Source of the DNA: Selenomonas ruminantium subsp. lactilytica TAM6421
Lineage (GTDB): Bacteria; Bacillota; Negativicutes; Selenomonadales; Selenomonadaceae
Assembly (NCBI RefSeq): GCF_000284095.1
Contig: NC_017068.1
Location: forward strand, 1,364,001-1,428,000
Reading direction: 5' to 3'
Length of the DNA stretch: 64,000 nt
The notes beneath the pieces are model-generated. The model searched no databases, was not told where the DNA came from, and saw only the letters and a list, made by a program, of their open reading frames with translations. A program made the position numbers and the translations under genes. Positions within the stretch are counted from its first letter, which is position 1. Each line of letters opens with the position of its first letter. Below, one piece after another: positions 1-64,000 of the stretch.

Positions 1-371
1 TACTGGAGCAGATGAATGATTGTGCCCGGATACAGTGTGATGAACTGAGGATTGGAAGAATGTTGATATTTATAAGCCCTTGTGGTCTTTAATACTTTAA
101 CAGCATGACGATTGGGGTGAGTATAGACCACACAAGAAATGCGGTCAACTATCTCATTGACAGAAATTGTACCGCTTATATTGCTGCTCTTGGGGGCTGC
201 ATAGAGAGTTACGGGAGCTTGAATTTTTAATTTTACGTTGACTGCAGCTTCAGCTGGCATTCTATCCCATACCGTATAGTTTTCAGGAGCCTCTGCAGCC
301 AATACATATGCTGCAGTTGAAAACAGGAAAGCCATGAGAAAGACAGGGATTTTCATAAGTGTTCGACTCAT
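1..371 (-). CDS. Secreted protein, partial (C-terminus beyond the window)
   Basis: An open frame starts at the ATG at 371 on the minus strand and runs off the left edge, giving 123 residues. It begins with a basic/hydrophobic signal peptide (MSRTLMKIPVFLMAFLFSTA, then an Ala-rich cleavage region), so export across the inner membrane is likely. The mature part has the motif APVTLYAAPKSSN, which resembles the start of bacterial SH3-like domains, but this is only a resemblance. It lies 15 bases downstream of the next secreted protein on the same strand and is probably co-transcribed with it. Function unknown. Confidence 0.6.
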   Translation of the reverse strand, partial: MSRTLMKIPVFLMAFLFSTAAYVLAAEAPENYTVWDRMPAEAAVNVKLKIQAPVTLYAAPKSSNISGTISVNEIVDRISCVVYTHPNRHAVKVLKTTRAYKYQHSSNPQFITLYPGTIIHLLQ

Positions 372-386
372 ATAATCACATCCTTA

Positions 387-1019
387 TCAGAGCCTGCGGA
401 TACCAAACCATTGTGCATTTTGATCCCAGAAAAGCTGGAGCTGAAGGTCAATAGCGAATCGGCGCTGGTAACCATATTGAGCACCTGGGGGCATATATTC
501 GTGCCTGCTGGTGAGAATGAAGCGGCCAGTTGCATCGTTATTTAGTGCCGTGTTGATTTGATGCCATTCGCCAGGCGTATAACCCATGGCCGCTAGACTA
601 TCAATGGAGACGTAAGTAACCCATTGACCATCTTTCTTGCCGATAATCCAATAGCCACAGTTTTTGGCATGAGCACCTCTGTCAGCAATTATCTCAAAAA
701 ACTGCATACTGGGGAACATTGTGTAAATCTTTCGGATTTTATAGCCGATACCGGCATTGGTGTCGTCGTATCCAGTAAAGGAGAGGTAGTCATGGGCTCC
801 GTTACGGCTCATGAGTCGTAGCACGCCATCCCGCTGGAGGACAAACTTGATTGCCTCATTATCATAGGTTTCATTAAGAACACGGGTGTCCATATAGAGA
901 AATGTGGATTCACCAGGTGTCAGAAAGCCGGTTTCCTGAGCTGATGAGGTAGATGGAATGGCAAATATACATGCCATTAACAGAAAACAGACGGTTAGTA
1001 ATTTCTTCACATTGAACAA
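387..1019 (-). CDS. Secreted protein of unknown function
   Basis: This 210-residue protein has a clear signal peptide: Lys residues near the start, a hydrophobic stretch to about residue 24, and an Ala-rich cleavage site before Gln-Glu. The mature part is rich in aromatic residues and Gly (WIIGKKDGQW, ending in QNAQWFGIRRL), suggesting a small beta-rich periplasmic or surface domain. A good ribosome binding site (GGAGG, reverse strand) lies just upstream of the ATG at 1019. The partial secreted gene follows on the same strand. I do not recognise the family. Confidence 0.6.
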   Translation of the reverse strand: MFNVKKLLTVCFLLMACIFAIPSTSSAQETGFLTPGESTFLYMDTRVLNETYDNEAIKFVLQRDGVLRLMSRNGAHDYLSFTGYDDTNAGIGYKIRKIYTMFPSMQFFEIIADRGAHAKNCGYWIIGKKDGQWVTYVSIDSLAAMGYTPGEWHQINTALNNDATGRFILTSRHEYMPPGAQYGYQRRFAIDLQLQLFWDQNAQWFGIRRL

Positions 1020-1109
1020 CCTCCTAACATTGGAAACAATAAAATCTAATGAGAATTTCGACTTAAAGGTCTATATTCCTGCATATGTTTCAAGATTGTT
1101 CAAAAGTAT

Positions 1110-1170
1110 GTTGTATGTAATCCGTCCGACAATGGTATTGGTAATGTATTGTAATGGTTTGTAATGATGA
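1110..1170 (-). repeat. Cluster of ATTACA boxes (TGTAAT on + strand)
   Basis: TGTAAT occurs at 1116, 1150 and 1160 on the plus strand, and the right-hand part reads GTAATGGTTTGTAATG. The same motif recurs near 1890, 52616 and 54800. Here it lies upstream of the minus-strand secreted gene and may carry its promoter or a regulator site. The 44-nt distance between outer boxes differs from the 46 nt at the other three places. Confidence 0.4.
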
Positions 1171-1175
1171 TGGCG

Positions 1176-1212
1176 GCAAAAGATGCCGGACAGCAGTCCG
1201 GGCATCTTGGCA
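1176..1212 (-). terminator. Hairpin after the DUF3846-like gene
   Basis: AAGATGCC plus GGAC pairs with GTCC plus GGGCATCTT across a short loop, with one bulged base. On the minus strand the stem is followed by TTTTGCC. It sits just past the stop codon of the minus-strand gene ending at 1230, so it is a plausible intrinsic terminator. Confidence 0.6.
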
Positions 1213-1229
1213 GTGATTATGAATTATAG

Positions 1230-1670
1230 TCAGGCCGATTTTTTGCCTCCAAACAGACCTTTAGCATTGGCCTGTAATAGCTTTTGGGTGTTTTCCCGCA
1301 GGAAAGCGGCCAGGTCGTCGGCTTCTTCCTTGGTGATGCCAATGGTTTTGCCTTCCTCGTCGGATTTTGTGATGATAAAGTTATCACAGATGAGGTCGAA
1401 GGCATCTGGCTCAAGGTCGCCGAGAATAAGAGTGGGGTAAATAGTCTCGCCTTTAAGCAAAAATTCATCGTCGAACCATACATCATATTTGGTGCCTTTG
1501 TATTCAAAGCATCGGCAGTCTACAAACCTGCATTTGATGATGTCATAGGCCTCGTGTAAAAAATCATCCTTGGATACATGGCATATGCCTGATGTACGGA
1601 TGGCACCGCTTTCGCCCTTGATAAGTTCAACGGTATAAACCATCATTTTGTTGTTGTTTTCCTCAGTCAT
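1230..1670 (-). CDS. DUF3846-like protein
   Basis: This 146-residue acidic protein has the pattern of DUF3846 proteins of phages and conjugative elements: a segment YDVWFDDEFLLKG, a Gly/Leu-rich middle (YPTLILGDLEPDAFDLICDN) and the DEEGKTIGITKEEADDL ending. The family's biochemical role is unknown. I chose the ATG at 1670 because AAAGGAG lies 8 bases upstream; a longer frame exists but has no such site and would run into the structured leader. The gene is the first after that leader, whose twin precedes the gene at 54321-54587, so both are probably controlled in the same way. The family call rests on pattern only. Confidence 0.55.
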   Translation of the reverse strand: MTEENNNKMMVYTVELIKGESGAIRTSGICHVSKDDFLHEAYDIIKCRFVDCRCFEYKGTKYDVWFDDEFLLKGETIYPTLILGDLEPDAFDLICDNFIITKSDEEGKTIGITKEEADDLAAFLRENTQKLLQANAKGLFGGKKSA

Positions 1671-1837
1671 TTGACATTCTCCTTTCGTGGGAGCCTCATG
1701 CCCCCGCAGCAATTTATTTTTTTGACGCGAAGGCTAAACTGCAGACAGCGGTTGCAGGCAAGAGCGCTTCGTAGAAGCGGCATCAGCTTCTCTTGCCGAA
1801 GGCCACTGGATGCAGTAGACTGAGGCGGCCAAAAAAA
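1671..1837 (-). promoter_or_regulatory. Structured 5' leader (copy A)
   Basis: On the minus strand this leader has U7-G (1830-1837) able to pair with C-A7 (1717-1724), an inner helix GGCAAGAG/CUCUUGCC (1757-1764 with 1790-1797) carrying a CGCUUC/GAAGCG hairpin, a possible ACUGCA/UGCAGU helix, and a final G-rich hairpin (1689-1705) just before the AAAGGAG ribosome binding site. Copy B at 54588-54747 has the same order of elements with different but still pairing helix sequences. A cis-acting regulatory RNA is the simplest reading. The ligand or signal is unknown. Confidence 0.6.
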
Positions 1838-1843
1838 TAAAAA

Positions 1844-1895
1844 TGTAATAGAGAAGAATGAAGTGGAGTTAATTGATTCTGCAATGGTTTGTAAT
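1844..1895 (-). repeat. Paired ATTACA boxes, 46-nt spacing (copy A)
   Basis: TGTAAT on the plus strand (ATTACA on minus) starts at 1844 and 1890, exactly 46 bases apart. The upstream box is embedded in CATTACAAACCATTGC. The same pair with the same spacing precedes leader copy B. This is a candidate promoter/operator for the leader transcript. Confidence 0.45.
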
Positions 1896-1920
1896 GCCAT
1901 GAGGCAAGGCGGGATGATAT

Positions 1921-1952
1921 AAAAATAGCATGACCAAATCTATGGCCATGCT
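1921..1952 (-). terminator. Terminator after the truncated XRE gene
   Basis: AGCATGGCCA and TGGTCATGCT (minus strand) form a 10-bp stem with one G-U pair and a 6-base loop, followed by ATTTTTAT. It lies 9 bases past the stop codon at 1962. Confidence 0.65.
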
Positions 1953-1961
1953 AAGTGGAAG

Positions 1962-2218
1962 TTATATGTAATTTTCAGATATAGCTAACAAGGCATCTAT
2001 GGTTGCCTTAGCTTGAGCGTTAAGCTTTGGATAGCTGTCTATGAGGCGTTGTAATCTTGGATCTGTTGTGATGATTTTTTCAGGCGGCTTTGGTTCTTCG
2101 ACCAGATAACTGATGGGGATTTTTAGAGCAGCGGATAGTTTCTGAAGATCTTTTGGCATTATGCAAGATGTATAGCCGCGCTCCCAGTTGGAAATGACTT
2201 GGGAAGATTTGCCAATCT
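1962..2218 (-). pseudogene. XRE-family regulator, 5' end lost at IS junction
   Basis: The reading frame carries the second half of an XRE/Cro helix-turn-helix (IGKSSQVISNWERG) and the usual following helix (KDLQKLSAALKIPISYLVEE), then a short C-terminal extension. The frame continues upstream to 2279 by reading through the end of the IS256-family element, so its first about 20 residues there are IS-derived and not HTH-like. The missing helix 1 and start of helix 2 were not found on the far side of the element. The fragment may still be translated from a TTG/ATG inside the IS end, but DNA binding is probably lost. Confidence 0.7.
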
Positions 2219-2282
2219 GAGGGTGTGAATAAAAGTCTGTAAATAGGTCTTCTATGAATTGCTTACAGAGCCGCATCAAGAC

Positions 2283-3518
2283 TTACAATCTATCAGGATA
2301 CATAATCGTCAGCTCGCCTCTGACCTTGCCCCAGTTCCGGATGGGCATAGACCATTTCTTGGTAGCCTCAAACGTTGCCAGATACAAGGCCTTTAACAGG
2401 GCCTGCTGACTGGGGAAAACACTTCTCTGGCTGTTCAGACGGCGATATGAGGAGTTCAGACTCTCAATGGCGTTGGTCGTGTAAAACGCTGTACGGACGT
2501 CTGTTGAGAACTTGAAGATCGGCGTTATTACATCCCAGTTGTCAGACCAGCGCTTCAGCGCCGCTGGATAATGGGGTGTCCATTTTTTGTCCACTTCCTC
2601 CAGCCGCTTAACGGCGGCCTTCTCATCAGGGGCGGTATAGATGGTGCGGAGATCTTTGGCAAAATTTTTCATGTCTTTGTTGGCGACGTATTTCAGCGTA
2701 TTGCGCACCATGTGGACAATGCAGCGCTGGTGCTCTGTTTTCGGAAATGCTGCAGAAATGGCCTCTTTCAGGCCGGTAAGCCCATCAGAGCAAAGAATAA
2801 GGATATCCCTTACGGCACGGTTCTTGAGACTGTTCAGAACACCCAGCCAGTATTTGCTGCTCTCATTTTCGCCTACTTCAATCGTAAGGACTTCCTTGCG
2901 GCCATCTTCGTTTATCCCCATTACTACATAGGCTGCCAGCTTGGTAATCATATTGTCATGTCTTACAGAAAAGTGGATGGCATCAATGAAAATTATGGGG
3001 TAGATACTGGAAAGCGGCCTGCTCTGCCATTCCTCAATCTGAGGTAGGATTTTATCGGTAACATCGGATATGAAGCCCTCCGAAGCCGCAAAACCGTATA
3101 TGTCTTTCAAGGTTTCGGAAATCTGTCTGGTAGTCATACCTTTGGCATACATAGAGATAATTTTCTCGTCAATGGCGGAAATATCCTTCTGCCGCTTCTT
3201 GACGACCTGAGGCTGGAAGGATGACTGACGATCCTGTGGGACATCAATCTGAAAGCTGCCATAGCGGCTATTGAGGCTCTTGGTTTTATACCCGTTGCGG
3301 GCATTCTCACTGTCGGAACGCTCAGATTTGCTATAGCCCAGATGCTCATCCATTTCCGTTTCCATCATTTCCTTGATGGTGCCGCCGAGCAAATCCTTTA
3401 GGGCATCTTGGATATCTGTGGTGCTCTCGATGTTGTACTCTTGGAACAGCTGCTGGATGATGGCACGCTTGCCATCGGTCATTTCTACCTTGTGAATCTC
3501 TTTTTTCTTTCTTGCCAT
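2283..3518 (-). CDS. IS256-family (MULE-type) transposase
   Basis: This 411-residue protein is full length for the family. It contains the DDE catalytic region: an Asp in PIIFIDAIHFSVRHD, an Asp in LILCSDGLTGLKEAI followed by the family motif HQRCIVHMVRN, and a Glu in TTNAIESLNSSYRR. The N-terminus has the usual helical DNA-binding region (TDIQDALKDLLGGTIKEMME). No frameshift or stop is seen, so the enzyme should be active and would move the element by a copy-out mechanism through a circular intermediate, as known for IS256. Start ATG 3518 follows AGGAGG. Translation appears to be guarded by an upstream hairpin (3522-3568). Confidence 0.95.
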   Translation of the reverse strand: MARKKKEIHKVEMTDGKRAIIQQLFQEYNIESTTDIQDALKDLLGGTIKEMMETEMDEHLGYSKSERSDSENARNGYKTKSLNSRYGSFQIDVPQDRQSSFQPQVVKKRQKDISAIDEKIISMYAKGMTTRQISETLKDIYGFAASEGFISDVTDKILPQIEEWQSRPLSSIYPIIFIDAIHFSVRHDNMITKLAAYVVMGINEDGRKEVLTIEVGENESSKYWLGVLNSLKNRAVRDILILCSDGLTGLKEAISAAFPKTEHQRCIVHMVRNTLKYVANKDMKNFAKDLRTIYTAPDEKAAVKRLEEVDKKWTPHYPAALKRWSDNWDVITPIFKFSTDVRTAFYTTNAIESLNSSYRRLNSQRSVFPSQQALLKALYLATFEATKKWSMPIRNWGKVRGELTIMYPDRL

Positions 3519-3521
3519 AAC

Positions 3522-3568
3522 AAAAGGCCTCCTATGATTTGATTATAGTTTATCATAGAAGACCTTTT
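3522..3568 (-). promoter_or_regulatory. Hairpin hiding the transposase ribosome site
   Basis: On the minus strand AAAAGGTCTTCTATGAT and ATCATAGGAGGCCTTTT pair along 17 positions (two G-U pairs) around a 13-base loop. The right arm holds the AGGAGG site of the transposase, and the loop holds TATAAT. Transcripts entering from outside would fold and hide the site, while a transcript starting just after TATAAT lacks the left arm. Confidence 0.65.
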
Positions 3569-3678
3569 GATTTCGAGGGAAAGTTAATTTACAGAGATTT
3601 TTTCATACTCTCGCTGGGGAGAAATGATTGATTTTGCAACGGATATCTACGCAAGAAAACAGGATAGGAAGTCATAAA

Positions 3679-3720
3679 GAAACGCCGGGAACATTGCTTG
3701 TCCCGGTGTTTCCTTATGCT
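3679..3720 (-). terminator. Terminator after the C39-like gene
   Basis: GAAACACCGGGA (minus strand) pairs with TCCCGGCGTTTC around a 10-base loop, followed by TTTATGAC. It lies shortly past the stop codon of the minus-strand gene ending at 3732. Confidence 0.65.
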
Positions 3721-3731
3721 GCATGTGTTGA

Positions 3732-4328
3732 TTAAGAAAAGAGGATGAGGCCGCCTTTGGGAGATTTGCCTGTGTCCCACAAGGTAGCAAGGTCGAACCA
3801 GCGCCATGTTCCGTAAGTTACGGTTTTTACCATCAGTGTGTCATCGAACTGCTCGTATCCATTGATGATATACCAATGCCAGACGTAATCTTCCATAGAA
3901 GGATGCTGGTGCAGGAGCGTGAGGCAGGGGATGGGCCAGCCATGGTCAATCTGCTGAATTATGATGCCTTTGGCAGCTTCGAGGCTGTTGGTGCCATCCC
4001 ATGGCTCTAAGTTTATATCCGGTGCGCCGTGTTCGGAGAGGAATTGAGTAAAGCCATCGATGTATATGTCCAGACGGTCAATGCCGGATTCACGGGGCTT
4101 TAGGTAGGGCTCCATTACGTAGGCAAAATCCACATAATCTGTCTGGGATATGTTGTTTATATCATAGGGGTATAGGCCTTGGATGTTTTTCCAGAGTTCA
4201 AAATAGATGCTGCAATCGCAGGCGGTAATGGCGGCGCAGCCACCAATATTCATCCAGTAGGTAGGGCACCATTCCTGGGTACCACCATAGGCTGAGCCGA
4301 TTTTGAAATGGGGTAGTTCTTTCTTCAT
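3732..4328 (-). CDS. C39-like cysteine-peptidase-fold protein
   Basis: This 198-residue protein has two signatures of papain-like C39-type folds: a Cys in GGCAAITACDCS near residue 31, where such proteins place the catalytic Cys, and a His in YVWHWYIINGYEQ near residue 160, where the catalytic His and a following Asn/Asp are expected. There is no signal peptide, so it probably acts in the cytoplasm, either as a peptidase or as a binding relative. The start at 4328 is supported by GGAG eight bases upstream. It stands alone between an IS element and a divergent gene. Assignment is from motif pattern only. Confidence 0.5.
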   Translation of the reverse strand: MKKELPHFKIGSAYGGTQEWCPTYWMNIGGCAAITACDCSIYFELWKNIQGLYPYDINNISQTDYVDFAYVMEPYLKPRESGIDRLDIYIDGFTQFLSEHGAPDINLEPWDGTNSLEAAKGIIIQQIDHGWPIPCLTLLHQHPSMEDYVWHWYIINGYEQFDDTLMVKTVTYGTWRWFDLATLWDTGKSPKGGLILFS

Positions 4329-4537
4329 GATATGATCTCCAGTCAGACAACAACAGTTAGTAATTTTACGAGGATAGTATACAACAATGGGATAAATACT
4401 GACAAGCTATTTGCGGAAGGGTTTGTGGTAATGAGGAGGCACTACGCATGATGAATTTTTGCAATAAGATGTATTTTGTGATAAAATTTCTCAGGGATTA
4501 ACAAATTATGAATTATGAATTTAAGGGGAGATTCATC

Positions 4538-4966
4538 ATGAGTACAAAGAAAACGGCTGTAGTAAAGAAAACAGCAACTACTGCTGCTAAGAAGGCTGTT
4601 AAATCTGTTGCCAGCAAGGTAACGGAAGCAGCTGTAGCTGCTACGGCGGCAAAGGCAACGAAGGCTGCTGCTACCAAGGTTACGAAGAAAGTTGCTGACA
4701 AAAAGAAATACGTGTATATTTTCTTCAACTGCAATGATAATAAGGATGCGCATTCCATGAATGCCCGCTATAACAATGAGGTTTTCGCTGATTCTGCTGC
4801 TGGCCGGAAGGCTTTGCTGCAGAAGGTCAAGGATGAAGTGGCCGCTGGTCGTGTGAATGTATCCGATAAGGGTGCTGTGGAGCAGGATATTTTGAAGGGC
4901 GAGCCAACAGATGCAAGCAGTAAACTCCAGTATGGAGATATTGAGCGTATGCTGTTCATAGCGTAA
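4538..4966 (+). CDS. Histone-H1-like tail fused to a conserved small domain
   Basis: Residues 1-54 are almost only Lys, Ala, Thr and Val (e.g. KKTATTAAKKAVKSVASKV), like the tails of bacterial histone-H1-like proteins that coat DNA. Residues 58-142 form a separate domain beginning YVYIFFNCND. That domain is paralogous to the whole product of 54321-54587: both share NCN, SM, EV-(F/Y)-x-D, AGR-x-ALL and a late YG at matching spacing. The ATG at 4538 follows AAGGGGAG; an earlier in-frame ATG lacks a ribosome site. The gene stands alone, followed by terminators. Likely a nucleoid or DNA-associated protein (inference); the globular domain is unnamed. Confidence 0.65.
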   Translation: MSTKKTAVVKKTATTAAKKAVKSVASKVTEAAVAATAAKATKAAATKVTKKVADKKKYVYIFFNCNDNKDAHSMNARYNNEVFADSAAGRKALLQKVKDEVAAGRVNVSDKGAVEQDILKGEPTDASSKLQYGDIERMLFIA

Positions 4967-5083
4967 TATTTACACATGATGTGCTCTACCTGCGTACGTC
5001 TATGATTAGGAGAAATATTTTGACAACTCTCTTTTCCTATGATAGACTATTTGGTAGGAGAGCGTGATATACGTGAAGAAAAG

Positions 5084-5119
5084 TCCCCAAGGTTTTGTGT
5101 ATTGACCTTGGGGATTTTT
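5084..5119 (+). terminator. Intrinsic terminator
   Basis: CCCCAAGG and CCTTGGGG form a perfect stem around a 12-base loop, followed by ATTTTTG. It lies about 120 bases after the histone-tail gene and would separate that unit from the transfer operon. Confidence 0.8.
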
Positions 5120-5224
5120 GTCGTTGTTAAAATAATTTTCAATTATCTATTGATTTTCATTCTCAATAATGCTATATTATATTCAGGCTTTCGTTAAAGC
5201 TCTCCTAAAATATAATACACAGTC

Positions 5225-5261
5225 AAAAAGGCTACCGTGCTGCTCATGCGGTAGCCTTTTT
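5225..5261. terminator. Bidirectional hairpin before the transfer operon
   Basis: AAAAAGGCTACCG and CGGTAGCCTTTTT are perfect 13-base inverted repeats around an 11-base loop, giving a U-run in both directions. It lies about 100 bases ahead of the first transfer gene and should insulate it from upstream transcription or act as a leader attenuator. Confidence 0.75.
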
Positions 5262-5319
5262 GGCGTGTTGGGAATTATCAGCTATTACATACCCTGCTTG
5301 CAGGTTTGTGTTATTTTTT

Positions 5320-5358
5320 CTCCCTGTCAATTGTGATAATTGATGGGGAGGTTTTTTT
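5320..5358 (+). promoter_or_regulatory. Attenuator-like hairpin containing the traF ribosome site
   Basis: CTCCCTGTCAATT (5320-5332) pairs with AATTGATGGGGAG (5338-5350) over 13 positions with two G-U pairs and a 5-base loop. The right arm is the ribosome binding site of the first transfer gene, and a run of seven T directly follows, running into the GTG start at 5359. The element could stop transcription, hide the ribosome site, or both. Confidence 0.6.
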
Positions 5359-5904
5359 GTGTGCAGGAAAAGAAAACGAGTAGTTCTGGGACTTTGCCTT
5401 GGCTGGATGCTTATTCTTATGGGGCTCATAAGCGTGGAGAAAAGGCTGCCGCAGCTGTTTGTATATAATGCGACGGCCAGTGTGCCGGTAGGATGGTATT
5501 TGCTGTTGTCCCCGCAGGATGTTGCCAGGGATGATATGGTGGTTTTTACTGTGCCGGAGGATGTTCAGGAATTAGCCGTAGAACGCGGCTGGCTGCCAAA
5601 GGGCACGAAGATGCTGAAGCGTGTCGGTGGGCTGGCTGGCGATATGTATGGTGTAAACAGGAGCCGGCAGTTCTATGTGAATGGCATTTACATCGGGCAG
5701 GCAAGTCTGACAGATGGCAAGGGGCAGCAAATGCCTGACAGGAGTTGCTGCATCCATATGGTGGAAGAACATCGCTTCTTGCCGATTGGCGATAGTTCGC
5801 ATTCCTTTGATGGCCGCTATTATGGTACAGTGCCGCTGGATTGCATTAAAAACAAGGCTGTGTTGATTTTGCCGACAGGTTGGCTCAGTCGGTTATGGAG
5901 ATAA
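5359..5904 (+). CDS. traF: TraF-type conjugative signal peptidase (S26C)
   Basis: This 181-residue membrane protease belongs to the S26 signal peptidase clan. One N-terminal membrane segment (residues 8-24) anchors it with the active site in the periplasm. The catalytic pair is visible: Ser41 in ATASVPVGWY and Lys87 in KMLKRVGGLAGD, followed by the conserved box PIGDSSHSFDGRYYG (residues 143-156). In RP4, TraF removes the tail of the TrbC pilin and joins its ends into a ring; the likely substrate here is the TrbC-like protein at 31842-32198. The GTG start at 5359 follows GGGGAGG, which is buried in a terminator-like hairpin. It heads transfer block 1. Confidence 0.88.
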   Translation: MCRKRKRVVLGLCLGWMLILMGLISVEKRLPQLFVYNATASVPVGWYLLLSPQDVARDDMVVFTVPEDVQELAVERGWLPKGTKMLKRVGGLAGDMYGVNRSRQFYVNGIYIGQASLTDGKGQQMPDRSCCIHMVEEHRFLPIGDSSHSFDGRYYGTVPLDCIKNKAVLILPTGWLSRLWR

Positions 5905-5907
5905 GGG

Positions 5908-6390
5908 GTGAATCGTGTGGTAAAGATTGGCAGGATAATTGATTCTTTGGCGAGGCACAGGCAGAAAGCCATGCTTACGGTTATAGGGCTGGAGCTTATG
6001 GTCATAGCCTTTGCTGTGTGGCTGAATGCTGGCGCAGATAATAAGGCGGCCAATGAGGAATACCTGAGGTATGTAAGCAATCGGGAGGCCGTCATCACAG
6101 AGCTGAACCGTCTGGAAGTGGCCAGACAGGAAGATATTAAGCCTATGGAGGCTTTGTCGGCGATGGTAATGACAATGCCCCAGCAGGTAAAATGCCGTCA
6201 CATTACGATTGGCAACTTCCATAATGGAGATTGGATTGTTATGGATGTCGAATCCCGGGAAAAAGGTGCTGTAGAGGACTATTTGAGCACGCTCAGGAAA
6301 AATCAATATTTCTCTAGGATGCGCATTGAAGATATAAAAGATGGTGTGCGGGTAACCGTGCCTATGCCGGAGGGATTTTTATGGCAATGA
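5908..6390 (+). CDS. PilN-like bitopic inner-membrane protein
   Basis: The 160-residue protein has a short basic cytoplasmic start, one membrane helix (about residues 20-40), a helical coiled stretch and a C-terminal alpha/beta domain. The arrangement, with GDWIVMDVESREKGAVEDYLSTL in the domain read in two parts, follows PilN of type IV pili. PilN builds the inner-membrane platform together with PilO. The GTG start at 5908 follows AAGGGG and lies 3 bases after traF; the 3' end overlaps the next gene by 10 bases, so they are translated together. Assignment is by topology and weak pattern, not by strong motif. Confidence 0.5.
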   Translation: MNRVVKIGRIIDSLARHRQKAMLTVIGLELMVIAFAVWLNAGADNKAANEEYLRYVSNREAVITELNRLEVARQEDIKPMEALSAMVMTMPQQVKCRHITIGNFHNGDWIVMDVESREKGAVEDYLSTLRKNQYFSRMRIEDIKDGVRVTVPMPEGFLWQ

Positions 6391-6878
6391 GATATAAAGA
6401 ACGGATGCAGTCCATATGGAAGGATGGCAAGCTAAGGAACAGACAACAGATCCTGCTTATGGCAATAATTGTCCTACTGGGTGTGGTTATGACAGCGGAA
6501 TGCAAAGAGTATAGTGCCATGGAAGAAAAAAATGTCAATATGAGGCGGGAGATAGTTGCCTATGGGGAACTTGCCAGAAAGGTAAATGCAGCTCCCTGCC
6601 GGGCTGTACAGGCAGAGCAGGTTCCTCAGGTCATGCAGGATATTGTCCAAAAAGGGAAGGACTATGGCCTTACGATAAAAGTCGGGGATGCACCCCTTTA
6701 TCAGGACGGGACGGCAAGCATATATGAGCTGAATATCACGGGTACATGGAAGCGGACAGCCATGTTTCTGGAGAATCTGCAGTCCAAGGATGCCCTGATT
6801 GGCATGCAGATGCTGGATTTTCAGGGAACTGATGAAAAACTGGATACTGTTGTACAGATAAAGATCTATACAAAGTAG
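6381..6878 (+). CDS. PilO-like bitopic inner-membrane protein
   Basis: This 165-residue protein has the same plan as PilO: basic start, one membrane helix (about residues 24-42), a helical linker and a ferredoxin-like domain whose second half reads YELNITGTWKRTAMFLENLQ, matching the PilO pattern of a G-x-(Y/W) turn before a helix with F-L-x-x-L. It overlaps the PilN-like gene by 10 bases and is followed directly by a small membrane protein. In pili, PilN and PilO form a heterodimer that binds the lipoprotein PilP; the neighbouring genes suggest an equivalent sub-complex here. That role in a conjugation operon is an inference. Confidence 0.5.
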   Translation: MAMRYKERMQSIWKDGKLRNRQQILLMAIIVLLGVVMTAECKEYSAMEEKNVNMRREIVAYGELARKVNAAPCRAVQAEQVPQVMQDIVQKGKDYGLTIKVGDAPLYQDGTASIYELNITGTWKRTAMFLENLQSKDALIGMQMLDFQGTDEKLDTVVQIKIYTK

Positions 6879-7088
6879 GTGATGAAGTTGTTGCTGGTAG
6901 GAATTATAGGCGGCTGGATTGCCGTAAATATCCTGATGACAACTGCTCTTGGGGTGGCAATCATCCGGATGAAACGACTGGATAATCTGATCAGACTAAA
7001 TCTGGAAGCGCAGAACAGTCTTGAAGAATTATTGATAAAGCTGCTGAGAAACGGAAGGGCGGAAGATGTAAATGAATCCAAGGAATAA
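6879..7088 (+). CDS. Small membrane protein of the transfer operon
   Basis: The 69-residue product has one N-terminal membrane helix (residues 3-28) and an amphipathic helical tail (RLDNLIRLNLEAQNSLEELL) that could form a coiled coil. It starts right after the PilO-like stop codon and overlaps the next gene by 17 bases. No family was recognised. The position among inner-membrane platform genes suggests a structural subunit. Confidence 0.6.
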   Translation: MMKLLLVGIIGGWIAVNILMTTALGVAIIRMKRLDNLIRLNLEAQNSLEELLIKLLRNGRAEDVNESKE

Positions 7089-7518
7089 ATGGCTTCTAAA
7101 TATTGGTGCTGGCATAGCTGTTGGACTTATGGCTGGTGTTGTCCTATGCAGCGGACAGAATGCCAGTAATACAACTAATGTTGCCCAGGCAGAAGATAAG
7201 CCCCTGTGGCAAGAAAATATGGTGGAGCTTGCCGATTATAATCCATTTCCCTCACAGTATAAGGTGGATGAGAAAACTGTTGTGGAAGCGGGGAAGAAAC
7301 CTACGGTAAGGACTATTCCTTATCCGGAAGACAGGCAGATGGCGGTACCAAGAGTTTTCCCTACAATACCGCAGATACCGGCAAGGAAAGGCAACACTCT
7401 TTCGGAAAAGTTTGCTCAGGATATTGATACGCAGCATAAATCGGAAACAGAAGGATACAGCACCAAAATCGCCTTTATCGGGGGCGATGGCCTGAGCATT
7501 AAGGAAAAGGGGGAATAA
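7072..7518 (+). CDS. PilP/GspC-like bitopic periplasmic protein
   Basis: This 148-residue protein has an N-terminal membrane anchor (residues 9-27) and a Pro-rich periplasmic part. The segment LADYNPFPSQYKV resembles the (D/N)PF start of PilP/GspC domains, and the C-terminus has YSTKIAFIGGDG, which is close to YSASIAFAGDYG in the VirB10 protein of the same operon. This suggests a shared interaction motif. Together with the PilN- and PilO-like genes it completes a PilNOP-like set. The assignment is tentative; it could also be an operon-specific VirB10 partner. Confidence 0.4.
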   Translation: MNPRNKWLLNIGAGIAVGLMAGVVLCSGQNASNTTNVAQAEDKPLWQENMVELADYNPFPSQYKVDEKTVVEAGKKPTVRTIPYPEDRQMAVPRVFPTIPQIPARKGNTLSEKFAQDIDTQHKSETEGYSTKIAFIGGDGLSIKEKGE

Positions 7519-7521
7519 GGG

Positions 7522-8259
7522 ATGGATGTGAGCAATCTCTTTCGTGGGGCTCAGGAATTCAACAAGGAAGAGCCGCAAAATCCCTGTGAGTATGGCCGCA
7601 AGGTCTGGGATGATATGAATGGCAATGCCTTAAAGCAAAATCACAATCTGAGAATTATGTGTATGGGACTTATGGGAGCACTTGTCATTGCAACCATCGG
7701 CAATGTCTATCAGGCAACCCAAAGTACCGTGGAGCCATATATCATCGAGGTGGACAGCACAACAGGTGCCATCCGGAAGGCTGGGGCCATATCGGAAATG
7801 AATTATACGCCGGAAAAGCTGGAGGTAGAGTATTTCCTGGGCAGGTTCATTCAGGATACCCGCAGTCTGCCGGTGGATGCGGAAGTTTACAAGCAGAGTT
7901 GGTATGAGGCCTATGGTTATATGACCAAGGATGCGGCTGCAGCCATGTCTGCTGAAATGGAAAAACAGGATAGAACCGGCGATTTTGGCAAGAAGCGTAT
8001 CAAGGTAACGATCAATTCCATTCTGCCAGTGAATTCAGGCAGTGACTCATATCAGGCCAACTGGACGGAAGAAGTTTGGGATCTTACAACGGGCAGCCAG
8101 AAGACGGTAAAGATGACCGGGATATTCACGATTACCATCATTCAGGGAAAGGATAAGAAATCCCTGATGGAAAATCCCCTGGGCATCTATGTAAAAGACT
8201 TCAGCTGGTCGGAAGAAAATGTGGCAAATGTTTCTAAGGAAAAGGCAGGGGATAAATGA
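7522..8259 (+). CDS. trbF: VirB8/TrbF-type mating pair protein
   Basis: A 245-residue bitopic inner-membrane protein. A cytoplasmic N-terminus of about 45 residues precedes one membrane helix (about 48-66), then a VirB8-like NTF2 fold domain. The family ending NPLGIYVKDFSW is intact, and the start of the periplasmic part (VEPYIIEVDSTTGAIRKAG) is typical of TrbF. VirB8 proteins nucleate the inner-membrane complex and contact VirB10, VirB4 and VirB5. The ATG at 7522 follows AAGGGGGAATAAGGG. The stop overlaps the next gene by 4 bases. Confidence 0.88.
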   Translation: MDVSNLFRGAQEFNKEEPQNPCEYGRKVWDDMNGNALKQNHNLRIMCMGLMGALVIATIGNVYQATQSTVEPYIIEVDSTTGAIRKAGAISEMNYTPEKLEVEYFLGRFIQDTRSLPVDAEVYKQSWYEAYGYMTKDAAAAMSAEMEKQDRTGDFGKKRIKVTINSILPVNSGSDSYQANWTEEVWDLTTGSQKTVKMTGIFTITIIQGKDKKSLMENPLGIYVKDFSWSEENVANVSKEKAGDK

Positions 8260-9284
8260 TGTGGCAGGATTCAAGAAAACGTATTTTGGTATGGGGAATG
8301 CTGGGCGTGCTCATGTTGCCTGCGGGAGCTTCAGCACAGGAAAGTAATGCGAATGCTGAGGTAAAGACAGCGCAGACAGAAACAACGGAAGTGAAAAACA
8401 CCCACGAAAGCCGTAAGGAAAAGGAATTAAAAGAAAGAGTTAAAGTGCTTGAAGCTCAGTTGGAGGAAAAAGCACGGGAACAGCTGGAATTGCAGGCTGA
8501 AGTGGATGATTTAAGCTCCCGGCAAAAGGCCATTGAACGAGGGGATAGTCTCTCGCATGGTTACCCGGCTACCAGCAACTATCTGGTGGAACCTGGCTAT
8601 AACGAAAATGTGGGCTATACTCAGGATGCCATAAATGCCCAGGGAGACAGCACCATGGTATTCAGTTACAGCCCTAGCCAGCTCTATAAAATCTATTGCA
8701 AGCTGAATTATCTGACCGATATTGTGCTGAAGGAAGGGGAACAGATTACCTTTGTGGGTGGTGGTGATACAGGTAAATGGATGCTGGATGCTTCCTCTGT
8801 AGAGGGGACACCCCATATCTATCTGAAGCCCATTGCCAGAGGAGCCAAGACCAATATCATCATCAATACGACACACCATACATATCAGGTGCTTTGTAGC
8901 GAAGGGGATTGGTACAATCCGATTATCAAGTGGTCATATGGCAGTGAAAACATCATGAAGAGTATTGCCGGCCAGAAGGTTATGGACAGAACCGTAAGCG
9001 GCGTTGTGCAGTCGCCGGAGAATTTGTCCTTTGCCTATAGTATCAGGGGCAAGGCAAGCTGGAAGCCTGAGCATGTCTTTGATGATGGCCATAAAACCTA
9101 TATCCGTTTCAGCCGGAATTTCAAGAAGCTGCCGGTGCTCTTTGTAAAGGATAAGGGGCATAAGGAGGCCATGCTGGTGAATTATCATGTTAAGGGCAAT
9201 ACACTGGTGGTGGAGCGCACCTTCAATGAAGCGCAGCTGAGAATGGATGGAGAAATTGTAAGGATTACACGGTCAGGAAAATAA
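8256..9284 (+). CDS. trbG: VirB9/TrbG-type outer-membrane core protein
   Basis: A 342-residue exported protein: a signal peptide ends near residue 28 (MLPAGASAQES), followed by a Glu/Lys-rich coiled-coil stretch (residues 45-85) and the VirB9 domain from about residue 130. Recognisable elements include SPSQLYKIYCKLNYLTDI, IYLKPIARGAKTNIIINT and the C-terminal beta domain (DDGHKTYIRFSRN) that inserts with VirB10 into the outer membrane. The coiled coil before the VirB9 domain is longer than usual. Presence of this gene argues for a host with an outer membrane. Confidence 0.88.
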   Translation: MMWQDSRKRILVWGMLGVLMLPAGASAQESNANAEVKTAQTETTEVKNTHESRKEKELKERVKVLEAQLEEKAREQLELQAEVDDLSSRQKAIERGDSLSHGYPATSNYLVEPGYNENVGYTQDAINAQGDSTMVFSYSPSQLYKIYCKLNYLTDIVLKEGEQITFVGGGDTGKWMLDASSVEGTPHIYLKPIARGAKTNIIINTTHHTYQVLCSEGDWYNPIIKWSYGSENIMKSIAGQKVMDRTVSGVVQSPENLSFAYSIRGKASWKPEHVFDDGHKTYIRFSRNFKKLPVLFVKDKGHKEAMLVNYHVKGNTLVVERTFNEAQLRMDGEIVRITRSGK

Positions 9285-9302
9285 ACCGGGGGAGGTGAGC
9301 AG

Positions 9303-10589
9303 ATGAGTGGCATTAAAGAACTTAGGGATGGCCTGGCTAAGAAGATGTCTGCCATGAAGGAAAAGCAGGGTAAGTCCGAGCTTACGAATCCTTCCATGGC
9401 GGAAGGGGTTAATGAGAAGGCATATGGCCTCAGGAAAAAGGTTGTATACGGGATTGTACTGTTCTTGGTCAGCGCTTTTTTGAGCTTTTCGTATTTTGGC
9501 ATGGGTAGTGATGAACCCCAGGAGAAAAAGACGAAACAGACAGATCAGGCTGCCGATGCCAACAATATGGTCAATAGTGACAGGCAGCTGCAGCAAATGA
9601 ATAACCGGGTAAAAAATCCCAATGGCATGAGTCCTGGGGCTGCTCCACCTATGGAAGGCGGAAAAGGGACGAATGGCACGGCCCAGAACAATGCCCGGGG
9701 CAATATGGAAACTGCTGAGCAGGGGAATGGGCAGCGGGGTGCAGACAATAACGCCAGATATCCGGTAATACCGCAGAGAAGTTATAGCGGAAGCTATAGC
9801 AGTCCCTATCCTGTGCCCCTGCCCTTAAATCCGGTGAAGCAGGCTCCGCAGCCCAAAAAGGAAAAAGAAGATTATAGTGCATCCATTGCCTTTGCCGGTG
9901 ATTATGGTAAAGATACGAAATCTGCCGATAAACCTGCGGAAACGAATGAGGCCAATCTGGCCAGTAAAACAGGCCAGCAGGCATTTGCCGGCACTTCCTA
10001 TATGGAATTGACACCAAACAGCCTGCAGGCCGGTACAGTGATACCAGCGGTGCTGCTTACAGGTATCAATACGGATGTGGGCGGTCAGGTAATGGCGCAG
10101 ATTGAAAGCGATGTATATGATTCTTTGACCGGGACGCAGTTATTGATTCCTGCCGGGAGCAGACTGGTGGGAACCATTGGCCAGGGAGCAAAGGAAGGCC
10201 AGAATCGTGTATCTGTATCCTGGCAAACGCTGATTATGCCATCTGGAGGAAGCTATACGTTGGGCGGTTCGATGATCGCTGCCGATATGTCAGGTTATGG
10301 AGGCATCCCGGGACGGGCTCATCACCATAGCGGCAGCCTGCTTAGAAGCGGCTTCTTTACCTCGGCAGTAGCTGCCCTTGGAGCTATTGCCAGCGGCAAT
10401 ACATCAACAACAACAAATACCTATACCGCCGGTCAGCTGGCGGGACAGGGAGCCATGAGCAATCTGATGAATACGGCTTCAGCCCTTATCCAGAAAGGGG
10501 TAAATAATGCCGGAACAACCATTACGGTGGAAGCTGGCAAGGAGTTTATGGTGTATGTGACCATGCCTGTACAGTTCAATCCCTATTAA
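9303..10589 (+). CDS. trbI: VirB10/TrbI-type channel protein
   Basis: A 428-residue protein that should span both membranes: a cytoplasmic N-terminus, a membrane helix near residues 45-62, a long Pro/Asn/Gly/Gln-rich linker (about 75-200), and the C-terminal VirB10 barrel domain. The barrel shows the family pattern AGTVIPAVLLTGINTDVGG, then IPAGSRLVGTIGQG and a closing VYVTMPVQF. VirB10 couples ATP use at the inner membrane to opening of the outer-membrane pore. The ATG at 9303 follows GGGGGAGG. It shares a YSxxIAF motif with the PilP-like protein upstream. Confidence 0.92.
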   Translation: MSGIKELRDGLAKKMSAMKEKQGKSELTNPSMAEGVNEKAYGLRKKVVYGIVLFLVSAFLSFSYFGMGSDEPQEKKTKQTDQAADANNMVNSDRQLQQMNNRVKNPNGMSPGAAPPMEGGKGTNGTAQNNARGNMETAEQGNGQRGADNNARYPVIPQRSYSGSYSSPYPVPLPLNPVKQAPQPKKEKEDYSASIAFAGDYGKDTKSADKPAETNEANLASKTGQQAFAGTSYMELTPNSLQAGTVIPAVLLTGINTDVGGQVMAQIESDVYDSLTGTQLLIPAGSRLVGTIGQGAKEGQNRVSVSWQTLIMPSGGSYTLGGSMIAADMSGYGGIPGRAHHHSGSLLRSGFFTSAVAALGAIASGNTSTTTNTYTAGQLAGQGAMSNLMNTASALIQKGVNNAGTTITVEAGKEFMVYVTMPVQFNPY

Positions 10590-10604
10590 TGGGAGGTGGA
10601 AAAT

Positions 10605-13055
10605 GTGAGTGTAGCAGCAATTGGTGAAGATGCCGAAATAAGATGTCATAAAGTAAAAGTCGTTTTGGTGCTGATGACGATTTTTGCTCTGCTGGGAATG
10701 GAAGCAGCAACCGAGAGCATTGCTTCTGACTGCAACTATGATGACTCTCTGGGAAGATTCCTTATGGTATATGACTATCCCATCTATGGTTTCTGGAATT
10801 ACTGGCTCTGGAGTTATGGCAGGATAGGCACGCTTATACCGGATATAATCCTGCGGGGCGACAGATGGTTCTATGGCTTCCTGCTGGCCGGTGGCCTTAT
10901 GAGTTGTGTCTATATTCGCAATGCCAGACTGCTGATAACCCATGGCTCTGCAAAATGGGCCAGCAGGAAGGATATTGAAAAAGCAGAGCTTACAGGAAAT
11001 ACCGGCGTGATTTTGGGGATAAATCCCTATACACATAAGCTGATGCGGGATGACAGTTCGGCGCATATCCTGCTATTGGCACCCACGAGGTCGGGCAAAG
11101 GCGTATGCGTGATTATTCCTACTTGCCTTACCTGGACACATTCCATCTTTGTAACGGATGTCAAAGGGGAGAACTGGATTAAAAGCGCCGGATACCGGAA
11201 AAAGTATATGGGGCAGAAGTGCATAAAGTTTGAACCCCTGAATAATGATGGCAGTTCTGCCAAATGGAATCCGCTATCGGAAATCCGCATGGAAACACCT
11301 TATGAGGGAAGTGATGTGGATACCATAAGCGGGATACTGGTCAATCCCAAGGGAGAGAATAAGGACGGGGATTATTGGCCGCAGGCTGGTAAGGCGCTGT
11401 TAAAGTCTGCAATAATCCATCACTTGTATTGGTTTAAGCGGGAAAAGAGGCCATTGCCCAATCTGACCAATATCCTGTCTTCAGTATCGAATCTGACGGA
11501 GCTTTTGGCATCCATGGGTTCCTATGCACATATTACCGTAGAAGATTTTTTTCAGAGTCCCAATGTGTTCCAAGTCTGCTATGGAGAAAACTATATCACG
11601 GATTTTTCAGGCTACAATACGGCCTTGTCTGAACTGGCTGGCCGGGAGATACGGTTGACTTCGGTAAATGAATTAAAGGCGGAACTTCGGAATTATTCAC
11701 TGAAGGGTGCGAAAGAGGACAGGCTGGAGAGAAAAATAGCTGCTATGGAAGAGAATCTTGCCGAATTGGAGGAGGAAGAGGAGAAAATATCCAGCAGGCA
11801 GGATGAAGCCGATATGGCCTATGAAGAAGCGGATCTACGGGCAGACGAGGGCAAAGCCAAAGCTGCGGAACTGCGGGAAAAATTAGCCAGAGGCGAAGTT
11901 ACAGCGGAAGAATCCATAGCTGCTGATAATGCGGCCAGTGAACTCATAAAGGAAGCAGCCCACTGCAAACTGATGGCAGATAAGGCCGAGCGGATGATGA
12001 AACAGATTGCCATGCGGAAAGCCGACCTGATGGAACAGATTGACGTGCTGAAAAAGAAGATAGGCGAACTGGAACAGGAAGCAGGCGGTGGAGAGAAGAT
12101 TGATTTTAAGGATGGCGCTAAGCCCTGGTATAAGCTGCTGGTGCATCCCAAGGTACTGGAATGTGCGCAAAGCCTTCTGCCGAAGGTGAAAAGTGCCGGC
12201 GGGGAAATAAGCGGCATTCAGTCAACGGCTGCAACCTGCTTGAATCTGTATCAGGATCCGATTGTACAGGAAAATACCAGTACTTCAGATTTTCTGGTGG
12301 AGGATTTATTAAATCCGGAGCAGACTGTATCCTTCTTTCTGGTAATTCCGCCAAATGATTTGGAAAGGCTTACGCCATTGGTGCGGCTGCTTATAAACAT
12401 GATGCTGAACAGGCTCATCCGGGATATGAAGGATGAGCATATAGCAGGCATAAAACGTCAGCGGCTGCTTATGATGCTTGATGAATTTGCGCAATTCGGC
12501 AAGTTTGAGACCATCGAGACGGCTATGGCGGTCTGTGCAAGTTTTGGTATCAAGATGTGTATTGTGACGCAGACCATCACTCAGCTGTATAAGAGCTATA
12601 CCAAGGATCAGGCGATTATGGGCAACTGCCATACGCAGGTTATGTTTACACCCAATCAGGATGGCGGTGTGACGGCCAAGAATATATCTGATTCCCTGGG
12701 AAAGGAAACCATACTTACGGAAAATAAGAACGATGGTGGTGGCGGCCTGTTCAAGGGAAGTACATCTAAATCCGGTATGGGGCGTAATCTGCTGATGCCG
12801 GAAGAGGTGGCCAAGATGCCCTTTGAACGGGAAATCATCATGTGTGCCAGACATAATCCGATTTACGGAGAGAAGCTCTTATACTTCAACGATAAGCGAT
12901 TCAAGGAGCGGGCGGCTATCCCACCGCCAGTATATAGCGATACCGTAAGAAAAGTAGCTACATTCCGGGATATTGAGGCAATAACAAGACCAATTATGCA
13001 TGATATGCGCTTAGCCCAGGAAAGGGTGCGGCAAGCTCGTTCTGCGGAAATGTAA
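10605..13055 (+). CDS. traG: VirD4/TraG-type coupling ATPase with coiled-coil insertion
   Basis: An 816-residue type IV coupling protein that docks the DNA-relaxase substrate on the channel. Two N-terminal membrane helices (about 18-34 and 88-106) precede Walker A (APTRSGKG, 159-166), and Walker B is LLMMLDEF near residue 622, followed by the FGIKMCIVTQTITQL region of the TraG family. Between them, about residues 358-498, lies an unusual Lys/Glu/Ala-rich coiled coil. Start: the GTG at 10605 is 8 bases after GGGAGG, while the upstream in-frame GTG at 10596 overlaps that site. An IS110 element separates the gene from the rest of the operon. Confidence 0.92.
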   Translation: MSVAAIGEDAEIRCHKVKVVLVLMTIFALLGMEAATESIASDCNYDDSLGRFLMVYDYPIYGFWNYWLWSYGRIGTLIPDIILRGDRWFYGFLLAGGLMSCVYIRNARLLITHGSAKWASRKDIEKAELTGNTGVILGINPYTHKLMRDDSSAHILLLAPTRSGKGVCVIIPTCLTWTHSIFVTDVKGENWIKSAGYRKKYMGQKCIKFEPLNNDGSSAKWNPLSEIRMETPYEGSDVDTISGILVNPKGENKDGDYWPQAGKALLKSAIIHHLYWFKREKRPLPNLTNILSSVSNLTELLASMGSYAHITVEDFFQSPNVFQVCYGENYITDFSGYNTALSELAGREIRLTSVNELKAELRNYSLKGAKEDRLERKIAAMEENLAELEEEEEKISSRQDEADMAYEEADLRADEGKAKAAELREKLARGEVTAEESIAADNAASELIKEAAHCKLMADKAERMMKQIAMRKADLMEQIDVLKKKIGELEQEAGGGEKIDFKDGAKPWYKLLVHPKVLECAQSLLPKVKSAGGEISGIQSTAATCLNLYQDPIVQENTSTSDFLVEDLLNPEQTVSFFLVIPPNDLERLTPLVRLLINMMLNRLIRDMKDEHIAGIKRQRLLMMLDEFAQFGKFETIETAMAVCASFGIKMCIVTQTITQLYKSYTKDQAIMGNCHTQVMFTPNQDGGVTAKNISDSLGKETILTENKNDGGGGLFKGSTSKSGMGRNLLMPEEVAKMPFEREIIMCARHNPIYGEKLLYFNDKRFKERAAIPPPVYSDTVRKVATFRDIEAITRPIMHDMRLAQERVRQARSAEM

Positions 13056-13209
13056 TTTGTGGTGGGTGAATTTGTCGGTTATACGAGCCTGCAAATAAAA
13101 AGTCAAGCATAAATTTCGGAATGGAGTAAATTTCTATGAAGTGATTTTATGGCACGACAAAAAGGCTGCCGCAATGCGTCAACCTGTAAAGAATTTTCTG
13201 AAATTGTTA

Positions 13210-14418
13210 TTATTCCAAAGGTAAGCTGCTTAAGTATTCCTTGACTTTACCAAAGTAGATTCGCAGGAACTTATTTGCTCCGGCTGTCATGTAAACGTAG
13301 TAGGGCTTACCCTCATCACGTTTTTTCACCATGAATCTGTATACAGGGTCGTCTTCTGGTTGTAGCTTAATCAAGACATCCATTATGAGGTATAACGTTT
13401 TTCTCAGATATGGAGACCCATGTTTAGTGGTGTGAACGCTCTTTTGGGCATAGTCACCAGATTCATTAACTCCAGGGTCTACACCTGCAAAGGCTGTAAG
13501 CTGACTGCGCTTGGTGAATTTATGCACATCGCCAATCTCGGCAATGAGCTGTGGGCCAAGAGTCGTTCCTACGCCGAACATGGACATAACAACAGGATAT
13601 TCCGGCAGTTTGGAAGCTAGGCTATCCATTTGTTGACGAAGTTCCTCTACGGCCTTGGAAATGGCATTTAGCTGTTCTACAGCCTGATGGATAAACATTT
13701 TCGTCATATCATCTTTAGGTAATATGGCAATCAGTTCCAACGAAGCATCACGTATTTCCTTTGGCTTGTCAGGCTGGAAATTATAGCCGTGCTTTTTGCA
13801 CCACTTCTGGTACTTGTCTGTAAAGGAAGACAGGCTGATATTGCAAACACAATCCACATGCCAAAATTTTTCGATGAAGTCTATCCACTTTTCGCTGCCA
13901 TCTGGCCGCTTGGGGCTGGTGAAGAATTTATTGGCTCCCGGATAGGTTTCATCAACTAAGGCTATTAAATTGTTTTTGTATGCCGTCTGCTGCTTCTGGT
14001 AGAAGCTCATCTGGCGGTTCATGAGTTTGAGCTGTGTACGTATTTTATCCATAGCTGTATACTGACGCAGCTCAGGCCATTTGTCAAGGGCGTAGCGTGC
14101 AATCTTCTTTGCATCAGCTTTATCTGTTTTGACGCGGCGCAGGGAGTTGTTATCGAAGTTCTTGATTAACTTGGGGTTCACAGCACTAACAAACAGGCCG
14201 GCACCAGAAAGCCAGCGAACCATTGGTTCGTAGTAGCGGCCTGTGTGCTCCAAGACAACGCGGCATTCGCCGTCTAAGGTATTTAAATAATTCACGAGGT
14301 CGTTCATGCCGCTTTTAGTGTGACGTACCTCAAAAGGTTTGGCTACTGTCTCACCAAAAGGCTTTACTACGGCAACTGTGCTTCTGCCTTTCGAGACATC
14401 AATCCCTACTGCGTTCAT
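13210..14418 (-). CDS. IS110-family transposase (DEDD)
   Basis: A 402-residue recombinase with both family domains. The N-terminal RuvC-like DEDD domain shows GIDVSKGRSTVAVV (first Asp), LEHTGRYYEP (Glu) and TDKADAKKIARYA (Asp pair). The C-terminal Tnp20 domain shows FGVGTTLGPQLIAEIGD and HGSPYLRKTLY, containing the Ser used for strand cutting. ATG 14418 is 8 bases after AAGGAG; the frame is open further upstream without a better site. The coding sequence is intact. It lies antisense inside transfer block 1, with no inverted repeats, as usual for IS110. Confidence 0.95.
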   Translation of the reverse strand: MNAVGIDVSKGRSTVAVVKPFGETVAKPFEVRHTKSGMNDLVNYLNTLDGECRVVLEHTGRYYEPMVRWLSGAGLFVSAVNPKLIKNFDNNSLRRVKTDKADAKKIARYALDKWPELRQYTAMDKIRTQLKLMNRQMSFYQKQQTAYKNNLIALVDETYPGANKFFTSPKRPDGSEKWIDFIEKFWHVDCVCNISLSSFTDKYQKWCKKHGYNFQPDKPKEIRDASLELIAILPKDDMTKMFIHQAVEQLNAISKAVEELRQQMDSLASKLPEYPVVMSMFGVGTTLGPQLIAEIGDVHKFTKRSQLTAFAGVDPGVNESGDYAQKSVHTTKHGSPYLRKTLYLIMDVLIKLQPEDDPVYRFMVKKRDEGKPYYVYMTAGANKFLRIYFGKVKEYLSSLPLE

Positions 14419-14640
14419 GTACATCGCTCCTTGAAGATAGAATTGCAATGGCGAACCATACTCCTCATTGCCGATTCAATCTCCTGTGGGTTGACACGGA
14501 CGCATCTGGAAAGATAGCCCAACCTGCATAAATCGAACAGCTGGGAATGAGAGGATGGTAAACAGACTCGTATACGGACATGTAGGTCCTAGGAGGAATC
14601 CCGTCTAACCATTACCTCACTATTTTACCAGCTTAAACAA
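14419..14640 (-). ncRNA. Candidate bridge-RNA region of the IS110 element
   Basis: The 222 bases upstream of the transposase start carry no coding frame of note but have several possible hairpins. In IS110 elements the non-coding end next to the transposase is known to encode a bridge RNA whose loops pair with donor and target DNA. This stretch is the expected place in this element. Precise ends and loops were not determined. Confidence 0.4.
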
Positions 14641-14707
14641 CGAGGTGGATAGGAACGGTAGCTATCCGTTTCCAATCCATAGTTCTATTGTAGGAGGAGG
14701 AAAAAAG

Positions 14708-14950
14708 ATGCTTACAAGAGCGGTTAAGATTACTTTTGATGTCAGAAATCCTGAGAAGGCCAAATACGAGCTGGAAATGGTGGATAGCAGTATGCTCACG
14801 CAAGCTAAGGACTTCAGTGATGAAGAACTGCAGGGCGCAGTAGATTACTATATTGAGCATGCAGAAAATGAGATTACAAGGGCCCAGGCCATTAGAGCCA
14901 AGGCGCTGCTGCCCAGATACCTTGCATTAAGAAAAGCAGGCGTGATATGA
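14708..14950 (+). CDS. Small protein of the transfer operon
   Basis: This 80-residue, mostly helical charged protein (MLTRAVKITFDVRN at the start, then DEELQGAVDYYIEHAENEI) has no signal peptide or membrane helix and is probably cytoplasmic. It begins at the ATG at 14708, 7 bases after GTAGGAGGAGG; a longer frame back to 14645 has no site. The stop codon overlaps the next start (ATGA), so the two are translationally coupled, and VirB11 follows. It now lies directly behind the IS110 element. Family not recognised. Confidence 0.65.
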   Translation: MLTRAVKITFDVRNPEKAKYELEMVDSSMLTQAKDFSDEELQGAVDYYIEHAENEITRAQAIRAKALLPRYLALRKAGVI

Positions 14951-15093
14951 AAATCTTAGGCAGGAAGGCCCGTAAGGCAAGAACGGTGGCCGATATTGAA
15001 AGCAGGCTCCAGCAGCGGGGCATGCGGGTGCTTAATGGTCAAAAGAAGGACAAGGTGCATACAAGGAACTTTGCTGGTGGCAAGGGGGCATAA
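14947..15093 (+). CDS. Very small basic protein of the transfer operon
   Basis: This 48-residue product is strongly basic (MKILGRKARKARTVADIESR at the start). It overlaps the preceding gene by 4 bases (ATGA) and ends 3 bases before the VirB11 start, a spacing that supports real translation. The charge suggests nucleic acid or membrane surface binding, but nothing else can be said. Confidence 0.6.
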   Translation: MKILGRKARKARTVADIESRLQQRGMRVLNGQKKDKVHTRNFAGGKGA

Positions 15094-15096
15094 GAC

Positions 15097-16044
15097 TTGG
15101 CTAAGAAACAGGAAGCGATAAAAAGAGCCCTGGGGACACTTGAATACACTCTGGGCTTTGAGATCATGAATTTTCTGCAGGATAAGGATGTCAATGAGAT
15201 TATCGTAAATCCCGATACGAGGATCTGGGTGGATACTTTCTCGAAAGGGCGGGTGCTAACCGATTATACACTGGACTCAGGAAAGTCTGAGCAGATCATC
15301 TATCAGGTGGCAGACCTGACCAATACAGTGTGTTCCGCCAATAAGCCTACACTGGGAGCAGAATTGCCGGATGGCAGCAGGTTTCAGGGATTCCTGCCGG
15401 ATGTGGTAACTGCTCCGAGTTTCATCATCCGTAAGCACACGGAACGGGAGCTTACCCTTACGGATTACGTTGATGATGGTGTGCTTACGCCAAGACAACG
15501 GGAAATCATACTGGATGCCATCCGAGACAGGAAGAACATCATTGCGGCAGGGGGAACCAAGTCGGGGAAGACCACGTTCCTGAATGCTATTCTGGCAGAA
15601 ATATCCAGAAGCGATGACCGGATCGTGATGCTGGAGGATACCCGGGAACTGAAATGTGCGGCCAGAAATTATCTGTCCCTGAAGGTTACTGAAAACTGCA
15701 GTATGAGCGATCTGCTCCGGGATACTCTGCGGGCCACTCCGGACAGGATTGTGGTGGGAGAAGTCCGGGGAGATGAAGCGCTGGCGCTCCTTGATGCATG
15801 GAATACCGGCCATGATGGCGGCTGCTCCACAGTACACAGCAGTTCTGCCATACTGACGCTCAGGCGTCTGGAACAGCTGGTTTCAAGAGTATCCGTAACA
15901 CCTCAGCAGGAAACCATAGCTGGTGCAGTGGATGTTATTGTGTACCTGAGGCGTAAGGGTACCGGGCGCGTGGTAGAGGAGATACTTTCCATTGATGGCT
16001 ATGATGGAGAAAAAGGCAGATACATAACGCATCCAATGCAATGA
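15097..16044 (+). CDS. trbB: VirB11/TrbB-type secretion ATPase
   Basis: A 315-residue hexameric traffic ATPase. The N-terminal domain ([15 protein letters not shown]) is typical of TrbB. The C-terminal RecA-like domain has Walker [10 protein letters not shown] (152-160), an Asp box ([10 protein letters not shown]), a Walker B-like region ([14 protein letters not shown]) and the His box [10 protein letters not shown]. VirB11 works with VirB4 and VirD4 at the cytoplasmic face to drive pilus assembly and substrate entry. The start is TTG at 15097. It is the last mating gene of block 1; HU follows with its own promoter. Confidence 0.92.
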
Positions 16045-16063
16045 AATGATTTGAAGGCAGGAT

Positions 16064-16093
16064 TTGACAAAGGATTGCCGTATGTATTATACT
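16064..16093 (+). promoter_or_regulatory. Promoter of the HU gene
   Basis: TTGACA (16064-16069) and TATACT (16088-16093) are separated by 18 bases, about 30 bases ahead of the HU start. Both boxes are near the sigma-70 consensus. Confidence 0.75.
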
Positions 16094-16125
16094 GTTCAAA
16101 CATTTTATTTTTGGAGGTCATAAAT

Positions 16126-16395
16126 ATGGCAGAAGTAATCAGCAAAAGCGCATTGGTTGATAAGGTTGCAGAGGCAGCCGGTATTTCCAAGAAGGATACG
16201 AAGGCAGTTGTGGATGCTCTTATCAGCACCGTTACGGAAGATGTGAAGAAGGATGCAGAAATCCGTCTTATCGGCTTTGGTACCTTTAAGAAAAACCAGC
16301 GTGCTGCTCGCAAGGGCCGTAACCCGCAGACCGGCGAAGTTATTGACATTGCCGCAAGCGAGAGCCTGGCATTCAAATCCAGCGTTAAATATTAA
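16126..16395 (+). CDS. HU-family DNA-binding protein
   Basis: An 89-residue HU/IHF-type protein of normal length. The N-terminal helices (ISKSALVDKVAEAAG) and the DNA-binding arm (AARKGRNPQTGEVIDI, with the conserved RNPQTGE turn) are complete, and FGTF precedes the arm as expected. It binds and bends DNA as a dimer; on plasmids such proteins help replication, recombination or relaxosome assembly. It has its own strong promoter and is followed by a clear terminator, so it forms a single-gene unit after the VirB11 gene. GGAGG lies upstream of the ATG at 16126. Confidence 0.95.
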   Translation: MAEVISKSALVDKVAEAAGISKKDTKAVVDALISTVTEDVKKDAEIRLIGFGTFKKNQRAARKGRNPQTGEVIDIAASESLAFKSSVKY

Positions 16396-16410
16396 TCCAT
16401 AGCATGAGAA

Positions 16411-16455
16411 AATCCCCTGTAACCAGCCTGGTTGGACTGCTTACAGGGGATTTTT
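16411..16455 (+). terminator. Terminator after HU
   Basis: AATCCCCTGTAA and TTACAGGGGATT are perfect inverted repeats around an 18-base loop, followed by a T-run. It ends the HU unit and, given the symmetry, may also end the convergent acetyltransferase gene. Confidence 0.85.
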
Positions 16456-16462
16456 GATGAGC

Positions 16463-16990
16463 TTAGGTATGCTGGCCAATGATTTTTTCCATCCAAATCA
16501 TGTTGTACCATCGGTCAAACTTGCGGCCACACTTATGGAAGGTTCCGACTTTAGTGAAACCTAAATGGGTGTGGAAGTTTTCACTGTTGTGGGTAAGGTA
16601 TTCATCTTCAATTATTGGATCGCCTATGCAGGCGTAGAGATTGATTATGCCCCTGGAAGAGAGTGCCTTTTCAAGCACTGTATAGAGTTTGCGGCCTGTT
16701 CCATGGCCACGTTCGTCGGGGGAAAGGTAGATGGTAAGTTCAACAGAATGGTCGTAAGCTGCGCGATTCTTGAATGTACCTGCATAGGCATAGCCGACAA
16801 TATGCCCCTCTCTGATGGCGGCCAGATAAGGATATTTTGCAAGTGTTTTGGCGATTCGGGGCTGAAACTCAGATAAGGATGGAACTTCGAGTTCAAAGGT
16901 AATGGCTGTTTTTTCTACATAGTAGCTGTATATAGATAAAATATCAGCGGCATCTTCTGGAGTGGCAGAGCGGATAGTTATGTCGTTCAT
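16463..16990 (-). CDS. GNAT acetyltransferase, phosphinothricin-type
   Basis: This 175-residue protein has the layout of the PAT/bar-like N-acetyltransferases: IRSATPEDAADILSIYSYYV at the start, a SFELEVPS-like strand (ITFELEVPS), the acetyl-CoA loop in DERGHGTGRKLYTVLEK (pattern R-G-x-G-x-G/R), and NLYACIGDPI followed by HLGFTKVGTFHKCGRKF. Family members transfer acetyl groups to small amines such as phosphinothricin or methionine derivatives. The real substrate here is unknown. It is divergent from nothing nearby and is followed upstream on the same strand by a second acetyltransferase. Confidence 0.85.
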   Translation of the reverse strand: MNDITIRSATPEDAADILSIYSYYVEKTAITFELEVPSLSEFQPRIAKTLAKYPYLAAIREGHIVGYAYAGTFKNRAAYDHSVELTIYLSPDERGHGTGRKLYTVLEKALSSRGIINLYACIGDPIIEDEYLTHNSENFHTHLGFTKVGTFHKCGRKFDRWYNMIWMEKIIGQHT

Positions 16991-17019
16991 AATAAAACCT
17001 CGTTATGGATGTCGTATGA

Positions 17020-17547
17020 TTAAGGTATATGTTTTTCAAAGCGAAACATCCCATCAGGGAATTGCTCATCCTGAGAAGCGTCGTTGTCATGTGGATCCGG
17101 ATGATGGTCATTATAGAATTCTACGATGTGAAAGCCGCATCGGTTGACATAAAAATGGATATTGCGCTTTTCAAAGTATGGGGTTACAGTTTGCCATACC
17201 TTAACCTGTGGATACAGTTTTTCTACCGCACACCATGCGGCGTAGCCAATACCTTTACTGTGGGCATGCGGCGAAACAAAGAGGATTTCAAGCTCGCCGT
17301 GGTCTCCTTCAATTTTCAGGATTAGGCCGCCAACGGGGTGACCGTCCATCATAATACGGTAAGCAATGCCATTATCAATGGATTCTTCTATAGTGGCTTG
17401 GGAGATAATCTCTCCGCCTTTTTCAATGTGATTATCATGAAGGTCAAATTCTTCCATGGCTCCGTAATTAAAAGCATCCTGATTGTCGCGTATAAACTGT
17501 TCCCTGTCATCATCCTGCAGGGGAATAAGTGATATTGTTGTGTGCAT
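17020..17547 (-). CDS. GNAT family N-acetyltransferase
   Basis: A 175-residue GNAT protein. The acetyl-CoA binding region is GELEILFVSPHAHSKGIGYAAWCAVEKLY, read as the usual beta4-loop-alpha3 with S-K-G-I-G, and the C-terminal FYVNRCGFHIVEFYND is the standard beta6-beta7 ending. The substrate cannot be told from sequence. It lies 29 bases upstream of the PAT-like gene on the same strand and is probably co-transcribed with it. The two proteins are not close paralogues. Confidence 0.85.
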   Translation of the reverse strand: MHTTISLIPLQDDDREQFIRDNQDAFNYGAMEEFDLHDNHIEKGGEIISQATIEESIDNGIAYRIMMDGHPVGGLILKIEGDHGELEILFVSPHAHSKGIGYAAWCAVEKLYPQVKVWQTVTPYFEKRNIHFYVNRCGFHIVEFYNDHHPDPHDNDASQDEQFPDGMFRFEKHIP

Positions 17548-17648
17548 GTTCTGTCACCTTAAATGTCTGAAATTAAGTTATATTATATCGCGTGAGATAT
17601 CTGAGATCAATGTGTGCAGGTAGTTTTAGGCTGAGGCGGGAGAGTGGG

Positions 17649-17682
17649 CGGATTGACAGTTCGATGTTGACCTGTCAATCCG
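17649..17682. repeat. Inverted repeat in a gene-free stretch
   Basis: CGGATTGACAG and CTGTCAATCCG are perfect 11-base arms around a 12-base spacer. It lies in the 276-base gap between the acetyltransferase gene and the XpaC-like gene and lacks a T-run. It could be an RNA hairpin or an operator. The rest of the gap shows nothing clear. Confidence 0.4.
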
Positions 17683-17823
17683 ACTTTGGTTTGCCCTTCG
17701 CTGCGCATTATCCCCAGAGAGATAAGATTTCCCTGCACCATGAAGGGAAAACATCGGTATTTCGCGAAGTATTAAAACAGAAATGAGAAGATTTTATAAG
17801 AGCTGGTAAAAGGATGGTTTCAA

Positions 17824-19005
17824 ATGGCTGGCACATGGCAGTGGAACGACTTTATAGAGGAATTAAGTGGGGAGGAATTGAGAAATTATGCCAGGGAGCA
17901 TAATAGATTTATCTACCCTTATGATATTTTAACAGGCTCGGATATTGCCATGTTCAAGAATGTCAAAGTCAAAGACGCAAAGAAGCGCTTTATCATTTGT
18001 CCACTTGATGATATGAACGAAAAGGATACTAAGGACGGTCAGGTAATTTATGAAATTGAGTCTTGGGCAAGGATGTGTGACTGGGAAAGCTGTGCTGACG
18101 ATTCGTATGAAGGGGCAATTGCTCGCTGGAATAAGCAGATGAAAAAGACAGCAGCCAAAATGATGAAACCACCACTTCGCCGTTTTGTGGCTATGGAATC
18201 TTCGTCCATGGTTACGAATATCTTTCTCTGGGGCGTTCTGTTTTTCCTTTTTTCGTTCAACAGCAGTGTGTCGGATTTTTTTCATAGCCATTATATTCTG
18301 ACCAGTTTGCTCTTTGGGGTGCTTTGCAGTAATATAAAAAATATCTTTACCAAGTCCTATGGGGAGGAAATTCCCCGTGAAACTCTGCGTAGCTGGGCTG
18401 GTGTTAGTACCCATAAATTTAATGAAGCCTTTTATGAAAAAGCCATGCGCCAGTGGGAGACACTGCGGCAGCTATGTGAAAACAGCGTTCCTCTATATCT
18501 GCTATGGAGAAGGGGAAAATTACAATCCAATGCTCTTTTGCCAATAGAAACTGCTGATGATGGGCAAGATACAACCGGCAAAATCTACTGTCAGGAAATC
18601 CGGGATTCTCTGCGCGGGCAGACTGAGGAAATCAGTGATATACGGACGAGAATCTCGGATAAGGCTGTGAAACGCTATGTGGAGAATATCTTAAAAGTTC
18701 TGCAGGAAATGCAGCAGGCTGTGTCCTTTACGGAAAGTTCGGCAAAAGTTTTAGCGGCTCGGCGGATTGTCAGCTATTGGAATGATGAGCTGATAGCCCT
18801 GCTCAAAAGTTACATGGATTTGCTGAACAATTCATCGGAAGAGGCCGCCGATACGAAGGAAAAGATTGAGGCAGTTCTGCAGGATCTATACCCAGTTTAC
18901 AAAAAGGAATTGGGGCGTATCACCAAGGCTGAAACCATAGAGATAGATGTGGCCATTGATATTATGCGCAAAGAAATAGACCAGGTTCTGAATAAAGAAA
19001 GATAA
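17824..19005 (+). CDS. Membrane protein with XpaC-like C-terminus
   Basis: This 393-residue protein has a soluble N-terminal part, two close membrane helices (about residues 130-165, FLWGVLFFLFSF and the following SLLFGVL), and a long helical C-terminus. The last about 120 residues (YWNDELIALLKSYMDLL, then KIEAVLQDLYPVYKKEL and DVAIDIMRKEI) follow the pattern of XpaC-type proteins, which are often found beside TelA-like toxic anion resistance proteins. No TelA is in view. ATG 17824 follows AAAGGATGG. The function is unknown and the family link is tentative. Confidence 0.45.
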   Translation: MAGTWQWNDFIEELSGEELRNYAREHNRFIYPYDILTGSDIAMFKNVKVKDAKKRFIICPLDDMNEKDTKDGQVIYEIESWARMCDWESCADDSYEGAIARWNKQMKKTAAKMMKPPLRRFVAMESSSMVTNIFLWGVLFFLFSFNSSVSDFFHSHYILTSLLFGVLCSNIKNIFTKSYGEEIPRETLRSWAGVSTHKFNEAFYEKAMRQWETLRQLCENSVPLYLLWRRGKLQSNALLPIETADDGQDTTGKIYCQEIRDSLRGQTEEISDIRTRISDKAVKRYVENILKVLQEMQQAVSFTESSAKVLAARRIVSYWNDELIALLKSYMDLLNNSSEEAADTKEKIEAVLQDLYPVYKKELGRITKAETIEIDVAIDIMRKEIDQVLNKER

Positions 19006-19167
19006 CGATGAACTATAATTAGCAGAAGGTGAAGCTATCCCATACTTCCTTGCTAATGAAGATGTACGAGGAAATAGTTCACAAGAACTGACCTTCCACG
19101 GGCGGGGGCATCTTTGCTCCTTATATGCAAGCAAATAAATATTCTTTAGGCTGAGGAAGGGGATATC

Positions 19168-19196
19168 TTGATTTTGCAATTGGCACATGTTACAAT
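19168..19196 (+). promoter_or_regulatory. Promoter before the AAA/CYTH operon
   Basis: TTGATT (19168-19173) and TACAAT (19191-19196) are separated by 17 bases. A small hairpin (GGCAACG/CGTTGCC) lies between it and the gene start at 19269. Confidence 0.55.
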
Positions 19197-19268
19197 TCCA
19201 TAAAGATGGCTATAACTTAGGGGCAACGTCTTATAGGCGTTGCCTTTCGTGCATTGTGAGGAATCAAG

Positions 19269-19781
19269 TTGAAGGTATTAAATTTCTTTGGTGGCGCTGG
19301 CATTGGCAAGAGTACCATTGCAGCAGATGTATTTTCCAAGCTCAAACGTAAGGGCTATAAGACAGAGTTGGTAGGCGAATATGCCAAGTGGCTGTGGTAT
19401 CAGAATGCCACAGAAATCGTAGAAGATCAGCTGTATTTATTTGCCGAGCAGGCTCATCGGACAAAGACATTGGCTAAATACGGCGTGGAGTATGCGGTTT
19501 GCGATTCGCCGCTGCCGCTGAATATCATATATAACCGGGAGCCCAGCGAAGCCTTTGATGCGCTGGTTATGCAGGAGTTCAATCGTTATGAGAATCACAA
19601 CTACCTGTTGCGGCGCAATGATGAATTCATAAGCATCGATGGCCGGAAGGAAACAAATCTGGCGCAGGCCAAGGAAAAGGATGAGCAGATAGTGGCGGTA
19701 CTGGAGAAATGGCAGATTCCCTATACGGTAATATCGCCGTGGGAGACGGATAAGGTTGCGTTGGACTTGAAGGTGCGGTAA
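19269..19781 (+). CDS. AAA-type P-loop ATPase (NadR/Ttd14-like)
   Basis: This 170-residue protein begins with a P-loop (FFGGAGIGKST, residues 6-16) and has a kinase-like DSPL motif (CDSPLPLNIIY) typical of the AAA_28 family, which includes the kinase part of NadR and the ATPase part of Ttd14. TTG 19269 is preceded by GAGGAATCAAG. Its stop codon overlaps the start of the CYTH gene by one base. In Ttd14 the ATPase and a CYTH domain form one polypeptide, so these two genes may encode the split form of one enzyme or signalling unit. Confidence 0.75.
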   Translation: MKVLNFFGGAGIGKSTIAADVFSKLKRKGYKTELVGEYAKWLWYQNATEIVEDQLYLFAEQAHRTKTLAKYGVEYAVCDSPLPLNIIYNREPSEAFDALVMQEFNRYENHNYLLRRNDEFISIDGRKETNLAQAKEKDEQIVAVLEKWQIPYTVISPWETDKVALDLKVR

Positions 19782-20263
19782 TGGAGATTGAACGTCAATT
19801 CTTAGTGGAAAAGCTGCCGGTGCTGCCAGATGCCCATGAAGAACTGCAGCAGGGGTATATATCGATGGAGCCGGAAATCCGCATACGGAAAATTGGCGAA
19901 AGTCTTTTCGTGCTGACGGTTAAGCGGGGAGCTGGTCTGGTACGGGAAGAGTGGGAGACTAATATCTCAATGCAGGAATATGAAAATCTGGAGGCACGGC
20001 TGTATCCCGGAACCAAAATGATTGAAAAGCGCCGTTACCATATAGAGCTTAAGGGTGCCCATATTGCAGAACTGCATGTGCATAGCGGCCATTTAGCAGG
20101 GTTCAACTACGTGGAAGTCGAATTTCCTACAGTGGAGGAGGCCGAAGCCTTTGTGCCACCAGAATGGTTTGGCAGGGAAGTAACGGAAGACGCCAGGTTT
20201 TCCTATGGAATCCTGGCCCGTGAGGATGGCATGGAGCTTGTGCGCCGTTTGCTGAATGATTGA
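19781..20263 (+). CDS. CYTH-domain protein (triphosphate tunnel family)
   Basis: A 160-residue CYTH protein. The N-terminal signature is MEIERQFLV, where the usual ExExK motif has Gln in place of Lys, and the tunnel strands continue with [28 protein letters not shown] and FNYVEVEF. Members hydrolyse inorganic triphosphate, make cAMP or bind phosphorylated lipids. The changed Lys might alter catalysis; it is also possible that another Lys replaces it. It overlaps the AAA ATPase stop by one base, so the two are coupled. Confidence 0.8.
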
Positions 20264-20285
20264 TACGAAAAATGGGGAGCTATGT

Positions 20286-20648
20286 ATGAGCATGGAAGAA
20301 AAAGAAGAAAAACAGCTGCTGGATGCCATGAAGGCTATGAAAAATGTTGACTGGAAGAAAGTCATTAAGGTACTGGCGAAAATCCAACAGACAGAAGGCA
20401 AAGATGATGGAGAATTAAATAAACTGCTGGACAAGTGGGAAGAAGTTTATGATGACGTATTTAAGGAGCCACTGAAGTGTTCATTTTGCAATAAAACCCA
20501 GCATGAGGTAAAAAAGCTAATTGCCGGGCCAGGGGTATATATCTGCGATGAATGCATTGAGCTGTGCTGTGAAATATTGGATGAGGATGAGCATAATCAT
20601 GGTGCCTTGAAGAATATCTGTGACCATAAACGTGGCTCTGAGGATTAG
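20286..20648 (+). CDS. ClpX-type C4 zinc finger protein
   Basis: A 120-residue protein with a helical N-terminus and a C-terminal C4 zinc finger: Cys65, Cys68, Cys87 and Cys90 within [19 protein letters not shown] and [14 protein letters not shown]. This is the zinc-binding domain that ClpX uses to dimerise and to bind adaptors, here without an ATPase. It could be an adaptor or decoy for ClpXP. ATG 20286 is chosen because GGGGAG lies 6 bases upstream; the earlier ATG at 20256 overlaps the CYTH gene without a site. It is followed 12 bases later by the DUF169 gene. Confidence 0.8.
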
Positions 20649-20660
20649 GAGAAGCGAAAA

Positions 20661-21377
20661 ATGGAGAGCAAAATAGCAAAACATATCTGCCTGAAGAATC
20701 ACCCTGTTGCAGTACTTAGAGCAGATAGTATGCCGGAGCAGTCCATAGCTTTCAAGAGAGGCAAGTGGGGCTGTGTCGTGGCACTTATAAAAGCAGCCTC
20801 CCAAGGGAAGATTGCAGCTGCAGCAAAAGACACAACGGTATGCATGGGCGGACGTGCAGGTCTTGGATTCCAGGGCTATGAACATGGCTGGATTGAATAC
20901 TTCCTGTCTACGGGAAACGATAAGATTCCGCACAGCGAATTTTATAAGAAGACGCCAGAGCTGGCCAAAATATTTACGGAAACCATCCCCAAAGTAGAGT
21001 CTCCTGCCTGTCTTGTATTCAAGCCCTTGGATATGGTGGGGGAAAATGAAAAGCCGGAGTGCATCATCTTTCTGGTTAATGCCGACCAACTGTCCGGACT
21101 GACCACCTTAGCCAATTACGACAGGGTAAGTCAGAATAACGTGCAGGTCAATTTTGCTTCCGGCTGTGGACAGGCAGTACTGTATCCGCTGGCGGCAGAA
21201 GAAAAGGGAGAGGAGACCTGCTACATAGGTATGACAGATCCATCTGCCCGTAAGGTTATTAGCAAAGAGCTGATGTCCTTCAGTATCCCCTATAGCCGGT
21301 TCGTGGAAATGGAGCAGGAAGCAGATGGCTGCTTCTTTGCTACGGACACATGGGAAACGATTAAAAAGAGAATTTGA
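20661..21377 (+). CDS. DUF169 family protein
   Basis: This 238-residue protein fits DUF169: an N-terminal HPVAVLRAD strand, CVVALIKAASQGKIAAAAKD with a following CMGGRAGLGF, and the later NVQVNFASGCGQAVLYPL. The family is common in anaerobes and of unknown function; conserved Cys residues suggest a metal or cofactor site. It is soluble. It sits in the same close-set operon as the ClpX-type zinc finger gene and the DUF1653 gene. Confidence 0.75.
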   Translation: MESKIAKHICLKNHPVAVLRADSMPEQSIAFKRGKWGCVVALIKAASQGKIAAAAKDTTVCMGGRAGLGFQGYEHGWIEYFLSTGNDKIPHSEFYKKTPELAKIFTETIPKVESPACLVFKPLDMVGENEKPECIIFLVNADQLSGLTTLANYDRVSQNNVQVNFASGCGQAVLYPLAAEEKGEETCYIGMTDPSARKVISKELMSFSIPYSRFVEMEQEADGCFFATDTWETIKKRI

Positions 21378-21392
21378 AGGAGTACCCAGGAA

Positions 21393-21680
21393 TTGAAAGA
21401 AACAAAGGAAGTACAGGAGCAGCGAGAGCTGCTGAGCGCCAAATATCGCAGGGCGATACCGATGGCAGAAGAGATTTGGCAACATTTTAAGGATAACGAG
21501 TACAAAATCATTGCCTGCCCGGTTATTCATACGGAGACGAGGGAAATCTATTGCGTTTATCAGGCGCTGTATGGCTCCTATGGTGTATACTGCCGGCCGC
21601 TGGATATGTTCATGAGTGAAGTGGATCATGAGAAATACCCAAAAATCAGGCAGAAATATCGGTTTGAGCATAAAGAATAA
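21393..21680 (+). CDS. DUF1653 family protein
   Basis: This 95-residue protein contains the DUF1653 pattern: WQHFKDNEYKIIACPVIH, then YCVYQALYGSYGVYCRPLDM, with the Y-x-A-L-Y-G core and the R-P-L ending. The family's role is unknown. The TTG start at 21393 follows AAGGAG. It lies 15 bases after the DUF169 gene. Confidence 0.7.
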   Translation: MKETKEVQEQRELLSAKYRRAIPMAEEIWQHFKDNEYKIIACPVIHTETREIYCVYQALYGSYGVYCRPLDMFMSEVDHEKYPKIRQKYRFEHKE

Positions 21681-21700
21681 ATGTGGCAGGAGGGAAGGCT

Positions 21701-22024
21701 GTGCCCGAGAAGATTATTACAGAGAAGGATTGGAAACTATTTCGCAAGATGCTGCCGACTTGGCAGGAAAGATACATGGAGACGCTGATTAATGATTATG
21801 AAGCTATTTTGGTCAGCGCTGCTGATGCCTCTGACAAGTTCTGGAAATTGGAAAAACGCATAAGGAACGACAAGAAGAAATCTGGCGTGTGCGTTACAGA
21901 AATGAGCCGTTCGCAAATGTTTGCTAATATTATGGTGCTGTTGGATGAAAAGGTCATAACGTTGGATGATTTGGAAGGTTTTAGCGATTCCCTAAGGGAA
22001 CGTATTGAATTTTTGCACAGATGA
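21701..22024 (+). CDS. Small conserved helical protein
   Basis: This 107-residue soluble protein is predicted mostly helical, with the conserved-looking pieces ITEKDWKLFRKMLPTWQERY and FWKLEKRIRNDKK. The GTG at 21701 is used because AGGAGGGAAG lies just upstream; a GTG at 21683 has no site. It ends the operon that starts at 19269. The function is unknown; I recall similar proteins across Firmicutes without a proven role. Confidence 0.6.
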   Translation: MPEKIITEKDWKLFRKMLPTWQERYMETLINDYEAILVSAADASDKFWKLEKRIRNDKKKSGVCVTEMSRSQMFANIMVLLDEKVITLDDLEGFSDSLRERIEFLHR

Positions 22025-22169
22025 GGCTGCCGTAAAGACCTATATTCAGGAATATCTTGAGGCAAAAGAACAGGTGCTATTTTGCGCATCAATTACTGGG
22101 TGAAGGTAAAACGGTGATGAGTGGGGAGCTGCTGGCAGTATTGCAGTGGTTCCCTATTTTTGCATATTA

Positions 22170-22239
22170 TTCCCTTAAAGATTTACTTTCCCCTTAAATG
22201 TATATATAATATAAGGGAAAACGTGGAGGTGTAAGGGAA
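22170..22239 (+). promoter_or_regulatory. fic promoter with four CCCTTA/TAAGGG boxes
   Basis: TTTACT (22182-22187) and TATAAT (22205-22210) are 17 bases apart. The promoter is flanked and overlapped by TTCCCTTA (22170), CCCCTTAAA (near 22190), TAAGGGAA (22212) and TAAGGGAA (22232, ending at the start codon). The boxes form inverted pairs, a likely operator. Confidence 0.6.
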
Positions 22240-23285
22240 TGCGTCAGTTTAATTATAAAAAAATAAAAGAAATGACATGGGATTCCGAGATACTTGGCTA
22301 TATTGCTGCTATCTACAAAGAGGCTGGGAAGCAGGAACTTTACCTGAAGCAGCGGCCGGAGGAATTAGAAAAACTGGTGGAGATAGCTAAGATTCAGAGT
22401 ACGGAGGCATCTAATGCTATTGAGGGCATTGTGACTACCAGCACTCGCATCCGGCAGCTGGTAGAAGATAAAACAACTCCGAGAAACCGTGATGAGCAGG
22501 AAATAGCCGGCTATCGTGATGTACTGAACATTATACATGAGAGTTTCGATGCCATCCCCATCACGCAGAATTTCATCTTACAGCTACATAAAATCATGTA
22601 CAGTCATATGGGAAATTCCATGGGGGGACGAACCAAGAATGTGCAAAATTTTATCAGTGCTACATATCCAGATGGGCATACGGAAATACTGTTCACCCCG
22701 CTGCCTCCATTTGAAACGCCAGAGGCGTTGGATAAAATCTGCGCAGAGTACAATCTCGTAATCGGTAATGCAGAGGTAGAGCCGCTTATCGCCATCCCCA
22801 TCTTCATTCATGACTTTCTTTGTATCCACCCGTTTAACGATGGCAATGGGCGTATGAGCAGGTTGCTGACTACGCTTCTGTTATATCGCAGCGGTTTTTA
22901 CGTTGGGAAATATGTATCGTTGGAAGCAAAAATAGCCAAGCATAAAGAAGATTATTATGATGCATTGAGACAGTCGCAGCATGGTTGGCATGAAGGGGAG
23001 GAAAATGTTGTTCCCTTTATAAAATATCTCTTGAGCACTATTATTGCTGCCTATAGAGACTTTGAGGATCGTTTCTCCCTCGTGGAGACGAAGCTTCCTG
23101 CCTTGGAGATGGTACGGAGAGCGTCCATGCAAAAGCTGGGACGTTTTTCAAAACAGGATATAAGAGAGCTGTGCCCGTCCCTCAGCCTGAGTTCTGTGGA
23201 AGGGGCACTCCGCAACCTGGTTAAAGAAGGATATCTGGGCAGGGAAGGAACAGGACGGTCTACCCGATATATACATCTGAAGTAA
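22239..23285 (+). CDS. fic: Fic-domain adenylyltransferase with winged helix
   Basis: A 348-residue Fic protein. The active-site motif HPFNDGNGRMSR (about residues 198-209) is intact, so AMP transfer to a target protein is expected. The N-terminal helix contains SNAIEG (58-63), which fits the (S/T)xxxE(G/N) inhibitory motif, so activity is probably self-restrained (class II). The C-terminal about 70 residues (GRFSKQDIRELCPSLSLSSV) look like a winged helix and could bind its own promoter boxes. ATG 22239 follows GGAGG. It stands alone. Confidence 0.9.
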   Translation: MRQFNYKKIKEMTWDSEILGYIAAIYKEAGKQELYLKQRPEELEKLVEIAKIQSTEASNAIEGIVTTSTRIRQLVEDKTTPRNRDEQEIAGYRDVLNIIHESFDAIPITQNFILQLHKIMYSHMGNSMGGRTKNVQNFISATYPDGHTEILFTPLPPFETPEALDKICAEYNLVIGNAEVEPLIAIPIFIHDFLCIHPFNDGNGRMSRLLTTLLLYRSGFYVGKYVSLEAKIAKHKEDYYDALRQSQHGWHEGEENVVPFIKYLLSTIIAAYRDFEDRFSLVETKLPALEMVRRASMQKLGRFSKQDIRELCPSLSLSSVEGALRNLVKEGYLGREGTGRSTRYIHLK

Positions 23286-23369
23286 TTATGCGGTGAGCCC
23301 GGAGTCTGTAAACATTTCGATGGTTCACATGAGACTTTCGATTATGGTAAAGTATAATCAAAAAGAAAT

Positions 23370-23403
23370 GGGCTGATGCATGATTTTGTCACTGCATCAG
23401 CCC
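23370..23403. terminator. Hairpin between fic and a minus-strand gene
   Basis: GGGCTGATGCA and TGCATCAGCCC are perfect arms around a 12-base loop. On the minus strand the stem is followed by ATTTCTTTTTG. A near copy (GGGTTGGTGCA/TGCATCAACCC) follows the next minus-strand gene. Confidence 0.7.
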
Positions 23404-23429
23404 TGTTTGTGTGTTTATCTGCTTACAGG

Positions 23430-24032
23430 TTATGCGGATTGTTTTGCCACGTCATTGTTTTGGGTGTATTCGGCCTGGAGTTTATCAAGACCGGACATGA
23501 TGGAATCATAGGTGTCAAGACAGATCTGGGGCAGGTCTTTTTCCTTGGTGGCCGCCTGATAATCCCGGCGGAAAATTGCCACGGCTTTGGCGATTTCCTG
23601 ACGGATTTCTGCGATTTTAGCGGGATCACCTTGCGCGACGTGAGCAGCCATGCTGAGAATGCAGTTTGTGACCGCTTCCACGGAATAGGGGCCGCCGGGG
23701 CCTATGGCACGGACGGCTTCTTCATAGCTGGGGAGTACACTGGGGACGGTGAATTTCTCCCCCAGCTTGAAGTGCCCGCCAGAATTGTAATAGGCCTGCC
23801 AGCTTAAATTATCCCGTGTTTGTTCTTGGATACTCTCCAAAGTATCCTTGTTTTCCGCTGGCTGAACAAGGGACAGGCTGGCCACATGGGGAGTTTGTGG
23901 CGAAATCGTTTCCGCTTTGGGGATGGTAAATTCGCCCATAATGTCCCGGAAATTCTTCTCTGTTGTCGTCTGTGGCTGGCTTACGGGAGCAGAGGCTGCG
24001 GATTCGTGCAGCTTGCTGATGGAAATATCCAT
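23430..24032 (-). CDS. Protein of unknown function
   Basis: This 200-residue protein has a Ser/Thr/Pro-rich, probably disordered N-terminal third and a helical rest (YNSGGHFKLGEKFTVP, then VTNCILSMAAHVAQGDPAKI). No signal peptide or membrane helix is seen. ATG 24032 follows GGAGG. It is downstream of the 24117-24494 gene on the same strand; both begin MDI and have disordered acidic stretches, so they may act together. Family not recognised. Confidence 0.55.
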   Translation of the reverse strand: MDISISKLHESAASAPVSQPQTTTEKNFRDIMGEFTIPKAETISPQTPHVASLSLVQPAENKDTLESIQEQTRDNLSWQAYYNSGGHFKLGEKFTVPSVLPSYEEAVRAIGPGGPYSVEAVTNCILSMAAHVAQGDPAKIAEIRQEIAKAVAIFRRDYQAATKEKDLPQICLDTYDSIMSGLDKLQAEYTQNNDVAKQSA

Positions 24033-24072
24033 GGTTACCTCCTGACTATAAAAAATCGTTTAAGCAAGAAAT

Positions 24073-24099
24073 GGGTTGGTGCAGGATTTGCATCAACCC
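24073..24099 (-). terminator. Hairpin between two minus-strand genes
   Basis: GGGTTGATGCA pairs with TGCACCAACCC (minus strand) with G-U pairs around a 5-base loop. It resembles the hairpin at 23370-23403 in sequence. It has no T-run directly after it, so it may be a partial terminator or RNA processing site. Confidence 0.45.
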
Positions 24100-24116
24100 G
24101 TAGTTCATATAGTTGA

Positions 24117-24494
24117 TTATTTTTGCATGAGCAGATTGAGCATTTGTGCATCCGCCATGTTAGGCAGTTGCTCCTCTGTATTATCCGGCAGGGAATGTTC
24201 AACCTGGGTGCTGAGTATGGTGGGGATTTTTTCGGGGGGCGGGGAATGCGTCTTGGTTTGGGAAATAATCTTGTCTTTCTCGTAAACTGTAACAAGGACG
24301 GAACCATCTGACATAACACGGATCACTGTGGTGGTATCCTCACCAGCTTTTTCGCCAGTGTCCGTTATGGCACCGCCGGTTTCCAGCTGGCGCAGCATGG
24401 TGCTGAACTTTTCCTTGGCTGCAAAGGTCTTGTCCTTGGATTCCGTTCCCTTGTCAGACCAGGCTGTCATGCCCTGTACTGCTTTAATATCCAT
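24117..24494 (-). CDS. Protein of unknown function
   Basis: This 125-residue soluble protein starts MDIKAVQGMTAWSDKG, has a short predicted beta hairpin (VIRVMSDGSVLVTVYE) and a Pro-rich, probably flexible C-terminal third. ATG 24494 follows GGAGG. It lies upstream of the 23430-24032 gene on the same strand with a hairpin between them. Family not recognised. Confidence 0.55.
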   Translation of the reverse strand: MDIKAVQGMTAWSDKGTESKDKTFAAKEKFSTMLRQLETGGAITDTGEKAGEDTTTVIRVMSDGSVLVTVYEKDKIISQTKTHSPPPEKIPTILSTQVEHSLPDNTEEQLPNMADAQMLNLLMQK

Positions 24495-24674
24495 AGGTTC
24501 ACCTCCAAAACAGATGATGTATCTCTATGAAGTATATCGGTGAAAAGTGTGGATTGATAAGAGGCTGTAGTCAGATTATGTAATTCTGTGTATTGTTCCA
24601 TGCTATAGCTTTCGTCGTGTTATCATCTGTGCTAAAATAAGCCTATAGTTAGACGACGTGGAAGAAGGTATATT

Positions 24675-25658
24675 ATGGCAGGGGAAGAGAAAACCATTTG
24701 GGGTATTCATGCAAAAGATGAAGAAATTTTCCTTAAGGGCAATAAAATAGCGATAGGCTGGAGAGAAATGGGCGACCTAAGGAAAATTGATGCCAGTCGG
24801 GATGCCTTTAAGGCCAAGTATGATACGGTGTATCCAGAGGCCAAGAAAGGGAGCATTGCCACAAGCGCCGGAATGCTTTATCGTTTCTGTTATGAGGTGC
24901 AGCCCGGTGATTATGTTGTGTTCCCCTCGAAGTCGAACAGAGAAGTCAATATAGGCATCGTAGAGGGCGATTATACATATGAGCCGGAGCAGAGATATGC
25001 GAATACGCGAACCGTAAAATGGGTAAAGCATTTATCGAGAACCGCGTTTTCGCAGGGCGCTCTGTACGAAATCGGTTCTGCTATGACATTTTTTACCGTG
25101 AAAAATTATGCGGATGAGTTTCTAGGGGCATTGGATAGCAAGAAAAAGGATTTTTCCTCTGATGGGGAAGATGACAGCGTTGGTGCCACCGCTGAGGATA
25201 TCATTGAGAGTACCAAGGACTTCATCCTGAAAGAATTAAGCCGTCAGCTTAAAGGGTATGATTTGGAAGATTTTGTGGCAGATCTCTTAAGAGCTATGGG
25301 ATACCGTACAATCGTTTCTCCGCATGGTGGCGATAGTGGCATTGACATAACGGCATACAAAGATGAGCTGCCTCCTCGGATATTGGTTCAGGTAAAGAGC
25401 CGGGACGAAAATGTAAAGGAAACGACCATACAGTCCCTAAAAGGTGCTATGCGAGAAGGTGACTATGGATTGTTCGTAACTCTGTCAAATTATACTGTAA
25501 ATGCTCGTAAGTATCTGGACAGCACACCAATTATCCGTGGTATAAACGGTACTGAGCTGGTAGAGCTGATTTTGAAGTATTATGAAGACCTTAGCGATAA
25601 GTATAAAAAAATGATTCCGCTTAAACGGGTGTATATACCTGATCGAGAGGAACAGTGA
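24675..25658 (+). CDS. Mrr-type restriction endonuclease
   Basis: A 327-residue protein with two domains. The N-terminal about 150 residues (GIHAKDEEIFLKGNKIAIGW, then YEVQPGDYVVFPSKSNREVN) look like a DNA-base reading domain of the kind found in front of Mrr nucleases. The C-terminal domain is a PD-(D/E)xK Mrr catalytic domain: helix LSRQLKGYDLEDFVADLL, then GDSGIDITAY with the catalytic Asp near residue 222 and ILVQVKSRD with the Q-x-K pair near 238-240. It probably cuts modified foreign DNA and serves in phage or plasmid defence. It is a single-gene unit with its own terminator. Confidence 0.8.
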   Translation: MAGEEKTIWGIHAKDEEIFLKGNKIAIGWREMGDLRKIDASRDAFKAKYDTVYPEAKKGSIATSAGMLYRFCYEVQPGDYVVFPSKSNREVNIGIVEGDYTYEPEQRYANTRTVKWVKHLSRTAFSQGALYEIGSAMTFFTVKNYADEFLGALDSKKKDFSSDGEDDSVGATAEDIIESTKDFILKELSRQLKGYDLEDFVADLLRAMGYRTIVSPHGGDSGIDITAYKDELPPRILVQVKSRDENVKETTIQSLKGAMREGDYGLFVTLSNYTVNARKYLDSTPIIRGINGTELVELILKYYEDLSDKYKKMIPLKRVYIPDREEQ

Positions 25659-25663
25659 GCTGA

Positions 25664-25708
25664 AATAACATCAATCGGGCTAAATGCTTCGTGTGATGTT
25701 ATTTTTTC
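25664..25708 (+). terminator. Terminator after the Mrr-type gene
   Basis: AATAACATCA and TGATGTTATT are 10-base arms separated by 20 bases, followed by TTTTC. It starts 5 bases after the stop codon. Confidence 0.7.
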
Positions 25709-26085
25709 TATTAAACGAAAAGCCCCTGGCGGTGTGAAGGCCAGGGGCAGGGGATTGGTTTTGTGGGTTCCAATCCAGGAAAGGTGTGATACTCTTGAAT
25801 CATAAAGGGGATCACAATTCGAATTGTAGTACTTGCATTCGATGAAGTCAAGGGGATAGCCTAAAAAATAGTACATTACCCGAAATGGTGTTCACTGATT
25901 GACTTCCAAATCTAATGTTAGGGGTGATTATACTTCAGTTTGCCTTAGTAAGACGTCTATCATGCATTCAGGAAGATATCACATCTTGACTTTGTGGTCA
26001 AGAAAAATGTAAGATGATATTGCAGGAAAATGTAGTTTGTGTTACTCTATATGTGAAAGAGAGTTACACATACTGCGTGGGTGAG
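25709..26085. other. Gene-free stretch with hairpin and palindromes
   Basis: No convincing gene lies here. It holds a GCCCCTGGC/GCCAGGGGC hairpin (25722-25748), a perfect CTTGAC-6-GTCAAG palindrome (25985-26002) whose TTGACT may be a -35 box with TAAGAT at 26010, and a GTGTTACTCT/AGAGTTACAC inverted repeat (26039-26069) just ahead of the polymerase gene. The last two are candidate operators. Confidence 0.45.
25985..26069 (+). promoter_or_regulatory. Promoter and dyads before the Y-family polymerase
   Basis: TTGACT (25986-25991) and TAAGAT (26010-26015) are spaced by 18 bases. TTGACT is part of the palindrome CTTGAC/GTCAAG, and a second dyad (GTGTTACTCT/AGAGTTACAC, one mismatch) follows. They suggest repression under normal growth, but neither matches a LexA box that I can identify with confidence. 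Confidence 0.5.
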
Positions 26086-26090
26086 AAGCT

Positions 26091-27590
26091 ATGGAGAAGG
26101 CAAGTTATATAGCGATTGACCTGAAATCATTCTATGCCTCGGTTGAATGCATGGAGCGGGGGCTTGATCCGTTGACCACTAATCTAGTGGTGGCAGATGA
26201 GTCCCGGACTGAAAAAACAATTTGTCTGGCGGCCAGTCCTGCTATCAAGAAATACGGCGTGCCAGGCAGAGCCCGACTGTTTGAAGTGGTGCAAAAGATT
26301 AAATTCGCCAATAGTTCCCGGCGATTCTTTGCTCCTGGGAAAAAGCTCACAGGGGAGTCTTATAATGCGATGGAACTGAAGAAGAATCCTAATCTTGCCA
26401 TCGACTACATTGTAGCACCGCCACGCATGGCTTTATATATGGAGTACAGTTCAAGGGTGTACGGCGTTTATCTCCGTTACATTGCCCCTAAGGATATCCA
26501 TCCGTATTCTATCGATGAAGTCTTTATTGAGGCAGGGCCGTATCTTAGCACATACAAGATGAGCGCCCATGAACTGGCTATGACCATGATTCGGGAAGTG
26601 CTTGAGGAAACCGGTATTACAGCAACTGCAGGCATTGGCACCAATATGTACCTGGCTAAAATTGCCATGGATATTACTGCCAAGCATATGCCTCCTGATA
26701 AGGATGGTGTGCGGATAGCAGAGCTGAATGAAATGAGCTATCGGCAAAAGCTCTGGGCGCATATGCCACTAACTGACTTCTGGCGATTGGGCAAGGGCTA
26801 TGCGAAAAAGTTAGCTGATATTGGCATTTACTGCATGGGAGATATTGCCCGCCGCTCCCTGACCAAGTGGGGAGAAGATGAGCTATATGAAGTCTTTGGC
26901 GTTAATGCAGAGCTGCTTATTGACCATGCCTGGGGCTACGAGCCTTGTACGATGGCTGAGATAAAGAAATACCGGCCAGCCAGCACAAGTCTGAGCAGTG
27001 GGCAGGTATTGCATTGTCCCTATGACAACAAGCAGGCCCGGCTTATTACCTGGGAAATGACTGACCAACTTATCTTTGATCTGGTGGAGAAGCGGCTGGT
27101 AACGAATCAAATTGTCCTGGATGTTGGCTATGATATAGAAAATATCGCCCGTGGCTATATTGGCCCTATTCATGTAGACCACTATGGGCGTAAAGTTCCC
27201 AAGGCTGCCCATGGCACGGCGAGCCTGCCAAGACATACATCTTCATCAAAACAGATATTAAAAGAGGTTCTGGCTCTGTATGACCGGATTACGAATCCGG
27301 ATTTGCTGGTTCGTCGTATTACGGTGACAGTAGGCCGGTTAATCCCTGAAGATAGTCTGGACAATAAGAAAGAGCAGGTAGTGGAGTTCAACCTGTTTGC
27401 CGATATAGATAAGATAAGCAGGGAAGAGGCTGCCGCCGAGAAGGCTGAGAAACGGGAAAAATCGTTACAGCACGCCATGCTGGCCATCAGAAACCGCTTC
27501 GGGAAGAATGCCATCCTGAAGGCAACCAATCTGAAGGAAGAAGCACGCACCATTGCCCGCAACAGCGAAATTGGAGGCCATAAAGCATGA
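26091..27590 (+). CDS. Y-family (UmuC/UvrX-type) DNA polymerase
   Basis: A 499-residue translesion polymerase. The catalytic acidic residues lie in IAIDLKSFYASVEC (Asp10) and PYSIDEVFIEAG (Asp-Glu near residue 142). The fingers/palm pieces PAIKKYGVPGRARLFEV and the helix-hairpin-helix area (FWRLGKGYAKKLADIGIYCMGD) match the UmuC/ImpB/UvrX group carried on mobile elements. It would copy past damaged DNA, for example on single strands after conjugation. ATG 26091 is preceded by GTGAGAAG. Its stop overlaps the YolD-like gene by 4 bases. Confidence 0.92.
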   Translation: MEKASYIAIDLKSFYASVECMERGLDPLTTNLVVADESRTEKTICLAASPAIKKYGVPGRARLFEVVQKIKFANSSRRFFAPGKKLTGESYNAMELKKNPNLAIDYIVAPPRMALYMEYSSRVYGVYLRYIAPKDIHPYSIDEVFIEAGPYLSTYKMSAHELAMTMIREVLEETGITATAGIGTNMYLAKIAMDITAKHMPPDKDGVRIAELNEMSYRQKLWAHMPLTDFWRLGKGYAKKLADIGIYCMGDIARRSLTKWGEDELYEVFGVNAELLIDHAWGYEPCTMAEIKKYRPASTSLSSGQVLHCPYDNKQARLITWEMTDQLIFDLVEKRLVTNQIVLDVGYDIENIARGYIGPIHVDHYGRKVPKAAHGTASLPRHTSSSKQILKEVLALYDRITNPDLLVRRITVTVGRLIPEDSLDNKKEQVVEFNLFADIDKISREEAAAEKAEKREKSLQHAMLAIRNRFGKNAILKATNLKEEARTIARNSEIGGHKA

Positions 27591-27823
27591 CGATAAAGAA
27601 AGATATAAAGGAATTTGCGGATATCATAAATATGCCCCGTCCGGAGCCTAAAAATCATCCGCGTATGCCAAAGGAGAAACGAGCAGCACAATTTGCTCCC
27701 TTTGCCGCCTTGACTGGTTATGAAGAAGTCGTAAAGAAGACGGCAAAGCAGCATGAAGATAGCGTAGTGGTCTGGGAAAAAGGAGAAGATGAGCTTGAAT
27801 TTAGATGTGATGATTCGGACTAA
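27587..27823 (+). CDS. YolD-like protein
   Basis: This 78-residue protein resembles the YolD-like family, with MPKEKRAAQFAPFAALTGYE as the clearest piece. YolD-like proteins usually sit directly beside UvrX/UmuC-type polymerases in Firmicutes and are thought to act as small partners, by analogy to UmuD. It overlaps the polymerase stop by 4 bases and overlaps the next small gene by 35 bases, so the three are co-translated. Confidence 0.75.
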   Translation: MTIKKDIKEFADIINMPRPEPKNHPRMPKEKRAAQFAPFAALTGYEEVVKKTAKQHEDSVVVWEKGEDELEFRCDDSD

Positions 27824-28001
27824 ACTTGGCGAGGCATATGCTATGAGCCCGTGGACTGAAGATAAGCTGGATGAGATGCTGCAGCTCATTGAGGACTATG
27901 CGGAGCAGAGATACAAAGAGGGCTACCAGGAAGCCATTGTGGATGCACAATCCGTAGCACAGAACGTCAGCTTTGGCATTGAGGGTATAAATCATCAATG
28001 A
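27789..28001 (+). CDS. Small helical protein after the YolD-like gene
   Basis: This 70-residue acidic, helical product (WTEDKLDEMLQLIEDYAEQR) overlaps the YolD-like gene by 35 bases in another frame. The start at 27789 has GGAG only 3 bases upstream; ATG 27810 is an alternative. A terminator follows at 28049. It may be a third component of the polymerase unit. Family not recognised. Confidence 0.5.
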   Translation: MSLNLDVMIRTKLGEAYAMSPWTEDKLDEMLQLIEDYAEQRYKEGYQEAIVDAQSVAQNVSFGIEGINHQ

Positions 28002-28021
28002 TGTGTGATAGAATAATAAGT

Positions 28022-28078
28022 GCTGGGAAACCAGCCGAATATACAGGAGTCGGCCATCCCCGTGTGGCCGGCTTTTTT
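28022..28078 (+). terminator. Hairpin pair and terminator after the polymerase operon
   Basis: GCTGG-GAAA-CCAGC (28022-28035) forms a GNRA-capped hairpin. GTCGGCCA and TGGCCGGC (28049-28072) form an 8-bp stem with one G-U pair, followed directly by TTTTTT. The second is a strong intrinsic terminator. Confidence 0.75.
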
Positions 28079-28105
28079 ATGAAGACGTACAAGGGGATGC
28101 AGCTG

Positions 28106-28558
28106 ATGACTATCTACGAGAACAATATGACGTACAGATTCATTCATGAAATGGTAGGAGGGTTTTCTACCGCTATGTTGATTCATGCTATAGAAAACTT
28201 TGGACAGGACGAGAATAAGAAAAAAGAATTGGGCGAAGAGGCCTTTGATGAGTTGTACAAATATGACTGGAAGGCAACCAATATCCGGCCCCAGACTTTT
28301 AAGATGTGCCAAGATATTATCAATGAGTTCCTTGAAAACTATATTGCTGATGATCAGAAATATGACATCGAGGAAATGGACGATCCCGACAAGATTAACT
28401 TCGGGTTTGCTTTATATATGGGACTCTTCCAAAATCCATTAGCTATGGATGACGAATATCAGCAGTCCCTAAAAGAGTTTCCTTCGATAGATTTGGCCCC
28501 GACTATCGAGTTAGGTGATGATGGCAAAGCAGGCATAGCTTTTGTCAAAGTAGCGTAG
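28106..28558 (+). CDS. Soluble protein of unknown function
   Basis: This 150-residue acidic protein begins MTIYENNMTYRFIHEMVGG and is mainly helical, with no signal or membrane segment. ATG 28106 has AAGGGG nine bases upstream; ATG 28079 directly abuts the terminator T-run and frames further upstream would include the terminator. Its last 100 bases are antisense to the end of the convergent zinc-ribbon gene. Family not recognised. Confidence 0.55.
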   Translation: MTIYENNMTYRFIHEMVGGFSTAMLIHAIENFGQDENKKKELGEEAFDELYKYDWKATNIRPQTFKMCQDIINEFLENYIADDQKYDIEEMDDPDKINFGFALYMGLFQNPLAMDDEYQQSLKEFPSIDLAPTIELGDDGKAGIAFVKVA

Positions 28559-29298
28559 GTATTATGGCTATAGAGATAGAGCTTAGGGCAGAGAATGATA
28601 AACTCCTCAGCCCCGATACAAAAGCAGGGAACCTCCTGCTTGAGAAGAATGGCATCAAGAGTCAACTGCTCAAGGTCAGCTCTGGGTGGTTCATCTTCTA
28701 GCTTTACAAGTTCTTTGTCTTCGCCATTAAGTATCCGATTAAACATATACGAAGTGTCGCTGATTGCAAAGGAGGCTTCTGTCATTAGAGTGCAGGCTGA
28801 CAATAGATATGTGCTGTAAACAGATTCCATTAACTTAGCTGCTTCAGGGGGCTGCTCCAGTTCGTAACCGCCATCATCTGTGATCCTGATGCCTTCGGCG
28901 TAGATAAGTGCATTATTCCCGTATAGGGATAGCTCAGTATAGAAGCTGGAAGCCCGGTGCTTTGGATCAATCAGGTTTGAACGGGCACGCAACTTAATGA
29001 ACCATCCCAATGAGGAACGTGAGTCAATCTCCAAAGCCTTGTTGGCATAGTCATAGGCTTCCTGATAGTTCTCGGCGTATAAGGCGTTTTCAGCCAGGTG
29101 TATCAGATTATTGATGTCGCCCTTGACAATATTTACGTTGGCACCGGAAAAGTCGTTGGTCACATAAGTATTGTAGTTGTTAATAGCCTTTTCTGTGACG
29201 AACGCCGTCCCGCAATATTTACATATGCCGGCATCTTTGGTGTCGTCAACAGTTATTTCCGCTCCGCATTGGGTGCATTTTGCCGGTATGAAGCTCAT
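28459..29298 (-). CDS. Zinc-ribbon and TPR-like protein
   Basis: This 279-residue protein starts with a zinc ribbon (Cys8, Cys11, Cys26, Cys29 in AKCTQCGAEITVDD and GICKYCGTAF) followed by TPR-like helices (LAENALYAENYQEAYDYANK). Such proteins are frequent in Firmicutes and have no set function. The last about 33 residues lie antisense to the convergent gene and look unlike the rest, suggesting that the original C-terminus was cut and the frame now runs on. Start ATG 29298 follows AAGGA. Confidence 0.65.
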   Translation of the reverse strand: MSFIPAKCTQCGAEITVDDTKDAGICKYCGTAFVTEKAINNYNTYVTNDFSGANVNIVKGDINNLIHLAENALYAENYQEAYDYANKALEIDSRSSLGWFIKLRARSNLIDPKHRASSFYTELSLYGNNALIYAEGIRITDDGGYELEQPPEAAKLMESVYSTYLLSACTLMTEASFAISDTSYMFNRILNGEDKELVKLEDEPPRADLEQLTLDAILLKQEVPCFCIGAEEFIILCPKLYLYSHNTYATLTKAMPALPSSPNSIVGAKSIEGNSFRDC

Positions 29299-29434
29299 AG
29301 CATTTCATCCTTCTTTATGTATCAGTGAAAGACGTTATCACTATATCCATATTTATTCTACATATCCATTTCGATTACCTTCTGCAAATTGAATGAAAAT
29401 TAAGCAGATTTTTGGCGAATCAATGACATAATCA

Positions 29435-29463
29435 TTGACATTTCTATCTAAATGCGATACATT
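29435..29463 (+). promoter_or_regulatory. Promoter placed for a leaderless transcript
   Basis: TTGACA (29435-29440) and TACATT (29458-29463) are spaced by 17 bases. The ATG at 29470 is only 7 bases beyond the -10 box, where transcription should start, and no ribosome site is visible in front of it. Confidence 0.5.
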
Positions 29464-29469
29464 AAACCA

Positions 29470-29739
29470 ATGAAAAAGAAGATTATAAAATCAAATGCTG
29501 ACCAGGCTAAGCAGATTAGAGATACCTGGAGAACAATAGAAGATGCTATTATTGCTGAGCACAGCTTTTTACTGCCGTCTGGTGAGATAGACGTTACTGT
29601 TACGCTGCCATGGACAAGGGAAGGCGCTCTTGGGCTGTTAAAGCGTAGCGGGAAGATTATCTCCTGGGAGCATCAGAAAGAGTTCTATGAAGGCAATATG
29701 CGCCAGTATAGAGTAACTGTCGATGGAGACAAAATATGA
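29470..29739 (+). CDS. Small soluble protein of unknown function
   Basis: This 89-residue protein begins MKKKIIKSNADQAKQIRDTW and has an alpha/beta pattern with TVTLPWTREGALGLLKRSGK. ATG 29470 coincides with the expected transcription start, so translation may be leaderless; ATG 29452 would lie inside the promoter. The stop overlaps the start of the next, exported protein by 4 bases. Family not recognised. Confidence 0.55.
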   Translation: MKKKIIKSNADQAKQIRDTWRTIEDAIIAEHSFLLPSGEIDVTVTLPWTREGALGLLKRSGKIISWEHQKEFYEGNMRQYRVTVDGDKI

Positions 29740-30182
29740 AAAGAATCGTTGTATTATTAATTATGGTGTTATTATGTCTTTGTAACTTTGTTGAAGCACG
29801 ATCTATTATGTATGCGAATGCAGACACGAATTTTCCTATATGGACGGCAGGAAATCGTGCTGGCAGGGCGTTAGACATATCTTCGGCTGTTATAGATCAT
29901 AATGCATCAGAAGACAAATATCTGGAGATATGTGCGAAAAATTATTGCATTCGCTTTCAAAAAGGTGACGGTGAAACTTATGAATACGGAACGTTAGAAG
30001 AGGATTCATATATTTATTTTCGTGAATACCTTGATGGCAGCGGTTTGTATTATCTGGTTGCAGATGTTCCGTGGGATGCCTATCCATGGAGAAAAGTAAA
30101 TCCTCAAAGTTATTTTGACTATGGACTAAATGATGCATATTATTTAGTGAAAAACCATGTTATGAACAAGAAAAATCAATAA
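29736..30182 (+). CDS. Secreted protein of unknown function
   Basis: This 148-residue protein has a signal peptide (MKRIVVLLIMVLLCLCNFVE, cleavage after Ala near residue 22). The mature part is Tyr-, Asp- and Trp-rich (YLVADVPWDAYPWRKVNP). It overlaps the preceding gene by 4 bases. It resembles in size and composition the other small exported proteins in this window (387-1019, 52049-52567, 61761-62141), but I see no clear shared domain. Confidence 0.6.
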   Translation: MKRIVVLLIMVLLCLCNFVEARSIMYANADTNFPIWTAGNRAGRALDISSAVIDHNASEDKYLEICAKNYCIRFQKGDGETYEYGTLEEDSYIYFREYLDGSGLYYLVADVPWDAYPWRKVNPQSYFDYGLNDAYYLVKNHVMNKKNQ

Positions 30183-30356
30183 ATTATAACAAAACCACCA
30201 TTGCTTGAAGACCTTGAATAAGAAATTTTTGATTCATTTCGTAGTGACAAAGTAGAATCTAATAAATAATTTTTCATAAAAAGAAGGATTTAAAAGATCT
30301 ATCATAGAATAATATCGACATGGATGAACTTATTATATACTAAGGAGGTTTTTGTA

Positions 30357-30560
30357 ATGGCTAGAAAAGCAAATTATGATGAGAAGATTAAGGCTATCGA
30401 AGAAAAAATCGAGAAGAAAAGAGCTGAAATCAAAACCCTGAAAGATCAGCTCGATGAATTGAAGAGCAAGAAGGCTAAGGATGATTATCAGGAACTCATG
30501 GAATACATGAAGACGAATAATCTGTCTGCTGATGAGGTTTTGAATAAAATTAAAAAGTGA
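30357..30560 (+). CDS. Small coiled-coil protein
   Basis: The 67-residue product is Lys/Glu-rich with a strict heptad-like run (KIKAIEEKIEKKRAEIKTLK) and a C-terminal helix ending DEVLNKIKK. ATG 30357 follows AAGGAGG; the frame upstream has no site. It has its own terminator and is a single-gene unit. Similar short coiled-coil proteins are common on Firmicute mobile elements. Function unknown. Confidence 0.65.
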   Translation: MARKANYDEKIKAIEEKIEKKRAEIKTLKDQLDELKSKKAKDDYQELMEYMKTNNLSADEVLNKIKK

Positions 30561-30582
30561 TAGACAGTTAATATCTGGCATG

Positions 30583-30617
30583 AAAAAGAGCTTGCTACAT
30601 GATGGCAGGCTCTTTTT
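30583..30617 (+). terminator. Terminator after the coiled-coil gene
   Basis: AAAAAGAGCTTGC and GCAGGCTCTTTTT pair over 13 positions with one mismatch-tolerant G-U, around a 9-base loop, with a U-run at the 3' side. Confidence 0.8.
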
Positions 30618-30811
30618 GCGTTAGCAGATGCGACATATTAGTGATGGTTTTACGTCCCTGCTTGAATGGCAGGGATTTTAATTTGCCTTTAATGACATTT
30701 TAACCAGACCTTAATTGAACAGGGGTATCATTTGTAATTGCTATTATGAAAAATACCTGAAAATTAAGATGCACTGACAATATCGATTTGGTTAAGGAGG
30801 AAGCAGGATTT

Positions 30812-31012
30812 ATGACAGAAAAAATAGCTAAGTATATGTTAGTGGCGGCATTATTGGTTATTATGACCGTAACGTCAGGGTGTGCGTTGGCAAGAGGTGC
30901 AAGAGCTATCTTGCGATACAATGAAGATCGTAATGAGCATTCGGCAATCAGTAACATGATCGAAGCTGAAAACATGACAGCAAGAAAGTTGCATATGGAT
31001 ATGTATATTTAA
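30812..31012 (+). CDS. Small lipoprotein
   Basis: This 66-residue protein has a hydrophobic leader followed by the lipobox VTSGC (Cys24 by count), so it should be lipidated and anchored. The mature part is short and charged (ARAILRYNEDRNEHSAISNM). ATG 30812 follows AAGGAGGAAGCAGG. The membrane protein gene at 31033 follows closely and may be in the same unit. Small lipoproteins near mating genes sometimes act in entry exclusion; there is no direct evidence here. Confidence 0.65.
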   Translation: MTEKIAKYMLVAALLVIMTVTSGCALARGARAILRYNEDRNEHSAISNMIEAENMTARKLHMDMYI

Positions 31013-31032
31013 TCTTGAAGGTGGGGTTCATA

Positions 31033-31710
31033 ATGGATGATGATAATTTTGTAACATCAGCGCGGTTTCTGGTATTTCTGGGAATGGTGTTATTTGCTCT
31101 GTTTTTCGTAGATGATCACAAGATGGAGGTATTTGTATTTGCCTGTGCTGTAGCACTTTATCTGGAGTCGCGCAAGGAAGGCTGGCAAAGCCCGCTTATA
31201 GAGTGGCCGGAAGAATTGTCTTTCTTGTCCACTTGCTATTATGCTTCCTTGAAATTATTGAAATTCGGTACCGTAATTGAAACTGTGGTGCTGATTTACC
31301 TATTGTGGAATGGTGCGATGGATAGCCCGGATTTATTTCAGATAGCGGGAAATGTATATCTGGCCAACGTTATTTGGCTGTCTGCCACCGCCAGTACATT
31401 ATCTATCTGCTGGTCTATACATGATAAATGGGCTGAGCGAACAGGCAGCACGACGATTACATCCCTGAAGCCGCCTTTTACACAGGGAGACAGAGGCTTC
31501 AAGAAGTGGAGCTGGCTCCTGATGGATGGTATCGTGATAATGGCATTGGTAATTATGTGGGTGGATCATTTTAATCTGCATATATACAACGTATTTGAAG
31601 GTACGGTCATCTGCAGCGCATACTTTATCCTAATGATGCCGCTGCAGTTATGGTTCTATTTCCATTACAAGGGGATGATTCCCAAGGTTGTGGCGAATAC
31701 TGAAAATTGA
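31033..31710 (+). CDS. Polytopic membrane protein
   Basis: This 225-residue protein has about five membrane segments (ARFLVFLGMVLFALFF, VFVFACAVALYL, a central pair, and LMDGIVIMALVIMW plus SAYFILMMPLQLWFYF). ATG 31033 is chosen because GAAGGTGGGG lies upstream. It follows the lipoprotein gene and ends before a terminator, so the two form a small unit next to transfer block 2. No family recognised. Confidence 0.6.
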   Translation: MDDDNFVTSARFLVFLGMVLFALFFVDDHKMEVFVFACAVALYLESRKEGWQSPLIEWPEELSFLSTCYYASLKLLKFGTVIETVVLIYLLWNGAMDSPDLFQIAGNVYLANVIWLSATASTLSICWSIHDKWAERTGSTTITSLKPPFTQGDRGFKKWSWLLMDGIVIMALVIMWVDHFNLHIYNVFEGTVICSAYFILMMPLQLWFYFHYKGMIPKVVANTEN

Positions 31711-31738
31711 ACAGGCGCATATCAAGCGGTTTTTATGC

Positions 31739-31774
31739 TACAAATCTGCAGGTTGCAGGTTTGTGGCATTTTTT
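31739..31774 (+). terminator. Terminator before transfer block 2
   Basis: ACAAATCTGCA and TGCAGGTTTGT form an 11-bp stem with G-U pairing and a 3-base loop, followed by GGCATTTTTTT. Confidence 0.7.
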
Positions 31775-31841
31775 TATGCATAGGCAATCTAAAATGTGAC
31801 ATAGAGAAATTTTATCTTATTTGCTAAGGGGGAGAATCATT

Positions 31842-32198
31842 ATGGATGCAAAAGGTTTGGGTAAACAGGTTGTGGCTAAGGGCTGGCAGATGGTAAAGAG
31901 CAACAAGGGAATGCTTATGTACATGGGGCTCATGATGATGTCCAGCCATTGCCTGGCCTCTACCAGCATGCCCTGGGACAGCGGCATTGAAAGCCTGAAG
32001 GCCAACCTTACAGGCCCGCTTCCTAGAGCCGGAGCCGTCATCTCCATTGCCACCGGTGGTGCACTCTATGCCCTGGGGCAGAGTGATGTGTCCCGTATGG
32101 CCATGAAGGGAGCATTTGGTACAGCCATTGCCTGCGGGGCGGCGACTCTTGCCGGACTATTTGGTGCGGACAATGTGTCGGGCTGTTTGTTCTTCTAA
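31842..32198 (+). CDS. trbC: VirB2/TrbC-type pilin
   Basis: This 118-residue protein has the VirB2/TrbC plan: a charged leader, a first hydrophobic stretch (GMLMYMGLMMMSSHCLAST), then two membrane helices (AGAVISIATGGALYAL and FGTAIACGAATLAGLFG). TrbC of RP4 is trimmed and made circular by TraF; the TraF-like peptidase at 5359-5904 is the expected processing enzyme. The pilin forms the extracellular mating pilus. ATG 31842 follows AAGGGGGAG. It heads transfer block 2. Confidence 0.82.
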   Translation: MDAKGLGKQVVAKGWQMVKSNKGMLMYMGLMMMSSHCLASTSMPWDSGIESLKANLTGPLPRAGAVISIATGGALYALGQSDVSRMAMKGAFGTAIACGAATLAGLFGADNVSGCLFF

Positions 32199-32216
32199 GG
32201 ATGAGGTGAGACGAAG

Positions 32217-32483
32217 TTGTCAGAAGAGAAAAAGCGGATGGAATTTAAGCTGCCGCTATTCAGTTCCCTTACAGAGCCGGTGCTGCTCATGGGAGCGCCG
32301 CCGTTCATGATTGTATTCAACATTTGTGTGGCGGGGATTTTTGTGCTGTCGTTTCACTTCTTTTGGATCATTCCGCTGAATATTGCCATCCATGCAGCCA
32401 CTATTTATGTGACCAAGCAGGATGCAGATGCCTTTGAATGCCTGAGAAGCTATATGCAGCAGAGCAGAACATACAATGTCTGA
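32217..32483 (+). CDS. trbD: VirB3/TrbD-type membrane protein
   Basis: This 88-residue protein has the VirB3 form: a short cytoplasmic part with the motif LPLFSSLTEPVLLMGAPP and two closely spaced membrane helices (MIVFNICVAGIFVLSF and IIPLNIAIHAATIYV). VirB3 works with VirB4 in pilus assembly. The TTG start at 32217 follows GGATGAGG. The gene lies 18 bases after the pilin and 12 bases before the first VirB4-like gene. Confidence 0.82.
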   Translation: MSEEKKRMEFKLPLFSSLTEPVLLMGAPPFMIVFNICVAGIFVLSFHFFWIIPLNIAIHAATIYVTKQDADAFECLRSYMQQSRTYNV

Positions 32484-32495
32484 TGGAGGTTCGAT

Positions 32496-33506
32496 ATGCT
32501 GGAAGACTATCAGCACGATTACAGCAAAGTGTATTCCTGGCTGTCTTGGGGCGGTCTCATCCTGCCGGAAGTGGTCAGGAATAAAGATGGCTCCCTGATG
32601 GGATTTATCCGGTATGGGCAGCCAGCTGAGACAACTGCAGATGAAATCAGTCTTGATTATCCCAAGGGCTGGGGAATGTGGCTGGATCGTCATCATTTTG
32701 CCGGGGATAATACGGAGACGCTGTGCCTGCTGTGGAATCCAATCCGTAGAGGCAGTAATTTTCCAGCTGTCAACCTGTGTGAAGGTATCTGGCGTGGCAG
32801 CGAAGCAGAGGAAGACTATTTTCGTAAGGTGCTTATGGAGCTAAGCAGAAAAGTGCCGGGAGGTCTGGTGCTGCAACGGGAGCAGATTCTTTCGTATCTG
32901 CAGAGCACGTTGGAAATGCAGTTCTGTGAAGTTACTATGCCTGAAATACCGCTATATTTGGATGCAGTGCTGTCCAAGGATATGGAGTTTAAAGTCTACG
33001 ATCCCCATGGCCGGGACAGAAATAGGTTTACGATTCGTGGCAAAGATATTGCTGTGACCAGCATCAAGGTCAGCCTGCAAGAGAGCAAGCTGGATATGGT
33101 GTTGAAGGCATTCAGGCAGATGGACTACCGGTTTTGCCGTCGTTGCCTCTTTATGCCGGAAGACAATTTGCGGCAGGAACTTAGGAAAATGACAGCCAAA
33201 TGGTGCCCCAAGAGGCAGAGTGTCCGGGACTATATGCTGTCAAAGCAGGCGGGAAGCGGCGGCATGATAAGTGATACGCTGGTTTTTGCGCTGGATAGCG
33301 GGGTGGCCGAAGAATATCACAGGTACATTCGGGAGATTCTGGAAGCAGTGGAGGTGCCCTTTGTGGTGGAAGATTACAACAGCAAGCAATGCTGGTGGGG
33401 GACACTGCCGGGCATGTTCCGTGCTAATGGGAAGATATTGCCCCGCCGGGAAAAGAACTGGCAGGATTTTTTAGGGTTGAAGGGCGTGGAGAAAGCAAGT
33501 GTATAG
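32496..33506 (+). CDS. VirB4 N-domain paralogue lacking the ATPase
   Basis: This 336-residue protein aligns by eye with the N-terminal part of TrbE/VirB4: WLSWGGLILPEVVRNKDGSLMGFIRY corresponds in two parts to LMPYGMLVDVKGTGVAINKNGS of the next gene, and WWGTLPGMFRANG near the end matches WLGSLPGNFHHY. It stops there, right where the VirB4 ATPase domain would begin; no Walker A is present. It overlaps the full VirB4 gene by 8 bases, so the two are made together, perhaps as a hetero-complex. A remnant of duplication is the alternative, but the frame is intact. Confidence 0.7.
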   Translation: MLEDYQHDYSKVYSWLSWGGLILPEVVRNKDGSLMGFIRYGQPAETTADEISLDYPKGWGMWLDRHHFAGDNTETLCLLWNPIRRGSNFPAVNLCEGIWRGSEAEEDYFRKVLMELSRKVPGGLVLQREQILSYLQSTLEMQFCEVTMPEIPLYLDAVLSKDMEFKVYDPHGRDRNRFTIRGKDIAVTSIKVSLQESKLDMVLKAFRQMDYRFCRRCLFMPEDNLRQELRKMTAKWCPKRQSVRDYMLSKQAGSGGMISDTLVFALDSGVAEEYHRYIREILEAVEVPFVVEDYNSKQCWWGTLPGMFRANGKILPRREKNWQDFLGLKGVEKASV

Positions 33507-36003
33507 GCTGGATTTATTCAGGAGAACAGGAAAAAACATTGCCTCGCTGATGCCTTACGGGATGCTCGTGGATGTTAAAGGCACTGGGGTAGCCATCAAT
33601 AAGAATGGATCTTTTATGACTGTGTGGAAATACAGAGGACCAGATTTGGACAGTGCCCTGCAGGAGCATCTGGCAATCATAACGGCACAGCTCAACAGTG
33701 CCCTGATGGTGCTTGGCTCAGGCTGGGTTATTTACATGGAGGCACAACGCCTGCCTGATGCGACCTATGACAAGGATGTGTGCTTTCCCGACGATGTTAC
33801 CAGGCTGATTGACGAGGTGCGGCGTGATAATTTCACGTCGGGCAGATTTTTCTGCTCAGAGTATTATTTTTCCCTGTGCTGGTTGCCGCCAAGTGATAAT
33901 GAAGGCCGCCTGAAATCCATGCTGATTGAAGGCCATGATGAGCATACGGTCACGGTTGAGGAAAACTTGCAGGATTTCATGGAAATGGCCGACAGCTTGT
34001 GCAGGATTTTTGGGGAGCTGGAAATCCCGGCAGAATTGCTGGATGAAGCAGGACTCGCTTCTTATCTCCATAGCTGTGTGTCGGATAACAGGCGCAGGAT
34101 AAGGCCGCCAAAGGATGAGTTCTGCGATGGATATCTCTATGATTCTGATCTTATAGGGGGGAACTCACCAAAACTCGGTGAGAAATACCTGAAGATTGTG
34201 GTTCCCAAGGCTTATCCAAAATCCAGCGTGTTTGGGATGCTCAATAATCTTAACCGGCTGAACTTCCCCTACCGCTGGGTAACAAGATACTATCTGCTGG
34301 ATAAGACCGAAGCAATATCCAAGCTGGATACAAGAAAGACACGCTGGAAGGGTAAGATGGAATATTTCTCGTCCACGGTGAAAAGGCTGATTTTCAATTC
34401 GCCGTCGCAACCCAGTGACATCAATGAAAATGCTGTAGAAAAGGTCGAAGAGGTACAGGAAGCCCTGAGAAGCGTGGATGCCGGGGATGTTGGCTACGGC
34501 TATTATTCTACAGAGGTTATCATTGCGGAAAGAGATTACGAAAGAGCCTGTCTCTATGCCAAGGCAGTAGAGGATGTCTTCAAGAGCCAGATGATGAAGC
34601 CCAAAATTGAGGATGTGGGGGCTGTGGATGCCTGGCTGGGCAGTCTGCCGGGAAATTTCCATCACTACTGCCGCCGTATTTATGCTTCTACAGGAAATCT
34701 CATCCATATGATGCCGCTGTCCGATATCTGGTCAGGACAGCGGCGTAATAAACATCTGGATGGCCCGGCGCTTCTTTATACCAGAAGTGACGGAGCAACG
34801 CCTTTTCGGATGAATCTTCATGTAGGGGATGTAGGCCATACTCTTATCGTGGGCCCCACAGGGGCAGGTAAGAGCGTCCATCTCAATATGATTTCGGCGC
34901 AGTTCAGGAAATATAAGGGGGCGCAGGTGTTTATCTTTGATAAGGGTGGCTCCAGCCGTATCCTTACGGAAGCTGTGGGAGGTAGATATTTCGAGCTGGC
35001 CAGCAGCAAGAATGGCTTGTCATTCCAGCCACTGGCTGATATCGATGACGATGATGAGCGCATGTGGGCTGTGGGCTGGATCACGGATTATCTGGAATCC
35101 GTGCATATGGAAGTAACGCCGGAGATGGGCAAATATATATCAGAGGCTCTGTCATCGATGAAGGCCTTGCCCAAACAGCATCGGACTATGCTTACGCTGT
35201 GTACCAGCATCCAGAATCAGGAATTAAAGACAGCGCTAAGGCCTCTTACGATTGAAGGGGACTATGGTAGCATCTTTGATGCTTCCGCAGATGAACTGGA
35301 TTTTTCCTCCTGGCAGGTATTTGAGATGGAAAGTCTGATGAATAATACGCCCAAGATTGTCGGGACAACCCTGCTGTATATTTTCCATCGGATTGAGGAA
35401 GAGATAAAGCGGGATGACAGACCGTGTCTGCTGGTATTGGATGAAAGCTGGATTTTTTTGGATAATCCTCAGTTCGCATCCAAGATAAGAGAGTGGCTGA
35501 AAGTCCTTAGAAAATCCAATACAGCGGTGGTGTTTGCTACGCAGAGTCTGGCAGATATAGTGGCCAGTCCAATTGTGGCAACGATATTGGAATCCTGCCC
35601 CACAAGAATTTTCCTGCCCAATAAGGACGCTCTGGATGATACCCGTACAGGCAGCGACAAGCCAAGTATGAAAGAGATGTACCAGTCCTTTGGCCTGAAT
35701 GAACAGCAGATTATGATGTTGGCCAAGGCTATTCCTAAACGGGAATATTACTATACCTCGCCTCTGGGAAATCGGATATATTCATTGGACTTAAGCCCTA
35801 TGGAACTGGCATTTTCTGGGGTACGAACCGAGGATTTGCGCATGGCTGAAAAATTTCTGGCGGAGTATGGCAGGGAAAATTTTGCCATAAACTGGCTCCG
35901 CTATAAGGGCTTGGAAGAATATGCCCAGCGGCTGAAGGCAGAAACTTCCGGAAGGCCAGAGGAGCAAACAGAATCAGGGCAGCTGGTAGGAGGAGATGAG
36001 TAA
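33499..36003 (+). CDS. trbE: VirB4/TrbE-type mating ATPase
   Basis: An 834-residue ATPase of the CagE/TrbE group. The N-terminal domain contains INKNGSFMTVWKYRGPDLDS. The C-terminal motor has Walker A GPTGAGKS (about residues 451-458) and Walker B CLLVLDESWIFLD (about 644), then the VVFATQSLADI motif. VirB4 powers pilin extraction and DNA transfer and binds VirB3, VirB8 and VirB11. GTG start at 33499, overlapping the truncated paralogue by 8 bases. Length is normal for TrbE. Confidence 0.95.
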   Translation: MYRLDLFRRTGKNIASLMPYGMLVDVKGTGVAINKNGSFMTVWKYRGPDLDSALQEHLAIITAQLNSALMVLGSGWVIYMEAQRLPDATYDKDVCFPDDVTRLIDEVRRDNFTSGRFFCSEYYFSLCWLPPSDNEGRLKSMLIEGHDEHTVTVEENLQDFMEMADSLCRIFGELEIPAELLDEAGLASYLHSCVSDNRRRIRPPKDEFCDGYLYDSDLIGGNSPKLGEKYLKIVVPKAYPKSSVFGMLNNLNRLNFPYRWVTRYYLLDKTEAISKLDTRKTRWKGKMEYFSSTVKRLIFNSPSQPSDINENAVEKVEEVQEALRSVDAGDVGYGYYSTEVIIAERDYERACLYAKAVEDVFKSQMMKPKIEDVGAVDAWLGSLPGNFHHYCRRIYASTGNLIHMMPLSDIWSGQRRNKHLDGPALLYTRSDGATPFRMNLHVGDVGHTLIVGPTGAGKSVHLNMISAQFRKYKGAQVFIFDKGGSSRILTEAVGGRYFELASSKNGLSFQPLADIDDDDERMWAVGWITDYLESVHMEVTPEMGKYISEALSSMKALPKQHRTMLTLCTSIQNQELKTALRPLTIEGDYGSIFDASADELDFSSWQVFEMESLMNNTPKIVGTTLLYIFHRIEEEIKRDDRPCLLVLDESWIFLDNPQFASKIREWLKVLRKSNTAVVFATQSLADIVASPIVATILESCPTRIFLPNKDALDDTRTGSDKPSMKEMYQSFGLNEQQIMMLAKAIPKREYYYTSPLGNRIYSLDLSPMELAFSGVRTEDLRMAEKFLAEYGRENFAINWLRYKGLEEYAQRLKAETSGRPEEQTESGQLVGGDE

Positions 36004-36006
36004 TTA

Positions 36007-36546
36007 TTGCTGAAAAGACTGCTTATGGTGCTGGTGGGGCTGATGTTTCTGCTGGGTGAGGCTGTGCCGGCCTTTGCCTATGATGATAAAACCATAGTCT
36101 ATGGTGAAGTTGCCGGGCGCATTGGCGAATCAGATGAAGCTGCGTGGATTACAGATGCCATCTTGTATGCGGGAGCTGTATATGGTGTCGATCCACTGCT
36201 GCTCGCATCCGTGATGGAGGCGGAAAGCGGCTTTACAATGGCCAGCACATCCTCTGCCGGGGCTTATGGCTATATGCAGCTTATGCCGGAAACAGCAGCA
36301 AGCCTGGGTGTGGACAGGTATAATCCTTTGGAAAATGTGCTGGGGGGTGCCTCTTATCTGCGGCAGCAGATGGATCATTTTGCTGGTGACGGTGAATACG
36401 GACTGACTGAGGCAGTAGGTGCCTATAACGCTGGCGGCGGGGCGGTAGAAAAATATGGTGGGGTGCCTCCGTATGCGGAAACCATTAACTATGTGGCAAG
36501 GATTGCAGATATTTATGGAAAATTGCTGCAAGAGACGAATTTATAG
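36007..36546 (+). CDS. trbN: Lytic transglycosylase (VirB1/TrbN-type)
   Basis: A 179-residue exported SLT-fold enzyme. A signal peptide ends near residue 23 (AVPAFAYDD). The catalytic Glu lies in ASVMEAESGF and the substrate groove in SAGAYGYMQLMPETAASLGV and AVGAYNAGGGAV. It cuts peptidoglycan to let the mating channel pass. The TTG start at 36007 is 3 bases after the VirB4 stop. A second transglycosylase-like domain is present in the fusion protein at 39465-41258. Confidence 0.9.
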   Translation: MLKRLLMVLVGLMFLLGEAVPAFAYDDKTIVYGEVAGRIGESDEAAWITDAILYAGAVYGVDPLLLASVMEAESGFTMASTSSAGAYGYMQLMPETAASLGVDRYNPLENVLGGASYLRQQMDHFAGDGEYGLTEAVGAYNAGGGAVEKYGGVPPYAETINYVARIADIYGKLLQETNL

Positions 36547-36578
36547 AGAAAAGACTGCTGAGCCGGGGAGGGAAGACT

Positions 36579-37352
36579 ATGAGCAAATTGAAGAAAAGCA
36601 TTGCAGGCGCAATGACCGTGCTGTGTCTTACAAGCCTTGCGCCAAGGGCAGAGGCGGCTGTCCTTGTATATGATGCCCAGAATGTGGAGCAGGCGATAAG
36701 GACAGCCATAACAACGGCCAATATATTGACCAATGAAGAAAAACAGCTGCTCCTGCAAATTTTGAACATGAAGAAGCTGGATGCGAAAAGCCTTATGCGC
36801 TATCTGGACAAAATGACAGCTTTGGAACGATACCCTATGGACGAGCGTGATGGCCAGATTGGGGTACTAGCACCAAAGACAACAACAGATTCGTTCTGGA
36901 GACAGAATTTCCGTAATATCGAGGCTGTCCTGAAGGGCAAGATGACGGTAATGGATGCCTACTATGCCGGGCAGGCGGCCTATAAGGCAGAGGCGGATAC
37001 CAATAATGATACGGTGAAAAATGCCAGACTTACCCAGGATATGACCGAGGATTTATCCAAGCAGGCCATGACCGCATTGGAAGCATCTTCCCAGGCTGAA
37101 GGCAATCTGCAGGCAGTACAGGCGAATACTCAGGTTATGGGTGTGGGGGTTATGTCGATGATTCAGGGCAATAACCTTCTTTCCAGTATGACCGCCGCAC
37201 AGGCTGTAAAGTACCAGAGAGAGCTGCAGGAAGAAGTAACGGCCAAGCGGATCAACGAAAGCACCGCAGAAAAGCTGGCCAAGGCCACCAAGAACTGCGA
37301 GCTTAAAGGCATGAGCTATGAGGCGTTCAGGCAAAAGATGGGTGAGTACTGA
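36579..37352 (+). CDS. trbJ: VirB5/TrbJ-like exported protein
   Basis: A 257-residue protein with a signal peptide (cleavage near residue 26, after RAEAA) and an all-helical mature part, as in TrbJ/VirB5. The segment AEGNLQAVQANTQVMGVGVM matches a similar stretch in the second VirB5-like protein (41255-42079). VirB5 proteins sit at the pilus tip or assist pilus assembly. Its last base overlaps the TrbL start (TGATG). ATG 36579 follows GGGGAGGGAAG. Confidence 0.75.
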   Translation: MSKLKKSIAGAMTVLCLTSLAPRAEAAVLVYDAQNVEQAIRTAITTANILTNEEKQLLLQILNMKKLDAKSLMRYLDKMTALERYPMDERDGQIGVLAPKTTTDSFWRQNFRNIEAVLKGKMTVMDAYYAGQAAYKAEADTNNDTVKNARLTQDMTEDLSKQAMTALEASSQAEGNLQAVQANTQVMGVGVMSMIQGNNLLSSMTAAQAVKYQRELQEEVTAKRINESTAEKLAKATKNCELKGMSYEAFRQKMGEY

Positions 37353-39067
37353 TGAAAAAGATGGGCTGGGTATGTGCGCTTTTGCTGATGGTGCTGATTA
37401 TATGGCCGGATTCTGTTCAGGCCGCTGATTCCAGTGCCCTGGCATGGCGCACACCGCTGATGGATTTGCGGGATAACATTACAGATAAGCTGGTACCGGC
37501 AATCTTGAATATCATGATAGCGGTAACGGGCATCATGATCATGTTCGGCGATAATAATCACCGGCGGCTGCTCAATATTGTGCTGGGGACAGCGATGGCT
37601 GCCCAGATTTTCTATGCCCTCAGGGTGTTTGGCCTGGGGGAAATACTGAATCCTGCCGTGTCTGTGGTGATAAATCCTGTGGATCTAAGTTCCATTCAAA
37701 TCACCGATAATGTGGAGGATTTCAATCCCTTAAGCGGCTTCATGCGGCAGTTTATCCATATCATAGACAATGGCTCTACGGTACTGGTTGGCTATGCGCT
37801 GGAGCTTATGGGATTCCTGGTGGTCATTGATGTGGCCCTGGCTTTGGTGCTTGGCCTTGCTAATGAGGATAAAATCCGGTATATCACCGTTACCGTCCTG
37901 AAGGTTGGCTTTTTCATGTTTCTCATCGAAAACTGGGTGGGAGGCAGCTACCAGATCTGTCATGCTATTATGTCCAGCTTTGAAAAACTGGGATTCCTGG
38001 CATCGGGAACCGGGAATATGTACTTGCCGGACAGCATCGTGAAGAATGGCATGCAGTCCTTCAGTGCCATCTGGAATAATATCTCGCTACTAGGAATGTC
38101 CAGTCTGGGTGCCTTGATTGGCGACCTGTTTATTGCCTTTACTGTTCTCATTACCACATTTCTTACCGGCGTGGAGATGTTCATGGCTAGGATTGAATTC
38201 TGGACGGTATCCTTGATTACTGTCGTGCTGCTGCCCTTTGCCATGCATGAGCGAACCAGTTTTCTGGCGGAAAAGGCCATAGGGGCCGTTTTCTCGCTGG
38301 GCGTAAAGGTGGCCGTTATTGCCTTCCTTACAGCGGTTACCTGTCCGCTGCTGGCCAATTTTTCCAAACAGATAAGCGATCAGGCGGCGGCCAATGAAGA
38401 TCTGCTGGAACTTAGTGCCCTATTGCAGCTGACCTTGGCCTGTCTGGTGGTGTTTATCATGGTGCGGAGGATTCCGCAGCTGGCTCAGGGGCTTATTTCC
38501 GGCAGCCCGTCCCTTACATCCGGTGATTTTTACGATACCATGCCTAATCCCATGCGGGGAACAGCAAGGGCGCTGGCCTTTGCGGGCAGTTCTTATGGTA
38601 CTTATAAGATGGCGACCAATATGGAAGGCGGCGGTACGGCCAGAAAAGCCGATGGCGATACATCCTGGCTGTCGCAGACTACCGGCACCATACGCAATAT
38701 CGCTTCCATTGAGTGGAACCGTCATAATCCATTTTTGGCAGAAGAACGTGAGGCCGAGCAGGGCGTTCGCTATATGTACAGTATGCGGGCTAACAGCCGG
38801 GATATCGATGATACGGCCCATGGCAGAAATGACACCTATGATGAAGAGGGGCATCTGTCCCATGACCATTTATATGCGGCCACAAATTCCCGGAATGGTG
38901 CAACCAATAAGGACGGCACTATCGTGAAGGACAGCCGGGGAACCAATTTGACGCATGGCTGGACACCTGCCCCTAAGACGGATGAGCAGATGTACAGAAA
39001 TTCCTCGGAAAAAATCAATGCCATCTATGACAGCTTCAATCGGAAATTCAACAACAAACGAAAATGA
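37352..39067 (+). CDS. trbL: VirB6/TrbL-type inner-membrane channel protein
   Basis: This 571-residue protein has a signal-like first helix, then several long membrane segments (AILNIMIAVTGIMIMFG, LELMGFLVVIDVALALVLGL, LITVVLLPFAM, LLQLTLACLVVFIMV) and a soluble C-terminal tail of about 170 residues that is rich in Asn, Asp and Arg. This is the TrbL/VirB6 topology; VirB6 forms the DNA passage in the inner membrane. The tail could reach into the cytoplasm or the recipient side. It overlaps trbJ and ends before a perfect terminator. Confidence 0.85.
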   Translation: MKKMGWVCALLLMVLIIWPDSVQAADSSALAWRTPLMDLRDNITDKLVPAILNIMIAVTGIMIMFGDNNHRRLLNIVLGTAMAAQIFYALRVFGLGEILNPAVSVVINPVDLSSIQITDNVEDFNPLSGFMRQFIHIIDNGSTVLVGYALELMGFLVVIDVALALVLGLANEDKIRYITVTVLKVGFFMFLIENWVGGSYQICHAIMSSFEKLGFLASGTGNMYLPDSIVKNGMQSFSAIWNNISLLGMSSLGALIGDLFIAFTVLITTFLTGVEMFMARIEFWTVSLITVVLLPFAMHERTSFLAEKAIGAVFSLGVKVAVIAFLTAVTCPLLANFSKQISDQAAANEDLLELSALLQLTLACLVVFIMVRRIPQLAQGLISGSPSLTSGDFYDTMPNPMRGTARALAFAGSSYGTYKMATNMEGGGTARKADGDTSWLSQTTGTIRNIASIEWNRHNPFLAEEREAEQGVRYMYSMRANSRDIDDTAHGRNDTYDEEGHLSHDHLYAATNSRNGATNKDGTIVKDSRGTNLTHGWTPAPKTDEQMYRNSSEKINAIYDSFNRKFNNKRK

Positions 39068-39086
39068 GTGTGTATATTGTGATAAA

Positions 39087-39124
39087 CAAAAGAAGTGATG
39101 CCAGGGGAAGCATCACTTCTTTTG
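39087..39124. terminator. Bidirectional terminator after trbL
   Basis: CAAAAGAAGTGATGC and GCATCACTTCTTTTG are perfect 15-base arms around an 8-base loop. It serves the plus-strand TrbL gene and the minus-strand gene ending at 39149. Confidence 0.88.
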
Positions 39125-39148
39125 CAAGAGGAATATAAAAATCAGGAA

Positions 39149-39385
39149 TTAACGGACATATTTGGGATCGTAGCCAAGGCAGTTGCCGTGTTCGTCCCAT
39201 TGCCAGCCATAACCTTCGCCACGGGAGCAATAGCGGCTGAAGGGTGGGCGGCCCCATAGATTATAAAAGAGAAAATCAATGGTGTCGCAGACGGCATAGC
39301 GGATAAGGTGGAAGAAAAATATGCCGCCGAAAAACAGCAGCGCCAGCAAGGCTAAGACTAACAAGATGATCAATAAGATTTTCAT
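39149..39385 (-). CDS. Small membrane protein antisense within block 2
   Basis: This 78-residue product has a long N-terminal membrane stretch (residues 2-30) and an aromatic tail (GYGWQWDEHGNCLGYDP). ATG 39385 is preceded by AGGAGGCAGG. It lies on the minus strand between the TrbL gene and the M23 fusion gene and shares the terminator at 39087-39124. This interrupts block 2 and suggests a later insertion or an independently controlled gene, possibly for exclusion. Function unknown. Confidence 0.6.
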   Translation of the reverse strand: MKILLIILLVLALLALLFFGGIFFFHLIRYAVCDTIDFLFYNLWGRPPFSRYCSRGEGYGWQWDEHGNCLGYDPKYVR

Positions 39386-39464
39386 AATGCCTGCCTCCTG
39401 TATATGTTGGAAAAGGAATAGGATATACTCTCTGATTAGTTTATCACAGGACAAAAGGGATGTG

Positions 39465-41258
39465 TTGCGTAGGATGTTAATAAAGTGGTTAATAATTTTG
39501 CTGATGGCAGTAATGGAGCTCATGGGGCATATTGGTGCAGTAAATGCGGCTCCAGCCTACCATTCCATGATGAATCCTGTGGAAGGGGAAATGGTTGTTA
39601 CTTCTGATTTTGGCTGGCGTACACATCCCATAACTGGAACGCAGAAATTCCATTCCGGGATTGACTTAGGGTACGATTATGGTATGCCCATCCATGCTGC
39701 TTGCGGCGGTACGGTGACAACTGCTGGCTGGGTAAGCGGCTATGGCTATCTGGTGGCCATCGACCATGGTGGCAGCATCGAAACCCTCTATGGTCATAAT
39801 GAGATGCTGACCGTAACTGCAGGCCAGACGGTAAAGATGGGAGAGGTGATTGCCTATGCTGGCTCCACAGGAAATTCCACCGGCCCTCATTGCCATTTTG
39901 AGGTAAGGGTAAACGGGGAGCCGGTAAATCCCTGGGACTGGCTCTCAGGGATGCCACCGTCAGGAGCCGGGGGCATGATGATGGATGAAGACATTGTGGC
40001 TGTAAACTACGATGCCTATTACGATTTTTGCAAGCCTATCCGGGAGATGGAGGAAAAGATTGCCGAGGTTTGCACCAAGGGACTATCTATCATTCAGGAT
40101 AACCTCAGGTGGCTGTTCTGGGCGCTGATGACCATTGATATTGCGATTCAAGGCTTAGGGATGCTTCTTGGGGAGGACAGGAACAGCATTTACATAAGCA
40201 GATGGTTGACAACCAAGTGCATATTCTACGGCTTCCTGACCTATATATTTTGGCATTGGGGAGATTTGGCCAATATCCTGAGGGATTATTTTGTCAGCAT
40301 GGGAGCGTTTGCTACTGGCAATGATTATGCGGCGGCAGGCAAGATACTTTCTGATCCGGCTGCTATTGTGGAAATTGGCGCAAGATATGTAGGCCCAATT
40401 TTTGAATATCTGGGTACCATGTGGGGGATAAGCGTCATGTTTCATTTGCCCACTGTCATTATCTGTATCCTCACGATAATCTGTGTGCTGGCCTGCTTCT
40501 TCTACATTGGCATCATGATTGGCATGGCCTATATCGAGTTTTACTGTACCGCGCTGTTCAGTCTGTTGGGATTCAGCTTTACACCCTTTCAGGGGACGAG
40601 AAGTTTTGGGGCTACAGCCATTACAGGCCTGATAATGAGTACCATAAAGCTGATGGTTATGACAGTAACTGCCCTGTTGCTGGTGGTAGCATTAAAGGAT
40701 TCCGTGCCCAAGGATTATTTTGATACAACAGTCGAATCTGTGGCTGCAGGCGGTAATTTCCAGTCGGTGGAAGAGTTTGCAGCGGCCATCCGTCAGGTGG
40801 AAACAGGAGGCTGTGAAGATCCTTATCATACTCCATCGGCGGATGGATACGGGTATGGAGCCTATCAGATAAGCTACAGCAACTGGGAAAGCTGGTGCGC
40901 AGAGGCCGGTATCAGTCCGGCACCGCCTATGCCATGGCCAGCTGAAGTACAGGACATTGTAGCCAAGCATAAGATGCAGGTGCTTTATGCCCAGTATGGA
41001 AATTGGCATGACGTGGCCATTGTCTGGAATGCAGGCTCAGTGGTGTCCTGGGATGAAGCCTACTGGCAGAAAGTCATTAATAGCGGCGGTACAAGAGTGG
41101 AGAAAACCATTAAGCTCACGGTACTGTTGAAAATGATGCTGGTAGCTATAGCGGCCATGATATTTGGCCATGAGGATTGTAAAGTGATTATGGAACTGTT
41201 TGCCGGACATGGTTTCCGGTTCAAAAGACAGGGAATGATAAGGGGGGTCCGGTTATGA
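39465..41258 (+). CDS. M23 peptidase / membrane channel / transglycosylase fusion
   Basis: A 597-residue protein with three parts. After a signal sequence (cleaved near residue 28) comes an M23 (LytM) peptidase domain with the zinc ligands His63 and Asp67 (FHSGIDLG) and His142/His144 (PHCHFEV). A central VirB6/TrbL-like membrane part (about 205-425) has four or five helices, e.g. TVIICILTIICVLACFFYI. A soluble transglycosylase-like domain follows (about 433-545; IRQVETGG with candidate catalytic Glu, YGYGAYQIS). TTG 39465 follows AAAAGGGA; ATG 39474 is an alternative. It would cut peptide and glycan bonds of the wall at the channel itself. Confidence 0.78.
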   Translation: MRRMLIKWLIILLMAVMELMGHIGAVNAAPAYHSMMNPVEGEMVVTSDFGWRTHPITGTQKFHSGIDLGYDYGMPIHAACGGTVTTAGWVSGYGYLVAIDHGGSIETLYGHNEMLTVTAGQTVKMGEVIAYAGSTGNSTGPHCHFEVRVNGEPVNPWDWLSGMPPSGAGGMMMDEDIVAVNYDAYYDFCKPIREMEEKIAEVCTKGLSIIQDNLRWLFWALMTIDIAIQGLGMLLGEDRNSIYISRWLTTKCIFYGFLTYIFWHWGDLANILRDYFVSMGAFATGNDYAAAGKILSDPAAIVEIGARYVGPIFEYLGTMWGISVMFHLPTVIICILTIICVLACFFYIGIMIGMAYIEFYCTALFSLLGFSFTPFQGTRSFGATAITGLIMSTIKLMVMTVTALLLVVALKDSVPKDYFDTTVESVAAGGNFQSVEEFAAAIRQVETGGCEDPYHTPSADGYGYGAYQISYSNWESWCAEAGISPAPPMPWPAEVQDIVAKHKMQVLYAQYGNWHDVAIVWNAGSVVSWDEAYWQKVINSGGTRVEKTIKLTVLLKMMLVAIAAMIFGHEDCKVIMELFAGHGFRFKRQGMIRGVRL

Positions 41259-42079
41259 GGATATCAAAACATATTGCTGTGGCAGTAACGGCTGTGATCT
41301 TTGTTTTGGGAACAGCAACTTCTGAGGCACATTCAATTCCCGGCGTGGACAGGCCCTACGATCCGGTCAACTATTACAGCCGGGAAAGCATTTCCTATGC
41401 AGATAGCAGGCCGTCGTTCTTTGCTCTGCGTGAGTTGATGCAAGGGGATGTCTATGATTACACGCGACATCTCAAGAGTATACTATTTGGTGATAAGTTT
41501 GAAGGTTGGCTGGCAAATCTTATGGACAGCAATATGCGCTGGCTGCGGGATATGCTGGGGCTGGGAAATAAGAGCAAGACTATTCTGGCCGGGATTGGAA
41601 ATGGTGGCAAGGATTTTGGCATTCCCGACTGGATGTTGGGAGATAAGCTGCTGGTGGATTACGGCAGTAAATGGGTTCGGACAGGGAAGGAAGATGATGG
41701 AAAATATAGCTGGGTAGCCAAAATCCTTGCGGAAGGCATTGAAAATGCCAGAAAGAATCAGGAAGATTTGGATGAGCGCATGGGAACAATGAATGTAATT
41801 CTCAGAAATACGCAGGACGCTGAAGGCAATATGGAAGCCATGCAGTCCGAAACGCAGATGCAGGGACTTATGGATAGTGAGATTGCGCGAAGGGGGCAGC
41901 TGCTGGCTAATCAGGCATTGGTTCAATCAGCTGGTGACCGATTAAGGCTGGATAGGGAGCGGCGTGCTATGCTGGCTGAAGACCGGGTAATGACACTAAA
42001 AATTATGGACAGGAACAACATGACCGAGCAGGACAGGGGTGTGGGGGTAAAGGAGGGGGCCGGATTCAAGGATTTCTAA
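41255..42079 (+). CDS. Second VirB5/TrbJ-like exported protein
   Basis: This 274-residue protein has a signal peptide (MRISKHIAVAVTAVIFVLGT, cleavage after EAH region near residue 26). Its C-terminal half is helical, with AEGNMEAMQSETQMQGLMDS resembling AEGNLQAVQANTQVMG in the TrbJ-like protein at 36579-37352. The N-terminal half is different and Asp/Gly rich. It overlaps the fusion gene by 4 bases and ends block 2. A role at the pilus tip or as partner of the fusion protein is inferred. Confidence 0.6.
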   Translation: MRISKHIAVAVTAVIFVLGTATSEAHSIPGVDRPYDPVNYYSRESISYADSRPSFFALRELMQGDVYDYTRHLKSILFGDKFEGWLANLMDSNMRWLRDMLGLGNKSKTILAGIGNGGKDFGIPDWMLGDKLLVDYGSKWVRTGKEDDGKYSWVAKILAEGIENARKNQEDLDERMGTMNVILRNTQDAEGNMEAMQSETQMQGLMDSEIARRGQLLANQALVQSAGDRLRLDRERRAMLAEDRVMTLKIMDRNNMTEQDRGVGVKEGAGFKDF

Positions 42080-42179
42080 CGTTGAACAGGAAGGTATGAA
42101 AATAATTATCAATCATGCAGGATGTCGGATGGATTTGTAGAAATAATATAATCAGTGTTGAATTCGACTGGAGGACTGC

Positions 42180-42533
42180 ATGATGGATAAAGCAACGATT
42201 AAGGCAAAAGTGGAAGCTATGGTGGCAGCACCTAGCTGTTGCGCAGAACTTAAAGAGGCAGGCGAACGCTACCTGAAAGCCGTTGGAACCGCAGATGAGA
42301 AAACTGAGGGTAAAAAGCTCATCGATGAACTGAAAGCTGATGTATGTACGATTGATGATGTAATCGGCTTATTTACCTCAGCCAAGGGCGAAGAACTCTT
42401 TGGCAAGGAAAGGGCAGCCAGCATGGCTGAGCATGCCAAGGAAGTTAAGGCCAACGGCGGCAAGTATTGCGATTGTCTGGCCTGTGCTCCAGGCAAGGAA
42501 CTCATGGATGCGGAAGCAGATATTGTAGGTTAA
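42180..42533 (+). CDS. Small protein with C-terminal Cys cluster
   Basis: This 117-residue, mainly helical protein has a Cys pair near the start (APSCCAELKEAG) and a CDCLAC cluster near the end (GGKYCDCLACAPG). I recall near relatives across Clostridia and Negativicutes that are sometimes labelled as Hsp90-like without evidence. The Cys cluster suggests metal or redox chemistry. ATG 42180 follows GGAGG. It is a single-gene unit with its own terminator. Confidence 0.65.
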   Translation: MMDKATIKAKVEAMVAAPSCCAELKEAGERYLKAVGTADEKTEGKKLIDELKADVCTIDDVIGLFTSAKGEELFGKERAASMAEHAKEVKANGGKYCDCLACAPGKELMDAEADIVG

Positions 42534-42540
42534 CGGCAAG

Positions 42541-42568
42541 GCGGCAGAAGCAACAACTGCCGCTTTTT
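42541..42568 (+). terminator. Terminator after the Cys-cluster gene
   Basis: GCGGCAG and CTGCCGC form a 7-bp stem with a 9-base loop, followed by TTTTTGC. Confidence 0.75.
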
Positions 42569-42595
42569 GCATGCAACAGATAAGGTGGCTTAGGT

Positions 42596-43357
42596 ATGGA
42601 AGATAAGAAAATAGCAATTATTACAGGTGCGTCCAGCGGGCTGGGCGCAGAGTATGCGCGGCTCTTGGATAAGGAAGGATTGGCGGAAATCTGGCTGATT
42701 GCCAGAAGAAAAGACAGGCTGGAGACTCTGACAAGAACTCTGGAAACGAAGTGCCGATGCCTTGTCATGGATTTAACGGATGAGGAAGCACTGAATACGC
42801 TGGAGACTGAAGTTGCAGCAGCGAAGATGACTGTAGCATATCTGGTAAATGCTGCTGGATTTGGATGTATAGGTCTTAGTAGAGAATGTTCCCGGGAAAA
42901 ACTGCAACAAATGGTAAAACTGAATGATATGGCTGCACTGGCCATTACGGAAATATGCATTCCCTATATGGAAAAGGGAAGCATCATCCTGCAGATAGCT
43001 TCCTGTTCTGCATTCCAGCCGATTCCCAATCTGGCTGTTTATGCAGCCAGTAAAGCATTCCTGCTGTCCTACAGCCGTGCTCTAAGTGTAGAACTTCAGG
43101 ATACAGGCATTCAGGTTACAGCGGTGTGTCCATTCTGGATAAAGGACACGGAATTCGTGGATAAGGCAAAAGAAACAGACAAACATGAGGTATACCGGGA
43201 TATGCCCGGAGCGACGAATGCGAAACATGTTGCTGAGACTTCACTTCGGGCAGCAAAGGCCGGCACGGTTGTTTGTACGCCAGATCCTGTAAGTACAGTA
43301 CATCGCATAGTGGCTTCAATATTGCCTCATTGGATGCTGGCGAGAATTTGTAAATAA
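42596..43357 (+). CDS. SDR-family NAD(P)-dependent oxidoreductase
   Basis: A 253-residue short-chain dehydrogenase of normal length. The cofactor loop is TGASSGLGAEYARL (residues 8-21), NAAG is present as LVNAAGFGC, and the catalytic Tyr and Lys lie in YAASKAFLLS with an upstream Ser in LQIASCSAF. The substrate is unknown; the general shape is like SDRs acting on short-chain ketones or lipids. It is unrelated to mating and looks like cargo. Confidence 0.88.
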   Translation: MEDKKIAIITGASSGLGAEYARLLDKEGLAEIWLIARRKDRLETLTRTLETKCRCLVMDLTDEEALNTLETEVAAAKMTVAYLVNAAGFGCIGLSRECSREKLQQMVKLNDMAALAITEICIPYMEKGSIILQIASCSAFQPIPNLAVYAASKAFLLSYSRALSVELQDTGIQVTAVCPFWIKDTEFVDKAKETDKHEVYRDMPGATNAKHVAETSLRAAKAGTVVCTPDPVSTVHRIVASILPHWMLARICK

Positions 43358-43436
43358 GCGGGTTAGATTGTATGTTCCATTCTAAGGGAATCTTAATACA
43401 GGCATAGTATGATAGATTACCAAGGGGGATGGAACT

Positions 43437-43952
43437 GTGATAAATAAATTTAAACAGGTTTTATCTAAAATCGGTAAATGTTTAGGCTATGGTTTATTAT
43501 TAGGTGCCATAGCCTTAATCGCATATGTTGGATATAGCATGGCGGCGTTCTTTTTTCACTTGGATTTATCGCAAAGCTATCGAAACATAGATGGTTATGA
43601 AGGAATTATTTTTGAAAAATCAGCTCGTGATGGCAGAACGCTTGCCTATAAGAGAACTTTTGCAGGACTGAGAGAAGCAGGCGAGAAAAACTCGGGTAAT
43701 AGTCAAAGTAAGGAACATGATGAAGGCGTGTATCTCACACTGAAAGAGAGACTGGGGGATGGCGTAAAATTCATTGATTATGCAGCGTCGCCTGATAATA
43801 GATATATCCTGTATGTTGTAACGGAAGATGTAAGCAAAGGTGCATCTACTGATACAGACCGGTATTATTATAAGGTACTTGATTTACAGGACAATTCATC
43901 CACAACGGTTTATAAGGGATATTTGCATGATTTTGCTGTAGAATGGCAATAA
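43437..43952 (+). CDS. Single-pass membrane protein
   Basis: This 171-residue protein has one membrane helix (about residues 17-38) and an extracytoplasmic soluble domain of about 130 residues (LKERLGDGVKFIDYAASPDN, then RYILYVVTEDV), which has a beta-propeller-like repeat flavour but is too short for a propeller. GTG start at 43437 follows GGGGGATGG. It opens the AT-rich accessory run. Family not recognised. Confidence 0.55.
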   Translation: MINKFKQVLSKIGKCLGYGLLLGAIALIAYVGYSMAAFFFHLDLSQSYRNIDGYEGIIFEKSARDGRTLAYKRTFAGLREAGEKNSGNSQSKEHDEGVYLTLKERLGDGVKFIDYAASPDNRYILYVVTEDVSKGASTDTDRYYYKVLDLQDNSSTTVYKGYLHDFAVEWQ

Positions 43953-43978
43953 AATCAAAAAAGATGGAGCTGTTGCAT

Positions 43979-44860
43979 ATGGGATTGGCAGATGTAATTC
44001 GGCAGATATATGGCGAAGAAGTTTATATAATAGACAAGGCAGAAATTACTGGCGGTGATATAAATGATGCATATCATCTATGCCTGAGTAATGGGGAGAA
44101 TCTGTTTATAAAGGTGAATGCTAAGGCGAAGGATGATTTCTTTGCAGCTGAAAAAATAGGTCTGGAAGCATTACATAAGGCTGGAGCTGTTACGCCATCG
44201 GTTATTGCCTATGGCAAAACGAAGGATAACTTGTCCTATTTGTTGCTGAATTACGTGAGAAGTTCGAGGCACAAGAGAACGTACTGGGAAGACTTAGGCC
44301 ATATGCTGGCACAGGTACACCGCGCTTCAATGGATAAGATAACTGGCGATAGCAGGTTTGGCTTTTCGGCAGATAATTACATCGGACAGACAAGGCAGAA
44401 AAATACAAGGACAGAGAGCTGGATTGAATTCTTTAGAACGTCAAGACTGGCTGTACAAATGAAGTTGGCTGCCGGGTATTTTGATAAAGATGACAAGCAA
44501 AGGTGTGAGAAACTGCTGGATAATCTGGAAAAATACCTTGTGGAACCGGAATTTCCATCGCTGATTCATGGCGATTTATGGAGCGGAAATGTAATGCCGG
44601 ATCATAACGGCAGTCCGATGCTTATTGATCCAGCTACTTACATAGGTCATCATGAGGCAGATATTGCTATGACGGAACTGTTTGGCGGGTTCTCGCCGGA
44701 GTTTTATGATGCCTATCATGAGATAATTCCAAAGGAGCCAGGCTATGCTGATCGGCGGGATTTATACAATATGTATCATTTGCTGAACCATTTGAATCTG
44801 TTTGGCAGATCATACCTTGCGGCAGTAAGAAGAATATTGAAAAGTTATTCGCAGAAGTGA
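43979..44860 (+). CDS. Fructosamine-3-kinase family protein
   Basis: A 293-residue kinase of the FN3K/choline kinase fold. Typical pieces are SGGDIN-like TGGDINDAYHLCL, FIKVNAKAK with the ATP-binding Lys, the catalytic loop LIHGDLWSGNVM, and MLIDPATYIGHHEADIAM with the metal-binding Asp. Bacterial members phosphorylate sugar adducts on protein amines, a deglycation step. ATG 43979 follows GATGGAGC; ATG 43943 overlaps the previous gene and lacks a site. It may be cargo or a repair enzyme. Confidence 0.85.
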   Translation: MGLADVIRQIYGEEVYIIDKAEITGGDINDAYHLCLSNGENLFIKVNAKAKDDFFAAEKIGLEALHKAGAVTPSVIAYGKTKDNLSYLLLNYVRSSRHKRTYWEDLGHMLAQVHRASMDKITGDSRFGFSADNYIGQTRQKNTRTESWIEFFRTSRLAVQMKLAAGYFDKDDKQRCEKLLDNLEKYLVEPEFPSLIHGDLWSGNVMPDHNGSPMLIDPATYIGHHEADIAMTELFGGFSPEFYDAYHEIIPKEPGYADRRDLYNMYHLLNHLNLFGRSYLAAVRRILKSYSQK

Positions 44861-44874
44861 GACATGAAAACAAA

Positions 44875-45477
44875 ATGACAATAGAGCAATACATGGATGA
44901 ACTAAAAATAGAGAAAAAAGATCACAATATCATTTTTGAATATCCTATTCCTGACGAATTAAAACGTTTTCTTAAGAAATACGAAGATACAGAACTGCCT
45001 TTTGGTGAAATATTTGACTATGGCACAATAAAGAAGATGTCGCAGAGACCGCCTTTTAACAATGAATGGTTTGTATTTGGAAAAGATAAATACTTTTCTT
45101 ATTGGGTTTGTAAGGTTGATGCAACCAAGGAAGAGAAGGTTTACACTACATGGGATCATGAAATGGATGAATGTGTTGGAGAAGCAGTTTGTAGTGATTT
45201 GCTGGAATTTCTTACCAGTTGCGAATTGGACTATGATGACTTTGAGGATACTGTTACGACATATACAGCTATACTATATAATAAAGCAAGTTTGTCTACG
45301 TTGGCATTGATAAATAATATATTAGGTCTGCAAATTTCCCCAAAGGAATTACTGGAAAAATCCAAAAGATGCCCGAATATTCTAGGAACAGTTTCCCATA
45401 AAACCATGAAAAAAGCAGAAGATGAAACATATAGGTTCATAAAACAGTATGTAAAGTTCAATAAGCGTGATTGGTGA
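44875..45477 (+). CDS. SUKH (SMI1/KNR4-like) immunity-type protein
   Basis: A 200-residue protein with a SUKH-like N-terminal pattern: YPIPDELKRFLKKYEDTELPFGE, read in two parts, followed by an acidic middle (DHEMDECVGEAVCSDLLEFL). SUKH proteins are among the commonest immunity proteins against contact-dependent and polymorphic toxins. It lies in a run of small unrelated genes, typical of immunity storage. ATG 44875 is preferred over the GTG at 44857 that touches the previous stop. Confidence 0.65.
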   Translation: MTIEQYMDELKIEKKDHNIIFEYPIPDELKRFLKKYEDTELPFGEIFDYGTIKKMSQRPPFNNEWFVFGKDKYFSYWVCKVDATKEEKVYTTWDHEMDECVGEAVCSDLLEFLTSCELDYDDFEDTVTTYTAILYNKASLSTLALINNILGLQISPKELLEKSKRCPNILGTVSHKTMKKAEDETYRFIKQYVKFNKRDW

Positions 45478-45494
45478 ACTGGAAAGGAAAGTCA

Positions 45495-47165
45495 ATGGAA
45501 TATAAATTTCAGCCTATGGTGCAGGAAGCCATAGAATTGATTTGGAAACAGGATGACTCAAAAAACTGTGAGAAGGGCCGGGCTTTGCTGCGCAGAGCAG
45601 CGGAGGACGGAGATGCGGAAGCCTGGGCGTTACTGTCCTTGACATATTTAGGAGAGCCATGGGTAGGGGAGATCAGAAACTTTGAGAAGAACATAGCAGA
45701 AGCCGAACGCTGCCTGAAAAAGAGCTTGTCAGAAGGCAGCCCTGTTGGCTTGATGGCAATCTTAGCCAGACGGGGACTCTATCCCACGGAAGAGACGGAC
45801 TTTTGGGATTACTGGGCCGATGAAAAAGAGACAGCTGTTGTAGAAATGGAAGAATATACCGAAGGCGATGGCAATGGTGAAGGCCTGGCAGCATATCTTT
45901 TTGGGATGGCTTATCTGCGTGGAGGTATTGATATACTGACAGGGAAAAGGCTGGAGAAAAGACAGCGGCAGGAGCTTGCAAAGCCTTTCTTGGAACATGC
46001 CCGGACTCAGGGTGTAAGGATGAATTACAATCCGGAGGAGATGTCAACATCCGACGTTTCAGATGCTGACTGGAGGTTAAAATTATGGCTGCAGAATGGC
46101 ATGATTATTACCTTTGACCACTATGATGCAGAAGAATTTCAGGCAGCATTGGAAATAATGGAAGACACCTATAAAGTCATAGAGCTATATCATGATAAGG
46201 ATTACCTCTCTGTTCGGCAGACAGAAGATAATTATGAACTCCATGCTATGTTGAACGGCCAAGCTGCCTTGCGCAGGGAAGAGTCAAGTGAACAGGTTTT
46301 ATGCCTTCTGCAGTCGTGGCGTAAGGGGAAGACAGACCTTTCATTAGAGGATTGGCAGAATGATGACCAGGCAGTGCAGTACGTAAAGTGGCAGCGGTAT
46401 CTGGATAAGGCGGAAGTTTGCAAAAATCGTGATGACATAGAAGAAATGGTAACGGAACTTAAAAAGGCTGCAAATATGGACTGTGGAAAGGCTATGGTTC
46501 GCTTGGGGTGTTATCATCAGGAAAAAAGAGAAAAGGATGCTGCCAAAAAGTGGTTTTTGCAGGCCATAAAAACGGAACCGCATGATGATGTAAAAGATGC
46601 CTGTTATTATCTGGGCTGCTTGGAAGATGGCCCGCTGGCTGTGCAGTATCTAAAAAAAGCTGCCGAGATGGGAGCTGCTTCTGCTTGGGCAAAGCTGGGG
46701 AACTGTTATAGTCAGGGGATGGGGACTCCCCTGGACAGCGAAAAGGCCATGATCTGTTACCAAAAAGGTGCAGACCTTGGGGACTATGAGGCTTTGTATG
46801 TTATGGCAAGCAGCTGCCGGAGCGAAGATGGAACGTGGCAGGATATACCGAAAGCAATATCCTGTTTGCGAAAGGTAGTATCCGAGGATAACGATTGGCA
46901 AAATGAGGCACGTCTCTTGTTGGCGCAAGTTTTCATGGCCCATAATCCTGGGAAAAACGCCAGTCGGATCGAAACATTGCTGGTGGAAACCAAATATGAC
47001 AAATACTTCCCCGGCTGGCTGGAACTGGCCCATTATTATAAAGCGCAGGGCAGAATCTATCAGTATGGCCAGGAGATGGATGCCCTAATCAAGGCAGGCT
47101 ATGAACCGGCCATAAAAGAAAAGGAAGATATGTATCGTGGCAGTGAATGGAGTATATTATTTTAA
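45495..47165 (+). CDS. Sel1-repeat protein
   Basis: A 556-residue protein made of Sel1/TPR-like helical repeats. Clear repeats are ALLRRAAEDGDAEAWALLSL near the start, and KMAKAM-like pieces such as YLKKAAEMGAASAWAKLGNC and CYQKGADLGDYEALYVMASS in the C-terminal half. Sel1 repeats mediate protein binding and are frequent in immunity loci. ATG 45495 follows AAAGGAAAG. It overlaps no neighbour and lies between two immunity-like genes. Confidence 0.8.
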   Translation: MEYKFQPMVQEAIELIWKQDDSKNCEKGRALLRRAAEDGDAEAWALLSLTYLGEPWVGEIRNFEKNIAEAERCLKKSLSEGSPVGLMAILARRGLYPTEETDFWDYWADEKETAVVEMEEYTEGDGNGEGLAAYLFGMAYLRGGIDILTGKRLEKRQRQELAKPFLEHARTQGVRMNYNPEEMSTSDVSDADWRLKLWLQNGMIITFDHYDAEEFQAALEIMEDTYKVIELYHDKDYLSVRQTEDNYELHAMLNGQAALRREESSEQVLCLLQSWRKGKTDLSLEDWQNDDQAVQYVKWQRYLDKAEVCKNRDDIEEMVTELKKAANMDCGKAMVRLGCYHQEKREKDAAKKWFLQAIKTEPHDDVKDACYYLGCLEDGPLAVQYLKKAAEMGAASAWAKLGNCYSQGMGTPLDSEKAMICYQKGADLGDYEALYVMASSCRSEDGTWQDIPKAISCLRKVVSEDNDWQNEARLLLAQVFMAHNPGKNASRIETLLVETKYDKYFPGWLELAHYYKAQGRIYQYGQEMDALIKAGYEPAIKEKEDMYRGSEWSILF

Positions 47166-47176
47166 GAAGGATAGTG

Positions 47177-47476
47177 ATGTTTTCAATGTATGATTGGGAT
47201 GTAATAAATGCTATTGTTAGCGTAACAGAATTAGTCAATATGGTGGCAGATGAATTTGATGAAATACCAAAAGAAATCGTTGATGAATTGAATCGTCTTA
47301 CGGGCAATTCGTGGGATTCTGATACTTATATTGAATATTGTTGTGAGTATTATGAATTCCCTAATAGTTTAGCGGAAGTAGTATATGCACTATTCCACGA
47401 AGGAGAATTTCCTCAAAATATTGAGCATACAGATGAATTGAATTCTAATTTGATTAAGTTTATATGTAAAGATTGA
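47177..47476 (+). CDS. Small acidic protein, immunity-like
   Basis: This 99-residue acidic product (MFSMYDWDVINAIVSVTELV at the start, then DEIPKEIVDELNRLTGNSWD) is soluble and small, the usual profile of an immunity protein. ATG 47177 follows AAGAAGGATAGTG. It lies 11 bases after the Sel1 gene. No family recognised. Confidence 0.5.
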   Translation: MFSMYDWDVINAIVSVTELVNMVADEFDEIPKEIVDELNRLTGNSWDSDTYIEYCCEYYEFPNSLAEVVYALFHEGEFPQNIEHTDELNSNLIKFICKD

Positions 47477-47513
47477 TTAAATTTAAAAACATAATGCTGA
47501 TGGAGTAGAAATT

Positions 47514-48056
47514 ATGGAAGTGCAAATACAGCAGGAAATCTGTCCGCCACCGGATAGTCTTACTTTTGCGGATGTGGATTCTAAGCTGCTAAGGTGGATA
47601 GAGGCAGAACAAGCTATAGTCAAGGTCGTCAATGGATGGAAATGCCATAAAGATGATGTACAGAAGCAGAGAAAGGGGAGACGTTATCTGTTGGAAAAGC
47701 ATGAGGCAGGCTCACGGCCTCAGTTGATAGACCAGATTATGAGCTTGGGAAGTTTGTCTCCCAACTCAGTCTGGGACATGTCAAAGGCCATCGAACTGGC
47801 AACCATCGGATATTTAGCGGGCTACCTGACTTTGCGGGAAGCGTTGAATGTTTCGGTTACTGCAGGTAAGCGTATACAGAAATGTACCAGCAGTTGGGAA
47901 AACATGGGAATGGCCTATCTTCGTTATCTGAAAACCTTTGAAGGCAACTCCGAAAGGCTGAGAGCCAGCGAGGCAGCCTTTGAACAACTAAGGAACTCCT
48001 CGGATTCCCCTTATAAAGCGGTGTCGTTTGAAATGGAACTAAAAAAGACCTGGTAA
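47514..48056 (+). CDS. DUF1266-like protein
   Basis: This 180-residue soluble protein contains the DUF1266 pattern: SVWDMSKAIELATIGYLAGY, then LTLREALNVSVTAGKRIQ and SSWENMGMAYLRYL. DUF1266 proteins are found in polymorphic toxin and immunity loci and may serve as immunity or adaptor proteins. It follows two immunity-like genes in the same direction. Confidence 0.7.
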   Translation: MEVQIQQEICPPPDSLTFADVDSKLLRWIEAEQAIVKVVNGWKCHKDDVQKQRKGRRYLLEKHEAGSRPQLIDQIMSLGSLSPNSVWDMSKAIELATIGYLAGYLTLREALNVSVTAGKRIQKCTSSWENMGMAYLRYLKTFEGNSERLRASEAAFEQLRNSSDSPYKAVSFEMELKKTW

Positions 48057-48071
48057 ATAGGGCTGTGGATT

Positions 48072-49421
48072 ATGATAAAAGAGAGTAAATTACAGAAGTA
48101 TATAATCAACAGGCGTGTGGCTGAAAAGCACAGCCGAGAAGAATGGCTTGACGTTCAAAAACAGCATGATGTTAAATTCCCTAGTGATTATATGGAATTC
48201 ATTGATTCATATGGTGCCGGTGCGATAGATAACTTTCTTTGGATTCTTAGTCCGTGGACAGATAATGATAATTTAAATTTCTTTGTCAATATGAAGCAGT
48301 CGATGTGGGCTTATCACTATTTACATAAGGAGTCACCAGAAGACTATCCATTTGAGCTCTATCCTGCTGCAGAGGGACTCCTTCCATTTGGTTTGACAGA
48401 TAATGGTGATGAGTTATACTGGCAGAATGCAGATGACAATCCAAATTTGTGGAAGTTGATTATATATGAAAGTAGATCAACTGTATATTACGAATACAAT
48501 CTTTCCTTCACTGATTTTCTTGTAGGACTGTTCGTAGGAGATATTTCTTGTGAGATTTTACCAGAGGAATGGCCCAAGTACAAGAGAGTAATATTTATAC
48601 CATGTTTAGATGCTGCAGGAGAGGAAAAACAGAAATTGACCACTTTACTAAAAAAGGAATTGGATATGAATATCGAAAAGAACGAGGAAATATTAAAGAA
48701 TACATGCAAATTAAGAAATGAGTATGAAGTAGCGTTGTTTGAAAAAGCCATTGAGGAGATTTGTTCCACACAAAGAGCAGAGTATGTACTTAATTTATGT
48801 TCAGGCTTTGATGACGATACGGAAGATGAAGAGGTCATGTTTGGTCTCGTCCATGCCGTGGAGGAGCTAGGCGGAGATGATGGCCTGTATTGGACAGCTA
48901 TGGGGCTGGAGAGAATGTGGAGAAATAAAAAGTGGTGTAAGATACTGCTCTATAGGATACTTAACTCTGATGAGGATAGAATAAAATATCCGGAAGTGAT
49001 AAACAGGCTTCCTTGGCGGGAAAGAGACCGGAATATATCCTTATTAGCGGATATTCTCCATGAAGATAAAGAAATGTTTGCCGACAAGATAGATGAGGTT
49101 TTAAAAGATTGTTCTGTGGTCTATCAGATAAACAAGTACCCCAATGGTGAGATAATGGTTATTTATGACCAAAATGGAGCTGTATGGAATGGTGAACTGG
49201 ATACGATATATGAGTCAGATAATGGGCTGGAAGATGATGAAAGCGGTTACGAAGAATATCAGGCCTGTTTGTTTAAGGTTATAGAGATTATAAAACCTGG
49301 CAAGAACGGTATAAAGGTAAATGACTGGGTAGAAATAAGTCGTCTTAATCCGCCGGAACAGATTTTTGATTCAAAAGGCCTGCAAATATGGGGACAGTCA
49401 AGGGGGGATAGACAGTGCTAG
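48072..49421 (+). CDS. SUKH (SMI1/KNR4) protein with long C-terminus
   Basis: A 449-residue protein. The N-terminal about 190 residues form a SUKH domain: KFPSDYMEFIDSYGAGAIDN, LLPFGLTDNGDELYWQN and a final VGLFVGDI. The rest has helical stretches (AVEELGGDDGLYWTAMGLER) and a beta-rich end. The length is unusual for a single SUKH protein and suggests a fused second immunity module. It overlaps the next gene by 7 bases, so the two are linked. Confidence 0.78.
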   Translation: MIKESKLQKYIINRRVAEKHSREEWLDVQKQHDVKFPSDYMEFIDSYGAGAIDNFLWILSPWTDNDNLNFFVNMKQSMWAYHYLHKESPEDYPFELYPAAEGLLPFGLTDNGDELYWQNADDNPNLWKLIIYESRSTVYYEYNLSFTDFLVGLFVGDISCEILPEEWPKYKRVIFIPCLDAAGEEKQKLTTLLKKELDMNIEKNEEILKNTCKLRNEYEVALFEKAIEEICSTQRAEYVLNLCSGFDDDTEDEEVMFGLVHAVEELGGDDGLYWTAMGLERMWRNKKWCKILLYRILNSDEDRIKYPEVINRLPWRERDRNISLLADILHEDKEMFADKIDEVLKDCSVVYQINKYPNGEIMVIYDQNGAVWNGELDTIYESDNGLEDDESGYEEYQACLFKVIEIIKPGKNGIKVNDWVEISRLNPPEQIFDSKGLQIWGQSRGDRQC

Positions 49422-49720
49422 AACTAGAAAAGCGTGAAATAATCCTCCAAGGAATTGAAGCCGTTATAAAAGATATGGAAAACAGGTATTCATTTATAGA
49501 ATTGGAAGGCGGTAGTCTTAATCTGATATATGTGAGATACAAAAAGGCATATCAAATAATAAAAGAACACAAGGAAGACGATTCGGTAATTTATATAAAC
49601 GGTGGAATTCGTGCGTATTTGGACTCATATAGTGACTGGGATAATCCGTTGTTGGGTAAAATGGGAGATGTTGAGAAATTATATGATAAATACGTTATGA
49701 AACATCCGAAAACAAAATAA
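49415..49720 (+). CDS. Small protein coupled to the SUKH gene
   Basis: This 101-residue protein (EIILQGIEAVIKDMENRYSF at the start) is charged, alpha/beta in pattern and has no signal. It overlaps the SUKH gene by 7 bases; the GTG start follows GGGGGG. Its size and setting are those of an immunity protein. No family recognised. Confidence 0.5.
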   Translation: MLELEKREIILQGIEAVIKDMENRYSFIELEGGSLNLIYVRYKKAYQIIKEHKEDDSVIYINGGIRAYLDSYSDWDNPLLGKMGDVEKLYDKYVMKHPKTK

Positions 49721-49775
49721 TTATGCAGATGACTAATTCACAGATCACATATTGTGAAATGAGGGAGGGAAGAAT

Positions 49776-50294
49776 GTGAAAGAAAGCACCTTTCGATATT
49801 ACCCCAATATTTATGCAGATGAGGCGCTAGTTCATGCAGATGGTGTATGTCAGTGTTGTGGCAAGAATGTGCATGAATATATTGAATTTATGTACACCGA
49901 GGAGAAGGTTGACTGTATTTGCCTTCCGTGTATTCATGATGGCAGTGCAGCTATAAAATTTCAAGGGGAGTTTATTGCTGCAGCAGATTGGGTCAGCGAT
50001 TCGGCAAAGAGAGAAGAGCTCTTTCACAGAACGCCGGGCTACATATCCATTCAAGATGTGTACTGGCTGGCTTGTTGTGATGATTATTGTCAGTTTTTGC
50101 GCTATGTGGATGATATTAATGACCTGGATGAATTAGGATGCCAAGAGGAGTTGCTACAGGAATATGCACAGCGTAAAGATTCGCATCCTCTTGACTTTGT
50201 GCGGAAATACCTGCATCGGGATTGGGATGTGCGCGGCTATTTGTTTAAGTGCATGCATTGTGGGAAATATCATCTGTGGGTGGATGTAGATTAG
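49776..50294 (+). CDS. CbrC family protein
   Basis: A 172-residue protein of the CbrC (UPF0167) family: FRYYPN at the start, then two Cys pairs in VCQCCGKNVHEYIEF and CICLPCIHDGSAAIKF, ending with CMHCGKYHLWVD. The E. coli protein is linked to tolerance of a colicin. Four Cys pairs suggest zinc binding. It fits the immunity-array picture. ATG (GTG) start at 49776 follows GGAGGG. Confidence 0.85.
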   Translation: MKESTFRYYPNIYADEALVHADGVCQCCGKNVHEYIEFMYTEEKVDCICLPCIHDGSAAIKFQGEFIAAADWVSDSAKREELFHRTPGYISIQDVYWLACCDDYCQFLRYVDDINDLDELGCQEELLQEYAQRKDSHPLDFVRKYLHRDWDVRGYLFKCMHCGKYHLWVDVD

Positions 50295-50511
50295 CGGTCT
50301 ATTTCTGTTATATTATTGGCAAGACAGTATAATGATTCAGTTATTAAAGCGTTTGATTTCAAGATTTGACAATAAAGATTAAAGGAAATTGATCTTTTTG
50401 GACAAAGGATACAGAGTTCACGGAAAAAGTAAGGGGGACGGATAAGAATCTTACACACTGGGAAAGAATGCTTGTATGTTAATGTTATTATGAGAGAAGG
50501 TTAATGATTTT
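50295..50511. other. Gene-free stretch
   Basis: No open frame of note. It is AT-rich and contains no hairpin that I would call a terminator. A promoter for the next membrane protein is probably present near 50470-50500. Confidence 0.3.
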
Positions 50512-50844
50512 ATGGAAGATGCATGGAATAAAGCTGTAAATTGGCTCGGAAATAAAAAGTGGAGAGGTTACTGTTTTGGATTTATGTTTTCTTATATAGT
50601 ACAGGTTTTTACAATGGTGTTTAGGCGGGGAGATACATCTTGGCATGCTTTTGATCCGCTTAGATTATTAAACTTTGTTTTGGCTTATGTTATAGGGTTA
50701 ACATTATATGGTTCAGTTCATAAATACGATAAAGAGTATATGAAAAATAGAATGATGAATGTGTTCATAGCTTTGGGAATAATCATCTTCCTTGCTGTTG
50801 TTATAGATTTAAATAGTCATTTAGGTGTGCTTGAATGGCTATAA
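50512..50844 (+). CDS. Small membrane protein
   Basis: This 110-residue protein has three membrane segments (about 20-38, 50-68, 83-104) separated by short loops with GDTSWHAFDPLRLL between the first two. The AT content is high, unlike the mating genes. It could be an immunity protein against a pore-forming toxin; nothing shows this directly. Confidence 0.5.
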   Translation: MEDAWNKAVNWLGNKKWRGYCFGFMFSYIVQVFTMVFRRGDTSWHAFDPLRLLNFVLAYVIGLTLYGSVHKYDKEYMKNRMMNVFIALGIIIFLAVVIDLNSHLGVLEWL

Positions 50845-50951
50845 TTGCTAAAAAGTTAAATCACCATAATGAATTCTAATGAGAATTTAAAAAACTTATG
50901 TTATTATAACCTCGTTATTTATTATTATAGCTGAAGAGGGAGGTTTATGTT

Positions 50952-51227
50952 ATGGAATTAAGTGAATTGTGCTTCGAAGATAGAATAGCAGCTAAGCGTG
51001 ATGCTGAAATTCGTAATGATTGGTCTGCAACTTTAGGTTCTGGAAAAAGAATAGAAGATATATCTGCAGATATTGGCTGGGCTTTCACGGATGAAGATAT
51101 TAAGGAATTGGCATGGTTGCACAAAGAGTGTATACATCGAAAGAAAATTGAGCAGTTGCTGATAGAATGTAATTTTGTTTCTGTAGCATTTGACCTTAGA
51201 GATGGAAGATACATTGAATATTTCTAG
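50952..51227 (+). CDS. Small soluble protein, immunity-like
   Basis: This 91-residue product (MELSELCFEDRIAAKRDAEI at the start) is mainly helical and charged, with no signal. GGGAGG lies upstream of ATG 50952. Next gene begins 24 bases after it. No family recognised; the setting among SUKH, DUF1266 and CbrC genes suggests an immunity role. Confidence 0.5.
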   Translation: MELSELCFEDRIAAKRDAEIRNDWSATLGSGKRIEDISADIGWAFTDEDIKELAWLHKECIHRKKIEQLLIECNFVSVAFDLRDGRYIEYF

Positions 51228-51251
51228 GAATAATTGAGGGGGGAATATTGC

Positions 51252-51626
51252 GTGATTATAAGTATAGACCGTGACGGTGTTTGCATGGGTGATGATGCCA
51301 TGGATCATCGGAGAGAAATTACTATAGATGATAATGCAACAGCTCGTGATTTGTTGAATAAGTTGCTGGAAATTGACTATCTGCCGGATCTTACCGATGC
51401 CATTTGGTATACATGGAGCTCTGATGCCAGTTGTCTTATAGCATGGTCTTGCAAGAAGAAAAAAGTCATAGCTGAGGTGCGAGATAAACTACTTGAAAAA
51501 GATAATAACAAGTCAGGGTATTACTTCGTTCATCTTTGGAAACAGGATTTGCAGATCCTAAAGGAATATATAAAAGAAACACCTGGCATTTGGTATGACA
51601 AAGATTACTTTGGTGGTCGTTTATAA
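51252..51626 (+). CDS. Small soluble protein, immunity-like
   Basis: A 124-residue alpha/beta protein with IISIDRDGVCMGDDAMDH near its start and LPDLTDAIWYTWSSDASCLI in the middle. GTG 51252 is used because GGGGGGAA lies 7 bases upstream; a TTG at 51234 precedes that site. Family not recognised. Confidence 0.5.
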   Translation: MIISIDRDGVCMGDDAMDHRREITIDDNATARDLLNKLLEIDYLPDLTDAIWYTWSSDASCLIAWSCKKKKVIAEVRDKLLEKDNNKSGYYFVHLWKQDLQILKEYIKETPGIWYDKDYFGGRL

Positions 51627-51655
51627 GTGCTGGCAGATGAATGGGAGAGTAGCAA

Positions 51656-52048
51656 TTGGACGAATTGTTAGCTATAAAACTGAAACCACGAAATGGTGGA
51701 GGTATTATTATTGATAAAGCTGATGTGGAGAGCATATACTTCGGGGATGTGGTAGAATGCATCTTGTTTAAGAATAATGAACTTACCCGCTGTAAGAAAG
51801 CTAAACAAGTATTGATTCAATTGAAAAATAGTGCGGATAAGTACGGTAGTGGAAAAATAAGTGTATTTGAGAGACTTTGTAGTGAAAGAAATTTGTATAG
51901 CGTAGAATTGTTGCATGATGAAATAATTGAAGAAATTCTGTTGCCATATAAGCGCATAAATGGTATAGAAACCAATATAATGGAAAAACATGAGTTTAAT
52001 AATGGGCTGAAAATTAAATTCAGTGAAAAATATGGAATGGAGAGGTAA
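51656..52048 (+). CDS. Small soluble protein, immunity-like
   Basis: This 130-residue charged protein (MDELLAIKLKPRNGGGIIID, then VFERLCSERNLYSVELLHDE) starts with TTG after GGGAGAG and ends at the base before the next gene. It lies at the end of the AT-rich run and is probably co-transcribed with the secreted protein that follows. Family not recognised. Confidence 0.5.
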   Translation: MDELLAIKLKPRNGGGIIIDKADVESIYFGDVVECILFKNNELTRCKKAKQVLIQLKNSADKYGSGKISVFERLCSERNLYSVELLHDEIIEEILLPYKRINGIETNIMEKHEFNNGLKIKFSEKYGMER

Positions 52049-52567
52049 ATGAGGAAAAGTATTTGCTTGGCTATTATGATTGTAGGCATGTTGATGACTA
52101 CGGCATATGCTGCGAAATGGAGCAGTTTGAATGTACCAATGAAGGAAGGCCGCGATGCTATGATTGCCCAGTCATATGAGTCTGATAGAATGAAAGTTCT
52201 TACGAGTTATGACAGGAATAAGCTATATGGAATATACTTTTGGAGACATGAATTCTATTCCAGGCCGGAAGATGGAGAGGGACAGATAAATTACCGTATA
52301 TATTTGTCCTTTCTGGATATGAAAAAGAAGCCGTGGGTAATTTATGACTCCTTATTGTATACCAAGGTGTGGTTTAATAGTTCCATAACGGAATCTAATC
52401 CGCATTGGGTAAATCGTGGCAAAGTTACAGCGGACAATCCTGATAATGAGAAAATAGCTAAGCAAGTGGTTGCTCAGGCTAATAAGCTGGTCAAGCAGGA
52501 TAGGATCACAGGCAGAAACGTCCCTATCGATTTGAAGACTGTCAAGGTGCCAGATGATATGAAATGA
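52049..52567 (+). CDS. Secreted protein of unknown function
   Basis: This 172-residue protein has a signal peptide with cleavage after AYA near residue 21. The mature part is rich in Tyr, Trp and Arg (LYGIYFWRHEFYSRPEDG), and its general look is like the other small exported proteins of this window. It directly follows the preceding gene without a gap. A terminator lies 70 bases downstream. Confidence 0.6.
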   Translation: MRKSICLAIMIVGMLMTTAYAAKWSSLNVPMKEGRDAMIAQSYESDRMKVLTSYDRNKLYGIYFWRHEFYSRPEDGEGQINYRIYLSFLDMKKKPWVIYDSLLYTKVWFNSSITESNPHWVNRGKVTADNPDNEKIAKQVVAQANKLVKQDRITGRNVPIDLKTVKVPDDMK

Positions 52568-52569
52568 TG

Positions 52570-52621
52570 TGTAATGAAACAATGAGTTAATGCTTGTAAT
52601 ACAGGTGCAATGATTTGTAAT
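52570..52621. repeat. Three TGTAAT boxes (21- and 25-base steps)
   Basis: TGTAAT starts at 52570, 52595 and 52616. The outer two are again exactly 46 bases apart, as at 1844/1890 and 54754/54800, and the last lies in GCAATGATTTGTAATGG. No structured leader or minus-strand start codon follows here. Confidence 0.4.
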
Positions 52622-52637
52622 GGTTAGCGCTTGTTTG

Positions 52638-52664
52638 AGCCCTGCGATAATGCAGGGCTTTTTC
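52638..52664. terminator. Terminator between convergent genes
   Basis: AGCCCTGC and GCAGGGCT form an 8-bp stem with a 6-base loop, followed by TTTTC on the plus strand. It closes the immunity-like run. Confidence 0.75.
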
Positions 52665-52675
52665 ATTACTAAAAT

Positions 52676-53335
52676 TTAGTATTGGTCTTGTTCGCTGACA
52701 TATTCCCAAGGTTGTATATTGATGCAGTTGTCATCGCCAATATCAAGGTCATCGAGTAGTTCCAGCAGGTCGTTGGTATCGGATGTCAATTTATCCGGGA
52801 AGGCTTTTAAGAGTCCCTGACGCAGGTAATCTTCCGTGACATCGTATTCAAAAAAGCTATCGGAAAAGATTGTTCCCTTGAGCGACTGCGGGAGAGCCTC
52901 CGGATTATCTATAAATACGTCCACAAAGTATTTGCCCACATAGCTGGAATCGTTGGTCTGATAGATTCCGTTGCCGCATTCCTCTGCAGTATATAAAAGG
53001 GTAACACCCGGGGAGATGTTATCTATGATTTCCAGCCACATGGCCAGCATGGGAGACCAGGCGGTCTCGGTCTTCAGGATGAAAAAATACCGTTCACCAC
53101 TGTCATCGTAGGCCTCCGGTTCATCCGGCCAATAGGTTATTTGGCCACGGCATTTGAAATTATCTGTGTCCAGACCAGCACGTTCCAGAAATGTTCCCAG
53201 CCAGTAATTTTTGTTAAACTGGTAGGGTTTCTGTTCAAAGGTAAGATATTTCTGGTCATCAATAAAATTGTACAGCTTGTAGATGGCTTCCTTATTGCCA
53301 GCGAATTCAATAGAGGTTTGGCACCAGTTCGGCAT
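52676..53335 (-). CDS. Api92-like protein (MPNWC family)
   Basis: This 219-residue protein begins MPNWCQTSIEFAGN, the hallmark of the Api92-like, ferredoxin-fold proteins found on plasmids, phages and conjugative elements. Further pieces are KTETAWSPMLAMWLEI and the acidic ending. The function is unknown. ATG 53335 is chosen because AAAGGA lies 9 bases upstream. It is the last gene of a minus-strand group with the SSB gene and is typical of the leading region that enters the recipient first. Confidence 0.75.
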   Translation of the reverse strand: MPNWCQTSIEFAGNKEAIYKLYNFIDDQKYLTFEQKPYQFNKNYWLGTFLERAGLDTDNFKCRGQITYWPDEPEAYDDSGERYFFILKTETAWSPMLAMWLEIIDNISPGVTLLYTAEECGNGIYQTNDSSYVGKYFVDVFIDNPEALPQSLKGTIFSDSFFEYDVTEDYLRQGLLKAFPDKLTSDTNDLLELLDDLDIGDDNCINIQPWEYVSEQDQY

Positions 53336-53374
53336 AATTATCAATCCTTTCATGTGTAAGCAGATAGAATATCA

Positions 53375-53854
53375 TCAGGCAGTCTTGGCTGCCGTAAGTC
53401 CCATATGTTTGGCGTAATACGGTAAATGGGTATAACGGCTGTTATGCATGAGCTTATCATGGAGTTCCTTTTCGGAAATATCCTGCCAGCGCCCATGTCC
53501 TTCACTATAGGCTTCCAAAACGCTAAGGCCAGCAGGGGTGAGGATTTTTACTTCAAAGATGTTAGTCCCGTCGTGATGGAAGGTGCGGATAAACAAGTGG
53601 CCGTTATCATCATAGATTTCTACATCGTCAGCGCTCTCCAGCAGTTTTGATAGCAGCAGGTTAATAATGCCCGCTTTGCCAGCGGGGAATGTCCCGTTCC
53701 AGCATCCCACTGTGCCCTGCATAATTACCTGTCCTTCGGTAGGCTGGCGGCGGAAGTAATTGAGAAGCTGATTCTTTTCAAACTGCCATGATTCATAGCC
53801 ATCATCGGGATTATCAAGATAATCCCAGCTGTTAAAAATCGTAATTTTACTCAT
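53375..53854 (-). CDS. Protein of unknown function in the SSB operon
   Basis: This 159-residue soluble protein begins MSKITIFNSWDYLDNPDDGY and has TVGCWNGTFPAGKAGIINLL in the middle, with a C-terminal helical part (RWQDISEKELHDKLMHN). It lies between the SSB and Api92-like genes on the same strand, a usual company on conjugative elements. A good AGGGAGG-type site precedes ATG 53854. Family not recognised. Confidence 0.55.
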   Translation of the reverse strand: MSKITIFNSWDYLDNPDDGYESWQFEKNQLLNYFRRQPTEGQVIMQGTVGCWNGTFPAGKAGIINLLLSKLLESADDVEIYDDNGHLFIRTFHHDGTNIFEVKILTPAGLSVLEAYSEGHGRWQDISEKELHDKLMHNSRYTHLPYYAKHMGLTAAKTA

Positions 53855-53929
53855 AAGATTTCCCTCCTTGCCCCCTGTACTTAAGCAGGGGGCTATTTGT
53901 GTATAGATGTGTATAGAATTAACGGCTTT

Positions 53930-54307
53930 TCATTTCGTGTCGGATGGGGCAGTAGTAGCGTCAGTACCAGTAGAAGCAGATTTAGGACTTAAAAAGTCGA
54001 TTCTGCTTACGATTACCCCGACATCAAAGCGGCGGTTGCCATCCTTGTCTGTCCAGCGTTTGGGCTGAAGCCTGCCGTGTATCCCTACTTTTGGGCCCTT
54101 ATGCAGGTTCTCGGACATGGCTTCAGCAAGTTTGTTGAAGGCTGTCACGGGGATGTAATTAGGGGCTGGCTTTTTGTTGGACTTTTTGGATATGCGCTGA
54201 TTTACCGCTACGAAAACCGTGGCGACCATCGTAAGACGGTTATTCTTTTCGTAGATGTTGAAATAGACATCGCTGGCAAGATTGCCGATAAAACATACCT
54301 TATTCAT
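53930..54307 (-). CDS. ssb: Single-stranded DNA-binding protein
   Basis: A 125-residue OB-fold protein. MNKVCFIGNLASDV is the standard SSB opening, NYIPVTAFNKLAE and KVGIHGRLQPKRWTDKDG are the DNA-binding strands, and a short Ser/Thr-rich tail follows. The acidic tip (DDDIPF-like) of chromosomal SSB is missing, so partner binding may differ. Plasmid SSB covers the entering strand and dampens SOS. ATG 54307 follows AGGTGATATTC; three further residues upstream are possible. Confidence 0.88.
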   Translation of the reverse strand: MNKVCFIGNLASDVYFNIYEKNNRLTMVATVFVAVNQRISKKSNKKPAPNYIPVTAFNKLAEAMSENLHKGPKVGIHGRLQPKRWTDKDGNRRFDVGVIVSRIDFLSPKSASTGTDATTAPSDTK

Positions 54308-54320
54308 GAATATCACCTCT

Positions 54321-54587
54321 TTAGTAGATGGAGCGGCTCAGGATGATGCCGTATTTTATGAGCTCATTGGCTGACATGGGGTTATCCAAGAGAATAGATT
54401 TTCGTACCTTGTCGAGGTCTTGTGACTCGATTTCCACACCGCCTGAACTAAGTTCCAGCATGATGTGGCTCAAAAGAGCATTCCTGCCTGCTTTTGTGTC
54501 TGTATAGACCTCTTCACTGCATAAGGCTGACATTGAGCCAGTGCTCTTCATGAGGTTGCAGTTATAAAATTCATAGCCGATTTTCAT
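54321..54587 (-). CDS. Small domain, paralogue of the histone-tail protein
   Basis: This 88-residue protein (MKIGYEFYNCNLMKSTGSMS at the start) corresponds along its length to residues 58-142 of the product of 4538-4966. Shared positions include NCN, SM, EV-(F/Y)-x-D, AGR-x-ALL, a Gly before V, IL, and a late YG. It lacks the Lys/Ala tail. ATG 54587 is preceded by AAAGGAG and by structured leader copy B; the SSB gene follows 13 bases later. The frame is open further upstream but would run through the leader. A role in DNA handling during transfer is inferred from neighbours. Confidence 0.65.
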   Translation of the reverse strand: MKIGYEFYNCNLMKSTGSMSALCSEEVYTDTKAGRNALLSHIMLELSSGGVEIESQDLDKVRKSILLDNPMSANELIKYGIILSRSIY

Positions 54588-54747
54588 GTTGACTCCTTTC
54601 TGGGGATGCCTGCCCCGTCGCAAAATTTCTTTTTTTGACAGCCATGAAATATAGCCAGAGGGAGAAGGGGGCAAGGACACGCTTCAGCGTGGCGCAGCTT
54701 TCCTTGAGCACTTCGACCGGAGGCTGTATCATGTGCAGGCAAAAAAA
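54588..54747 (-). promoter_or_regulatory. Structured 5' leader (copy B)
   Basis: On the minus strand U7-G (54740-54747) can pair with C-A7 (54630-54637). Inside are CAAGGA/UCCUUG (54672-54677 with 54701-54706) enclosing a CACGC-UGAA-GCGUG hairpin and a possible ACAGCC/GGCUGU helix. The last hairpin is GGGGCAGGCAUCCCC (54602-54616), just before AAAGGAG. The order and spacing equal copy A at 1671-1837, with other bases in the helices but pairing kept. It precedes the small-domain gene and the SSB operon. Confidence 0.6.
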
Positions 54748-54753
54748 GAGAGT

Positions 54754-54805
54754 TGTAATCCATGATTTTTGGAGTTTCTGCAGTGTCTGAGGGATGGTTT
54801 GTAAT
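54754..54805 (-). repeat. Paired ATTACA boxes, 46-nt spacing (copy B)
   Basis: TGTAAT on the plus strand starts at 54754 and 54800, 46 bases apart, the distant box being within CATTACAAACCAT (minus). The distance from this pair to the U7 run of the leader is also identical to copy A. A candidate promoter/operator. Confidence 0.45.
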
Positions 54806-54893
54806 GCTTGTTGCGATTCTGTGTTATTTTACCGGTTTAGCGGTAGGTAAACTGTAATCAGATATAGCTGAGTTTTTGGAGGAGGGAAAGAAG

Positions 54894-55046
54894 ATGTGTG
54901 AAAAGGCGAATAAGCCGGAAGGTCTGGATATTGAGCTCTATGGACAGCGGTGTCAGGAACTGGATTGGCTTACGGCAGAAGAGAAAGAACGGCTTATGAA
55001 TGGGGAGAGGGAAAAGGAGATGACGGAAGATGGCCTGGCAAAGTGA
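54894..55046 (+). CDS. Very small acidic protein before ardC
   Basis: This 50-residue product (MCEKANKPEGLDIELYGQRC at the start) is rich in Glu. GGAGGAGGG lies 8 bases upstream of ATG 54894, and its 3' end overlaps the ArdC gene by 17 bases, which supports real coupled translation. It is divergent from the SSB operon. Family not recognised. Confidence 0.6.
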   Translation: MCEKANKPEGLDIELYGQRCQELDWLTAEEKERLMNGEREKEMTEDGLAK

Positions 55047-56298
55047 CAAGCTGAAGGACGCGCATAAGGAAATGGTAGAAGCGATTATCCATGATATGGA
55101 AGAAGGTAAGGTGTTTTTCTGGGATAGCCAGCATTTTGGCAGGCCTCCGCGCAATATATGCTCAGAGGTAAAAAACGGCAGAGAAACAAGGCGCTATCAC
55201 GGGAAGAACAATTTCATCCTGAGCGTGACTGCCATGGCGAAAGGCTATAAGGACAGCCGCTGGGGAACATATGAGACCATAAAAAATGCCGGTGGTCAGG
55301 TAAAGAAGGGCGAAAAGGCCACATTGATTGAACTGTGGGTATGGGATAAGCCTGTTCGTCATAAAAATCCCAAAACGGGCAAGTGGGAAACGGTTTATAA
55401 GAAAGATGACAAAGGAAATTATCTGCTGGATTATAACGGCAAGAAGATTCCAAAGACAGTCCATCTGGATGTTCCCATTGTCAAAGGGATTCCTGTGTTT
55501 AATGCAGAACAGGCGGATGGCCTGCCCCCGGAACATGAAATCGTTGTAAATCTAGCAGACCGGCAGGCGCAAATGGAGCGTATTATTGCCGGGAGTGAGG
55601 CTCCGGTGTATTTTGACCAAACAAACAGGAATTACTACAGTCCTGACCGAGATGAAATCCATGTGATGAAAGCCGAAGATTTCAAGCATATGTCCGGCTA
55701 TTATTCCACGGTGATTCATGAGATTGCTCATAGCACCGGAGCTGAGAGCAGGCTGAAGCGGGATGGGATAATAAAAGGCGGTGGTTTTGGCTCGGAAAGC
55801 TATGCCAAAGAAGAATTGGTGGCAGAGCTGTCATCGCTCTTTATCGCCCAGGAATATGATCTGAAATTTGATGATGCCCATTATGAAAACCATGCGGCCT
55901 ATCTCCAGAGCTGGATTGCCGTACTGAAAGATAATCCGGATGAGTTGTATAAGGCAGCCGAACAGGCAGAAAAAGCAGTGGACTACATCAAGGAGCATAT
56001 GTTGGAGAAAAAGAAAGGGCAGGCTGTGGCAGAAGAGCGCAGTGAATATAAATATTATCTGGATCAAAGACCGGTAAGTATCGGCGCGGTGCCCAATGGT
56101 TTCATCCGCTTTGATGAAGAAGATAAAGGCGGCAGATATGGTGCTATCTATTACGGAGGCAAACTTACCGATAAGCAGGTAGCTGACTATGAGCTTAGGC
56201 CTGCCAAGCAGGAAAAGAGCGTGGTCAGGAAGCTGAATCCCAAGGAAAAACTGGCAGCAGAAATCCGGGAAGATAAGGCAGCTGCGATAGGGAGGTGA
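55030..56298 (+). CDS. ardC: ArdC-type antirestriction protein with zincin domain
   Basis: A 422-residue protein. The N-terminal ArdC domain (WGTYETIKNAGGQVKKGEKA, then ELWVWDKP) is followed by a zinc metallopeptidase domain with HEIAH near residue 227 and the downstream Glu in KEELVAELSS. The last about 80 residues (YYLDQRPVSIGAVPNGFIRF) form a further domain seen in large mobile-element proteins. ArdC binds single-stranded DNA and protects the incoming strand from restriction. It overlaps the small gene upstream by 17 bases and leads a plus-strand operon. Confidence 0.88.
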   Translation: MAWQSDKLKDAHKEMVEAIIHDMEEGKVFFWDSQHFGRPPRNICSEVKNGRETRRYHGKNNFILSVTAMAKGYKDSRWGTYETIKNAGGQVKKGEKATLIELWVWDKPVRHKNPKTGKWETVYKKDDKGNYLLDYNGKKIPKTVHLDVPIVKGIPVFNAEQADGLPPEHEIVVNLADRQAQMERIIAGSEAPVYFDQTNRNYYSPDRDEIHVMKAEDFKHMSGYYSTVIHEIAHSTGAESRLKRDGIIKGGGFGSESYAKEELVAELSSLFIAQEYDLKFDDAHYENHAAYLQSWIAVLKDNPDELYKAAEQAEKAVDYIKEHMLEKKKGQAVAEERSEYKYYLDQRPVSIGAVPNGFIRFDEEDKGGRYGAIYYGGKLTDKQVADYELRPAKQEKSVVRKLNPKEKLAAEIREDKAAAIGR

Positions 56299-56303
56299 CA
56301 GTG

Positions 56304-56840
56304 ATGGACATCATGTTTCAGCGAAAGGGCGGGCCGTATACCATCAAGGTGCAGGAAGAAGCGCTGGCGGTCAGTCATAGCGTGGTGGCAGGCGATAAGG
56401 TTCTGGAGACGTTCAAGCATGAGGTAAAACCTGGCTATGATGAAGAGGAGCGCTCCTTTTCCTATGTGGCTGCGCTGGATTATGTGGCAGAAACTTTGGT
56501 GAAGAAGTCGCCGGAAATGTTTGATCTGAAGGCGTATCAGCAGGAGTACTATGCCCCAGAAAAGCAGTCCCTTAGTGTATGGCTGAAGGCAACACCAGAA
56601 TCTTTAGCCAGGATTACGGGCCAGAAACTGGCTGACAGAAAGGAGCTGGAGGAAATATATGCTGACCGGGGCGTGAACGTAAAGCTGGACAGCAGGTATA
56701 AGGATGCGTCAAAATTTCACCTGACAGCTGCGCTGCTCTGTGAAAAGTCTGGGAATGAACAGATGACCTCGGATCCGAAAAAGAAGCTCCTGAAGGATAT
56801 GGAGATAATCTCGGCAAAAGGTATGGCAAGGGGAGAATAG
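56304..56840 (+). CDS. Protein of unknown function in the ardC operon
   Basis: This 178-residue soluble protein (MDIMFQRKGGPYTIKVQEEA at the start) has an alpha/beta pattern and a Lys/Glu-rich C-terminus. ATG 56304 is preceded by GGGAGG. It is 5 bases after ardC and 1 base before the next small gene, so they are surely co-transcribed. I do not recognise the family. Confidence 0.55.
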   Translation: MDIMFQRKGGPYTIKVQEEALAVSHSVVAGDKVLETFKHEVKPGYDEEERSFSYVAALDYVAETLVKKSPEMFDLKAYQQEYYAPEKQSLSVWLKATPESLARITGQKLADRKELEEIYADRGVNVKLDSRYKDASKFHLTAALLCEKSGNEQMTSDPKKKLLKDMEIISAKGMARGE

Positions 56841-56841
56841 T

Positions 56842-57000
56842 ATGCGGCAAAAAGATTATTTGGATGAAGATTACATCATGCGAAAAATGGCTGATGAAAT
56901 GTGCTTTGACTATGAAGAAAATGAACGGCTGCTGGGCGAGGCGGACAGACTAGAGAAGGAGCCGACAGAAGAGAGGGATGCAGATGGCAACCTATCGTGA
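56842..57000 (+). CDS. Very small acidic protein in the ardC operon
   Basis: A 52-residue acidic, helical product (MRQKDYLDEDYIMRKMADEM). GGGGAG lies 6 bases upstream of ATG 56842, and the 3' end overlaps the next gene by 17 bases, the same overlap as between the small gene at 54894 and ardC. That repeat of arrangement suggests duplication of a small-gene/ArdC-like pair. Confidence 0.55.
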   Translation: MRQKDYLDEDYIMRKMADEMCFDYEENERLLGEADRLEKEPTEERDADGNLS

Positions 57001-59389
57001 TATTTTTGATACCAGAGACAGGCTGAATCCCAGGATTGTAGAACGGTTGAGAAAATATGGCAACCTTGAGCCTCCCGGCATATATGGCAGACCTTATAAT
57101 GGTGGAGCCAAGCATGGTCAGGAATATCCGCTGTCCCGGGCTAACTATTTGCGCCTCGTTACTATGCAGGATGATGAACATCGATATGGCGATCCACGCT
57201 GGGTATGGCAGGAAACTGCCAGAAAAAATGGCTGGGTACTAAAACCAACGGCCAGAGCGGCAACTATCGAGGTTTATCGTAAGGGCGAGGATGGCAAAGC
57301 GGTGCCGGAGTTATGGAAATTCTATAACGTGGCCGATTTCAAGAATTATCCCTATAAGCCGCTGGAAATCCAAGGGGACAGACCAGAGGATTTCCGTCAG
57401 GCCATAGGAATCCTGAAGGATAACGGGATAGATATATCCTGGAAGGCCGGCAGTGAACAGATATTTGCTGCGGTAAAGCAATATGCAAAAGAACGGGGCG
57501 AAGATGAGTTTTCAGCCCCCATGACTGCCCATCTTTTCCTGAAGACCAACTATTTGAGCTATGACTATCAGAAAAGTCCTTTGTACACGGAAGCGCAGCT
57601 GGATAAGCTGGCTAAGAACACCAAGATTATCTTTGCGGCCATTAAGCGGGCACAGAACCTCTATGATAAGCTGGAAGGTATACAGGAGAAGGTGCAGCGG
57701 CAGGAACGGGCGGTAACGGAAGCGGTCAAGGAGAAGGAAGTGGAGTTTAGGCAAGAACCAATCGCAAAGAATGGCCTGTTTCAGGACTTGTACGTTGATT
57801 TTGCCTGGAGTGAAACGCCCATACGGAATGAGAAAGGCGAGGTCTACAAGGAAGGAATACACCTCAATGGTGAGGATGCGTATAAGTTTCTGGCTGCTTT
57901 CAATGCTCAGGATAAGGACGTATTCAACGATAAGCTCCGTGGCGTCATGGGGTATAACAAGGTGAAGATGGCCATATCCTATGGAAGGTATCATGAAACA
58001 GAATATAAAATCAGGGAACTGGGAAAACTCAACTTCAAAAATGAGGCCAGCCTGGCTAAGGGACTGGAGCGCCATTTCAATGAGTACAGAACAGCACTCT
58101 TGGAGATGCCGGAGCTAAGACAGAATATACTGCGGAAGAATCAGGGGCTTACGGATGAGCAAATCAGGGATAACAGCAAGGAGGGCATCGAGTTTTGCAG
58201 CAGGGAACTCCAGAAAATGAAAATGGAGGAAAAGCTGTATCTGGAACTTCATCCGGAAATTCAGGCTATAAACGCCAAAAAGGCGAATACGTATTTGTAT
58301 GTGGCCAAGAAAGAGGATTTCAAACGATTCCCGTCTGTATTTGTTCTGGGGACACATACAGACAAGGATATAGATTATCTGCAGGTAGCTGAAAAGGCCG
58401 GGGATTATCATCTGTTTCGTGAGGGGCTTGGCCTAAAAGGAGACGAGGTTGCGTTTGAGTCATCTAGGCCGCTGAATCAAGGGAGTGCGTCAAAACTGCC
58501 GGTTTATATGGCGTTGAACATGGAAGACCAGGTGGCATTTATCAATATGCTGGGTAAGCTGAAGTTGGAAGTTACCAATACCGGCCCCATCATGGAAGGT
58601 CATGCTCCAGAGCATATGACCTATTGGGGGATATCGGCTATCGATATGCTGGCAAAGCTGAAGCAGCAGGATTTAGAAGCGTCAAGATCTGTCAGGGAAA
58701 CGGGCTTCATCGACAGAAAAACAGTGGAGCAACAACAGATTGTGCTAAGTTACGGTGAGAAGAAGCTGGCCGAAATTACCCATGAAGAGGGCTGTGGCAG
58801 GCTTACGGGTGATGCGCTGGGGATAATAAAGGTAGCTGGAGAGGATCAGGAGCTTAAAAATGTACTGGACTGTGCCATAAAGATGAAAGGCGGCGCTTAC
58901 TCATCTGATATAAGGGCTCTGGTAAATGATGAGCAGATTGAGTTGCCCAGTTATGAGGAGCGAAAAAACAAGGTGCTGTCGGATAAGCCTAACAGCCACG
59001 CATTGAACAGGGACTTATACAGATATTATGAGAAGGCTGCCCTGCAGGATTTTGTGGCAGATACAAAAGAGAAGGTTATGGCTGGCATGGTAAAAATTAT
59101 GGAGGATGCTGGCTTAAGAGTTGTCAAGATTGCCAATATTGCCAGGACGAACCCAGATTTTAAGACAGAGCTTTTGCCGGAGCGTAAGCCTGCCGGCCGA
59201 AAATTGACCATGGAGGAGCAGGCTGATATTGCTGCTAAGAAAGAAAAGCAACAGGAGCAAAAGATTTTGCTCAAGGCTGCCGTGAAGGAAGCGAAACAAA
59301 AAAAGCTCTCGCCGAAGGAGAGCTTGCTGCAAGGTATGGGAAACGCCCAGGGACAGATGCGTCAAAAGGAACTGCAGAACAGCATTTAA
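56984..59389 (+). CDS. Large protein with ArdC-like N-terminal domain
   Basis: This 801-residue protein has an N-terminal region resembling the ArdC DNA-binding domain (NGWVLKPTARAATIEVYRKG and WKFYNVADFKNYPYKPL) but no HExxH motif. The rest holds a helical middle (QNLYDKLEGIQEKVQRQERA), two similar-looking alpha/beta regions and a Lys/Gln-rich C-terminal coiled coil. Such large multi-domain proteins travel on conjugative elements and may enter the recipient with the DNA. ATG 56984 is chosen from the AGAGGG spacing; ATG 56978 is possible. No relaxase motif was found. Confidence 0.65.
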   Translation: MATYRDIFDTRDRLNPRIVERLRKYGNLEPPGIYGRPYNGGAKHGQEYPLSRANYLRLVTMQDDEHRYGDPRWVWQETARKNGWVLKPTARAATIEVYRKGEDGKAVPELWKFYNVADFKNYPYKPLEIQGDRPEDFRQAIGILKDNGIDISWKAGSEQIFAAVKQYAKERGEDEFSAPMTAHLFLKTNYLSYDYQKSPLYTEAQLDKLAKNTKIIFAAIKRAQNLYDKLEGIQEKVQRQERAVTEAVKEKEVEFRQEPIAKNGLFQDLYVDFAWSETPIRNEKGEVYKEGIHLNGEDAYKFLAAFNAQDKDVFNDKLRGVMGYNKVKMAISYGRYHETEYKIRELGKLNFKNEASLAKGLERHFNEYRTALLEMPELRQNILRKNQGLTDEQIRDNSKEGIEFCSRELQKMKMEEKLYLELHPEIQAINAKKANTYLYVAKKEDFKRFPSVFVLGTHTDKDIDYLQVAEKAGDYHLFREGLGLKGDEVAFESSRPLNQGSASKLPVYMALNMEDQVAFINMLGKLKLEVTNTGPIMEGHAPEHMTYWGISAIDMLAKLKQQDLEASRSVRETGFIDRKTVEQQQIVLSYGEKKLAEITHEEGCGRLTGDALGIIKVAGEDQELKNVLDCAIKMKGGAYSSDIRALVNDEQIELPSYEERKNKVLSDKPNSHALNRDLYRYYEKAALQDFVADTKEKVMAGMVKIMEDAGLRVVKIANIARTNPDFKTELLPERKPAGRKLTMEEQADIAAKKEKQQEQKILLKAAVKEAKQKKLSPKESLLQGMGNAQGQMRQKELQNSI

Positions 59390-59475
59390 GCTGACGGAGG
59401 ACGTATGTCCTTTTAAGATGCTTCGTACTCGTGTAGAATAATAATAAACAATATGAAATGTACGGAGCGTGGCTT

Positions 59476-60021
59476 ATGGAACAAGTAATTCGGGCAATAA
59501 AGGATATCAATCAGACGGATGTTGTGGTAGCAGCCGTTTCAGCTGTGGCTTGCCTTGGCGCTTTACTGGAGCTGCCGGTATGGGCAGTATTTATCGGCTG
59601 GGCGTGGTATTTGGCCATTGGAGCAAATGGCAAGGCGATAAAGGAAGGTGCGGTTACAGCTGCGGCCTCTGGCATCATGGCGCTTACTGCGGTGGTGCTT
59701 ACCGATGTGATTTCCGGATTCATGACTGGATTGGCCGCCAATATGCTTGCGGTCTTCATCATGATTCTGGTGCTGATGGTCTCACTTAAATTATCCTATA
59801 TCAAGCATTCTCTGGTAGGCTTTAATACCTTCTCTTGTGTCTTTGCCGGGTATTATCTGGGCGCATTCCCCGTGCAGAACGATTACTGGCTGAATATTGG
59901 ATATTCCTTTGTCTATATCTGTGGCTCCAATATTCTGGGGCTTGTGGTGGGCTGGCTGGCCCAGAAGCTTTGCAATGTGTCCCTGCATCGTAAAGAATCA
60001 CCCAAGGGAGCTGCTGCATAA
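59476..60021 (+). CDS. DUF1097 family membrane protein
   Basis: A 181-residue protein with five or six membrane segments, e.g. VVVAAVSAVACLGALLELP, AAASGIMALTAVVLTDVI and NMLAVFIMILVLMVSLKL. The size and hydrophobic pattern fit DUF1097 (YhiD/YcdZ-like) proteins of unknown role. ATG 59476 is 8 bases after GGAGCG. It is a single gene and probably cargo. Confidence 0.7.
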   Translation: MEQVIRAIKDINQTDVVVAAVSAVACLGALLELPVWAVFIGWAWYLAIGANGKAIKEGAVTAAASGIMALTAVVLTDVISGFMTGLAANMLAVFIMILVLMVSLKLSYIKHSLVGFNTFSCVFAGYYLGAFPVQNDYWLNIGYSFVYICGSNILGLVVGWLAQKLCNVSLHRKESPKGAAA

Positions 60022-60176
60022 AAGAAGATAATGAATTACAGGCTATGTGCATAGATGTGCGCATAGCTTTTTTCTTGTGGTAAAGCAGGTTTTTGGCGCA
60101 GGGATATTGAACCTATCTATGAAGAGGCGCTTATGGTGGCGGTGTTCTGTAATAATAGAGATGAAAGAGATAGACA

Positions 60177-60611
60177 ATGAAAGATAATATAAGCAGATTC
60201 ATAAAGGCTCAGGCCGGGGTGTATGAAACTGCCCTGGCTGAAATAAAAAATGGCAGGAAGAAGTCCCATTGGATTTGGTATATCTTCCCGCAACTGGTCA
60301 ATCTGGGGTATAGTGAGACGGCAAAATACTATGGCATTAAGGACATGGTAGAGGCTAAGGCGTATCTAGCTAATGAAACGCTGCGGCAGAGGCTGGTGGA
60401 GATAAGCAATGCATTATTATCCCTGCCCAAAAATGATGCGCTGGAGGTTATGGGCTCTCCGGATCATCTGAAACTTCGGTCGTCCATGACACTCTTTGCC
60501 CTGTCGGATCCGGAATGCGAAGTTTTCCGCAAGGTGCTGGATAAGTACTATGAAGGCAGAATGGATGACAAAACGGTAGCGCTGTTGAAAAATCAGGAAC
60601 AGGGAAAATGA
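60177..60611 (+). CDS. DUF1810 family protein
   Basis: A 144-residue protein of DUF1810: FIKAQAGVYETALAEIKNG, KKSHWIWYIFPQL and SPDHLKLRSSMTLFAL are the hallmark pieces. The family is soluble and mainly helical; some relatives are linked to ADP-ribose chemistry, but a role is not proven here. The stop lies 12 bases before the next gene. Confidence 0.85.
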   Translation: MKDNISRFIKAQAGVYETALAEIKNGRKKSHWIWYIFPQLVNLGYSETAKYYGIKDMVEAKAYLANETLRQRLVEISNALLSLPKNDALEVMGSPDHLKLRSSMTLFALSDPECEVFRKVLDKYYEGRMDDKTVALLKNQEQGK

Positions 60612-60623
60612 GATGATTATAAG

Positions 60624-61361
60624 TTGGATATAAAAGAGATATTGCGGGCGTTTACCTGTCGTGGCCCAAGTTATATGCCCTATCACGATGAGGAGGGGCT
60701 GTTGTATATCATCTGGTACCTGGATAATTATCATCCGTATCGGCAGCAGGGCAGAAAAAACTGGCGGTTTGATCAGGCAAGCAGTGTTATGCTGCGCTTC
60801 AAGCAGGGGCAGCCTGAGGCGATAGGATACTACCTGCTGAAAATATTGGGTAAATACGGCAGACATGAGAAGTATCGCGAGGTAATTGAGGACGGCAATC
60901 TGCGTTTTGCCGTTGTGCCCGGACATGAAGCGGGCCAAGATGAGTCCAGCGTCCATAAGTTGGCCCGTATGTTGTCGGCCTATTATGGACGTGCAGACTA
61001 TAGCCGGTGCCTTAGACGCAAACATAACATGGCCAAATTATCGACAGGCGGTAACAGAAGCCTATTGAAGCAGTATCGTAGCATGGAAGTTGATGCCAGT
61101 TATACGGTATCCGGTAAGAAATTTCTGTTGCTGGATGATATTGTGACCACAGGGAATTCCCTGATTGCCGCCAGAAAGCGGCTGCTGGAAGCTGGTGCAG
61201 CAGAAGTGTATCCTTTGGCGATGGCGCAGACAGTTCTGGAACCGGAAACGCCATTTAGCAACAAGGAGGCGAGGGACAATCCTGTTAATATGGATGACAT
61301 GGTGACGTTGGTGGACGAAAGATACGATCAGAAACTTAAGGTATGGGAAGATCTCCGATGA
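60624..61361 (+). CDS. Phosphoribosyltransferase-fold protein (ComF-like)
   Basis: A 245-residue protein with the PRPP-binding motif LLLDDIVTTGNSLIAA near residue 170 and VHKLARML before it, as in ComF/type I phosphoribosyltransferases. There is no zinc finger at the N-terminus as in ComF, and the first about 90 residues are unlike that family. The TTG start at 60624 lacks a clear alternative. It forms a unit with the DUF1810 gene. Confidence 0.75.
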   Translation: MDIKEILRAFTCRGPSYMPYHDEEGLLYIIWYLDNYHPYRQQGRKNWRFDQASSVMLRFKQGQPEAIGYYLLKILGKYGRHEKYREVIEDGNLRFAVVPGHEAGQDESSVHKLARMLSAYYGRADYSRCLRRKHNMAKLSTGGNRSLLKQYRSMEVDASYTVSGKKFLLLDDIVTTGNSLIAARKRLLEAGAAEVYPLAMAQTVLEPETPFSNKEARDNPVNMDDMVTLVDERYDQKLKVWEDLR

Positions 61362-61406
61362 TAGGTAGATGACGAAGTATTCTGAATAAGAGAGGAGATC
61401 TTAGGT

Positions 61407-61742
61407 TTGATTGATAGCAGACAAAAGTTCTTAGCTGTAGCAGCACATATAGGGTATCTGTTTTTCGGCTGTGGGTATGTACTGTTACCACTGGTGTTAT
61501 ATCTGTTGTACAAAAATAGTGATGAATTTGTTGCTGGTCATGCAAAGCAGGCACTGACAGCCCAGGGAATGTTCGGTTTGGTTTGTGTAGTGGGAACCGT
61601 CCTTATCTTAATTCGTATTGGAGTGATTTTGCTGCCATTTGTTATTCTGCTGTGCCTGTTATGGCTTTGCAGCTCGTTATATGCATGTTTTAGGGTGTTA
61701 CGCGGCGAGAAATATCACTATCCATTGTTGGGACGGTTCTAA
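61407..61742 (+). CDS. DUF4870-like membrane protein
   Basis: This 111-residue protein has three membrane helices and the DUF4870 pattern: AAHIGYLFFGCGYVLLPLVL, then DEFVAGHAKQALTAQGM. The family is of unknown role. TTG 61407 follows GAGGAG. Next gene begins 18 bases later. Confidence 0.7.
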   Translation: MIDSRQKFLAVAAHIGYLFFGCGYVLLPLVLYLLYKNSDEFVAGHAKQALTAQGMFGLVCVVGTVLILIRIGVILLPFVILLCLLWLCSSLYACFRVLRGEKYHYPLLGRF

Positions 61743-61760
61743 AGAAGGAGGCTTAAGGCT

Positions 61761-62141
61761 ATGAGAAGCGTAAAAAATCTGCTATGTGCAGTTACCGTAT
61801 TGCTGGTACTCACTATCCAGCAGGCAGAAGCAAAGGATGTCTGGGTGGATCGATGGAGCAGCGAGGGTATTGACGTTTATGTTATGGACGATACGCTCTC
61901 ATCCGGCACTAACTCAACTGGAAGGTGGTTTTCAATCTCTACCAAGATGGTGGTAAATGGCCGATTGAAGGAAGTCATCACATGGAATTACACCAAATTC
62001 CAGACGGATATGTGGCGCTACCAGACCAATACCATGGATCAGAGCCATGATACGGTAGTATCGCCCGGAGATAAAGTTTTTTCATATGGAATGAACAGGT
62101 TAGGCTGGCCGTATGAAGTGCGGGAATTCTGGGTATATTGA
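61761..62141 (+). CDS. Secreted protein of unknown function
   Basis: A 126-residue protein with a signal peptide (cleavage after AEA, near residue 24) and a Trp/Asp-rich, probably beta mature part (DVWVDRWSSEGIDVYVMDDT). ATG 61761 follows AAGGAGG. It is co-transcribed with the DUF4870-like gene and ends before a very strong inverted repeat. Similar in style to the other small exported proteins of the window. Confidence 0.6.
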   Translation: MRSVKNLLCAVTVLLVLTIQQAEAKDVWVDRWSSEGIDVYVMDDTLSSGTNSTGRWFSISTKMVVNGRLKEVITWNYTKFQTDMWRYQTNTMDQSHDTVVSPGDKVFSYGMNRLGWPYEVREFWVY

Positions 62142-62214
62142 GAGTCGGTAATGGCAAAAGGCTATAAGCAACGGTCTATGTTATAGGTTGCAGCTTTAGG
62201 TGGCGGAGTATTAC

Positions 62215-62258
62215 AACAAGAAAAGGTCATTCAACTAAACGAATGACCTTTTCTTGTT
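62215..62258. terminator. Perfect 18-bp bidirectional terminator
   Basis: AACAAGAAAAGGTCATTC and its exact complement GAATGACCTTTTCTTGTT flank an 8-base loop. It separates the convergent genes ending at 62141 and 62279. Confidence 0.85.
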
Positions 62259-62278
62259 CAGATACTGACTATTGTGAT

Positions 62279-62536
62279 TTAGGGATATATATCTGGACAC
62301 ACATCATATACGGTTACATAATAGGTGTCGTCCTTGTGGATCATTTCCAAAACGACACCGACATCACCATTACTTGTCCATAAGCATTGAGGCCCTTCGC
62401 TCGTAAGTACATCTGGATGTTCAGCCATCCACAGGAGAACTTCTCCGAGGCTGATACAAGGGCTGATCTTTTCGGATAGATTGTGCTTTAGGATAAACTT
62501 GATGAGATTCGAATCAAAATTCATTTGAATTTTCAT
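62279..62536 (-). CDS. Small soluble protein
   Basis: An 85-residue protein (MKIQMNFDSNLIKFILKHNL at the start; VGVVLEMIHKDDTYYVTVYD near the end) with an alpha/beta pattern and no signal. AAAGGGG lies upstream of ATG 62536. Convergent with the preceding secreted-protein gene and followed by the perfect terminator. Family not recognised. Confidence 0.55.
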   Translation of the reverse strand: MKIQMNFDSNLIKFILKHNLSEKISPCISLGEVLLWMAEHPDVLTSEGPQCLWTSNGDVGVVLEMIHKDDTYYVTVYDVCPDIYP

Positions 62537-62570
62537 AAAAATACCCCTTTCTAAAGAGAACGATGATTTA

Positions 62571-62603
62571 CAAATAGGCAGACTGATGCCAGTCTCCTAT
62601 TTG
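62571..62603. repeat. Hairpin in the gap before the regulator gene
   Basis: CAAATAGG and CCTATTTG with inner AGACTG/CAGTCT arms form a long stem with one bulge. No T-run follows closely. Within a 277-base gap without a gene. Confidence 0.5.
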
Positions 62604-62726
62604 TCCATTAAAATTTTCAGCAGTTTTTCATATGAGAAACTGTGATACTGTCTCCTAAAAAGAGGATTATTGCCTGTATTTCGTTTTATGCGTGTTATTA
62701 TAGCAGATTTTTGAGATGATTGGTAG

Positions 62727-62739
62727 CCTGGCAGGCAAC
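62727..62739 (+). promoter_or_regulatory. Candidate operator 1 of the adjacent regulator
   Basis: CCTGGCAGGCAAC lies 75 bases before the regulator start, preceded by TGGTA. The same sequence occurs inverted at 63374-63386 just after the gene, again with TGGTA on the outer side. Its core GCCTGGCAGGC is itself a palindrome. Confidence 0.55.
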
Positions 62740-62813
62740 TTATGAAAAAATTTTCGTTGGAGCGCTGGGGATATATCTGATGAACATAGATGTTAGGAAA
62801 TGGGGGATGCAGC

Positions 62814-63362
62814 ATGTTGACGCAAAGCGTAATTGATGATTTGAAGCAATATTTGGCACTTCATTATCGGCCGGAGGGAGCCAAAATACGGGCATTTGAG
62901 CAGGAGAATGAAAGTAGCCATAATAATGCAGCTCCCATAGGTGCATTGGTGGCCGCTGTTATAAGTTCAGATTTCTTCAAGGGGCTTGAACGCTTGGTTT
63001 CCAAGCTGGATATGACCTTTTCAGAAAAATTGATGTGGTGGATTGAGAAAAAGGGGCGTAAGCCAGTAGAGATTTACAGTAAGGTGGGAATCAGCAAATC
63101 GCATTTTGCAAAAATTAGAAATAATATCCAATACCATCCCACAAAAGAAACTGTACTAGCCTTTGTGGTAGCACTTCATTTGTCTTTGGAAGAGGCTGCT
63201 GACTTGTTGAAAAGGGCTGGTTACGCATTGTCTGAAAGCTGCCTCAACGATATGATCGTTGCGTATTTTCTCCAGGCAGGCCGTTATAACATAGATGAAG
63301 TTAACGATGCCTTAGATTTACATGGCTGCAAGCCATTGACCAACTGGCGTGAGAGCAAATAA
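62814..63362 (+). CDS. Helix-turn-helix regulator
   Basis: A 182-residue protein. The middle holds a helix-turn-helix (VEIYSKVGISKSHFAKIRNN) followed by helices typical of a group of Firmicute regulators (TKETVLAFVVALHLSLEEAA, then DLLKRAGYALSESCLNDMIV). The N-terminal part is variable. ATG 62814 follows GGGGGATGCAGC. It is flanked on both sides by the same inverted 13-base site, suggesting control of itself and of the downstream gene at 63465. Confidence 0.72.
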   Translation: MLTQSVIDDLKQYLALHYRPEGAKIRAFEQENESSHNNAAPIGALVAAVISSDFFKGLERLVSKLDMTFSEKLMWWIEKKGRKPVEIYSKVGISKSHFAKIRNNIQYHPTKETVLAFVVALHLSLEEAADLLKRAGYALSESCLNDMIVAYFLQAGRYNIDEVNDALDLHGCKPLTNWRESK

Positions 63363-63373
63363 AAATTTCAAAG

Positions 63374-63386
63374 GTTGCCTGCCAGG
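63374..63386 (-). promoter_or_regulatory. Candidate operator 2 of the adjacent regulator
   Basis: GTTGCCTGCCAGG is the exact reverse complement of the site at 62727-62739, followed by ATACCA (TGGTAT on the other strand). A TATAAT box (63412-63417) lies 25 bases downstream, in front of the next gene, with no good -35 box, as expected for an activated promoter. Confidence 0.55.
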
Positions 63387-63464
63387 ATACCACCTATCGT
63401 GAAAATCCCTGTATAATCTAAATCATTAAGAGGATGACAGGTTATTGACGAGGAGGAGATTTTC

Positions 63465-63878
63465 ATGTTCTGGAATTTTTTGATTGGTGGAGTAGTAGGC
63501 TGGACGCTGGCAAACATTATGAAGTCAGAGACAGATGCGTCTGATAAAGAAGAATTAACGCCGGAAGAAGCCTTGGACGTGTTAGTGAGAGATATCCGCA
63601 ATAATGCGCAGTGGGCGATGGATGAATGCACTACGGATGCGGAACGTGAAGCAGTCTATGCTGAGGTAAAGGCATCTGTTCGCAAACTACAGGTTGTTTT
63701 GCAGGAAAAAGGGGAAGAAATCATTGCAGATTTGCGGGCACAAGCTGCTGGAGCTCCCAGCAAGGAAGAGGTAGCGGAATCTGTAGAAAATAGGGTGGAG
63801 GAATTTAAAACGAAAATGGATGGTTTGAACGATACGCTGAATAAAACACTTTCAGATTTAAAACCTGCAGTTATGTAA
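63465..63878 (+). CDS. Small membrane-anchored helical protein
   Basis: A 137-residue protein with one N-terminal membrane helix (MFWNFLIGGVVGWTLANIM) and a long charged helical tail with coiled-coil character (VENRVEEFKTKMDGLNDTLN). It looks like YtxH-type proteins. GGAGGAG precedes ATG 63465. It is downstream of the regulator's second operator and is probably its target. Confidence 0.6.
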   Translation: MFWNFLIGGVVGWTLANIMKSETDASDKEELTPEEALDVLVRDIRNNAQWAMDECTTDAEREAVYAEVKASVRKLQVVLQEKGEEIIADLRAQAAGAPSKEEVAESVENRVEEFKTKMDGLNDTLNKTLSDLKPAVM

Positions 63879-63899
63879 GAGTAATGGTGGATGATATTT

Positions 63900-63938
63900 G
63901 TGATTTTGTACAGGCCATATTTGCCTGTGCAAAATCAC
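63900..63938 (+). repeat. 16-bp hairpin before the last gene
   Basis: GTGATTTTGTACAGGC and GCCTGTGCAAAATCAC pair over all 16 positions (one G-U) around a 7-base loop. No T-run follows, so it may be an RNA stabiliser or a leader element of the gene at 63955 rather than a terminator. Confidence 0.5.
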
Positions 63939-63954
63939 GCTTCTAGAGGAGAAA

Positions 63955-64000
63955 ATGGCCATGGAAACGGATTTTTTGTTAAAAGGGAAGGCAGCTTATA
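63955..64000 (+). CDS. Start of a gene cut by the window edge
   Basis: An open frame begins ATG GCC ATG after AGAGGAGAAA and continues to the edge (MAMETDFLLKGKAAY). The second ATG at 63961 has the better spacing from AGGAG. Too short to assign. Probably in the same unit as the membrane-anchored protein upstream. Confidence 0.5.
   Translation, partial: MAMETDFLLKGKAAY

Follow-up and report, generated by a model that had tools for sequence, protein, structure and literature searches.

The window analysed here, a stretch of 64,000 nucleotides from Selenomonas ruminantium subsp. lactilytica TAM6421 (NC_017068.1), encodes a VirB/Trb type IV secretion system (T4SS). In its operon, among VirB4, TrbJ-like and other T4SS genes, lies a gene that joins a Peptidase_M23 domain, a TrbL/VirB6 module and a lysozyme-like domain in a single reading frame, on a contig of 3.0 Mb. 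Its transfer-gene neighbours, in window coordinates, are:

7522..8259, + strand, VirB8 (Pfam 2.3e-36)
8256..9284, + strand, VirB9/CagX (Pfam 8.5e-52)
9303..10589, + strand, VirB10/TrbI (Pfam 6.6e-45)
10596..13055, + strand, VirD4-type coupling protein (Pfam 1.2e-88)
15097..16044, + strand, VirB11-type ATPase (Pfam T2SSE 6.6e-37)
31821..32198, + strand, TrbC/VirB2 pilin (Pfam 2.6e-11)
33499..36003, + strand, VirB4/TrbE ATPase (NCBIfam 1.7e-257)
36007..36546, + strand, separate SLT transglycosylase, VirB1-like (Pfam SLT 9.1e-21)
36579..37352, + strand, TrbJ-like gene (NCBIfam 2.5e-08, below the curated cut-off)
37352..39067, + strand, first TrbL, without wall enzymes (Pfam TrbL 4.8e-23, TrbC 3.7e-10)
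41255..42079, + strand, gene after the fusion, at most weakly TrbJ-like (NCBIfam 0.057, not significant)

Since the operon has both VirB9 and VirB10, the system is a diderm one. The separate transglycosylase gene at 36007-36546, called earlier from the letters alone, is a clear SLT protein. The first TrbL protein starts with a TrbC/VirB2-like stretch (residues 4-83) despite the separate TrbC gene at 31821, and just before the full VirB4 gene a 336-aa ORF (32496-33506) resembles part of the N-terminal half of TrbE/VirB4 (2.1e-19); two other loci (L205, L206) also have a weakly VirB4-like ORF before VirB4. Between the genes of the first TrbL and of the fusion lies an opposite-strand 124-aa ORF with a hydrophobic stretch (39149-39523), which takes up the gap, and at other loci inserts of several kilobases separate the two genes. 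An IS110-type transposase gene (13210-14448) lies between VirD4 and VirB11; elsewhere the window encodes a Mrr-type restriction protein (24675-25658), a protein with SUKH and Imm30 immunity domains (48072-49421) and an ArdC-like antirestriction protein with ArdcN, MPTase-PolyVal and DarA_C domains (55030-56298).

Translation of the fusion gene is likelier to start at the ATG at 39474, although the TTG at 39465 is possible, and the product has 594-597 aa (594 from the ATG). Its parts are:

39474..41258, + strand, M23-TrbL-glycosidase fusion gene (ORF and Pfam)
39474..39551, + strand, N-terminal hydrophobic export or anchor helix, residues 1-26 (hydropathy)
39585..39947, + strand, Peptidase_M23 domain, residues 38-158 (Pfam 6e-32; pLDDT mostly >90)
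40089..40703, + strand, TrbL/VirB6 module, residues 206-410 (Pfam 3.5e-13; family alignment)
40737..41096, + strand, lysozyme-like (Rpf/SLT-like) domain, residues 422-541 (alignment, model, structure matches)
40800..40802, + strand, codon of Glu443, candidate catalytic residue (Glu in 27/27 members of this slot type)
41097..41255, + strand, last hydrophobic helix and positively charged C-tail, residues 542-594 (hydropathy and charge)

The M23 domain precedes TrbL, and both score above their Pfam cut-offs: 110.1 bits against 28.7 for Peptidase_M23 and 50.2 against 25.9 for TrbL/VirB6 (PF04610). The original prediction had proposed searches with M23, TrbL and SLT/lysozyme-like profiles; they recover the first two parts, and the third, residues 422-541 taken alone, has no significant Pfam match. 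The fusion of all three, as predicted, is borne out by Pfam, by the domain model and by its presence in many genomes. An assembly or frameshift artefact was considered as its source and discarded, because the identical domain layout recurs across those genomes. The nearest named relatives are from Selenomonas ruminantium itself (93% over residues 325-594, 95% over 439-594). In the copy of strain HD4 (L004, 9980-10810) only residues 325-594 are matched; this copy looks broken, since the preceding DNA is unrelated to the rest of the fusion gene. Compared with an 82% identical relative, the whole gene has a dN/dS of 0.033, at saturated synonymous sites; taken separately, the glycosidase part has a ratio of 0.022 and the TrbL part one of 0.046 (dS >2.5), and in the M23 part dS is too saturated for computing. 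Judging by these ratios, purifying selection is acting across the whole fusion gene.

The family sample comprises 50 distinct members, the window's included, drawn from searches of the order and the class and from three plasmids after removal of one duplicate; two of the 50, which have no recognised M23 (L222, L223), were included by hand. All 50 come from Negativicutes. A search of the order (189 genomes) brought up full-length relatives; its 188 matching genomes include those with plain M23 proteins. Within the class, 65 of 380 genomes matched a profile of TrbL plus glycosidase, a count that takes in plain TrbL and other glycosidases. Across the phylum the same profile, with limited sensitivity, matched 4 of 398 genomes: three have the fusion (all Negativicutes) and the fourth has a plain TrbL in the two loci read. 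Among 72,556 plasmid records, two were covered to at least 80%, both from Negativicutes, in a search likewise of limited sensitivity. Annotation hides the fusion: of its plasmid-borne relatives, one is named 'peptidoglycan DD-metalloendopeptidase family protein' and another 'transglycosylase SLT domain-containing protein'.

The M23 domain had been predicted to carry all its zinc ligands, and in the window protein all five active-site residues are indeed present, H60, D64, H108, H139 and H141, that is, HxxxD, HxH and an additional His. By comparison with LytM, we take H108 and H139 to be the catalytic pair and H60, D64 and H141 to be the zinc binders. The motifs HxxxD and HxH also appear in PMC11323569. 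The full set is kept in 24 of the 50 members (the window's and 23 others). In 18 members Asp stands in place of His108, and one of these is N-terminally cut as well; in four, Cys stands in place of His139; two further members are N-terminally cut and two have no M23. Because so many relatives are without an expected catalytic His, two active enzymes are not a general property of the family; in the window protein itself two working enzymes are plausible, going by its residues. One locus (L177, 700-2220) has no glycosidase, and what occupies its M23 position is NlpC/P60-like, scoring 20.2 bits where the cut-off is 23; on this example the N-terminal slot may be exchangeable too.

The third domain is the hardest to place by profile. 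Searched against PHROGs, the window's copy has no significant match and that of one other member reaches a family of unknown function at 0.0038; a sequence profile search of the PDB returns five matches with E of 0.076-0.89, to two antibody chains, a lysozyme (0.088) and two RpfB entries. Conservation and structure say more. Glu22 of the domain (Glu443 of the protein), a GAYQ motif, two Trp, a Gln and a Tyr are invariant in the 21 aligned members, with GKYQ replacing GAYQ in four more distant ones, and the equivalent of Glu443 is kept in all 27 members with the window's type of domain. A domain model built from nine sequences (pLDDT 84.2, pTM 0.78) finds a lytic transglycosylase first in Foldseek, with probability 0.99 but an E of 0.12; lytic transglycosylases rank high, and a few unrelated folds follow further down. 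VIA-align superposes the model on Cj0843 with Z 9.5 and an rmsd of 2.6 over 101 residues, on Slt with Z 8.7 and on MltE with Z 7.8, and the 50 matches listed are transglycosylases, lysozymes, Rpf proteins, a related chitinase and T7 core proteins, although middling Z values are common with this method, also for helical models, and may reflect a common arrangement. If the first helix is free of gaps, the aligned ranges set Glu22 at Slt 503 and MltE 64, and PDB entry titles list E503Q (Slt) and E64Q (MltE) as inactive mutants. By these ranges and by transitive alignments, the candidate catalytic Glu443 lies at the end of the first helix, as in SLT/lysozyme-like proteins. Related proteins of viral contigs match Pfam SLT (7.2e-08) and Transglycosylas (5.6e-10), and their Glu aligns both with Glu22 and with the Glu of SLT proteins. 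Nine viral contigs (L075-L083) carry the window's kind of lysozyme domain; in the six of these scanned, an M23 match is clear on L083 and weak on L077. The domain is thus modelled with a lysozyme-type fold, closest to lytic transglycosylases. The transglycosylase-like domain with a candidate catalytic Glu was well called: its model is of lysozyme type, its Glu443 is invariant, and a missing groove, the finding that was to count against the call, is not what the model and its transglycosylase matches give.

Across the family the glycosidase, where present, always follows the TrbL module, and in aligned members it is followed by a last hydrophobic helix; the VirB6 module of the fusion has invariant Asp, Trp, Phe and Tyr residues. 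What fills the slot varies: the window's Rpf/SLT-like type in 27 of the 50 members, SLT in 13 and two weaker cases (Pfam SLT 1.8e-09 in one; 22.0 bits against a cut-off of 21.3 in the other), a glucosaminidase in four, a phage tail lysozyme (Phage_lysozyme2, 2.1e-16) in one, and no glycosidase in three. On a quick tree of the TrbL module, with long branches, slot content changed at least six times, losses counted; the glucosaminidase form is nested within the window's type together with one SLT form (L208) that does not group with the main SLT clade. When profiles are compared, the window's slot type matches the SLT slot weakly (probability 34.8) and the glucosaminidase slot not at all, and we therefore make no claim that the slot domains share an ancestor. 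That wall glycosidases are the only enzymes recognised in the slot is the strongest argument for taking the window's domain as one too.

Slot content may also bear on the separate SLT gene. Among the 27 loci of the window's slot type, 16 have enough upstream sequence with transfer genes to be assessed; the eleven left out end with the contig or lack upstream transfer genes (L012, L187, L190, L192, L194, L200, L202, L226, L227, L229, L230). A separate SLT gene lies just upstream of TrbJ in 12 of the 16, the window included, flanked on its other side by VirB4 in six of the 12; the other four (L193, L201, L203, L204) have neither a separate SLT gene nor VirB4 in 6-7 kb. No separate SLT gene occurs at any of 15 loci with SLT (13/13) or glucosaminidase (two of four assessed) in the slot, in stretches that do contain VirB4. 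Where the fusion has no glycosidase, a Veillonella plasmid has a transglycosylase gene elsewhere on the plasmid, and L221 and L222 have none in their flanks. The association gives a Fisher's p of 1.6e-05, a value that ignores kinship; on the tree only two contrasts are independent, for which a sign test gives p 0.5 if the four gene-less loci of the window's type are omitted and p 1 if they are counted, and for this reason an exchange between slot and separate gene is a suggestion and not a proof.

Whether both enzymes could reach the wall depends on topology. Averaged over the family, the loop before helix 5 has a net charge of +2.2, the glycosidase domain one of -6.3 and the C-tail one of +2.8, a pattern that places the glycosidase outside. 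The loop between helices 1 and 2, expected to be cytoplasmic and positive, has a net charge of -1.5, which speaks against a periplasmic glycosidase, and a plain helix count could put the domain inside. VirB6 of R388 has seven long helices, five of them mostly hydrophobic, and helices 1 and 2 are the only ones to enter the membrane (PMC9259494); by family homology to it, everything after helix 2 would be periplasmic. The helices are matched to R388 by family only, because a profile search with TrbL found no solved VirB6. Of the full-length model (pTM 0.34) only the M23 part is good, and the TrbL/VirB6 part is unreliable; TrbL-query searches of viral contigs found no relatives, so that alignment depth over TrbL is near zero, and for that reason this model was left out of the topology. 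Charge bias and the R388 structure favour a periplasmic position for both M23 and glycosidase, although the signs are not unanimous. The original prediction was to fall if the enzymes lay on opposite sides of the membrane: most of the evidence puts them on the same side, and the negative helix 1-2 loop and the helix count remain contrary to it.

Each part of the protein has known counterparts. Like VirB6/TrbL proteins (PF04610) such as TrwI of R388, the fusion has a TrbL module scoring above the cut-off and adjoins VirB4, TrbJ and other T4SS genes, but in addition it has an M23 and a lysozyme-like domain, and its operon encodes another TrbL ahead of it. PrgK of pCF10, a DELTA-class VirB1, also combines LytM/M23 with a lysozyme-type domain in one membrane-held conjugation protein, but has one membrane helix, an extra CHAP domain and a degenerate LytM, whereas the fusion has a VirB6 carrier with several hydrophobic stretches in its TrbL module, complete M23 residues and no Pfam match to CHAP. 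That a degenerate LytM can stand next to a working muramidase is known from PrgK (PMC11323569). VirB1 is soluble in Gram-negative systems, and its homologues are membrane-anchored in Gram-positive ones (PMC12857230). GAMMA-class VirB1, a soluble SLT protein, would resemble the fusion in assigning a transglycosylase-type activity to the machine, but is a separate periplasmic protein, whereas the window's glycosidase is fused to TrbL and comes in addition to the gene at 36007-36546. Extended VirB6 proteins likewise have large extra hydrophilic domains; in the parts of the reviews covered these have no known role, whereas the extra domains of the fusion are recognisable wall enzymes. The papers drawn on are PMC12857230, PMC12102498, PMC9259494, PMC12624023 and PMC11323569; the portions of reviews covered describe no VirB6-hydrolase fusion, and none appears among the literature matches listed, which comprise titles and abstract openings and mostly leave subscription papers outside. 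The parts are known, then; in the literature covered, a VirB6 paralogue that unites them and has an exchangeable slot for the glycosidase seems not to have been described.

Probably, the diderm, Trb-like conjugation machine has in the window protein a second VirB6/TrbL subunit, one that carries wall-opening enzymes. We infer for this protein a topology, active enzymes, assembly with the first TrbL, a place in the machine and a role in opening the wall, which would combine as follows. The M23 domain would reach the periplasm by means of the N-terminal helix, the VirB6 module would anchor the protein in the inner membrane through its helices 1 and 2, and the lysozyme-like domain, lying before the last helix, would also face the periplasm. 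Held where the stalk and the pilus start, M23 would cut peptide cross-links and the lysozyme-like domain glycan strands, and the machine would pass the wall at that spot. The original prediction is thereby supported in part: its fusion, its domain names and its separate SLT gene hold, and active enzymes that belong to the channel and cut exactly at it would come with the proposed arrangement. The letters alone could not show that the family extends across the class and exchanges its glycosidase, or that many relatives have lost an expected M23 His. With an enzyme-free TrbL encoded beside the fusion, the two could form a mixed platform or divide the labour between them.

The same neighbour also fits another arrangement, in which the TrbL part is a mere anchor, the protein is a membrane-held, PrgK-like VirB1 beside the machine, and the stalk base consists of the first TrbL only. 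Of the 50 members, 39 have a TrbL ORF free of enzyme domains nearby, the remaining 11 being mostly close to contig ends, and VirB1 proteins of Gram-positive systems are membrane-anchored with several wall domains (PMC12857230, PMC11323569); the whole VirB6 module is conserved, at the dN/dS given above from one comparison, beyond what a single anchor helix needs, and we regard this arrangement as a serious possibility that falls somewhat short of even chances. It is rather unlikely that one or both enzyme domains are degenerate in the window protein and bind or regulate, as the degenerate LytM of PrgK may do (PMC11323569): active-site residues of M23 are replaced in 22 of the 50 members, but the window keeps all five, and Glu443 as well.

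Opposite placement of the two enzymes, with a glycosidase that cannot reach the wall, is what a plain count with five crossings gives and what the negative helix 1-2 loop would suit; against it stand the three charges that place the glycosidase outside, the R388 VirB6 structure and a slot that holds only wall glycosidases as far as recognised, which together make it improbable. Least probable of all, and by our estimate a long shot, is an attack on the recipient's wall during mating, of the kind that phage tail lysozymes make on the host wall. The related domains on viral contigs, some with M23, and the phage tail lysozyme in the slot of one member recall such enzymes, but the predicted hydrophobic helices on both sides of the glycosidase keep the domain in the donor's inner membrane.

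If the fusion protein is indeed a second VirB6/TrbL subunit with wall enzymes, VirB6 and wall enzyme in one subunit would tie cutting covalently to the machine. A wider proposal, offered tentatively and with a good chance of being wrong, is that in the conjugation machines of Negativicutes the translocation platform has taken over wall opening: M23 and an exchangeable glycosidase would sit at the stalk base on a VirB6 paralogue dedicated to this role, cutting would be tied to stalk assembly in place and in copy number, and the VirB1 gene would be losable once the slot holds SLT or glucosaminidase. The exchangeable slot is in itself a natural domain-swap series. Negativicutes combine Firmicute ancestry with an outer membrane, and the layout of their fusion is intermediate: Gram-positive systems have membrane-anchored enzymes with several domains, and Gram-negative ones a soluble VirB1.
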